NCBI RefSeq assembly: GCF_003611695.1
Contig: NZ_RAWE01000097.1
Span: 1 to 33,503, forward strand
Reading direction: 5' to 3'
Origin: Corallococcus carmarthensis
GTDB lineage: Bacteria; Myxococcota; Myxococcia; Myxococcales; Myxococcaceae
Length of the DNA stretch: 33,503 nucleotides
The translations under genes were made by a program, and so were the position numbers. The notes under the pieces are model-generated. The model ran no database searches and was not told the origin of the DNA. It saw only the letters and a program-made list of their open reading frames with translations. Positions 1 through 33,503 of the stretch are shown piece after piece; within the stretch, counting starts at the first letter, position 1, and each line of letters begins with the position of its first letter.

Positions 1-234
1 GCGCGGAGCGAACCCATTCTGGCCCAGCGCCGAGAAGTGGGCCTCCACCTGCGTCAACTCGAAGCGCTCCACCACTCGCTGCACCCGTCTGGCCAGATGC
101 TCCCGGGGCACCAGCCGCTCCGCCAGCCTCAGTGCTTCCCTGTCCGGCGCCTTGAAGCGAGGCGTTGGGTCCTTCGGGATGCGCCGCCTCGGCGGCTTCG
201 CTGGCGGGCAGGGGCGTCCTTCTTCCGGCTTCAT
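1..234 (-). CDS. IS transposase, N-terminal part (runs off left edge)
   Basis: Read on the minus strand from ATG at 234, the frame stays open for 78 codons to the left edge. The start follows a good GAGAGGAG ribosome site. The basic, proline-rich start leads into PTPRFKAPDREAL, then LVPREHLARRV, and finally VEAHFSALGQNGFAPR. That order (KF/PxDREQL, lvPxdHlAR, lLGxxGFxPR) is what I recognise from the N-terminal DUF772-type region of IS1182/IS4-like DDE transposases. The DDE catalytic residues would lie beyond the edge, so activity cannot be judged. The other end of the IS is outside the window; a short palindrome at 280-292 may belong to its terminal repeat. Confidence 0.65.
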   Translation of the reverse strand, partial: MKPEEGRPCPPAKPPRRRIPKDPTPRFKAPDREALRLAERLVPREHLARRVQRVVERFELTQVEAHFSALGQNGFAPR

Positions 235-565
235 CTCCTCTCTACCCTCCCCCCAGACCCCCTTATTTCGCGCAACCCTCCTGTCGGACAGGTTTCCCAT
301 GGCCGCGCCCGGCACGGCCCCCCGAGGCGCGCTGAGGTGAGTTCCAGGGCAGCTGGAAAACACAGTGCCCGCAGTCCAGCGCCAGGGGGAGGATCCAACC
401 ACGGAGACGGAGGGCAGCCCCGAACGCCTCGGTGTCCTCGGCGGAACCCACGCCCTGACGCAGCCAGTGTCTTCGCCTCCTCGCGGAGCCGTGGGCCTGT
501 GCCAGTCACACACAAGCCCACGCACCCTTCGGTGGCGCGTCAGCAGGTTGGCTGATCAAGCCCGC
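235..565. other. intergenic stretch, possible IS end and unrecognised remnant
   Basis: No convincing gene lies here. The palindrome CCTGTCGGACAGG at 280-292 sits about 50 bases upstream of the transposase start and could belong to the IS terminal inverted repeat. A minus-strand frame at 263-451 has a few protein-like words but matches nothing I know and has no good start signal. It may be decayed sequence next to the IS. Confidence 0.3.
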
Positions 566-1693
566 CTATTTGAAGCACGCGAAGATGGCCCCGCCAATCA
601 CTCCGTCATTGGGATCATTGGGGTTACCATCGCAGCCACCATAGACAGACAGCGTGTTCTGGTTTTCAACGCCGCAGTAGCCCACGCGCCCGGTCGGGCT
701 GTGCCAGAGCAGCATGATCTTCGACCCAGCAGGGCAGTAGCACTTCTGTCCCTTCTGCGCCGTGCAAGAGCCCGTGTAGAAGTCGCTCAGGCTGGTGGCT
801 CCAGACGCACCGCTGGTGCCCCTGGGACCCTGAGGCCCTGTCGGTCCTGTCGGTCCCTGAGGCCCCATCAGGCCCGTGTCACCCTTGGGACCCTGCGGTC
901 CCATTTCGCCCTGGGCCCCTTGTGCACCCGTCGCACCGACTTCCCCTTGGGGACCCTGCGGGCCGGTCGCGCCCGTGTCGCCCTTGAGGCCCTGAGCACC
1001 CGTGTCTCCCTTGGGCCCCTGAAGGCCCGTTTCGCCTTGAGCGCCCTGCGGACCCGTCGCGCCTGTGTCGCCCTTCACGCCCTGCGGACCCGTCGCACCA
1101 GTGTCGCCCTTCGCACCCTGCGCGCCGATGTCTCCCTTGAGGCCCTGAGCGCCGGTCGCGCCGGTGTCCCCCTTGAGGCCCTGCGCACCCGTCGCGCCGG
1201 TGTCTCCCTTGGGGCCCTGAGGCCCTGTCGCGCCCGTGTCTCCCTTGGGGCCCGTCTGTCCTTGGGGCCCTTGGGACCCCGTGTCGCCCTTGTCTCCCTT
1301 GGGCCCTACCGTTCCCAGCGCCAGGGAGAAGACGTCTTTCTGAAGCGACGTCAGACCTGTCGACACGCTCAGCAAGTAGGAGCCTGCCGCGTTCTGGAAG
1401 GTCGCCGGCAGCGAGACGACCAATTCCTTGCCGTCGGGCGTGACCGCCAGCACCGGGAGCGTCGTTCCCTGAAGGGTCACCGCCGGGCTTGAACCATTCC
1501 GGAAGTTCTCACCATGGAGGTAGAGGGTCGAGGCCGCGTAATCCACGTCCACGCCCTCAATGACCAGTTGGGGCAGCAACGCTCCCTGGGGAAAGAGCTG
1601 GGCGTGTGCAACCGCCGGCACCAGCGGCCCAAAGGCCAGGCACGACAGCAACAACGGCGTGGAGACAAACCTGTGACGGAAACGCATTCGCAT
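566..1693 (-). CDS. secreted collagen-like protein with N-terminal IPT/TIG-like domain
   Basis: This 375-residue protein has a Sec signal peptide (cleavage probably after AVAHA, about residue 31). A beta-rich segment follows at about 40-125 ([33 protein letters not shown]) resembling an IPT/TIG-type fold. About 56 Gly-X-Y triplets follow at about 130-298, dominated by [13 protein letters not shown] and [12 protein letters not shown]-terminal head of about 75 residues carries six cysteines. Collagen-like triple helices with globular trimerising heads are known in bacterial surface proteins, so a secreted or surface structural fibre is the likely role. Phage tail-fibre origin is less likely because of the signal peptide. 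Two ATG codons six bases apart (1693 and 1687) serve about equally well as starts, and neither has a strong ribosome site. The triplet region is a long DNA tandem repeat. Confidence 0.85.
830..1305 (-). repeat. collagen Gly-X-Y coding tandem repeats
   Basis: Degenerate 9- and 18-base units encode GPKGDTGAT- and GAQGLKGDT-like words. Units such as CCCTTGAGGCCCTG and GTGTC(T/G)CCCTT recur in near-identical form, so the array can change length by slippage or unequal recombination. Confidence 0.85.
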
Positions 1694-1884
1694 TCGGGGA
1701 CTCGACGGAGGTAATGAAGTGGGTGCGAATGCTGGGACGTAAACGAAGACGTATGGCGCGGAGAAATCCCAGCACTCACGGCAATAGGTGACAGGTTCAT
1801 TTCACGCTGGATCGCAGCGCGAAATCCTCTTCACCCAATGGCTCACACACGAGTCATTCCAGCCCCCCATGAGTCGCCCGGGAA

Positions 1885-3279
1885 CTACTTCACGCAGTGG
1901 AGGCCAGGCCCCTTGGCGATGCCGTCCCACTGGCTCACGCTCATGGACGCGATGGACGAATTGTTGTGCGTGATGGCCTCCAGGCAGCTCACCGGCCACA
2001 GCCGTCCGTCATCCAGATAGAACGCGGCGGGGCGCCCGGCCGCGCCGTAGACGGGTGCTCCCGAGTGCATGGAGGCCCCGAACGGGACGCGGTAGAAGAT
2101 GTCGGACGAGACGCCAATCGCGTTGCGTGAAAGGTCCTGCGCGGGCGCGGCCAGCGCGAACTGGAGCCGCGTCCCATCGCGCACCAGCGTGAGCGGCAAG
2201 CCGGCGCTCTGGATGAGATAGCCCTCGTACACGCGCCCCACCGGGACCTGGTCGCACGAGCGCCCCGTCAGCAGGTCCACGCCACTGCGCGCCAGGTTCC
2301 AGGTGTTCACGTCGCCCGTGCCCACCGAGCGCAGGATGTCCACCGGGACCGTGCCGCACGTGGACGACGCGACCGCGTGCTTGTCCGGACGCGACACGAT
2401 GGCCGGGCCCTCCGTCCACGTGCCCGCGATGTCGAACTGGTCCAGCTGCTGGTTCAGCTCGCTGTTGAAGAGGAACACGCGCGTCGCGCCGGTGGTGGGG
2501 CCGTCCACCGCGATGGCGAACGTGTCGTTCGTGTCCACGTACTGCCAGTCCACGGAGAACGCGCCAATCAGCGAGTGCCGCGTGTGGTTCGCCGCCGTCC
2601 GGGGCGCGAAGCCCGTGGCCGTCAGCTCCTCCACGCCCGTCTGGAAGGTGGGGTCCGACGAGCGCAGCACGAACTGGCCCCCGCCATTGCCGTCCACCGC
2701 GTAGCCCGTGGAGTCCGTGAAGATGAGGTAGAACTTCCCATTCACAAACGTGACGCTCGGCTGTCCCGCGCCGTATTGATTCGGCACCGTGTGGAAGTCC
2801 CGCGCGGGCACGATGATGGGATTGCCGCCGTTGAGGCGCGTCCAGTTGAGGCCGTCCGGGCTGGACGCCACGCCGACCATCGTCGTGCCCGTACCGTCGC
2901 CGTAGCCGCCGTAATACATGTAGTACGTCGCGTCGACGCGGATGACGGACGGATCACAGACATGGATGCCGTCGAACTGCGCGGCGTTCCCCGTGGGCCG
3001 GAACACCGTGTTGTAGCTGTTGGCCGCCGTGGAGCCTCGCGCGTGCCACGGGCCGCTCAGGCTGTCCGCCTCGGCGTAGAGGATGTAATCGCCCGCGATG
3101 CCGCCGCACCACCACATGCGGTAGACGCCGTCCTTCATCACGCTCGGCACGTAGTCATACGAGGTGCGCGAGTACACCGGCGTGCTGCCACCCCGGTAGT
3201 TCGTCACCGTCGCCGCGCCAGCCCCCGTCGCCAGCAGGCCGCCCGCCACGGTGAGCCACAACGCTGCATTCCTGAACAT
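1885..3279 (-). CDS. secreted five-bladed beta-propeller glycosidase-like protein (GH43/GH32-like)
   Basis: This 464-residue protein begins at ATG 3279, seven bases after AAGGAG. The GTG at 3297 would place that ribosome site inside the gene, so the shorter start is preferred. A signal peptide (LWLTVAGGLLATGAGAA) is followed by repeated propeller-blade words: YDYVPSVMKDGVYRMWWCGG, GIHVCDPSVIRVDATYYMYY, VGVASSPDGLNWTR, and QPSVTFVNGKFYLIFTDS. The D-P-S-V and W-T-R spacing is typical of GH43/GH32/GH62-type propellers, where an early Asp and later acidic residues form the active site. I cannot fix the subfamily or the catalytic triad. The protein probably cleaves or binds an extracellular polysaccharide. 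Both flanking genes encode collagen-like secreted proteins, but there is no operon coupling. Confidence 0.7.
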   Translation of the reverse strand: MFRNAALWLTVAGGLLATGAGAATVTNYRGGSTPVYSRTSYDYVPSVMKDGVYRMWWCGGIAGDYILYAEADSLSGPWHARGSTAANSYNTVFRPTGNAAQFDGIHVCDPSVIRVDATYYMYYGGYGDGTGTTMVGVASSPDGLNWTRLNGGNPIIVPARDFHTVPNQYGAGQPSVTFVNGKFYLIFTDSTGYAVDGNGGGQFVLRSSDPTFQTGVEELTATGFAPRTAANHTRHSLIGAFSVDWQYVDTNDTFAIAVDGPTTGATRVFLFNSELNQQLDQFDIAGTWTEGPAIVSRPDKHAVASSTCGTVPVDILRSVGTGDVNTWNLARSGVDLLTGRSCDQVPVGRVYEGYLIQSAGLPLTLVRDGTRLQFALAAPAQDLSRNAIGVSSDIFYRVPFGASMHSGAPVYGAAGRPAAFYLDDGRLWPVSCLEAITHNNSSIASMSVSQWDGIAKGPGLHCVK

Positions 3280-3533
3280 CGGACCGCTCCTTTTCACGAA
3301 GAAGAGATATCAAGATATACAGTTTTTAGCTGTTTTGCACGAATTCAAATCCACGACCATCCCAGGATGGGCATCCAGAAGTGCGCCTCCGGCAATGTGT
3401 TCCGCGTGCGGAAGCAGGTGGAAGTTCACGCCATGCTTCCGCGGTAGGTTTGGTTTGAGATATGCCCATCGTCCGTCCTGGTCTGGCGGGTCCCCAACGA
3501 ACTGGAACTCAATCCAAGGAAGGCATCGTGAGA

Positions 3534-4313
3534 ATGCAGGTGCGATCGGTCTTGGTGAGCTGTCTGGCAGCATGCATGGTTGCAGCGTGCACAGAGGGAG
3601 CTGCAGGGCCGCCTGGGCCCCAGGGGCCGCCAGGACCCGCTGGCGGGCCTCCAGGTCCTCAAGGCTCCGCAGGACCTCAGGGTCCGCAGGGTCTCCAAGG
3701 CCCAATGGGTCCTCCAGGAGGACAGGGCGCCGCGCTCTGCACACCCGCGATGATGTTCTGCGAGGGCAACAAGTTGTGGAGCTGCACCAAGACGGGGACG
3801 GATGCCGCACTCCTCTCCGACTGCGTCGGCGGGTCGGCTACCAATCCCTACGGCTGCTTTAGCGACAACTGCGCGCCAGGAAGCTCCTCCTGTTGCCGTC
3901 AAGAGAAGGCCTCCTGCCGCTGGAGCTTCTCAAGTCCAGCCACCTCGGGAACATTCTTTACCTACGCCGCGGGCAAGGATTACTGCGCACTCCCAACGCC
4001 ATGCCAGGAAGTCGGCACCTTCCAGGTCGGCGTCCTCGCGGATCCGAACGCTCAGCAGTGCGGACAGCGCACATTCACTCAACTGAGCATTGGCATCAAA
4101 CGGCCCCTGGCCACGCCTGGTGCTGTCATCCAACTTCCGGACAGCCGTGTGAGCCTGTACTTCAGTGGTTCCGCGAACACCTGCAGCTCATGGACCGGGA
4201 CCATCCGGTGGAACTCTGACGTCCCCAGCTACAACGTCTCCGTGGATGCCACCTGCAGCGAAGCAGGCAAGGGTGGCATCCGCTTCGTCGGCTCCGTGAG
4301 CAGGGACATCTGA
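3534..4313 (+). CDS. collagen-like lipoprotein with Cys-rich C-terminal domain
   Basis: The sequence encodes about 259 residues from ATG 3534. A GTG at 3528 is an alternative, both lying downstream of AGGAAGG at 3517-3523. The N-terminus [19 protein letters not shown] is a lipoprotein signal with its lipobox at MVAAC (Cys19). A short collagen stretch follows at about 24-60 ([17 protein letters not shown]), with one break in the Gly-X-Y period at the GG. The remaining 190 residues hold more than a dozen cysteines, suggesting a disulfide-bonded head, and there are beta-strand-like segments near the C-terminus. It is unrelated to the other collagen-like protein outside the Gly-X-Y part. The likely role is an outer-membrane-anchored surface protein; ligand unknown. 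Confidence 0.8.
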
Positions 4314-4322
4314 CGGCGTCAG

Positions 4323-6041
4323 TTACGCGGGCTGGAGGAAGCGTCCGTCCACCAGGTGGTCGATGACTTCGCGGGCGGAGTGCGGGTCCAGCCTCGCCTT
4401 GGCGCCCAGGTTCGTCACCGCGTTGGAGACGGACGTGGGCTGCTCGAAGGCAGCCAGGGCGGCGAGCAGGATGGCTCCGTCCTCACCTTGCGTGAGCGTG
4501 GGGTCGGAGAACCTGCGCGGGCTGACGGACGGGGCGCAGCTCAGGGTGATGCCGTCCACCGAGCGCAGGACCGTCACCGGCTCCTTCGACATCTTCGCGG
4601 GCGCGCGGTGGCTTCCCAGCCAGTCCCCCAACGTGAAGCGCTCCGTCGAGGGTGCGGTGTTCCGCAGCCGCGTGCGCCCGTTGAGCGTGATGCGCTTCCT
4701 CGCGTCCCGGTGCTTCCAGGCCAGGGCATCCACCCGGTCCGAGTTGCGCTGCACCGCCGCTTCCAGCTCCGCGTCCTTGAAGCGGATCATCGGCACGGAC
4801 ACGTCGCCGGGCTCGCGCTGCTCGAAGTAGCCGAGGAACTCCGCGAACGTCTTCGCCTCCGTCACCATGTCGAAGCGCGCGGGGTGCTCCGTGACGAGCG
4901 CCCCGGGCTGCGCCTCCAGCCGCTGGTAACCCACCACGCAATCCATGCCGATGACGCGCTCCACCAGCTGGAGTTCCTCCGCGAGCCGCGCCTTGTTCGT
5001 GAACGGAAGGCCGCCGATGCCGGAGATTTCGATGTCCACGTTCGGGTGGCGGCGGACGGATGCGATGACCTCCAGCAGCTCGCGGTCCTTCGCGCAGGGC
5101 TTGAGCAGGCCCTTGCCCATCTGCTCCAGCCGCTGCTGTTCGGAGAAGCAGCCGATGTCGATGACCATGTAGATGCGCTGGAAGGTCGCCGCCAGCGCCG
5201 CGACCAGCTCCACGCGCGGCACGCCCCAGAGGAAGTACGTGCAGCAGTGGCGCGAAAGGTCCACGCCCGCCCACGTGCTCCCCAGGAACTCCGCCGTGCT
5301 GCCCGCGAAGTCGTAGCGCATCTGCCACGTCCGGCTGGCGATCTCCTGGTGATCCCGCCGCACGTTCTCCTCGGCGCGCAGGAACGGCTTCGCCCGCCCG
5401 AAGTCCGCCTTCTGGTTGCCTCGGGCCCCGCCGCAATACAGGCAGTTCTCACCGCAGCCCTTCCCGGGCGCGACCCAGCCGGAGAAGGAGTGCGCGTCCA
5501 TCTGGCTGAGGAAGAGGTCCTTGAAGTGCGAGTAGTAGACGTCCTCCGTGTTGGTGGCGCGCTGCACGTACGCCAACGGCAGCCTGCGGGGACGGCCGTC
5601 CGGGGTCCTGGTCACGCAGTTGGGCGGGGCTTCGTCACCGTTGCAGAGCGCCAGCAGCGGGGCTTCGCCGTCGCCCAGCACGACGTGGTCGATGCAGTCG
5701 TAGCCGCTCAGCTCCTTCCACCAGTACGACGCGGAGTTGCCTCCCACGACGATGCGGATGGACGGGTCGATCTTCCGCACGACCCTCGCGATGATCAGCG
5801 CTCGGTCCACGTGGTGGAACCACTTCAGGCTGATGCCAATCAGCTTGGGGCGCACGCGGGCGATGAGGCCTTCGAAGGAGCGGATGATTTCGCCTTCGCT
5901 CTCGTCCCCGTCCCACAGCCGCACGAAGGCTTCAATCCCGCCGCGCCGCAGGTAGCTGGCCAGATAGAGGATGCCGCACGTGGCTTCGCCCGTTCCGGCA
6001 CCGACGAGGAGGACTGGCGAAAGGGCACGACCACTGCTCAT
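4323..6041 (-). CDS. B12-binding-like/radical SAM protein
   Basis: This is a 572-residue protein. Residues about 8-135 resemble the Rossmann-type cobalamin-binding domain that precedes many radical SAM cores (VLLVGAGTGEATCGILYLASYLR, IRIVVGGNSASYWW, VVLGDGEAPLL). The DxHxxG histidine motif is absent, so cobalamin may not bind in the usual way. The radical SAM cluster motif is CGENCLYC with Cys196, 200 and 203 (CxxxCxxC), followed by a TIM-barrel-like region to about 420. The C-terminal 70 residues look like a winged-helix or PqqD-like module. The substrate is unknown; relatives modify peptides, lipids or cofactors. The start ATG overlaps the stop of an 82-codon ORF by four bases, and that ORF overlaps the helicase gene the same way. 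Confidence 0.8.
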   Translation of the reverse strand: MSSGRALSPVLLVGAGTGEATCGILYLASYLRRGGIEAFVRLWDGDESEGEIIRSFEGLIARVRPKLIGISLKWFHHVDRALIIARVVRKIDPSIRIVVGGNSASYWWKELSGYDCIDHVVLGDGEAPLLALCNGDEAPPNCVTRTPDGRPRRLPLAYVQRATNTEDVYYSHFKDLFLSQMDAHSFSGWVAPGKGCGENCLYCGGARGNQKADFGRAKPFLRAEENVRRDHQEIASRTWQMRYDFAGSTAEFLGSTWAGVDLSRHCCTYFLWGVPRVELVAALAATFQRIYMVIDIGCFSEQQRLEQMGKGLLKPCAKDRELLEVIASVRRHPNVDIEISGIGGLPFTNKARLAEELQLVERVIGMDCVVGYQRLEAQPGALVTEHPARFDMVTEAKTFAEFLGYFEQREPGDVSVPMIRFKDAELEAAVQRNSDRVDALAWKHRDARKRITLNGRTRLRNTAPSTERFTLGDWLGSHRAPAKMSKEPVTVLRSVDGITLSCAPSVSPRRFSDPTLTQGEDGAILLAALAAFEQPTSVSNAVTNLGAKARLDPHSAREVIDHLVDGRFLQPA

Positions 6042-6286
6042 GGGACGACCACCGGCCTTGGAGGGAGACAGCGGCAGCGTAGGCGAATCCGGCCGGGACC
6101 CGCGTGGATTCGTTGCCTCTCCTCCTCCCGGGCAGGCGGCCTGCTCCCCGGACGGCCCCTCACTCCAGCAATTCGGCCAGCCTGCTGCTGCTCCGGCGTG
6201 AAGCCAGGTTCATGGAACGCATGGAACGCAGTGAAGAGGGCCAGCCCGCTCTCATCCGTCCACAGCGGTTCACCGAAGCCTTTCAT
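6038..6286 (-). CDS. small ORF coupled between helicase and radical SAM genes (possibly frameshifted)
   Basis: Its ATG (6286) overlaps the helicase stop as ATGA, and its stop (6038) overlaps the radical SAM start as ATGA, giving 82 codons. The first 35 residues (MKGFGEPLWTDESGLALFTA, then FHAFHEPGFTPEQQQ) look like real protein. The rest is an Arg/Pro-rich tail with poorer third-position GC (roughly two thirds). Just after EQQQ, another minus-strand frame reads LAELLE followed by a stop at 6160, which would make a natural ending of about 41 residues if one base were removed. I therefore suspect either a genuine 82-residue protein or a 41-residue one broken by an indel. No family is recognised. 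A substrate peptide for the neighbouring radical SAM enzyme is an untested possibility. Confidence 0.45.
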   Translation of the reverse strand: MKGFGEPLWTDESGLALFTAFHAFHEPGFTPEQQQAGRIAGVRGRPGSRPPAREEERQRIHAGPGRIRLRCRCLPPRPVVVP

Positions 6287-8697
6287 GGACGTTCGTTGAG
6301 CCGGCTCGTTCCTGCCGGCGCGTGCCCTCGAACGTTACTTGTGTCCGGGGCCGTCGCCGACGGCTTCCGCCCCCGCCTTCTCTTCCGCCGCTTCGAGGCC
6401 GCGCCTCCGGGCTGTCCACCCAGCGCCCGCAGCACCTGCGCGCGCACGCCGCCATCCAATCGCAGTTGCTGCGTGAGCGCGTGCACCTGCCGGACGTTCT
6501 GTGGATTCCGGAGTCCCTCCGCGATCCGCTCCACGATGTCGATGCGCAGCGCCACCGGCCCGATGATCTCGTAGCCGAAGGCCCGCGCGTTCCGGCCCGC
6601 CAGTGTCGCGACGTTCAGCGCCGGCTCCTGCGGGATGCCCTGCGGGCACGGGGCGTTTTGAAACAGCGCCGTCAACATGGCCCGCCGATCCAGGGCCTGG
6701 GGTGACAGCGCACCGGCGACGTAGAGGAACCGCTCGCCCTCGTGGACTCCCTGCGTCTTCAGCCGCTCCCGCGACTCCTCGTCCAACAGCCGCCACTGCT
6801 CGCGCGCCTCTCCCTGGGAGATGACGCCCAGCCCTTCCGCCAGCCGGTAGGCCACGCCTCGCATCGCCGGTGAGCGGCCCTCTCCCGTGAAGGACTCCGC
6901 GGGAAAGCCTCCCATGGCCTCCGTGACCAGGTCCCTGGCCAGCGCCACCAGCCGGCGCTCCAGCCGCTGCCGCGCGCCCCCCGTCCACACCTCCGGCTCC
7001 GCCAACGCGAGCTGCGGCGAGCGCCGTTCGCGACCTCGCACCAGCCGGGCCAGGGGCTGAGATTCGAAGGAGATGCGCCCCGACGCGTCCACCTCGAAGG
7101 CGTCATGCGTCGCGTCCACCACGCGCTGGACGAACTGCTCCTCCGTCATCACCGCGCCTTCCGCGCCCGGCATCTCCGTCAGCAGCTGCCCCAGCTTCGC
7201 GAACGGACTGTCCGAACCGGCCTGCGGCAGCGCGCTGGCCCTCACGAAGCGGCGCGCGCTCCTCCTCGCGGCCCGTTGCACGAAGCGCTCCACCAGCCGC
7301 TCATGCAGGGCGTCGCCCAGCGCATCCTCGATGCGGCGCGTGCGCTCCTGCCACGCCTCCGCGTCGTGCAGCCAGCCCGGGCGGTGACTGATGTACGTCC
7401 AGATGCGGATGGCCGCGAGCCGGTCCATCAACGTGTGGAGGTCGCCGGATGCGTCGTCGAGCGGCGACACCTGCCGGCCCAGCCAGGTGGGATCCAGCTT
7501 CCCATCCCCGGCCGTCAGCTGGAGATACGTCTCGCGCAGCAGCGCGACGTGCTGGCCGAAGAGGCCCTTGCGGAAGTCCGGGATCTGGCAGACCTGCCAT
7601 AGCAGCTCCACGGATGCCTTGTCATTGGTGAGCTCGCGGATGGCGGGCACGGCCGACAGGCCCTTGAGCGCGTCGAAGTCGTCCGCGCGCTCCACCCGGA
7701 CGAAGGCATTGTCGCGCGGCGCCCGCGACAGTGAGTCCAGCAGCGCCTCCGGGCTGGCGAAGTCGAGCGAGGAGTTGCGCCAGATGAGGCTGCGGACCGC
7801 GGGGAAGCGGTGGGATTCGATGGCGGAGACGATGCGCGGCGGAAGCTCCGGCAGCGTGTTCAACGCCCCGAAGCTGCCGTCGTTGAGGTGCCGCCCCGCG
7901 CGGCCGGCGATCTGCGCCAGTTCGTCTGGATACAGGTCGCGTTGCTCGGCGCCGTCGTACTTGCTGAGCGTCGCGAAGGCCACGTGGTTGAGGTCCAGGT
8001 TCAACCCCATGCCGATGGCATCCGTGGCCACGAGGTACTGGACCTCGCCGGACTGATACATCGCCACCTGCGCGTTGCGCGTCCGGGGCGACAGCGCGCC
8101 CAGCACCACCGCGACCCCGCCCCGCAGGCGGCGCAGGGACTCGGCCAGCTCGTACACGCGGTCCGCGGAGAACGCGACCACCGCCGAGCGCGGCGGCAGG
8201 CTCTTCAGCGAGCGGCGCCCGGAGTAGCGCAGCTGAGACAGGCGCGTGGCGCGCTTCACGGACGCATGCGGGATGAGCGCCTGCACCATGGGCCGCATCG
8301 TGTCCGCGCCCAGGAACCAGGTCTCCTTGCGCCCACGTGCGTGGAGCAGCCGGTCGGTGAAGACGTGCCCGCGCTCCCGGTGCGCGGCGAGCTGGATCTC
8401 ATCCACCGCGAGGAAGTCGACCTGACGGTCGGTGGGCATCGCCTCGACGGTGCAGATCCAATAGTCGGGCCGCGGGGGGACGCGCTTCTCCTCCCCTGTC
8501 ATCAGCGCGACCCGGCCCTCGCCCACCTTCGCGGTCACCCGGTCGTAGACCTCACGGGCAAGCAGGCGGAGCGGCAAGCCGATGATGCCGGAGTCGTGCT
8601 CGAGCATCCGTTCGATGGCGCGGTAGGTCTTCCCGGTGTTCGTGGGCCCCAGCTCCGCCACGACGACGGACGGCCGGCTGGATGGGCTCGAGCTCAT
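6283..8697 (-). CDS. Suv3-like DEAD/DEAH-box RNA helicase
   Basis: This 804-residue SF2 helicase has Walker A GPTNTGKT at 17-24 and a DEIQ box at 99-102 (FLAVDEIQLAAH). Motif III-like features include WFLGADTMRPM. Helicase domain 2 carries VATDAIGMGLNLDL and motif VI QIAGRAGR at 262-269. The DEIQ box and the GPTNTGKTYRA loop mark the Suv3 branch. Mitochondrial Suv3 partners with a 3'-5' exonuclease to degrade RNA, and bacterial Suv3-like proteins are found in alphaproteobacteria and myxobacteria. The long C-terminal part (about 350-760) has no domain I can name. The last 50 residues are very basic (SKRRKRRRGRKPS), probably an RNA-binding tail. It is the first gene of a coupled trio. Confidence 0.85.
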   Translation of the reverse strand: MSSSPSSRPSVVVAELGPTNTGKTYRAIERMLEHDSGIIGLPLRLLAREVYDRVTAKVGEGRVALMTGEEKRVPPRPDYWICTVEAMPTDRQVDFLAVDEIQLAAHRERGHVFTDRLLHARGRKETWFLGADTMRPMVQALIPHASVKRATRLSQLRYSGRRSLKSLPPRSAVVAFSADRVYELAESLRRLRGGVAVVLGALSPRTRNAQVAMYQSGEVQYLVATDAIGMGLNLDLNHVAFATLSKYDGAEQRDLYPDELAQIAGRAGRHLNDGSFGALNTLPELPPRIVSAIESHRFPAVRSLIWRNSSLDFASPEALLDSLSRAPRDNAFVRVERADDFDALKGLSAVPAIRELTNDKASVELLWQVCQIPDFRKGLFGQHVALLRETYLQLTAGDGKLDPTWLGRQVSPLDDASGDLHTLMDRLAAIRIWTYISHRPGWLHDAEAWQERTRRIEDALGDALHERLVERFVQRAARRSARRFVRASALPQAGSDSPFAKLGQLLTEMPGAEGAVMTEEQFVQRVVDATHDAFEVDASGRISFESQPLARLVRGRERRSPQLALAEPEVWTGGARQRLERRLVALARDLVTEAMGGFPAESFTGEGRSPAMRGVAYRLAEGLGVISQGEAREQWRLLDEESRERLKTQGVHEGERFLYVAGALSPQALDRRAMLTALFQNAPCPQGIPQEPALNVATLAGRNARAFGYEIIGPVALRIDIVERIAEGLRNPQNVRQVHALTQQLRLDGGVRAQVLRALGGQPGGAASKRRKRRRGRKPSATAPDTSNVRGHAPAGTSRLNERP

Positions 8698-8944
8698 TGG
8701 CGAAGACTAACCCCGAACCCCCTCCTCCGCCCCCGAGGCCGCAAGGGATGTTCGCGGGCAACGTCCCTGCCCGCGCCCAGCGTGGAAGCAGGCGTCGGCG
8801 GGCGGGAGGCTCCGGACTCACGGGCCTCGTGCCCCGGGGCGGGACGGACAGGCGCGGCGCTCCCGGTACGCGGGGGCAGGAGGGATGGCCGGCCATGCCG
8901 GGGCCGCCCAGCTTCCCGACACGCAGCCGCCCGGGGGCACTTCC

Positions 8945-9424
8945 ATGGCCGACATGCATTCGCAGCCGTTCGCCGCCGCCGCCGGGGATGACCTGGGGGT
9001 CCGCCTCACGCTGCTCAACGCCGCGCTCGCGACCGAGGTCGTCAGCGTGCGGCGCTACACCCGCCATGCCCTCTCCGTGAGGGGCCCGCATCACGAGGCG
9101 GTGAAGTCCGCGTTCGGCCAGCACGCGCGCGAAGAGCAGGACCACGCACTGAGGCTCGCCGAACGCATCCAGCAACTGGGTGGCCGGCCGGACTTCAACA
9201 TTGGAGGACTCATGTCCAGCGGTGACACCCAGAACGAAGAGGGGCGGACGCTGGTGGAGATGCTCCGCGAGAACCTGGCGGCGGAGCGCGTCGCCATCGA
9301 GACGTACCGCGACCTGATTCCCTACTTCGCGGAGCGCGACCCCACCACGCGGCGGCTGCTGGAGGAGCTCCTCGACGAGGAGGAGGCGCACGCCAACGCC
9401 CTGCATGCCCTGCTGGAGCCTTGA
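8945..9424 (+). CDS. ferritin-like/bacterioferritin-type diiron protein
   Basis: From ATG 8945 this is a 159-residue four-helix protein. Iron-ligand-like residues are spaced as in ferritin-like folds: Glu31 (LATEVVSVRRY), Glu63/Glu64 and His67 (HAREEQDHA), Glu114 (NLAAERVAIETY), and Glu145-147 with His149 (LDEEEAHAN). This is the E...ExxH pattern found twice in bacterioferritin- and Dps-like proteins, so iron storage or peroxide detoxification is likely. An upstream in-frame ATG at 8885 has AGGAGG only one base away, which is too close, and its 20 extra residues look non-coding. The shorter start is therefore chosen, though its ribosome site is weak. The gene is divergent from the helicase gene and convergent with the desaturase gene. 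Confidence 0.75.
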   Translation: MADMHSQPFAAAAGDDLGVRLTLLNAALATEVVSVRRYTRHALSVRGPHHEAVKSAFGQHAREEQDHALRLAERIQQLGGRPDFNIGGLMSSGDTQNEEGRTLVEMLRENLAAERVAIETYRDLIPYFAERDPTTRRLLEELLDEEEAHANALHALLEP

Positions 9425-9448
9425 GACCCCGGCCCGGTGGGTTCCTCG

Positions 9449-9471
9449 GGCGGGTCCCGAACGGACCCGCC
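9449..9471. terminator. hairpin between convergent genes
   Basis: GGCGGGTCC (9449-9457) and GGACCCGCC (9463-9471) form a perfect 9-bp stem with a 5-base loop. It lies between the stops of the ferritin-like gene (9424) and the desaturase gene (9485). There is no T-run, so it may act as a bidirectional, GC-only termination or transcript-stabilising hairpin. Confidence 0.55.
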
Positions 9472-9484
9472 GGGCCGAGGTTCC

Positions 9485-10492
9485 TCAGGTGCCCGGAGAC
9501 AGCTCCGCGTCGCGGTAGCGCACCATCCGCTTCAGCGACGGATCCCACAGGTTCAGCCGCAGGCAGCCCACGATGTCCTTCAGCGTGAGCGTGGTGACAT
9601 GCGGCCCCTGCAGCTCCGGGATGGCCGCCATCGCCTCTGGCAGCCGGTAGAACGGGATGCGCGGGTTGAGGTGGTGCACGTGGTGGTAGCCGATGTTGCC
9701 CGTGAACCACTCCATCACCGGCCCGAAGCGCATGTAGCTGCTGGCCTCCAGCGCCGCGTCCGCGTGGTTCCACGATGCCTCCGGCAGGATGGCCACGTCG
9801 TCGAAGTTGTGCTGCGCGTAGAACAGGTACGTGCCCAGCGCGTACGCGGCGATCAGCGGACCCACGAAGGCGCTGAGATAGACGCCCAGGCCGAAGAAGT
9901 GCCAGACGGCCGCGGACAGGGCCACGTGCATGCCCAGCGCGAGCCCGGACGTCCAGTAGCGCTTCGGGTTCTTCACGAAGGGCTGGAGGCACAGGCTGTA
10001 GAGGAACGCGGTGAAGTAGCCCAGCGTCAACGTCACAGGGTGACGCTCCACCCTGTAGCCCAGGCGCTGCGCCCCCGTGGCCTTGCGCCACTGCTCCGTG
10101 GTCCAGGTGACGAAGGTGCCCGCGGAGTCCGCCGCGATGCGCGCGGTGTTCGCGTGGTGGTGATTGTGTGTGTCATTCCAGATGCGCGCGGGCGTGAGCG
10201 TGAGCAGCCCCTGCACCTGGAAGAGCGCCTTCGCCCACCGGGACTTCGGCAGCAGCGCCCCATGCATCGCGTCGTGGAAGAGGATGAAACAGCGGATGAG
10301 CACCAGCGCTTCGATGAGGCCCCCCACGATGCGCAGCGGCCACCAGGGCGCGGCCGCCGCCAGCGCCACCGCGCCCACGAGCGCGGCATAGGTGGAGACG
10401 AGCGCCCCGATGGAGCGCGCGGTGACTTGTGCCGCGAAGGGACGCGTGCGGGCGATGAGGTCCTTGCTCGACGGCGACGCGGTTCGTTCCAT
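9485..10492 (-). CDS. membrane fatty acid desaturase
   Basis: This 335-residue integral membrane enzyme has three histidine clusters typical of the fatty acid desaturase superfamily: HDAMH at 73-77, HNHHH at 109-113, and HHVHHLNP near 280, plus AQHNFDD before the last box. Hydrophobic segments flank the boxes (ALVGAVALAAAAPWWPL, LALGMHVALSAAVWHFFGLG, FVGPLIAAYALGTYLFY). It should introduce a double bond into membrane acyl chains using a diiron centre and oxygen. The start at ATG 10492 has AGGAG ten bases upstream; the GTG at 10528 would put this site inside the gene. The gene stands alone. Beta-carotene-type hydroxylases and ketolases share the fold, but the box spacing fits a desaturase. Confidence 0.85.
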   Translation of the reverse strand: MERTASPSSKDLIARTRPFAAQVTARSIGALVSTYAALVGAVALAAAAPWWPLRIVGGLIEALVLIRCFILFHDAMHGALLPKSRWAKALFQVQGLLTLTPARIWNDTHNHHHANTARIAADSAGTFVTWTTEQWRKATGAQRLGYRVERHPVTLTLGYFTAFLYSLCLQPFVKNPKRYWTSGLALGMHVALSAAVWHFFGLGVYLSAFVGPLIAAYALGTYLFYAQHNFDDVAILPEASWNHADAALEASSYMRFGPVMEWFTGNIGYHHVHHLNPRIPFYRLPEAMAAIPELQGPHVTTLTLKDIVGCLRLNLWDPSLKRMVRYRDAELSPGT

Positions 10493-10612
10493 GTCGACAG
10501 GGCTCCTGCGGTGACCGCCCGGCGACACACCGGGACGGGCTGACCGTCAGTGTTGTCCCATCCCCATGTCACGGCCGGGTCAGCGGTTCCCACGACACAC
10601 GGCGTGAGCCCT

Positions 10613-10632
10613 TCGCGTCATGGATGACGCGA
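10613..10632 (-). terminator. hairpin after the PPK2 gene
   Basis: TCGCGTCAT (10613-10621) and ATGACGCGA (10624-10632) form a perfect 9-base inverted repeat with a two-base centre. It starts 11 bases beyond the end of the PPK2 coding region. No U-tract follows, so it is a candidate intrinsic hairpin or transcript 3' end only. Confidence 0.45.
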
Positions 10633-10643
10633 GAAGCCGTGTC

Positions 10644-11471
10644 TCAGCGCTTCTTGCGCCAGGCGCGCAGCTCCGCCTTCTTCTGCTTGCCGACCGCGTC
10701 CAGCCGCTCCTGCCACGCTTCACGGTGGGGGCGCAGGGCCTCCGCCACGGCGCGGGCCACCACCAGGTTGCGGTACCACTTGGCGTCCGAGGGCACCAGG
10801 TGCCAGGGCGCATGCTCGGTGGACGTCCGGGCGAAGACGTCTTCGTAGGCGTGCGTGTAGTCCGTCCAGTGCTTGCGGTCCTCCCAGTCACCCGCGGAGA
10901 TCTTCCACGCCTTGCGCGGCTCCTCCTCGCGCGCCAGCAGCCGCTGCTCCTGCTCCGGCTGGCTGATGTGGAGGAAGAACTTGAGGATGAGGGTGCCGTG
11001 CTCCACGAGCAGGGTCTCGAAGTCGCGGATGTGCTGGTAGCGCGACTTCCAGAGCGGCTTGGGGACCAGGTTGTTCACCCGCGCCACGAGCACGTCCTCG
11101 TAGTGCGAGCGGTTGAAGATGGAGAACTCGCCCAGGCGCGGGGCCTCGCGGTGCACGCGCCAGAGGAAGTCGTGCTCCCGCTCCTCCGCGCTGGGCACGC
11201 CAAAGGACGTCACGGTCACCCCGCGCGGGTTGAGGCTGCCCACCACGTGCTTGATGGTGCCGTCCTTGCCGGCGGTGTCGCGCCCCTGCAGGACGATGAG
11301 GACGGAGTTCATCTTCGCGCCCCACAGCAGGTCCTGGAGGTCGAACAGCTCCTCGCCCAGGGCGTCGAACTCGGTCTTCGCCTTCTCCCGGTCCGCCTTC
11401 TTCGGCGGCGCCGTGGGGATGCGCGCCAGCTTCACCTTCGCGCCCTGCTTGTCGTTGCGGATGATGTCCAT
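10644..11471 (-). CDS. PPK2-family polyphosphate kinase/polyphosphate:nucleotide phosphotransferase
   Basis: This 275-residue protein shows Walker A LQGRDTAGKDGT at 61-72 and Walker B FNRSHYEDVLV at about 119-129. Other PPK2 words present are NPRGVTVTSFGVPS, EFSIFNRSHYED, LVPKPLWKSRYQHIRDFE, FFLHISQPEQEQRL and DRKHWTDYTHAYEDVFARTS. PPK2 enzymes move phosphate between polyphosphate and nucleoside mono- or diphosphates. The single-domain length and motif set fit class I or III; which nucleotide is used cannot be read off. The start is ATG 11471, shortly after AGAGGA. The frame extends upstream without a convincing start. It is a single cytoplasmic gene, with hairpin sequence just after its stop. 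Confidence 0.88.
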   Translation of the reverse strand: MDIIRNDKQGAKVKLARIPTAPPKKADREKAKTEFDALGEELFDLQDLLWGAKMNSVLIVLQGRDTAGKDGTIKHVVGSLNPRGVTVTSFGVPSAEEREHDFLWRVHREAPRLGEFSIFNRSHYEDVLVARVNNLVPKPLWKSRYQHIRDFETLLVEHGTLILKFFLHISQPEQEQRLLAREEEPRKAWKISAGDWEDRKHWTDYTHAYEDVFARTSTEHAPWHLVPSDAKWYRNLVVARAVAEALRPHREAWQERLDAVGKQKKAELRAWRKKR

Positions 11472-11583
11472 GGTCCTCTTCGCTCCTGGTGTGGGCCGTA
11501 GCGTGCCCGGAGCGAAGGCGGATTCACACCGTCCCGCGCCAGGACGGCGGCAAAACGTCCGAGTCGAACCTTTCGAGTCTCCC

Positions 11584-12078
11584 TCAGGATGGCGGCCCGG
11601 CCCAGCCGCGAAGCTCATCGAGGTTGCTCAACTCCAGGAGGGCATCTCGACGGTAGCCTTCCAGGTCATCCGTGAGCCAATGCTCTCCCGGCCGTTTCAA
11701 ATGGAAGCGCAACGTGCACGCGTTGCTGCATCCGAGGATGATCACGAATTGCTCATTCGCAGGGAGTACCCGTTGCAACTCCCGGGCAAGCCTCAGACCG
11801 TAGCCCGCCTGATCCTTGAGGCGCAGCCGGCGGGCCCACGGGTCTTCGTCGAACGAGCCCACGAAGTCAGAGACGTGCAGCTTGTTCGCGAAGCACTCGT
11901 AGCCGGTCGCGTCCTGGAAGTCGGGACGAATGAGTGGGGCGCTTTCAGTGGCCGCGCGCCGCAGCACCCAGAAGCCATGCGCCTCGACGACCCCTTCATC
12001 GAGCAGCGCCTGCATCCTGGGCGTGAGCGGGCGCGCCATGACTTCCTGCACCCGCGCGTTGCGCAGATAGGCCCGCAT
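11584..12078 (-). CDS. probable immunity protein of the adjacent lipoprotein toxin
   Basis: About 164 residues, starting MRAYLRNARVQEVMARPLTP at ATG 12078; a TTG at 12081 is equally possible given GAGG just upstream. The start lies 14 bases after the toxin gene's stop, so the two are co-transcribed. The protein is soluble, with no signal peptide or membrane segment. It has recognisable stretches (GFWVLRRAATESAPLI, ATGYECFANKLHVSDF, GYGLRLARELQRVLPANEQF, IILGCSNACTLRFHL, TDDLEGYRRDALLEL) but no family I can name. Cytoplasmic, small and immediately downstream of a toxin-like lipoprotein is the usual place for an immunity gene; the function is inferred from position only. Confidence 0.55.
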   Translation of the reverse strand: MRAYLRNARVQEVMARPLTPRMQALLDEGVVEAHGFWVLRRAATESAPLIRPDFQDATGYECFANKLHVSDFVGSFDEDPWARRLRLKDQAGYGLRLARELQRVLPANEQFVIILGCSNACTLRFHLKRPGEHWLTDDLEGYRRDALLELSNLDELRGWAGPPS

Positions 12079-12092
12079 CAACGCGTTGGTCC

Positions 12093-12530
12093 TCAAGGTG
12101 GCACCTCTCCCAGGTAGTACAGCCCCTTCTCCACGGACGAGGCAAACTTCGCGTCCGTCTTGAGCAATTCGTTCACCCAGCGGGGCGCGTTCGCGAAGCT
12201 CCTGGAGGCGGGATCGTACAGGTACTTCGCACCCGTCTGAGCGTCCTGGAAATGGAGCTGCCCGGGACGAACGCCGGGCGCTGGGTTCTCGACGTCGAGA
12301 CGGATCCTCCCCTGCTTCCAGAGCGTCTTGCTGTCGATGCGGGCTCCGCGCGCGCCCAACATCCGCTGGGCCGGCGCGTCCGCGCCGCAGGCCTCGTACT
12401 GCCCTGGATGCCGCTTCAGGCAGCACGAGACAGTGCTGTCTGACTGGTTGCACTCGCTGGAAATGATCGCGGCCCCACATCCAAGGCCGCAGGACAGCAG
12501 GAACAACACCAGCCATCGGATGACAGGCAT
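12093..12530 (-). CDS. lipoprotein toxin-like protein (SitA-like)
   Basis: This 145-residue protein has a ribosome site GGGAG five bases before its ATG. The N-terminus MPVIRWLVLFLLSCGLGCGA is a lipoprotein signal, with lipobox GLGC around residue 18. Several cysteines follow (SECNQSDSTVSCCLKRHPGQ). The C-terminal half (about residues 75-145) contains RLDVENPAPGVRPGQLHFQD, KYLYDPASRSFANAPRWVNE and ASSVEKGLYYLGE. The RPGQ-HFQ / K-Y-YDP / KGL-YLGE pattern is one I associate with C-terminal nuclease-type domains of polymorphic toxins. Myxobacterial SitA proteins are lipoproteins with variable toxic C-termini that pass between cells by outer-membrane exchange, with an immunity gene immediately downstream, as here. 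Assignment to that system is inference. Confidence 0.6.
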   Translation of the reverse strand: MPVIRWLVLFLLSCGLGCGAAIISSECNQSDSTVSCCLKRHPGQYEACGADAPAQRMLGARGARIDSKTLWKQGRIRLDVENPAPGVRPGQLHFQDAQTGAKYLYDPASRSFANAPRWVNELLKTDAKFASSVEKGLYYLGEVPP

Positions 12531-12761
12531 GGGCTCTCCCGGCCGTGAGGTTCAGCAGGCCACCCGGGAGCATGCGCATGGACGTGCCACGCCAAGCCGC
12601 GATGCGGCCGGAAAGGCGTCCGCCGCTCGACGGCGTCCTGGACTCACCGCCCGGCACGCAACGGATGGGGCCGGCCCCAGGGCATGCCACGCTTCTTCGC
12701 GGTGACACGAAGAAGGGCGCGCGGTGTTCCCCTGCCATCACGGCACATGGGAGGGGAACAC

Positions 12762-14198
12762 ATGGCAGGACATCGATTCATCGCGCGCACCGTGGGGGCC
12801 ATCGCGCTCGCCGGGCTCGCGGGCTGCACCGACACCGCGGTACCCGTGGAAGCCACCGCCGAGCTCGCGACGTCCCAGGCGGAGCTGGCGTCCGTGGCCC
12901 AGGCGGCCGCCGGCAGGAAGCACTTCCAGGAGGCCCTGCCCGGCACCAACGGGCGCTCCTGCGCGACGTGCCACGTGCTCGCGGACAACACCGCGCTCAC
13001 GCCCGCGCACGTGGAGGCCCTCTGGGCCCGGAACCCCGCGGATCCGCTCTTCCACCGCATCGACGCGGACGACCCCACCGCCCCCGTGCCCACCTATGAG
13101 CACTTGAAGAAGGGCCTGGTGCGCGTGGTGCTCCCCCTCCCCGCGAACATGGATGTCATTGACGTGCAGGGGAACGTCGTCACCGCGCCGGACCGCAAGG
13201 TGTCCGTCTGGCGCGCCGTGCCTAGCATCGCCGACACCGGCTTCTCCGGGCCCTTCCAGGCCGACGGCCGCGAAACCGACCTGGTCACCCAGGCCCAGAG
13301 CGCCGTCACCAGCCACAGCCTGGGCGGGACCGTGGCGCTCCCCGTGCTCCAGCGCATCGCCGCGTTCGAGCGCAGCGTGTTCAGCTCCCCCCGCGCCCGC
13401 TTCGTGTCGGAGCTGCTGGAGCTGGGATGGCCGCTGAGCACCATCCCGGATCCGGACGCCCTGCTCCTGCTCGATGCCTCCGAGCGGCGCGGCCGCGACG
13501 TCTACAACCTGGCCTGCGAGGCCTGCCACGGCGGCCGCACCCGCAACCGCATCGTGGACCGCGCCACGCACGACATCGCCTTCTATGCCCTCAAGCCCGA
13601 CGGCAACATCCAGCACATCATCGGGCCCGACGGCCGGCCCCAGCGCGTCTACGTGCCCCGCCCCCACAGCGAGTTCCTCAACGCCGGCTACGCGTACATG
13701 ACCTATCTGGGACAGCGCGGCGTCGTGCCCCTCTACAACACGTCCGTCGGCTTCCCCCAGTACCGCTTCCGCTTCTACACGGACGGCACGCGCCAGCATC
13801 ACGTCACCGACCTGCCACCCATCCCCGTCACCGCGAGCGGCGACCCGAATGACATCAACCCCGCCCTGGATGAAAACGGCGCGCCCATCGTGGGTCCCGC
13901 GCTCGCCGCCCAGTGGTACTCCACCGACCCTGGCCGCGCGCTGATCACCGGCGACCCCGCGGAGTTCGAGGCCTTCGACGTGCCGTCCCTGCGCGGCATC
14001 GCCCGGACCGCGCCGTACTTCCACGACAACAGCCACGCCACGCTCACGGACGCGGTGGACACCTACAGCCGCTTCATCCTCCCGGGCATTCCCACGGTGG
14101 TCCTGCCGCAGCACCCGCCCGAGTTCCCAGGCGGGCCGCCGGAGTCCCTCACCCCGGCGCAGAAGCAGGACCTGCTGCGCTTCCTCCAGCGGTTGTGA
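12762..14198 (+). CDS. di-haem cytochrome c peroxidase-like lipoprotein
   Basis: From ATG 12762 this is a 478-residue protein with GGAGGGG five bases upstream. The N-terminus MAGHRFIARTVGAIALAGLA then GC gives a lipoprotein signal with Cys22. Two c-type haem motifs are seen: CATCH at 67-71 and CEACH at 252-256. The sequence between and after them (WRAVPSIADTGFSGPFQADG, ERRGRDVYNLACEACHGG, FEAFDVPSLRGIARTAPYFH, SHATLTDAVDTYSRFI) follows the cytochrome c peroxidase/MauG family plan. The PxLR-G-APYFHxxS-L-DAV block is especially typical. It is likely a periplasmic-facing, membrane-anchored enzyme reducing hydrogen peroxide or oxidising a protein partner. At 478 residues it is longer than classic CcpA, so substrate specificity is open. 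Confidence 0.85.
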   Translation: MAGHRFIARTVGAIALAGLAGCTDTAVPVEATAELATSQAELASVAQAAAGRKHFQEALPGTNGRSCATCHVLADNTALTPAHVEALWARNPADPLFHRIDADDPTAPVPTYEHLKKGLVRVVLPLPANMDVIDVQGNVVTAPDRKVSVWRAVPSIADTGFSGPFQADGRETDLVTQAQSAVTSHSLGGTVALPVLQRIAAFERSVFSSPRARFVSELLELGWPLSTIPDPDALLLLDASERRGRDVYNLACEACHGGRTRNRIVDRATHDIAFYALKPDGNIQHIIGPDGRPQRVYVPRPHSEFLNAGYAYMTYLGQRGVVPLYNTSVGFPQYRFRFYTDGTRQHHVTDLPPIPVTASGDPNDINPALDENGAPIVGPALAAQWYSTDPGRALITGDPAEFEAFDVPSLRGIARTAPYFHDNSHATLTDAVDTYSRFILPGIPTVVLPQHPPEFPGGPPESLTPAQKQDLLRFLQRL

Positions 14199-14205
14199 GG
14201 GCCCT

Positions 14206-14691
14206 TCAGCGCCGCCACTCCAGCTCCGGCGCCGGCACCCGGGGCGGAGGCGGCAGGAAGGTGTGCGCCAGCCCCCGCAGGCCCCGCGCGAAGAGCTCCT
14301 CGCGGATCCACTGGCACAGCGCCGCCGCCTCGCCCTCGTGCCCGGGCGTCAGGCTGAAGGTCGCGTGCCACTCCACGAAGGTCTGCCCGGTCGCCGTCAC
14401 CGGCGTCACCCGCAGCTTCGCCACGAAGTCGCGCACCGGCAGCGGCCCCTCCAGCATCTCGTAGGCATAGCTGCGCGCATTCGGGTCGTACGCCAACCGG
14501 GCCTCCAGGTACACCTCGCCGTCGCGCGTGGTGAGCCTGCGCAGGGGCCCGGGGCCGGGCTCGGGACGCGTCACCCGCTCGCTGGAGACGATGCCCGGGT
14601 GCCAGCGCGGAAGGCTGTCAAAGCCTCCCACACGGTCCCAGACCACGTCGGCGGGTGCCTGGATGAGCTGACTCGCATAGGCCTCGGCCAT
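14206..14691 (-). CDS. SRPBCC (START/polyketide cyclase-like) protein
   Basis: 161 residues from ATG 14691, preceded by GAGG at a spacing of five. Upstream ATGs at 14715 and 14721 add residues without a better site. The opening AEAYASQLIQAPADVVWDRV and the phrase FDSLPRWHPGIVSSERV are the characteristic first strand and helix of the SRPBCC ligand-binding fold. VYLEARLAYDPNARSYAYEM and FVEWHATFSLTPGHEGEA are the later strands. Proteins of this family bind hydrophobic ligands or act as small cyclases or aromatase-like enzymes. Nothing here indicates the ligand. It is convergent with the cytochrome c peroxidase gene, with only seven bases between stops. Confidence 0.8.
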   Translation of the reverse strand: MAEAYASQLIQAPADVVWDRVGGFDSLPRWHPGIVSSERVTRPEPGPGPLRRLTTRDGEVYLEARLAYDPNARSYAYEMLEGPLPVRDFVAKLRVTPVTATGQTFVEWHATFSLTPGHEGEAAALCQWIREELFARGLRGLAHTFLPPPPRVPAPELEWRR

Positions 14692-15156
14692 CAGTGCCTC
14701 ACGTCGTTCGTGCATGGACATGGTCAAGAAGGGGCTCCGCGCTGAGGGTGGCCATGCGTCTGGAGGGCGCCCAACCGTCCACGGGCGGGCCTCCGGGCGC
14801 AGGGCGTGCCCCCTCGCGCAAGAGCGTGTTCCCGTCAGGCCGTTCGGCCCTGGAAGCCCTCGCAAAGCCATACAGCCAACGAACACCGTTCCCCACCGCG
14901 TCGATTCGTACCCATGCCGCCCCCCCATGTCAGGCATTGAGGCGCGTGATGTGGATCAAGGACGGCGGGGGCGAAATCGTCCAAAAGGGCTGTTCCTGGC
15001 GGTCCGCATCCCGGGCCAGTGCGCGTGTGGCCTCGCGATCACCGGTCTGGCTGGGGGGACTCGTCCGCCAGGGCATGGGACTTCGGGGTGTGAAGCATTG
15101 TCCCGGCATGGGTGTTGAAAGCGCATGGCGCATGCCCCTTGCCGAGGAGATGCCCG
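14692..15156. other. intergenic region of about 460 bp
   Basis: This divergent spacer separates the SRPBCC gene and the OsmC-like gene and should hold both promoters. I found no clear -35/-10 pair, no correctly spaced -24/-12 element, no RNA gene and no strong repeat. Open frames in it lack coding character. Confidence 0.5.
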
Positions 15157-15789
15157 ATGACCTCCGCTTCCATTACCGAGTACGAAACTCGCCTCTATTG
15201 GCAGGGAGAACGGGGCGCGGTGCTGACGAGCGACCGTGCGCCCCCTGTTCCGATTGGCTGTCCACTGGGCAACCAGGAGGGCGGGCCCGGGGACGGACGC
15301 TGGGACCCGGAGGCGCTGCTGGTGGGCGCGGTGGAGGGGCGCACGCTGCATGCGTTCCTGGACGGGGCCCGGGAGGCGGGCGTGGGCGTGCTCTTCTACC
15401 AGAGCTGCGCCACGGCCCGGCTGGTGGGCGCAGGCCCTGATCAGGCCGCCCGGTTCACCGACCTCATCGTCCGGCCCCATGTCGCCGTGGCCAGCGCGCG
15501 GGAGGCGGAGGACGTCCGCCAGCTCTTCGCCCGGCTGCCCGCGCGCTGCTTCCCCAGCTCCATGCTCCAGCTCACCCCGCGCATCGAGCCGGTGGTGGAG
15601 GTCTGGGCCCAGGCCCGGCAGGGGGACGCCGGGGCACCTGTCGGAAACCGCGCACCCGCGAGCGGCGCGGCGGAAGCGGCGGTTCCCTGGGCGGCCGGCG
15701 TGCGCAGTGTGGAAGGACATGCCGACGAATCCACAGACGAACCCGCCCACGAAGCCGGTGAAGGAACCGGATCCGAAGCCCACGCCTGA
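15157..15789 (+). CDS. OsmC-like protein lacking one of the two usual cysteines
   Basis: 210 residues from ATG 15157, seven bases after GAGGAG. The segments TRLYWQGERGAVLTSDRAPP, WDPEALLVGAVEGRTLHAFL, AGVGVLFYQSCATARLV and LPARCFPSSMLQL follow the OsmC/Ohr fold order. In OsmC-family peroxidases one catalytic Cys sits in the helix after NPEELLAAA-G-C; here that position is Arg62 (VEGR). The second conserved Cys is present as Cys131 (RCFPSS). This suggests either a non-peroxidase member or altered chemistry. After about residue 165 the sequence becomes Ala/Glu-rich and unconserved in character, and its last 71 bases overlap a proline-rich gene in another frame. Confidence 0.7.
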   Translation: MTSASITEYETRLYWQGERGAVLTSDRAPPVPIGCPLGNQEGGPGDGRWDPEALLVGAVEGRTLHAFLDGAREAGVGVLFYQSCATARLVGAGPDQAARFTDLIVRPHVAVASAREAEDVRQLFARLPARCFPSSMLQLTPRIEPVVEVWAQARQGDAGAPVGNRAPASGAAEAAVPWAAGVRSVEGHADESTDEPAHEAGEGTGSEAHA

Positions 15790-15967
15790 GATTGAACCGC
15801 CCCGGCCTTCCGTGCCGGAGAAGGACCCGCCGCCGGGAGAGCCCCGGCGCCGGGAACCGCCACCTCCCCAGCAGGACCCGGAGATCGCGCCGGGCATCCA
15901 GGACCCACCCGCGCACGACCCCAACCAGCCGGGGCCGCCGAAGATCATCGCGGGGCCGGCCGTCTGA
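15719..15967 (+). CDS. small proline-rich hypothetical protein
   Basis: 82 residues from ATG 15719, opening MPTNPQTNPPTKPVKEPDPK and continuing with PRPSVPEKDPPPGEPRRREP to IIAGPAV. About one third of residues are proline, with alternating acidic and basic residues, so it is probably unfolded. There is no signal peptide or membrane segment. It begins inside the 3' end of the OsmC-like gene in another frame (71-base overlap), with GGAAGG very close to the ATG. The composition is distinctly protein-like rather than a frame shadow. I do not recognise a family. Confidence 0.55.
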   Translation: MPTNPQTNPPTKPVKEPDPKPTPEIEPPRPSVPEKDPPPGEPRRREPPPPQQDPEIAPGIQDPPAHDPNQPGPPKIIAGPAV

Positions 15968-16163
15968 GATTGCACACGTCCGCGCGGCGCGGCCTCGTGG
16001 GTTCCCACAGGGTTCGCGCACCGCGCGTTCGTCCGGGTTCCCCCTGGAGGGGAGACCTTGCGGTCCGCACTGGACCTTCGTCCAACGCTTCCGTGGGATG
16101 GGGTCAGCCGACGATGCAAGTCGATGCGAGGAATCATAGAGTGAGGTGCGTTCCGCGCGCACC

Positions 16164-18296
16164 ATGTCCACGCCCTCCTCGACGCCCTCACCTCCCCAGG
16201 TCGCCGCCTTCGCCGCCGCATGCGCGGTGATCATGGCCCTGGTGGGTGCCTGGAGCGTGGACCAGGCGCCGGGGATCCGCATCGCCGCGCTGGCGGCGGG
16301 CGCGTTCGTGCTGGCGGCGGTGGGCGCGACGGCCGCCCTGCGCGCGCTGGCCCGGAGCGAGCGCGAGTGCGCCCGGCTGCGCGGGCAGGCGGACGACGCC
16401 CGGGCGCTGCGCGACGCGGTGATGGACATCACGCCGGTGGGCTTCGCGTTCTACGACCGCGACCTGAAGTACGTGCACGTCAACGCCGCGCTGGCCGCGA
16501 TGAATGGCCTGCCCGCGGAGGCGCACCTGGGGCGTCACGTCTCGGAGGTGCTGCCCCCACTGGGCACGGCGCTGGCGCCCCGGCTCGCCCGCGCATTGGA
16601 GTCGAACGCGTCCCTGCAGGACCTCAGCCTCCAGGTGGAGACGCCCGCGGCGCCCGGCGAGACGCGCTTCTGGTTCGGGAGCTATTCGCGCGTGCGCGGT
16701 GCTGGCGGCGCGGTGCTGGGCGTCATCGCGTCCCTGTCGGAGGTCACCGAGCGGATGCGCGCGGAGGCGTCCCTCCAGGAGCACGAGGGGCGCCTGGACG
16801 TGCTCACCCGGTCGCTGCCGGATTACCTTTGGGGCGGGAAGCTGCGGGACGGCGTTTTGCGTGACTTCTACTGCACGCCCGTCATCGAGCGCACCACCGG
16901 CTACCCTGCCAGCGCCTTCACCGGCAGCGGTCCGGAGGGCACACCCTCGCCGCTGTGGGCGGAGATGATCCACCCCGAGGACCGGACGCGCTACCGCGAG
17001 TGCATCGAGTCGCTGGCCCTGGCCCCGAGCACCGAGGTGGAGATCGAACACCGCATCATCTGCGCGGACGGGCGCGTGCGCTGGGTGCGCAGCCGCGCCG
17101 CGGCCTCCGGCCTGGACGCACAGGGCGGCGTGCACCTGGGCTGCGTCGTCACCGACATCACCGACCGGCGCCTCGCGGATGATCTGCGCCAGCGGTTGAA
17201 CGACAGCTTCCGCCGCTCCGCGACGGAGTGGCGCCGCACCTTCGACGCGGTGTCCTCGCCGCTGCTGGTGCTGAGCGCGGACGGCACCATCCACCGGCTC
17301 AACGACGCCGCGCGCGTGCTCTTCCGGGAGGCGGACCCCTCCGGCCAGCCGCTCTCCGCGACCGCCGGGGCGCCGCCCTGGTCCAGCGCTGGGCCGCTGG
17401 TGGAGGAGCTGCGCGCGACGCACGGCAGCGCCAGCCGCCAGGTGCACGACGCGGAGTCCGGGCGCACCTGGGAGGTGTCGGCCGCCTGGGTGGACGAGCG
17501 GGCCAGCGAGGATCACCGCATCATCCTGGTGGCCACGGAAGTCACCCGGCTGCTGGAGCTGCAGGCCCATGTGCGCCGTAGTGAAACGATGGCCGCCATG
17601 GGCGCCATCGTCGCGGGCGTGGCCCACGAGGTGCGCAACCCCCTGTTCTCCATCTCCGCCGTCGTGGACGCGGTGGAGGCCACCTACGGCGCCCAGCCGG
17701 AATTGAAACCGTACCTGGACGTGCTGCGCGGCGAGGTGCGCCGGCTCACCCACCTCACCCAGGAGCTGTTCGAGTACGGCCGCCCCACCCGGGGCGAGTG
17801 GACGGACGGCGCCGTGGGCGCGGTGGTCGCCGACGCCCTGTCCGCTTGCGAGCTTCCCAGTGACAAGGCCGCCGTGAAGCTCGCGCGTGCGGTTTCGGAC
17901 GCGCTGCCACCGGTGCGCATGGACGCGAGGCGCCTGTTCCATGTCTTCCGCAACGTGGTGGAGAACGCCGTGCAGCACTCGCCCCAGGGCACTACCGTCC
18001 ACGTGACGGCGGAGGCCGTGGAGGAGGGCGGGCGTCCGTGGGTGCGCTGCACCGTCCATGACGGGGGGCCTGGCTTCAAGAGCGAGGACCTGCCCCACGT
18101 CTTCGAGCCCTTCTTCAGCAAGCGCCGGGGAGGGACCGGTCTGGGATTGTCCATCGTCCAGCGCATCCTGGAAGAGCACCAGGGGCGCATCCGTCTTTCC
18201 AACCATCCCCAGGGAGGGGCCGAGGTGACCATCCTGCTGCCCGCCCTCCCCCCGGCCATGAACGCCGGCCCAACCCCGCAGTCACAGGTGTCATGA
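16164..18296 (+). CDS. PAS-domain sensor histidine kinase
   Basis: About 710 residues from ATG 16164; a GTG at 16146 is an alternative and neither start has an ideal ribosome site. Two membrane helices lie at the N-terminus (AFAAACAVIMALVGAWSV and IAALAAGAFVLAAVGATAAL). Three PAS-like domains follow at roughly 80-195 (MDITPVGFAFYDRDLKYVHV), 205-335 (MIHPEDRTRYRE, RWVRSRA, DITDRR) and 345-460. The H-box is VAHEVRNPL with His488, then N-box VVENAVQHS, G1 DGGPGFKSEDLPHVFEPFFS and G2 GGTGLGLSIVQRIL. This is an NtrB-like class of kinase that would phosphorylate the partner regulator encoded next. Stop and start overlap as ATGA, so the pair is translationally coupled. Confidence 0.92.
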   Translation: MSTPSSTPSPPQVAAFAAACAVIMALVGAWSVDQAPGIRIAALAAGAFVLAAVGATAALRALARSERECARLRGQADDARALRDAVMDITPVGFAFYDRDLKYVHVNAALAAMNGLPAEAHLGRHVSEVLPPLGTALAPRLARALESNASLQDLSLQVETPAAPGETRFWFGSYSRVRGAGGAVLGVIASLSEVTERMRAEASLQEHEGRLDVLTRSLPDYLWGGKLRDGVLRDFYCTPVIERTTGYPASAFTGSGPEGTPSPLWAEMIHPEDRTRYRECIESLALAPSTEVEIEHRIICADGRVRWVRSRAAASGLDAQGGVHLGCVVTDITDRRLADDLRQRLNDSFRRSATEWRRTFDAVSSPLLVLSADGTIHRLNDAARVLFREADPSGQPLSATAGAPPWSSAGPLVEELRATHGSASRQVHDAESGRTWEVSAAWVDERASEDHRIILVATEVTRLLELQAHVRRSETMAAMGAIVAGVAHEVRNPLFSISAVVDAVEATYGAQPELKPYLDVLRGEVRRLTHLTQELFEYGRPTRGEWTDGAVGAVVADALSACELPSDKAAVKLARAVSDALPPVRMDARRLFHVFRNVVENAVQHSPQGTTVHVTAEAVEEGGRPWVRCTVHDGGPGFKSEDLPHVFEPFFSKRRGGTGLGLSIVQRILEEHQGRIRLSNHPQGGAEVTILLPALPPAMNAGPTPQSQVS

Positions 18297-19636
18297 CGCG
18301 CACCCGAATCCTGCTCGTGGACGACGAACCCGGCGTCCGGCTGGGCATGAAGGGCTACCTCACGCAGCACGGCTTCGACGTGGCCGAAGCCACCAGCGTG
18401 GCGGAGGCCCAGGAGGGCTTCCGCACGCACCGGCCCGACGTGGCTGTCATTGACTACCGGCTGCCGGACGGCACCGCGCTGGAGCTGCTGCCCCGGCTCA
18501 AGGAGCTGGACGCGGCGGTGCCCCTGGTGGTGCTGACCGGGCACGGCTCCATCGAGCTGGCGGTGCAGGCCGTGAAGGAAGGCGCCGAGCAATTCCTCAC
18601 CAAGCCGCTGGAGCTGGCGGTGCTCAAGGTGGTGTTGGAAAGGCTCGTGGCCCAGCGGCGCGAACGGCAGCGCCTGTTGGCGGACCGCTCGCGCACGGCG
18701 CGCACGCAGGTGGATCCCTTCCTGGGCAACAGCCCCGCCATCCGCGCGCTGCGCGACGAAGCGGAGCGCGTGCGTGACAGCGACAGCCCGGTGCTCGTCA
18801 CCGGCGAGACGGGCAGCGGCAAGAGCGTGCTCGCGCGCTGGCTGCATGAAGGCGGGCCGCGCAAGGAGGCCCCCTTCGTGGACCTCAACTGCGCCGCGCT
18901 GTCCAAGGACCTGCTGGACTCAGAGTTGTTCGGCCACGAGAAGGGCGCCTTCACCAGCGCGGTGGCCGCGAAGCAGGGCCTGCTGGAGGTGGCGGACCGG
19001 GGCACGCTGTTCCTGGATGAGATTGGCGACATGGACGTGGCCGTCCAACCCAAGCTGCTCAAGGTGCTGGAGGAGAAGCGCTTCCGGCGCCTGGGTGACG
19101 TGAAGGACCGGCGCGTGGACGTGCGGCTGGTGGCCGCCACGCACCAGGACCTCCAGGTGGCGGCGCGAGAGAAGCGTTTCCGCAACGACCTGTACTTCCG
19201 CATCAGCACGCTCATCCTCCACGTGCCGCCCCTGCGCGAGCGCGCCGAGGACGTGCCAGTGCTCGCAAGCCACTTCCTCGCGGAGATGGGCGCCCACCGG
19301 GGCCGGGGCCAGGTCGAGCTGGAGCCCGACGCGGAGCGCGCCCTCATGGCCTATGGCTGGCCGGGCAACATCCGCGAGCTGCGCAACGTGCTGGAGCGCG
19401 CGGTGCTGCTGTCCGGCAGCTCCCGCCTGTCCCGGAGTGCCCTGCGCTTCGAATCCCTGCTCCCCACCGAGGAGCCGCTGGGCGAGGACCTCACGCTGGA
19501 GGAGCTGGAGCACCGTCACATCGAGCGCGTGCTGGCGCGCGAGGGCGGCCACGTGGAGCGCGCGGCGACGCGGCTGGGCATTTCCCGCAGCTCGCTCTAC
19601 GCGAAGCTCAAGGGCTGGCAGCACAAGGGCGGCTGA
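18293..19636 (+). CDS. NtrC-family sigma-54-dependent response regulator
   Basis: 447 residues. The receiver domain (1-120) has VDDEPG, phospho-acceptor Asp54 in VIDYRLPDG, and Lys104. The AAA+ domain (about 142-375) has Walker A GETGSGKS at 171-178 and Walker B GTLFLDEIGD near 237-246. Arg-finger region and R-I-S-TL-HVPPLRER words follow. The sigma-54 contact loop, normally GAFTGA, reads GAFTSA at 218-223. The C-terminal Fis-type HTH is VERAATRLGISRSSLYAKLK. It should activate sigma-54 promoters when phosphorylated by the coupled kinase, provided the altered loop still engages sigma-54. The gene ends only a few bases before a tRNA-like remnant. Confidence 0.92.
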   Translation: MTRTRILLVDDEPGVRLGMKGYLTQHGFDVAEATSVAEAQEGFRTHRPDVAVIDYRLPDGTALELLPRLKELDAAVPLVVLTGHGSIELAVQAVKEGAEQFLTKPLELAVLKVVLERLVAQRRERQRLLADRSRTARTQVDPFLGNSPAIRALRDEAERVRDSDSPVLVTGETGSGKSVLARWLHEGGPRKEAPFVDLNCAALSKDLLDSELFGHEKGAFTSAVAAKQGLLEVADRGTLFLDEIGDMDVAVQPKLLKVLEEKRFRRLGDVKDRRVDVRLVAATHQDLQVAAREKRFRNDLYFRISTLILHVPPLRERAEDVPVLASHFLAEMGAHRGRGQVELEPDAERALMAYGWPGNIRELRNVLERAVLLSGSSRLSRSALRFESLLPTEEPLGEDLTLEELEHRHIERVLAREGGHVERAATRLGISRSSLYAKLKGWQHKGG

Positions 19637-19648
19637 CAGCTGTGCGCG

Positions 19649-19681
19649 AGGCCACGGGTTCAAGTCCCGTACTCCTCGCCA
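19649..19681 (+). other. tRNA 3'-end remnant, probable integrase attachment site
   Basis: The bases form a perfect T-arm: stem ACGGG (19654-19658), loop TTCAAGT, stem CCCGT (19666-19670). Then come seven acceptor bases ACTCCTC, discriminator G and CCA (19679-19681). The upstream 40 bases do not form anticodon, D or 5' acceptor arms and instead hold the end of the response regulator gene. It is therefore only the 3' part of a tRNA. Such fragments are the usual core of attachment sites for tyrosine integrases, and an integrase gene ends 88 bases away. The tRNA identity cannot be told without the anticodon. Confidence 0.75.
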
Positions 19682-19686
19682 CTGAA

Positions 19687-19727
19687 AGCCCAGCAATCCT
19701 AGGGGGTTGCTGGGCTTTTGTTTTTTC
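19687..19727 (+). terminator. strong Rho-independent terminator
   Basis: AGCCCAGCAA (19687-19696) and TTGCTGGGCT (19707-19716) form a perfect 10-bp stem with a 10-base loop, followed by TTTTGTTTTTT. It lies just after the tRNA CCA and would end plus-strand transcription from the two-component operon or the tRNA. Confidence 0.9.
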
Positions 19728-19768
19728 TCCGTACCGTCATGTGCCCCCCATGTGCCCCTCCGGCGTGG

Positions 19769-20959
19769 CTAGCCCGGAACGGCGTGCGCTTGCGGCATGG
19801 ACCGGTCAAGCGCCTGCACCGCGCTCTCCCTCGCTTCGGGTGACAGGTGCGCGTACCGCATCGTCATGTCGACGGTGGCGTGCCCCATCAGCTCCTGGAT
19901 GACCTTGAGGGGGACCCCGCGCATCGCGAGGTGGCTCCCGTAGGTGTGGCGCAGGTCGTGCCATGTGATGGCCCCCTGTTCGCGAGTGATGCCCGCCCGG
20001 CTCACGGCCCGTGACAGCCGGTGTTCGGTCATGCTGGCGGTGAGGGGCTGGCCGTCGGGTTGGCAGAACACGTAGGCGCCGCGCAGGTGGCGGTGGCCCT
20101 TGAGCGCGTCCACGGCCGATACGGGCAGGTCCACCGTCCGTCCCCGGCCTCCCTTGGGCAGTCCCGTCACCCCCTGCCAGATGGAACGGCGCACCTGGAG
20201 CTTGCCTCGCGGCAAGTCGAGGTCGCCCCACTGGAGCCCGATCAGCTCTCCGTGGCGGAGTCCCGTCTTGAGCGCCAACAGGATCAGCGTCCGCCACCCT
20301 GGTTCCGCCGCGTCGATCAGTCGCTCGGCTTCCTCGAAGGAGAGGAAGTCGAAGGCGGGCTTCGCCGTCTTGAACAGCTTCACGCGCGGGACGTGTTGGA
20401 GCACGCCCTGTTCCTGGGCCAGTGCGAGCAACTTGTGCAGCACGGTCAGGACGTTGTTGACGGACTTGAGGCTCAGGAGCTTCCCCCCGGCTCCCTTGCG
20501 CTTGCGCAGGGCATCCTTTGAGGGTGCGTCCTTCCTGCCGGGAATGCCCGCTGGCTTCTTCCGCATCGCGGCCTTGAAGTCCTCGATCTCCGCTGGACCG
20601 ATGGCATCAAGAGGCGTGTTCGCGAACGCGGGGAGCAGGTGGTCATCAAGGATCTGCCGCTTGGTGACGACGCTGGAGTGCTTGTTGTTGTTCTCGCTGT
20701 ACGTGATGAAGCGCGGGACGAACTCCCCGAGTGTGAGGATGTGGCCCGGCTCGTTCTGCTTCTCCTTCCCGAAGGTTCCAGTCAGCAGGGCGTGACGGAC
20801 CTGACGCTCGTACTCTTCCGCGCCCCGACGGGTGTTGATGGGCGATGCCTTGCGGACTCGCTCCACCTTCCCGCCGGGGTGCTGGTACTTCACGTCCACC
20901 CACCACGCCTCCTGCACCTTTCCCTCCTTCGTCTTCCACTTCCGCTGCCTGACGCTCAT
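19769..20959 (-). CDS. phage-type tyrosine recombinase/integrase
   Basis: 396 residues. The catalytic set is complete: Arg235 in LKTGLRHGELIGLQW, His334 and Arg337 in TWHDLRHTYGSHL, His360 in ELMGHATVDMT, and Tyr369 in MRYAHLSP; a Lys in the beta-hairpin is plausible at about 269. The N-terminal arm-binding part (1-75) and core-binding part (75-190, FVPRFITYSENNNKHSSVVTK) are present, so the length is that of a full phage integrase. It should recombine the element at the adjacent tRNA-derived site. Its start overlaps the stop of the upstream excisionase-like gene as ATGA. It is the last gene of a five-gene minus-strand operon. Confidence 0.92.
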   Translation of the reverse strand: MSVRQRKWKTKEGKVQEAWWVDVKYQHPGGKVERVRKASPINTRRGAEEYERQVRHALLTGTFGKEKQNEPGHILTLGEFVPRFITYSENNNKHSSVVTKRQILDDHLLPAFANTPLDAIGPAEIEDFKAAMRKKPAGIPGRKDAPSKDALRKRKGAGGKLLSLKSVNNVLTVLHKLLALAQEQGVLQHVPRVKLFKTAKPAFDFLSFEEAERLIDAAEPGWRTLILLALKTGLRHGELIGLQWGDLDLPRGKLQVRRSIWQGVTGLPKGGRGRTVDLPVSAVDALKGHRHLRGAYVFCQPDGQPLTASMTEHRLSRAVSRAGITREQGAITWHDLRHTYGSHLAMRGVPLKVIQELMGHATVDMTMRYAHLSPEARESAVQALDRSMPQAHAVPG

Positions 20960-21177
20960 GGCTTCTCTCCGAGCGCAGGACCGCTGTTACCCGGGCGCCA
21001 TGCTAACAGCGCGTCGCGGTGGATGCGGATGGATCTGCGGAGGTGGAAGACTCCCGGCACCTGCCCCAATCGGATCGACTCGTAGAGCGTCTTCCTGTTC
21101 ACGCGCAGGAGGGCTGCGGCCTCCTCGACCGTCAGGAACTCGGGCGCGCTGGAGCCCGCTTCCGTGGGCTTTGTCAT
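20956..21177 (-). CDS. excisionase/AlpA-like helix-turn-helix protein
   Basis: 73 residues. LTVEEAAALLRVNRKTLYES then IRLGQVPGVFHLRRSIRIHR is the MerR-like winged-helix pattern of excisionase (Xis) and AlpA-type DNA-binding proteins (TVEEAAxLLxVxxxTLYxxI-xGxIP-xRxGxxxRI). The ATG at 21177 overlaps the stop of the helicase gene (ATGA), and its stop overlaps the integrase start in the same way. This supports the start and makes it the recombination directionality factor or integrase regulator for this element. Confidence 0.85.
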   Translation of the reverse strand: MTKPTEAGSSAPEFLTVEEAAALLRVNRKTLYESIRLGQVPGVFHLRRSIRIHRDALLAWRPGNSGPALGEKP

Positions 21178-22709
21178 CGCGTCGGCCCGCCCCCATTGGT
21201 TGGAGGCGCTCGGCCTGGCACGGTCTCGGGGGACGGCTGTGGGCCGTTTGTGCTCGCTACGTGAGCACCACGCGATCCCGTGAGAGGGACGACCTTCGCC
21301 GCTTGCTGTGATCCGTCCTGACCCGGCTGGTGCCAAGAGGGAAGCCAGCCCCGCGTCTTGCTGTCGCGCTGTTCGGTCCATCCCGCCGTCTTCAGCGCGG
21401 CAAGGAAGGTTCGTTTCTGGGGCGGATGCTTCTGCCCCACCACGATGCAGAACCCGCAGACCGCCGCATACAGCGCGTCATTCGTGAACGCCTTGGTCTT
21501 GCCCACCTGAGCGCCGCCACGGTGAATCACGGTGGCCAGCGGGCCATTCATCGCCCAGTCGCGAATCTGTGCGTCGGGGTCCGGGCTCTCACTGAGTTCT
21601 CGCAGGAATTGCTCCGTCACCGGCTCGCTGAGTTGCTGAAGCTCCTCACGGGACGCGTTGACGTGGGGCCGGCGAACCTGCCGCATGTCCACGGCGCGGT
21701 TGACCATGGCGTGAGCGAAGGCGGCCACCTGCCGCATGAACTCGGGCGTGAACGCGTCGTCTTCTCCCGGAGCGTGCAGCGATTCCAAGAACTCCCGATG
21801 CGTCATGCCCAGGTCCGGGTGCGTGTACTCGGCGGGCTTGGTCCTGTTGTGGAGCACCGTCCAGCGGCGGTCGCCCTCCTCGATTTCGATGGGCTTCGTC
21901 CGGTTAGTCGCGGCGAGCAGTCCGGCGCGGTTCGTCGCGGACGTTCGGGCAACGCCCTTGCTCTCCAGGAAGACCTCGCCGTCGGTGATGGTCGCCTTGA
22001 GCCCGTCGCCGAGCGAGCCTCCGCGCTTGTGGTTATCGAGCAGCTCGTTGGCGAAGATCAGGAGCTTCGTGGCGAAGTGGAAGTTGTAGGGCTTGGCCAG
22101 ATCCGCCTCACCAATCTGGACGCAATTGGAGGGCCCCAGCAGGTGCGACAGCACGCGATAGAGCACGTTCTTGCCGGAGCCCGGGGGGCCTTGCAGAAGG
22201 ATAGCGGTGCCCGGCCTGGAGCCCGGATGCTGGACCTTGAAAGCGATCCAGTTGAGCAGCCAGTCAAGGCCGGCTGCGTCTTCGGCGAGCCAGAGCAGAA
22301 CGCGGCGCACGTCGGGCCACTCACCCTGAATTGGCGCGAGCGTAGGAGCCTCCCAGGTGTTGACCGCAAACGTCCCGTCCTTGCGCCTGATGAGATCGGG
22401 CGCGTTCGGCCTGCACTCAATAGCCATGACGCCCGCGCAGAGGTTCAGCACGTCGGGGGCAGAGGCCAACGGGCTGACTCCACGCGGCCACATATCGCGC
22501 GGGGGCACCAAACCTCGCAGAATGAGGTAGTCCTCGGCCGCCTTCTGCGTCAGGAACTCAGGGGCGAAGCCGCGCCCGTCGTGGCGCCGTGCAAGGTAGC
22601 GCTCCAGCGGAACGACCTTCACCAGCGGTAGCTTGGCGACTTCGGCGCGCGCCGCTTCGATGTCGGCTGCGTGGGCCAGCGCGTCTTCGGGATGGATACT
22701 CGTGCTCAC
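21174..22709 (-). CDS. SF3-like/DUF5906-type replicative helicase
   Basis: 511 residues from GTG 22709, which overlaps the upstream stop as GTGA. The frame is open further upstream, but that part is antisense to the preceding gene. Walker A is LLQGPPGSGKN at about 172-181. It is followed by KLLIFANELLDNHKRG, LKATITDGEVFLESKGVART and GLLAATNRTKPIEIEEGDRR, the order seen in phage and satellite DNA helicases of the D5/SF3-like primase-helicase group. The C-terminal 60 residues are low-complexity. With the upstream primase it would form the element's own replication module. An origin-binding role is possible but not shown. Confidence 0.8.
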   Translation of the reverse strand: MSTSIHPEDALAHAADIEAARAEVAKLPLVKVVPLERYLARRHDGRGFAPEFLTQKAAEDYLILRGLVPPRDMWPRGVSPLASAPDVLNLCAGVMAIECRPNAPDLIRRKDGTFAVNTWEAPTLAPIQGEWPDVRRVLLWLAEDAAGLDWLLNWIAFKVQHPGSRPGTAILLQGPPGSGKNVLYRVLSHLLGPSNCVQIGEADLAKPYNFHFATKLLIFANELLDNHKRGGSLGDGLKATITDGEVFLESKGVARTSATNRAGLLAATNRTKPIEIEEGDRRWTVLHNRTKPAEYTHPDLGMTHREFLESLHAPGEDDAFTPEFMRQVAAFAHAMVNRAVDMRQVRRPHVNASREELQQLSEPVTEQFLRELSESPDPDAQIRDWAMNGPLATVIHRGGAQVGKTKAFTNDALYAAVCGFCIVVGQKHPPQKRTFLAALKTAGWTEQRDSKTRGWLPSWHQPGQDGSQQAAKVVPLTGSRGAHVASTNGPQPSPETVPGRAPPTNGGGPTR

Positions 22710-23920
22710 TGCTCGCCCCCGTTGTGGTGGCCCGAACTGGCCGCCAGTCCCAGAGCACGGCGCCATTCCGCATACTCCGCTGCCCGTTGTGCCGCTCTCT
22801 GGCGGTCCCATTGCGTGAGCTTGGCGCGCGCGCCGCGGAGCCCTCGCAGCGCTTCGCCCCACACGTCCCGGGACGGTTCCAGTCGCGAGAGTGCGTCGAG
22901 AGAGAGACGCGCGCATTCGAGGAGGCTTTCCGAACTCTCCTCGGGCGTGGCCACGCGGGCGAGCATTTCGGTCAGCTTGTTGATGCCCAGGTGCCGCTGC
23001 CCGTCGAGCATGAGCACTTCGCCTGTGTCCATCTGCGCGAGCACGGTCACGGCGTCGGAGCGCTTGAATCGCTGGAGGCGCCTGCGCACGTCACCCGGAT
23101 TCGCCGTGCGCGTGCCGTCCACCTGCTCCTCGTTGGGACGTTCGGCGTAGCGCGCGAAGGGCACCCGCAGCAGGGGGCCGAACTCGGCTTGTACGTCCAA
23201 CGGCTGGCCCTGGTGGTGCTCGGGGATTGGTCTTGGCCGCACGTTTGAAGGGTCCCAGCTCGGCAGGTAGTAGAGCCGCGCGACATCCTTGCAGGACGCA
23301 TCCGCCTTCAACGCAGCGTCCGTCAGCTCGCCGAGCCCCACGCAACGCATGAGGCGCGGCCAAAGGCGCTCCGACCAGCGGCTCGCCGAGCCAAGGGGCA
23401 CGGGTTCGCTGAACGGGAAGACGACCCGATAGCGGATTGGCTTCGACGTGCGCCCGTAGGAGTGCGTGGGGTAGGCGAGGAACCACAAGCCACGGCGGCG
23501 CAGGCTCGCAAGCCACGCCTCAAGCGCGGCCTGGGTTTCACCGTCGAAGTCCACGATGCCCAGGGTGACGTGGGAGAAGTTCGCGTTGCGGCGGTAGGGC
23601 GCGGGCGTGGGCTGCCCGTCCTTGCCTTCGTAGAGGCCATCAGCGCGGGGCGGATGCGGCTTGGCCGGGATGATGGCGCGGCCGTCCTTCTCGGGGCGCA
23701 CGAGAGGATCGGCGGCCACCTCGTAGAGAGCGGCCATCAGCTCGCCCGCTGAGTTGAACTCCACGACATCCAGACTCCCTGGGGTGAAGCGCGAGTCAGT
23801 CAGGCAGACCGTCCAGGAAGCGGGCACCGGCACAGCGCCCGACGCTGGGTTTTCCGCGTCAACATGGGACGGCATGGTGGGAGCTGTGACGGAAGTCCCA
23901 ACGCGGGGGGGCTCCGTCAT
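22706..23920 (-). CDS. AEP/prim-pol-like primase
   Basis: 404 residues from ATG 23920. The frame extends to a GTG at 24028 that overlaps the preceding stop. However, those 36 extra codons have only about half GC at third positions and cover inverted repeats, so I favour the later start. The core contains VTLGIVDFDGETQAALEAWL (an acidic DFD pair typical of archaeo-eukaryotic primases) and WFLAYPTHSYGRTSKPIRYR then VVFPFSEPVP, with a His and basic residues of the nucleotide site. Next is KDVARLYYLPSWDP, typical of phage/plasmid RepB- or prim-pol-like primases. The C-terminal helical part probably contacts the helicase. It likely makes primers for element replication. Confidence 0.7.
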   Translation of the reverse strand: MTEPPRVGTSVTAPTMPSHVDAENPASGAVPVPASWTVCLTDSRFTPGSLDVVEFNSAGELMAALYEVAADPLVRPEKDGRAIIPAKPHPPRADGLYEGKDGQPTPAPYRRNANFSHVTLGIVDFDGETQAALEAWLASLRRRGLWFLAYPTHSYGRTSKPIRYRVVFPFSEPVPLGSASRWSERLWPRLMRCVGLGELTDAALKADASCKDVARLYYLPSWDPSNVRPRPIPEHHQGQPLDVQAEFGPLLRVPFARYAERPNEEQVDGTRTANPGDVRRRLQRFKRSDAVTVLAQMDTGEVLMLDGQRHLGINKLTEMLARVATPEESSESLLECARLSLDALSRLEPSRDVWGEALRGLRGARAKLTQWDRQRAAQRAAEYAEWRRALGLAASSGHHNGGEQ

Positions 23921-24036
23921 TGCTCCGTCACCGGGGTTTTCACTCTGTACGTGACGGAGTGACTGAACTCCCTTTTCCTTAAGAGAAGAAGAGAGAGAGG
24001 AGAGGGAGAAACAAGCCGCGTCAGTCACTCCGTCAC
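23886..24036. promoter_or_regulatory. cluster of CTCCGTCA/TGACGGAG motifs with a 16-bp inverted repeat
   Basis: Five copies of the octamer core occur: 23886-23893 (GTGACGGA), 23912-23919 and 23923-23930 (CTCCGTCA, exactly 11 bases apart), one in GTGACGGAGTGACTGA at 23951-23966, and one in its perfect inverted partner TCAGTCACTCCGTCAC at 24021-24036. The 54 bases between the two arms hold a 31-base pure purine run at 23981-24011. The cluster lies at the junction of the winged-helix and primase genes. It could be an operator for the winged-helix protein, a set of iterons for replication initiation, or an mRNA hairpin controlling primase translation. Confidence 0.65.
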
Positions 24037-24309
24037 CCCCTCTCGACGCGGGGCCAGCGTAGCTACCGGCGCCAGCGCGTTGGGGGCAGCGAGCGTGTAG
24101 ACCCGTGGCACCGCGCCACGCACGCCGGGCCTGTGCCGGTGGGACACGCGCACCGCGCCAGTGGCCAACAGAAGGGTCAGGGCCCGTCGAGTGAACTGCT
24201 CTCCAGAGCCGAGGCGCCCGCGCAGCTCCTTCACGGTGAGGCCATCAGGCCCGGCTTGGGTGAGCGCTGCGATGATGTGAGGAATGTATTTTTCGAGAAC
24301 TTCAATCAT
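24025..24309 (-). CDS. small winged-helix protein of the element
   Basis: 94 residues from ATG 24309, opening MIEVLEKYIPHIIAALTQAG; an ATG at 24336 adds nine basic residues. The body PDGLTVKELRGRLGSGEQFT then RRALTLLLATGAVRVSHRHR has the helix-helix-helix-wing order of winged-helix domains, with an Arg-rich wing. The tail is Ala/Pro-rich. It is the first gene of the minus-strand operon and is read away from the capsid gene, the usual place for a control protein. Repressor, replication co-factor or activator cannot be told apart. Confidence 0.65.
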   Translation of the reverse strand: MIEVLEKYIPHIIAALTQAGPDGLTVKELRGRLGSGEQFTRRALTLLLATGAVRVSHRHRPGVRGAVPRVYTLAAPNALAPVATLAPRREGVTE

Positions 24310-24426
24310 GGTTGATTTTCTTTGTTTCCCTCCCATCCGGTAAATGCGTGCGGCAATTGCGGGTGGCTCACGAGCACCGGCACCGATGGGCGATCATGCT
24401 CCGCTCGCTCGCAACCCAAAGGGCTT

Positions 24427-24620
24427 GGCATTCCGCAGCCTGCCCGCGTGGTGGAGGGCCTTGAGGCATCCCCCCGGCTCCGATTTCCGAAGCGAGGCCA
24501 CTTCGGACCGTGCTCGGAGGTCCCACACGCTGAGAAAATTTCCAAAAAATCTCGCGGGCTCGGTTGGGTTTTGCCGTCCGCCCCCCCCCGAACTCTTGCC
24601 GAAACCGCCCCCGTAACCGG
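24427..24620 (+). repeat. diverged direct repeat, copy A
   Basis: About 190 bases align with 27184-27370 in the same orientation at roughly 75-80% by eye. Shared landmarks are GGCATT, CCCCCCGG, TTTCCGAAGCG (24484-24494), an AAAA-rich patch, and CTTGCCGAAAC (24595-24605) ending in GTAACCGG. A hairpin is conserved in both copies: here GGACC (24505-24509) / GGTCC (24519-24523) with a nine-base loop containing TGCTCGG. The minus-strand frame is open through both copies and gives similar words (VSARVRGG versus VSARIRGA). I do not recognise the repeat family. Confidence 0.75.
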
Positions 24621-24916
24621 CTGGATGCCGCCGCGTCGGCTATGGGCAGAGCAGGCACACCCCGCCACGCTCCACGGTCCCCAGGTGCCGCTGCCCGCCC
24701 TTGGCACCGCACTCGCCCGAGCGTCGGTCGGCTGCCGCGCTCCTGGAACCCCTCCACAGGCCCGCCGTGCTGTCTCTCGCGTCTGGTGGTTCCAATGCCC
24801 GGCTTTTGCCCGGCCAGCAACCAAGCGCGCCCCAGCAGACTCCGACGCCTTCCGCAGGCAGCTCGGCAGAAGTGCGCGCCGACGCCGTCAGCGGCGAATG
24901 AGCCACAGACAAAAAC

Positions 24917-24937
24917 CGCACCCATTTAGCGGGTGCG
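24917..24937 (-). terminator. hairpin abutting the capsid gene start, terminator-like on the minus strand
   Basis: CGCACCC (24917-24923) and GGGTGCG (24931-24937) form a perfect 7-bp stem with loop ATTTAGC. The stem ends exactly at the base before the capsid ATG. Read on the minus strand the stem is followed by GTTTTTG, as in an intrinsic terminator. Read on the plus strand it buries the only GGGTG ribosome-site-like sequence. Confidence 0.6.
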
Positions 24938-26842
24938 ATGCCCAATTCAATCACACGCTCTCTTCAGCTTGCAGCCGTTCGGAAGGATGCGGCTGCGCTG
25001 ACCGCCGTCGAGGCTGGGAGCGGTCAACGTGTCTATACGTTCAAGGCGAGCGACGGCGACTTCGATCGCTACTTCGACCGGCTGAACGTCAAGGGCTGGA
25101 GGATCGACGGGTACAACGCGAACGGCGTCGTTCTCTTCAATCACGACGACGGCGCTCAGGCTGCACTCACGGGAGCTGAGCCGCCGCTTCCCATCGGCAA
25201 GGGGCGCGTCTACGTCGAAGGCGACGCGCTGATGATTGATGTCGAGTTTGACGACGAAGACGACTTCGCGCGCAAGGTCGAGCGCAAGATCGCGAGGGGC
25301 ATCCTCAACGCTGTCTCAGTCCGCTACCTGATGCTACCGGGTCATTACCGGCAGAACGAGCGGGGCGGCTTCGACTGTGACGCTCAAGAGCTGCTCGAAG
25401 TTTCGATCGTGACGATCCCGGCGAACGCGCGAGCTGTGCGCGCGAAGTCGCTCGACGGTGAGGGTGAAGACATCGTCGAGCGCATCGCGAAGCGGGTCGT
25501 CGAGCTGTTCGACGCGCGAGCCGAAGCGATGGCCGACGACGACGAGAACGACAAGCCTGACGCGAGCGCCGAGCCGGCCGACAAGCCTGACGAGCCCGCG
25601 CCCGCGAACGAGAGCAAGCCCGATTCGGGCGAGCCGCCTGCCGACGCGCCGAAGGCAGACGACGAAGAAGAGGAAAGACGAAGGGTTTCAACGCCGCCGA
25701 CGCCGCGAAGCAATTCGTCGAGGCGTTCAAGCAACACATCCGAGGAGTGTGAGAAGATGACTCGCCAGCAGATCGCGGAAATGGTGAAGGCGCTCGGCCC
25801 CGAGGTCGCGCGTGAGCTGATCAACGCTGCGGCCCGAAGCGCCCCCGGCCGCGTGGGAACAGACAGGGCGACGCGCGAGGGCAGCGTCTACGCAAGCGTC
25901 GCGAACTTTGGTGCGTTCACGAAGAGCGTCATCGCCTTGGGTCGCCGCACGGGCGCGGGCGAGCTGCTCGACGCCGCGAAGCGCTTCGGCAATGCCGACG
26001 TGCAGAAGGCAGTTCAGCTCAGCAAGTTCGACAGCGCGGGCGTGCTCGTACCGATCCAGCAGAGCGGCGAGGTGATCGAATTCCTCCGACCCGAGGCCGC
26101 ACTGCTCAAGCTCGGCGTGCGAACCCAGCCGTTCAAGGGCGAGTTGCACATGGGCACGCAGACGGGAACTTCTGTCTTCAAATGGGTTGGCGAGGGGGAG
26201 ACTGTCCCGAGGACCGCGCCGAAGTACGGGAAGCTCGTGCTCAAGGCGCACAAGGGGATGGTCCTCACCGACGTCAGCAACGACCTGCTGCGCACGCCGG
26301 GGGTCGGTGACGCGAGCGTCGGTGAGGACATCCGCGCCACCGTGGCCGATGGCCTCGACGACGCTGGCTTCAACGGTGACGGCACGAGCGCCGCGCCGAA
26401 GGGGCTCTTCGTGCAGCTCGACCCCGCGCAGGTCTTCGCGAGCACGGGCACGACCGCCGCGGCATACCTGGCCGACATCGACAGGGCGGTCGAGCTGCCG
26501 CTGACCGCGCATGTTCGCATGGGCACTGCGGCGTGGGTCATTCACCCGACCCGGGCGACTGCGCTGATGCAGCTCAAGGACACGGGCATCTTCATCTTCC
26601 GTCAGGAGATGCTCGACAAAGGCACGATCCGGGGCTTCCCCTTCGTGATGACGACGCGCGTCCCCGTGACGAAGGTCGTCTTCTCGGCGGACTGGCGGCA
26701 ATTCATTTACGGGATCGACGAGAATCTGATCCTCTCCGAGCACGACACCCGCGCCGAGCACGACGAGACGACCATCCGCGCGATCGTGAAGGGCGACTTC
26801 AAGCTGCGCCAGCCGAAGGCGTTCAGCGCGATCACCTACTAA
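24938..26842 (+). CDS. HK97-type prohead protease fused to major capsid protein
   Basis: 634 residues. Residues 1-170 are a HK97 prohead protease: VYTFKASDGDFDRYFDRLNV, catalytic His69 in VLFNHDDG, Ser127 in GILNAVSVRY, and LLEVSIVTIPANARA. A linker at 190-273 is acidic, then turns Ser/Arg-rich. The major capsid protein starts at Met274 (ATG 25757, with GAGGAG upstream): MTRQQIAEMVKALGPEVARE, FDSAGVLVPIQQSGEVIEFL, GDGTSAAPKGLFVQ, and MGTAAWVIHPTRATALMQLK. In relatives these are commonly two genes. Here the protease seems to have lost its stop by a frameshift near 25675-25681 (see findings). Codon choice (many GCG, CGA, GCC-GAC runs) differs somewhat from the flanking host genes. No portal or terminase adjoins it. 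Confidence 0.9.
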   Translation: MPNSITRSLQLAAVRKDAAALTAVEAGSGQRVYTFKASDGDFDRYFDRLNVKGWRIDGYNANGVVLFNHDDGAQAALTGAEPPLPIGKGRVYVEGDALMIDVEFDDEDDFARKVERKIARGILNAVSVRYLMLPGHYRQNERGGFDCDAQELLEVSIVTIPANARAVRAKSLDGEGEDIVERIAKRVVELFDARAEAMADDDENDKPDASAEPADKPDEPAPANESKPDSGEPPADAPKADDEEEERRRVSTPPTPRSNSSRRSSNTSEECEKMTRQQIAEMVKALGPEVARELINAAARSAPGRVGTDRATREGSVYASVANFGAFTKSVIALGRRTGAGELLDAAKRFGNADVQKAVQLSKFDSAGVLVPIQQSGEVIEFLRPEAALLKLGVRTQPFKGELHMGTQTGTSVFKWVGEGETVPRTAPKYGKLVLKAHKGMVLTDVSNDLLRTPGVGDASVGEDIRATVADGLDDAGFNGDGTSAAPKGLFVQLDPAQVFASTGTTAAAYLADIDRAVELPLTAHVRMGTAAWVIHPTRATALMQLKDTGIFIFRQEMLDKGTIRGFPFVMTTRVPVTKVVFSADWRQFIYGIDENLILSEHDTRAEHDETTIRAIVKGDFKLRQPKAFSAITY

Positions 26843-26851
26843 GCCGACGGG

Positions 26852-26950
26852 GTGACAGCGGGGCAGCTCGCACAGTGCATGCGGAAGACCTGCCCGCGCT
26901 CAAAGCTGGCCGTCCTGGGGGGAACCACGACAACGCGGTTCTACGCATGC
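26852..26950 (+). pseudogene. possible remnant of a GH19 lysozyme-like N-terminus
   Basis: A GTG at 26852 opens VTAGQLAQCMRKTCPRSKLA. This resembles the first helix of GH19 chitinase/endolysin proteins (xTxxQLxxxMPxxPxxKLxxyL), but the frame loses sense after about 24 residues. The next plausible coding stretch is in another frame. The similarity is short and this call is weak. Confidence 0.25.
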
Positions 26951-27147
26951 TGTCGGCCAGTGCGCCGTCGCTCGTCGCGGGTTTCTGGGAGGGGTTCGCC
27001 CGCGACCTGGACTTCGAGCGGCTCGGGGTCGAGTGGGTGCCTGAGACCGCGCAGCCCCTCAAGCGCGGCAAGCTCCGCCTGATGCGCGGTCACGTCTGGC
27101 ATCGAGTCCCGGAGACGGGCACATGCACGGGCCCCGACGCGCCGTAG
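26947..27147 (+). CDS. small hypothetical protein downstream of capsid gene
   Basis: 66 residues from ATG 26947: MLSASAPSLVAGFWEGFARD, then LDFERLGVEWVPETAQPLKR, then GKLRLMRGHVWHRVPETGTC. Third codon positions are almost all G or C, which supports real coding. There is no clear ribosome site and the frame is also open upstream without a better start, so the N-terminus is uncertain. No signal or membrane segment is seen. It could be a small phage-element protein or the 3' end of a decayed longer gene. Confidence 0.4.
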   Translation: MLSASAPSLVAGFWEGFARDLDFERLGVEWVPETAQPLKRGKLRLMRGHVWHRVPETGTCTGPDAP

Positions 27148-27860
27148 ACGACTAGGCCCGCTTGCTCGTGGCTCGTGGAGCCCGGCATTTAATCGCTCGC
27201 TCTAGCGGGGGGCTGCCTGGAGACACTCCCCCCGGTTCCCGTTTCCGAAGCGCGGGCACTGGGGACCTTGCTCGGCGGTCCCCCACGCTCGAAAAATCCT
27301 CAGAAAATTCGTGGGGCTTCGTTACGTGCGGCGCCCCCCGAATTCTTGCCGAAACACGCCCGGTAAACGGACGGCCGCTCTTGGGGGGGAAGTGTGACGA
27401 GTTGCTAGGCAGTCCACCCCGCCGTGCTTCAAGGGGCCGCCCTGCCATTATGCGCCGCCCGGCGCCTGCCCCTCCCCGTTCGGTGGCCCCTGAGTTCTTG
27501 GAGCCTTCCAAGTGCTCGCAGTGCCGCCACCCCTCACGTCCGGGATGGCCTCGGTTGCCTTGGCACACCCGTTGCGGTACTCCAGGAGTCTTTACGGCCC
27601 CACCCCAGCCCCGCCCGCGTCAGTGTGCCACGGCACCGCTACAGCCCCAGTCACTGTGCCGAAGGATCCAGCGTCATGCGTGCACTGTGGCGAACTCTGG
27701 GATTGCTGGTTTTCGCGACGAGTACCCCGGGAAGTGAACTGTGCGCCGCGTTCGCTTGGAGCACCGACGTTCCGCACACATGTCAATGGGCCTAGGCTAG
27801 ACGAGCCCCCTAAATGTCAGGTATTTGCCACCTGCCACTCACTACCCAGGGGTTCACCAC
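27148..27860. other. non-coding region with repeat copy B
   Basis: About 710 bases without a convincing gene. The second copy of the diverged repeat occupies 27184-27370. The rest is C-rich with broken frames. A short CAGGT/ACCTG hairpin lies near 27815, upstream of the secreted-protein gene. I see no RNA gene. Confidence 0.5.
27184..27370 (+). repeat. diverged direct repeat, copy B
   Basis: Direct copy of 24427-24620, about 2.75 kb away, so the pair brackets the capsid gene. The conserved hairpin is stronger here: GGGGACC (27261-27267) pairs with GGTCCCC (27277-27283) around loop TTGCTCGGC. TTTCCGAAGCG (27242-27252) and CTTGCCGAAAC (27345-27355) are identical to copy A. Confidence 0.75.
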
Positions 27861-28298
27861 ATGCTGAAGTCGGGGCTCGTTGCTCTTTGCGTCACGTTTA
27901 CGGCCGTGCTCGTCAGCTTGACGGTGGCGCCGCAGGCACACGCGGCCGGACTCTTCGCGAAGACCCAAGTCATAGTTGACGAAGAAATTGCGCTCTCAAA
28001 CCACGGCTCCCAGATGCGGGGCTTCAAGCTCTCAAGCAAAGCAACGCTTCAAGTCAGCGTCAAAGGCGTTAAGAACACGGACAAGGGCTTTGACGTCTAC
28101 CTGATGACGGCGGACAACTACGAAAAGTTCAAGGAAGGAAAGGAGTTCAAGCATTTTCCCACGTTCCAGGGCCTGAAAATCACTGGCGCTACGAATACCG
28201 CAGACATCCCGGCAGGAGACTATGTGCTTGTCGTTCACAACAAGTACAACCTGCTCAAGGGAATGATCGTGCAGGTGAAGGCGACCATCAATCCCTAG
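27861..28298 (+). CDS. secreted hypothetical protein
   Basis: 145 residues from ATG 27861, with AGGGG upstream. A signal peptide (GLVALCVTFTAVLVSLTVAP, cleavage probably after QAHA) is followed by about 115 residues of alternating strands: TQVIVDEEIALSNHG, FKLSSKATLQVSVKGV, KGFDVYLMTADNYEKFKEGK, DIPAGDYVLVVHNKYN, GMIVQVKATINP. The pattern suggests a small beta-sandwich, but I cannot name the family. It has lower GC than the chromosomal genes to the left. It may be cargo of the integrated element or the first gene beyond it. Confidence 0.7.
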   Translation: MLKSGLVALCVTFTAVLVSLTVAPQAHAAGLFAKTQVIVDEEIALSNHGSQMRGFKLSSKATLQVSVKGVKNTDKGFDVYLMTADNYEKFKEGKEFKHFPTFQGLKITGATNTADIPAGDYVLVVHNKYNLLKGMIVQVKATINP

Positions 28299-28632
28299 CT
28301 TCACTATTACATGCACCCGCTTGCGCCAACCTGCGGGCGGGTGACTGTCTCAGATGCAATCCGTGCCGACCGCTGAAGCCTTGTCGGGCTCGCGGGGTTC
28401 TTGATGTGGTTCAGCCGGTCGGGCAGTTCGGGCGGCAAGGAGCATCGGGGATGCCCGCAGCCACGGGGTTCCAGAAACGGGGGCCGGGCCAACGCTCAAG
28501 TCAGCCGTAGTTAAGGCGTCAAAAACTGCCCGCGTCGGCAAGCCCCTGCATGCTCACCTTGACCATGACTTTGCCTGCCACAGTCTTAAGTTTCTTCAAA
28601 TAGGCCGCTGCGTCGCCCTTACCGGAGTTCCG
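28299..28632. other. intergenic region of about 330 bp with a 3' hairpin
   Basis: CACCCGC (28314-28320) and GCGGGTG (28337-28343) make a 7-bp stem just after the secreted-protein gene, without a T-run. The remainder holds broken frames and no recognisable RNA or repeat. The promoter of the HNH gene should be near its end. Confidence 0.4.
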
Positions 28633-29583
28633 ATGCCGACCCCAGGAGTGAAGACATACGAACATTCTCGTAAATACGAGGCGAGTACGCTCGGCAGGCT
28701 GTGGGGGCTGTCTGGAAATCGTTGTGCGTACCCAGACTGTCCATCCAAGCTGATTGCTGATGCCACGCCCTGTGACGACTCGGTCATCATTGGCCACATC
28801 GCACACATCTACTCCGTGAACTCCGGCGGGCCTCGGCCTTATCCATTTGAGGATGCCAGCAAAGCAGTAATCAACGGGTACGACAACCTGTTGCTCTTGT
28901 GTCGGCACCATCATGCGCTGGTGGACTGTCAAGAGTCGTCCTTTCCAGTGGAGATGCTCAAGCAATGGAAGCAGAACCACTCCTGCCAAGCCCTATCCAC
29001 ACGCACATCGATACTGCCGAAACGATTTCATGAGTTCGCCTCCATGGGGGCTCGCTTCACGCTTCAGACTTTGGACGGAACGATTACATCCATTGGCGCA
29101 CCTGTTGTTCGAATCGTGCGCGAAAAGAATGGAGAGAACGAGCGTGACGTTCAGTATGTGGACCGGCAAGTGTGGATCCGCCTCGACAATGGGCGTGAGT
29201 TTGAACTGAAAATCCAAAACGTCGATCCCCCTGGCCGCGAAGGGATGCGCGTAACCTTGTTGCGGATAATGGACGAGGCAGGCAACGCTCTTCCTCACTC
29301 CATCTACAACCACGCCTCTCCGGGCTGGACGCAGCTCAATTATATCTGGGGAAGTATCCAGTGGAGTATCAGCGCGCCAGAAGGAATGCTTGGTGCTCTA
29401 CTCCTCTTTGCCGTCGTATTTGCCATTGTATTCCTTCCGCCCATGATCGGACTCCGACAGCATGACGATGCAATGCTGATCTGCCTGGGCTTCATGGCTA
29501 CTTCGCTCATTGGTGCTGGAATAAGGCACTGGCGGCTGTGGCAGCACGCCACAAGGGCGATGCAGGAGACACAGTTCGTCTGA
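28633..29583 (+). CDS. HNH nuclease-like protein with C-terminal membrane helices
   Basis: 316 residues, with GGAG six bases before the ATG. The N-terminal 120 residues are an HNH-type zinc-finger nuclease domain: CAYPDC at 31-36, IGHIAH at 53-58, and YDNLLLLCRHHHALVD at 83-98. Together these supply the Cys pairs, the catalytic His region, Asn and final His. A beta-rich middle (about 135-235, RFTLQTLDGTITSIGAPVVR, DRQVWIRLDNGREFELKI) is of unknown fold. Two hydrophobic helices end the protein (LGALLLFAVVFAIVFLPP and AMLICLGFMATSLIGAGI). A nuclease tethered to the membrane next to an integrated element fits a defence effector, but that is inference. GC is visibly lower than in core genes. Confidence 0.75.
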   Translation: MPTPGVKTYEHSRKYEASTLGRLWGLSGNRCAYPDCPSKLIADATPCDDSVIIGHIAHIYSVNSGGPRPYPFEDASKAVINGYDNLLLLCRHHHALVDCQESSFPVEMLKQWKQNHSCQALSTRTSILPKRFHEFASMGARFTLQTLDGTITSIGAPVVRIVREKNGENERDVQYVDRQVWIRLDNGREFELKIQNVDPPGREGMRVTLLRIMDEAGNALPHSIYNHASPGWTQLNYIWGSIQWSISAPEGMLGALLLFAVVFAIVFLPPMIGLRQHDDAMLICLGFMATSLIGAGIRHWRLWQHATRAMQETQFV

Positions 29584-29745
29584 GCAAGCGATCGCGGCAT
29601 CTGACCACCTTGTGATGCGGCAGGCCCTGTTGGCGGTTGTTGCAGTCGCGAATGTGGCGCTCCGCTCAAAGGCTGCGTCCTCGCATGCTGATATGCTCCC
29701 GAGTCGAAGAACCGAAGCACCCACCTTTGCTGCGGGGATGTTGCC

Positions 29746-30666
29746 ATGCGTTTCCGGAGATGCGGCGCCCTCTTGCTTCTGCTCGTTTTCTCCGCCTGCG
29801 CTTCCTCGACGCCCCCTCCCAATGAGCGGGGAACGTGGAACCCGAGGCTCGCCAACCTCCAGCGAGCAGCAGAGTTGCCGTGGACTGACGGGGGACGATG
29901 CGTCGTCCGTGAGGCTTCCCAGCCTTGGCCCGCGCTGGTGGAGAAGTGCTATCGGACCCTCGACCGTGACCGGATCGAGTTCCACGACACCACGGGGAGA
30001 TGCTCGATTGCTTCAGCGGATGCCGCGACCGTGGGACTTGGGTTCTGCGTGCTGGCAGCTCCTGAGATTGCTGTAGGGGCCGTGATCGTGCTTGGCGTGG
30101 TGGTGGTCGGCGTCGCCATCAAAGAGGCACTGAATGCCTATGAGTTCCGCCATGCCTACCCCGAGGAAGCTGGGACCTCACGAGGAACGGAGGTGTCCTC
30201 CCGGGAAGCCGAAGCGCAACGCAAGCCCAAATCGAAGCCCGATCCAGCGGGGCAGGACTGGTTCCCTCCAGCGCCGACCGATCCAATGGACCGAGAGCGC
30301 CGCCTTGAGTGCAGGCCCGTTCCGGTGCCGCATCGTGGCGGCAATGATCCGCACAACGACTGCGCCGATCTCCTTCCGCAGAACAGCTTCCCCGGCTGGG
30401 ATGTGCTTGTTAATGGCAAGCAGTTTGACGCACTGGTGCTTGTTACGCGGACTCTGTGGGACGTCAAGACTGATGCGTTCGAGAAACACAACCTGCACTC
30501 CCAGCAGTTTTTTGCCAAGGTGAAGCTGCCCGAATTGCAACGCGAGAGAAGGCTCGCAGAAGCATGTGGATATAAGTTTGTCGTTGGCGTCCGAAGCGCT
30601 GCACACAAGGCTGCTCTTGAGAAATTGGATAACACTCTCGCGGTTGTTGTCATGGACTGGTGCTAA
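29746..30666 (+). CDS. lipoprotein toxin with C-terminal DUF6310 nuclease-like domain
   Basis: 306 residues. The N-terminus MRFRRCGALLLLLVFSACAS is a lipoprotein signal with Cys18. A long hydrophobic stretch at about 95-128 (VGLGFCVLAAPEIAVGAVIV, LGVVVVGVAI) may cross or insert into the membrane. After a basic, low-complexity hinge the C-terminus (about 188-306) matches what I know as DUF6310: ECRPVPVPHRGGNDPHNDCA, FPGWDVLVNGKQFDAL, LWDVKTDAF, QFFAKVKLPELQRERRLAEA, CGYKFVVGVRS. The Asp ... D-V-K spacing resembles PD-(D/E)XK nucleases. DUF6310 with a DUF5953 partner one base downstream is a common myxobacterial pair, and the lipoprotein plan fits outer-membrane-exchange toxins. Confidence 0.75.
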   Translation: MRFRRCGALLLLLVFSACASSTPPPNERGTWNPRLANLQRAAELPWTDGGRCVVREASQPWPALVEKCYRTLDRDRIEFHDTTGRCSIASADAATVGLGFCVLAAPEIAVGAVIVLGVVVVGVAIKEALNAYEFRHAYPEEAGTSRGTEVSSREAEAQRKPKSKPDPAGQDWFPPAPTDPMDRERRLECRPVPVPHRGGNDPHNDCADLLPQNSFPGWDVLVNGKQFDALVLVTRTLWDVKTDAFEKHNLHSQQFFAKVKLPELQRERRLAEACGYKFVVGVRSAAHKAALEKLDNTLAVVVMDWC

Positions 30667-30667
30667 C

Positions 30668-31426
30668 ATGGCGGTCTTTCCTGATGAACTCGGCATCATT
30701 GTCTATGCGCCTGCACTCGTGGGTGACGACAGGCGACCTCTCGCTATCGTTCATGGAATGGAAGGCGCGCTTCCTGGTCTACGGCTGGACTGGACGTATT
30801 CCGAGAAGGAAGAGTTTGTTGCGTTACCTCACCGCGACGAATGGATCGTTTCAGATAGGACGGACAACGGGTTTCCGTTCATTTGCAACGATGACAGAAG
30901 CCGCCCAGTGACGATTACCGGCTGGGAGAACCCGAACGGGCTTGCGGCAGGGAGCCCACCGCACTTGGAGGTTCACGGATCGCTGCACCTGGACGCAGCC
31001 GGTATCCCGGCGGGAGCGAATGTGCTGGCAGCCATAGGGGAAGGCGCTCGCGCTTTCTGGGGACGCGCTACGCCGTCCAACGCGGCCGTCGAGATTTCGC
31101 AGCAGACGATCGATCCGGTGCGTAAGCCGGGTGTCCCACCACGCGGCCTCCCAGCGCTTAGGTTTCCGGACTACATCCGCTCGCCTGAGGTTCCGCATTA
31201 CCTCGGGTGGTTGAACTACTGGTCGGCTGCCGCCGCGCAGGCCATCGGCTTTCCGGACCCGACCCGCGACGCCGAACTGCTTTCACGGGCGTGGCGCACG
31301 GCCTCGGGCGGCTGGGTCGTGCAGCTCACCGACGCGCCGCTCGACCTGGACAACCCCGCCCACCTGGACGCGCTGAAGCGGGCCTATGAGCGGTTCTCGG
31401 AGATCGGCGGCCGTGCGGCGCCTTGA
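30668..31426 (+). CDS. DUF5953-family protein, probable immunity to the DUF6310 toxin
   Basis: 252 residues from ATG 30668, one base after the toxin's TAA, so translation is very likely coupled. It opens MAVFPDELGIIVYAPALVGD and continues DDRRPLAIVHGMEGALPGLR, PVTITGWENPNGLAAG, HLDAAGIPAGANVLAAIGEG, ARAFWGRATPSNAAVEISQQ and PALRFPDYIRSPEVPHYLGW. I recognise this as DUF5953, which in myxobacteria regularly follows DUF6310 genes. It has no signal peptide, as expected for a cytoplasmic immunity protein. Function is inferred from pairing. The 3' third is much richer in GC than the 5' part. Confidence 0.75.
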   Translation: MAVFPDELGIIVYAPALVGDDRRPLAIVHGMEGALPGLRLDWTYSEKEEFVALPHRDEWIVSDRTDNGFPFICNDDRSRPVTITGWENPNGLAAGSPPHLEVHGSLHLDAAGIPAGANVLAAIGEGARAFWGRATPSNAAVEISQQTIDPVRKPGVPPRGLPALRFPDYIRSPEVPHYLGWLNYWSAAAAQAIGFPDPTRDAELLSRAWRTASGGWVVQLTDAPLDLDNPAHLDALKRAYERFSEIGGRAAP

Positions 31427-31526
31427 CCCGATTCAGGAACCCGGGGCGCCCCTCCGGCTGTAGGAAAGAGACCCACTGCGCGCGGGCGCGCGATGGTAGC
31501 CTTCCCCCTTGGGAGGTCATGCACCA

Positions 31527-32396
31527 TTGCTCCAACCGTTCAGATTGGCTCTAGCGTTCGCGCTCGTCTCGGGAGTTGCTGCGGGGGCTGAGCCGGCACC
31601 GGGGGCGCGCGTCAGGCGGGAACGTCCCGTCACCGTCGCCAGCACGCCCGCCGAACCACTGCCCGTCGTCCATGTCGCGGGGGGCGCCCGGACGCTGTTC
31701 CTGTTCTCTGCGCCGATCCAGCGGAAGACCCTCACCTTCGACGAGTCGCGGATCCGTGTCCTGGATGCGGGCGAGCGCTCAATCATCGTTCAGCCTGTAG
31801 CCAATCTCACCGAAGGCGAGCGTCAGGAGATCGGGGTCTTCTTCGCTGACGGCCGAGCGCCCACCCGGGCCGCCTTCGTGCTCATGACAGACCCGAGCGA
31901 CGTTGACGCACTGATTGACGTGCAGCGCCCGGAGCCTCCGAACACGGCTTGTAAGACGGACGCTCAATTGCCGGTGCCGAAGCCGGAAGACTTCGTGTTG
32001 CTTGGCTTAGTGGATGGGAAAGGCGTCACAACCTCCAAAATCCAAGACAAGCGGGATGATGCTCAGGGCTTCAGGACACAAGGGGCCGTATCTTTTCGGG
32101 GCAAGGGGTGGGTTCTGGTGGACGTGACGATCTGGAACACCTCCGACCAACAAGCCTGGACACCACGAGAGGCAACATTTACGGGCCGTGTCGGCATGCC
32201 TCTGCGGGCGCGGCTCGTGACAGCAAAGAAGGGCCCGATCCTGCCGGGGGAGGAGCGGCGCGTTATCGCGGTCGCGGAAATTCAGGATTCGGACGCAAGC
32301 TTTGTCTTCGCATTGGAGGTGCGCGGGGACGACGGACGGCGTCTCTTGATTCCTGAAGTGCGCTTCCCGAAGCCCGCTACGGGAGGCGCCCAATGA
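31527..32396 (+). CDS. DUF2381-family secreted protein
   Basis: 289 residues if started at TTG 31527, ten bases after GGGAGG. A TTG at 31509 is in frame but would begin before that site. The start MLQPFRLALAFALVSGVAAG gives a signal peptide. The body PLPVVHVAGGARTLFLFSAP, LTFDESRIRVLDAGERSIIV, LTEGERQEIGVFFADG, APTRAAFVLMTDPSDVDALI and DVQRPEPPNTAC is the Myxococcus-type paralogous family DUF2381. The C-terminal part (GKGWVLVDVTIWNTSDQQAW, GPILPGEERRVIAVAEI) is an Ig-like strand pattern. Its stop overlaps the kinase start as ATGA. This DUF2381-kinase pairing is common in Myxococcaceae, and the protein may be an extracytoplasmic partner of that kinase. Confidence 0.85.
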   Translation: MLQPFRLALAFALVSGVAAGAEPAPGARVRRERPVTVASTPAEPLPVVHVAGGARTLFLFSAPIQRKTLTFDESRIRVLDAGERSIIVQPVANLTEGERQEIGVFFADGRAPTRAAFVLMTDPSDVDALIDVQRPEPPNTACKTDAQLPVPKPEDFVLLGLVDGKGVTTSKIQDKRDDAQGFRTQGAVSFRGKGWVLVDVTIWNTSDQQAWTPREATFTGRVGMPLRARLVTAKKGPILPGEERRVIAVAEIQDSDASFVFALEVRGDDGRRLLIPEVRFPKPATGGAQ

Positions 32397-33503
32397 CGGC
32401 GACGCCGATTGAGACGCCGCCCGGCACGCTCATTGACGGATGGCAGGTTTCCGAAGAACTCGGCAACGGTGGCTTTGCCCGCGTCTTCCTCGGAGAGAAG
32501 AACGGTAATCGCGGTGCGATCAAGGTGGCGCGTCACCGGGAAGTGAGCGGCGATTTCAAGCAGACCCATGCCCGGACCTTGCGCGAGCTGACGGCGCTTC
32601 TCATTCTGGAGCACCCGAACATCGTCCGCCCGCAGGGGTATGGCTACACGGCGACCGGCAACGTGTACCTTGCGCTTGACTACGTGGACGGCTGGACGCT
32701 TGCGGAGTGGGCAGAGCGAAAACACCCCACGATTCGCGAGATTCTGAGCGTCTTTGAGAAGATCGCGGCCGCACTGTCTTACATGCACAGTCGGGGCGTG
32801 CTGCATCGGGATTTGAAGCTGCTCAATGTCCTGATCCGCAAGAGTGACGGCGAGCCTGTCATCATCGATTTTAGCTGTGCGACCTACTCGTTGGCCGAAG
32901 ACCTGACTGAGGGCGGTTTGCCTCCGGGAACCGAACGCTACCGCGCGCCAGAACAGTTCCAATTCCTGCGCGAGCACAAGGACGAGCACCGGGCTCGCTA
33001 TGCCTTCCAGGTGGCCGACGAGATTTTCGCCGTCGGCGTCATGCTGCATGAGCTGCTGACCGATCCGCGACCGACAGAGTTCCGCCCGCGCTTCGCCCTG
33101 AACAGCCAACAATTCGAGCCGCCGCCGCCCCGACTCGCGAACGCCCGTGTTCCCGAGGTACTGAGCGATCTCGTCGAGAGCCTCCTGGAGCGGGACCCCT
33201 CACGGCGCCCGGTCGACACGGAAGCACTCCGTCGCGAGTTTGCGGATCTCCGGGCCGACCCAATCGTCGACTACGACGTGCCGGCGCATCCACCATCCGC
33301 ACAACATCAGCCCGAGCCCGCCGCGCGGGGGGCACTTGGAGCGCCGCTCCCTCTCAACCCCGCCCCCCTCAAGATGCACGTCGCCCTGATGAAGCGTCCG
33401 CACCGGCCGGCAAGGTGGCTCGCGGGCGTTGCGGGTGTCGTCGCGCTCGTCGTGGCTGCGGCCTTCTGGGGCTCTTCAGTGGAGAGCCCCGCCCCACCTC
33501 CTG
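32393..33503 (+). CDS. Hanks-type Ser/Thr protein kinase (runs off right edge)
   Basis: 370 codons from ATG 32393 to the edge with no stop. Kinase features are P-loop LGNGGFARV at 23-31, VAIK-type Lys44 (GAIKVAR), catalytic HRDLKLLN at 138-145, and the metal-binding Asp159 in DFS rather than DFG. The activation segment ends YRAPEQ, and LLERDPSRRP closes the domain. After a Pro-rich juxtamembrane segment a transmembrane helix follows (WLAGVAGVVALVVAAAFWG, about 345-363), so a periplasmic domain lies beyond the window. This is the usual layout of myxobacterial membrane STKs. It is coupled to the DUF2381 gene by a four-base overlap. Confidence 0.9.
   Translation, partial: MTATPIETPPGTLIDGWQVSEELGNGGFARVFLGEKNGNRGAIKVARHREVSGDFKQTHARTLRELTALLILEHPNIVRPQGYGYTATGNVYLALDYVDGWTLAEWAERKHPTIREILSVFEKIAAALSYMHSRGVLHRDLKLLNVLIRKSDGEPVIIDFSCATYSLAEDLTEGGLPPGTERYRAPEQFQFLREHKDEHRARYAFQVADEIFAVGVMLHELLTDPRPTEFRPRFALNSQQFEPPPPRLANARVPEVLSDLVESLLERDPSRRPVDTEALRREFADLRADPIVDYDVPAHPPSAQHQPEPAARGALGAPLPLNPAPLKMHVALMKRPHRPARWLAGVAGVVALVVAAAFWGSSVESPAPPP

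Follow-up and report, generated by a model that had tools for sequence, protein, structure and literature searches.

Satellites of the P4-like type carry sid, psu, delta and a P4-type alpha gene. PICIs, in the available passages of their description, are distinguished by their own integrase and specific att sites, the organisation of their origin, induction by phage, packaging, interference and exclusive genes (PMC6092414), and both they and PICMI are small islands with a core of int, an alpA-like gene and a primase gene (PMC10803314, PMC6092414). The SaPIbov5-type cos PICIs are about 14 kb long, with helpers of 42–45 kb, and encode the HK97-fold capsid homologue Ccm (PMC5052747, PMC8569155). 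The cf-PICIs are defined, in the part of the source at hand, by a capsid and maturation protease of their own together with portal, head-tail connector, TerS, TerL and HNH packaging genes (PMC10690885). Among myxobacteria, the Myxococcus prophage Mx alpha is described in excerpts as having about 80 kb per unit, a toxin-immunity cargo and, reportedly, tail-less particles (PMC6070905).

We analysed a stretch of 33,503 nucleotides from Corallococcus carmarthensis (hereafter, the window), in which the first-pass annotation had seen a capsid-encoding, terminase-less element resembling a phage satellite. Our results support this reading, as we found no portal or terminase gene and the element carries a noncoding site that siphophages have upstream of TerS. 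Of the PICI features, an integrase of its own and att sites are present: repeats occur at both ends of its relatives, and the core in the window pairs with a copy on contig C75. The core of int, alpA-like and primase genes and the small size are those of PICMI and ordinary PICIs, a plan that the capsid-less members of the family also fit as far as it is described in the passages at hand (PMC10803314, PMC6092414), whereas separate AEP and DUF5906/SF3 genes in one operon, the DUF2381-kinase cargo and the myxobacterial hosts are the family's own. By analogy, the nearest precedent would be the Ccm strategy of SaPIbov5, with which we compared the element by description and not by sequence; both are integrated satellites with an HK97-fold capsid homologue and a packaging site (here a candidate) in common with helpers (PMC5052747, PMC8569155). 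However, Ccm is 19.2% identical to the helper capsid protein, whereas the protein studied here is 83–84% identical to the phage capsid proteins of L047 and L092, and the available passages on Ccm describe no protease, whereas here the capsid is fused in frame to an intact-looking one (PMC5052747). The element has the capsid and protease of a cf-PICI, but its only portal or connector sequence is a 34-codon portal remnant, it lacks TerS, TerL and HNH packaging genes, and its HNH protein resembles defence effectors; by definition, it is not a cf-PICI. It also lacks the portal, terminase and tail genes that a complete HK97-type temperate siphophage would have within its att limits. To Mx alpha it can be likened by description only, as a myxobacterial phage-like element with toxin-immunity cargo (PMC6070905).

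The element had been placed at 19649–28298. Its left limit stood: positions 19648–19682 are identical to the 3′ end of the tRNA-Asp gene on contig C504 of the same genome, so that the attachment site is tRNA-derived as annotated, although ARAGORN detected no tRNA in the window. The right limit did not stand. Beyond 28298 the element continues through genes for an HNH protein, DUF6310, DUF5953, DUF2381 and a Ser/Thr kinase, and runs off the end of contig C527, whose last nucleotide is position 33503. Contig C75 contains the remainder of this kinase, a second kinase and then a copy of the attachment core, with no portal, terminase or tail gene, and the arms flanking both core copies resemble those of the element in G109. 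The second core copy is thus most likely the right end, which, with a putative join between C527 and C75 (a gap expected to hold no more than about 0.1 kb of kinase 1), gives an element of about 16.2 kb in place of the 8.6 kb first marked (Table 1). Comparison with relatives yielded no empty site for the window locus: what lies next to the response regulator gene in G005 was found elsewhere in G000, G001, G003 and G009, and G003 and G009 have a tRNA-Asp-like fragment without the element at the corresponding place; response-regulator and histidine-kinase matches below 60% identity were left out of the locus comparisons.

Table 1. Features of the element, in window coordinates unless contig C75 is named.
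Feature	Position	Strand	Basis or remark
attL core	19652..19677	+	tRNA-Asp 3′ end
Tyrosine integrase (Int)	19769..20959	-	PF00589, E 7e-33
Xis/AlpA-like HTH_17 protein	20956..21177	-	PF12728 on longer ORF; TIGR01764 (excise), E 4e-11
DUF5906/SF3-type helicase	21174..22709	-	PF19263, E 1e-13; PHROG DNA primase families
AEP-like primase	22706..24028	-	PHROG primase match, E 0.0011 (weak); phage primase-helicase homology
Small wHTH-like gene	24025..24336	-	wHTH judged by eye
Packaging-site candidate (cos/pac), copy 1	24470..24552	+	common to phages upstream of TerS
Portal C-terminus remnant (deletion scar)	24797..24898	+	tblastn, 61.8% to portal residues 412-445
Fused prohead protease and HK97 major capsid protein	24938..26842	+	PF04586 (S78); PF05065, E 3e-33; TIGR01554, E 1.5e-31
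66-aa ORF downstream of capsid gene	26947..27147	+	probable remnant; broken or partial in several relatives
Packaging-site candidate, copy 2	27228..27312	+	sequence match to site
Small exported-looking protein, cargo	27861..28298	+	ORF; judged by eye
Defence-like HNH protein, C-terminal segment hydrophobic (by eye)	28633..29583	+	PADLOC PDC-M68A, E 2.5e-28; HNH effectors
DUF6310, lipoprotein-like start (by eye), putative toxin	29746..30666	+	PF19829, E 1.6e-57
DUF5953, putative DUF6310 partner	30566..31426	+	PF19378, E 1e-118
DUF2381 (TIGR02268), cargo	31509..32396	+	family match
Ser/Thr kinase 1, cut by contig end	32393..33502	+	PF00069; C-terminal part at C75:66-659
Kinase 2	C75:827-1981		
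Putative attR core	C75:2309-2334		second copy of attL core

The order int, xis, SF3, AEP, wHTH in a tightly coupled operon proved to be as annotated: adjacent genes overlap by 4 nt, and Int, Xis and SF3 belong to recognised families. The call of an AEP-like primase rests on residues D160, D162, H189 and D243, which are invariant (a DxD/H/D motif) between this protein and the N-terminal part of phage primase-helicases, whereas the Pfam search gave no match and the PHROG match was weak. A profile made from the AEP alignment matched no PDB chain at E≤1, no AEP relative was found in IMG/VR, and the predicted structure (pLDDT 52.7, shallow alignment) was too poor for a fold search. The last gene of the operon is 55–90% identical across related elements; its winged helix was recognised by eye, and the family search was without a match.

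The single prohead protease/capsid gene that had been noted is likewise there, with both domains in one ORF divergent from the operon. The genes scanned to its right, with Pfam as far as the end of the contig and with PHROGs as far as 28298, matched no family of portal, terminase, tail or lysis proteins, and neither TerS and TerL queries nor the connector queries con1–con4 (E≤1e-4) had a match in the window or in C75:1-8000. The sole trace of these modules is the portal remnant of about 34 codons, whose homology is continuous in L085 and L089 and which points to a deletion event at the locus. The predicted structure of the fused capsid protein (pLDDT 33.9, shallow alignment) was too poor for a fold search. 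We considered the short ORF downstream of the capsid gene as a capsid-size factor and dropped it; it is broken or partial in several relatives.

Protease and capsid are under purifying selection in copies that have this deletion scar in common. Between the window and Pyxidicoccus fallax, dN/dS was 0.26 for the capsid and 0.29 for the protease, against 1.13 for the linker, and between L041 and L085 it was 0.19 and 0.14, respectively (binomial p for capsid and protease in the two pairs: 8e-4, 6e-5, 1e-11 and 3e-12); the divergence so measured may in part be older than the portal loss. The protease motifs HDD and VSV are invariant in all 11 sequences. The capsid dS between the window and P. fallax was 0.053, compared with 0.517 for one host gene, a difference which indicates that the capsid cassette has moved recently between genera.

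Integrative elements with this operon constitute a family in the Myxococcaceae, and searches of an open-access paper library turned up no description of such a myxobacterial phage-satellite family. AEP proteins of at least 60% identity and near full length occur at 16 places in 14 of 96 Myxococcaceae genomes (partial copies in G117:C497 and G132 are left out of the count); SF3, Xis and Int adjoin AEP in 15 of them, while L129 reaches a contig end instead. A capsid gene was seen at two of these places. A layout unique to the window and decayed in all relatives would have counted against the first-pass annotation, and it is neither: P. fallax carries the same element, 16.1 kb between 23-nt direct repeats, in which the fused ORF is likewise intact (94.6% over 634 aa). 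The ends of relatives could be mapped, seven elements (that of P. fallax included) being bounded by direct repeats of 19–36 nt and measuring 10.7–16.1 kb; in L125, L123 and L124, the att cores lie inside intact tmRNA or tRNA-Glu genes. The repeats are short or doubtful in G001, G014 and G115, and span 19–20 kb in G130 and G022. G125 has three elements at three sites with different integrases, and their 91–95% identity makes separate arrivals more likely than recent duplication, which it disfavours.

A noncoding site of about 85 bp connects these elements with phages. It was present in 15 of 17 SF3 elements and absent from the other two. Phages with a close TerL (at least 77% identity) form one HK97-type siphophage lineage, and the site lay upstream of TerL on the same strand in 24 of 24 such cases, as against one of 31 for distant TerL, and 0.58–0.63 kb away in 21 of the 24. 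This count used 55 of 67 TerL rows, with 12 fragments excluded; two excluded close-lineage fragments (G105:C2 and G108:C64) also have the site upstream by coordinates. Since model R1 was built jointly from element and phage copies, the independent evidence comes from two other searches: a profile made from 20 element copies only matched each of the eight phage loci a single time, upstream of TerS, and a pattern scan of IMG/VR retrieved 12 contigs, namely 10 phages of the lineage and two capsid-bearing elements. In INPHARED, one phage copy used as the query gave a single weak match (32 bases, E 0.3). Of 75 sites, 20 were classified by their neighbours and the rest had been placed by other comparisons, with weak ones (G032:C123 and G104:C9) left aside; 18 of the 20 adjoin at least one element-gene match, some of these mere fragments, and L212 and L215 adjoin none, with kinase matches below 40% identity and duplicate terminase and portal queries omitted. 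In other comparisons of loci, kinase matches below 45% or 50% identity were omitted, as were in some of them duplicate terminase and portal queries and, in that of the element family, AEPhel rows.

We take the site to be a candidate packaging site because of its position beside the terminase genes. The phage TerL is of the Terminase_6 type, with which either cos or pac would be compatible, and the CCCCCCCGG block is the candidate place of cos ends; the two copies that bracket the capsid gene are awkward for simple cos packaging. We dropped the idea of an RNA element, as folding of the site revealed no covariation. The site might instead be a late promoter of the phages, or a place where a regulator binds, through which a helper would switch on capsid and cargo, and its orientation would suit this, as it points toward cargo or capsid where the neighbouring gene was identified and toward TerS in phages. 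We consider this unlikely, given the near-constant distance to TerL, the association with one terminase lineage, the filling of the short gap before TerS in L134 and L140, and the extent of the three conserved blocks, which cover about 80 bp without RNA covariation.

Taken together, these results lead us to regard the element as probably a PICI-like satellite, with a packaging site from its helper's lineage, a captured and maintained protease-capsid gene, and portal, terminase and tails borrowed from the helper. Int and Xis would move it out of and into the core at the tRNA-Asp 3′ end, and the AEP and SF3 proteins would replicate it after induction by the helper, whose terminase would package it via the ~85-bp site. 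The protease-capsid gene may have been captured from a related phage after terminase and portal had been deleted, and its product would either build the satellite's own shell or co-assemble with the helper capsid into satellite-sized heads on the helper portal, to which the helper would add tails. Neither the genome of the window nor that of P. fallax has a close-lineage TerL, and of the 96 genomes three have both SF3 elements (15 genomes) and a close TerL (16 genomes), about 2.5 being expected by chance. Through the site, an independent sequence link, the likely helper lineage can be named; a Myxococcus strain that carries L088, L090 and L092 is one example of a source. Because the site predicts which phage helps and which element is the satellite, culturable soil bacteria allow the idea to be put to the test. 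More tentatively, in a proposal to which we give slightly less than an even chance, the element may represent a third architecture between Ccm-type PICIs and cf-PICIs: a satellite family of Myxococcota, one lineage of which has its own protease-capsid shell but the helper's portal, terminase and tail, and in which the cassette, bracketed by two copies of the packaging site, is exchanged among phages and satellites through recombination there. As a PICI-like satellite, the element would also offer an evolutionary intermediate in the acquisition of capsid genes by satellites.

A prophage in decay, reduced by piecemeal gene loss, with the capsid left over and selection keeping the cargo, would leave similar traces. 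Besides the portal remnant, which marks a deletion, the loci form a graded series from those that retain the terminase and portal beside the capsid (L047, L088 and L092), through those with a portal and no terminase (L043–L045) and those with protease and capsid only (the window, L041 and L085), to those whose capsid is broken or cut (L042, L050, L051, L053 and L202). Decay is common among the 18 loci that have a capsid but no portal gene: both frames are intact in six (the window, L041, L048, L085, L089 and L136), six have a full-length capsid frame and a protease that is incomplete, broken or beyond the contig end (L046, L084, L086, L139, L198 and L214), and the capsid is broken or cut in the other six (L042, L049, L050, L051, L053 and L202). 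We nevertheless hold this origin for the element to be rather improbable. The operon family is distinct, with no capsid in the stretches compared at 14 of its 16 places; its AEP shares only about 30% identity with the AEP of the phages, whose helicase is of the VapE type; and scar-bearing copies keep protease and capsid under purifying selection in a cassette that has moved recently between genera.

A still less probable reading is that the element is not packaged and its capsid protein serves as an anti-phage weapon, spoiling heads by co-assembly with the capsid of an infecting relative. Its similarity to the L047 and L092 capsids would allow such mixing, the HNH cargo is defence-like and, in the passages available, SaPIbov5 Ccm alone lowers the helper titre (PMC5052747); that the protease has been retained, that att cores lie at both ends and that the shared site occupies the packaging position of the phages speaks against it. 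The weapon and the PICI-like satellite are mutually compatible. That phage genes are passengers on a conjugation-mobilised integrative element (IME) is highly improbable, for although integrase, excisionase and small size suit IMEs generally, relaxase and coupling-protein families are absent among the scanned window genes and the HNH protein's match to TraX (E 0.005) falls far short of the cut-off.

As to the cargo, the small protein encoded at its left has no family above the cut-off. DUF2381, the kinases, the HNH protein and DUF6310/DUF5953, with DUF6310 as the putative toxin, are probably passengers for defence or competition, and the element hints at how genes for toxin-like proteins, kinases and defence-like proteins could spread among predatory social bacteria.

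The contig C527 (33,503 bases, all of it the window) belongs to a 10.8-Mb draft genome, and genes for a histidine kinase and an NtrC-type regulator adjoin the element on its left. The tRNA-Asp 3′-end core is followed by genes for Int, Xis, a DUF5906/SF3 protein, an AEP-like protein and a small wHTH-like protein, each neighbouring pair overlapping by 4 nt. A 600-bp noncoding gap separates the small gene from a divergent ORF, in which an S78 prohead protease is fused to an HK97 capsid protein. Both the tRNA-derived attachment site and the tightly coupled int-xis-helicase-primase-wHTH operon, divergent from a protease/capsid gene, had been described in the first-pass annotation and are borne out. 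We consider the primase-like product to be probably AEP-like because it is homologous to the N-terminal part of phage primase-helicases and has their four common motif residues, with no Pfam match. Cargo genes fill the right part of the window up to the contig end. Among them, the overlapping genes for DUF6310 and DUF5953 are found again in several elements, next to capsid or DUF2381-kinase genes, and may encode a toxin-immunity pair; an HNH protein joins a CBASS-effector-type HNH domain to a C-terminal segment that is hydrophobic by eye.

Coordinates of features in the window and in related stretches
Feature	Stretch	Position	Strand
tRNA-Asp core, left	window	19652-19677	
DUF5906/SF3 gene	window	21174-22709	-
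AEP-like gene	window	22706-24028	-
Protease-capsid ORF	window	24938-26842	+
HNH protein gene	window	28633-29583	
DUF6310 and DUF5953 genes	window	29746-31426	
tRNA-Asp core, right (26 nt)	C75	2309-2334	
TIR-like protein gene (1155 aa)	L071 (C75)	2335-5802	
Place equivalent to tRNA-Asp-like fragment of G003 and G009	window	19637-19684	
CxxC protein gene	L134 (phage)	5222-5545	
CxxC protein gene	L140 (phage)	2989-3297	
Relative of CxxC protein	L054 (phage)	17121-17426	

The right limit had been placed at position 28298; the element instead appears to run past the window into C75, another contig of the same genome. The start of C75 matches the C-terminal part that kinase 1 lacks in the window (73.7%) and then kinase 2 (94.5%), the gene after kinase 1 in relatives; the second tRNA-Asp core lies beyond. 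An element in genome G109 has 30-nt tRNA-Asp repeats at its ends; its right arm matches the bases preceding the C75 core, and its left arm those following the window core. Thus, with C527 and C75 putatively joined, the element would measure ~16.2 kb: the window contributes 13,852 bases and C75 2,334, with ~45 bases estimated from the kinase coordinates to be missing between them. Queries for terminase, portal and connector matched nothing in the window beyond a portal remnant and nothing in C75:1-8000, in agreement with the earlier claim that no portal or terminase gene follows within the window; the searched part of C75 extends this past the right edge. Right after the putative attR, C75 encodes a protein with a TIR-like N-terminus and TIR effector matches in PADLOC. 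Genomes G003 and G009 have a tRNA-Asp-like 3′ fragment after the regulator gene without the window's element, and synteny rightward of it is broken in both.

The AEP protein is present at ≥60% identity at 16 places in 14 of the 96 family genomes, followed in the same order by SF3, Xis and Int at 15 of them; the remaining one (L129) stops at its contig end. The capsid ORF accompanies this operon at two of the 16 places, the window and Pyxidicoccus fallax, a lower bound since several stretches stop at contig ends. The P. fallax element, bounded by 23-nt repeats 16.1 kb apart, repeats the whole plan, as the proposed search of related Myxococcaceae was to look for: Int, SF3, AEP and the small gene are 67%, 82%, 88% and 90% identical to those of the window, the fused capsid protein is 94.6% identical over 634 aa without gaps, and DUF2381 and two kinases follow. 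Cores of other elements lie inside intact tmRNA genes (L125, L123) or a tRNA-Glu gene (L124), and L122 adjoins tRNA-Leu. A second group has Int-Xis-protease-capsid without SF3/AEP (L041, L085 from Archangium lansinium and the metagenomic L136). Genome G125 carries three family elements (L124, L125, L126) at three sites, with different integrases and bodies 91–95% alike. Four loci (L197, L200, L201, L206) share Int, Xis, small gene, site and DUF2381 and have ~3 kb without SF3/AEP matches in their place; replication modules may thus be exchangeable.

The window has two copies of a ~97-bp noncoding stretch, one on either side of the capsid gene. A profile built from 20 element copies alone and searched at E≤10 across the loci from L041 on matched nothing but elements, element remnants and phages. 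All eight phage loci (L047, L048, L052, L054, L055, L088, L090 and L092; L048 is degraded) had one match each, upstream of TerS, and the portal-bearing elements L043-L045 one each, upstream of the portal gene. L092 is an ordinary siphophage by its families (TerS, TerL, portal, head-tail adaptor, major tail, tape-measure). When 2.9 million IMG/VR contigs were scanned with a pattern of the site, 12 matched. In nine of these the site is closely followed by a co-oriented TerS gene; of the other three, L142 is the L054 phage in truncated form, and L136 and L139 carry a capsid gene. A sequence model run over the 96 genomes at E≤0.01 located 75 sites, spread over 43 of them. Each of the 24 TerL genes with ≥77% identity has the site upstream on its own strand (at 0.58–0.63 kb in 21), compared with one of 31 distant TerL genes (whose site scores E 0.0017), and 15 of 17 SF3 elements carry it. 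These positions suggest that the site acts in packaging. Alternatively, it may be a late promoter, and packaging of the cos type is complicated by two sites per element. Immediately upstream of the site, phages L134 and L140 encode a ~102–107 aa protein with CxxC motifs, whose relative in L054 had no Pfam match.

Among the portal-bearing relatives and phages that were gene-called, protease and capsid each have a gene of their own. A one-base shift in the linker, common to the window and P. fallax, joins the two frames; because the capsid start codon and its preceding GGAG are kept, the capsid protein may be produced in free form as well. Homology is continuous over the deletion scar, where the portal tail alone is left, in the window, P. 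fallax and L085, and over most of it in L041; this is most simply explained by a single loss in an ancestor. In scar-bearing copies, dN/dS is 0.14–0.29 for protease and capsid, fewer replacement changes than neutrality allows, and 1.13 for the linker, although some of these differences may have arisen before the portal was lost. Between the window and P. fallax, capsid dS (0.053) is below that of AEP/SF3 (0.31–0.39) and of a single host gene (0.517). Thus, the capsid cassette moved recently, apart from its neighbours, and recombination at the flanking site would produce the duplication of it seen here. Weighing against the mechanism proposed below, decay is frequent where the portal gene is absent: of 18 such capsid loci, six have both frames intact, six the full capsid frame only and six a capsid gene that is broken or cut.

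We propose that entry or induction of a phage of the TerL lineage would trigger excision, that AEP/SF3 would replicate the element, and that its DNA would be packaged via the shared site into a shell of its own protease and capsid protein, alone or mixed with the helper's. In SaPIbov5, the protein Ccm is homologous to the capsid protein of the helper and takes up the pentamer positions of small SaPI procapsids (PMC8569155); a capsid-homologue gene can therefore serve a satellite. The ~16-kb element is less than half the length of the longest site-bearing IMG/VR phage contigs (38 kb). Against a helper link, no close TerL was found in the window genome or P. fallax, and among the 96 genomes SF3 elements occur in 15, close TerL in 16 and both in three, about the chance number. 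Searches of open-access literature found nothing on phage satellites in myxobacteria. Elsewhere in the window genome, two further phage-like loci (C321, C21) have distant TerL (37–39%) and capsid (31%) genes, with no site copy found on these contigs, and contig C492 carries two more integrase relatives and a truncated site copy, probably element remnants.
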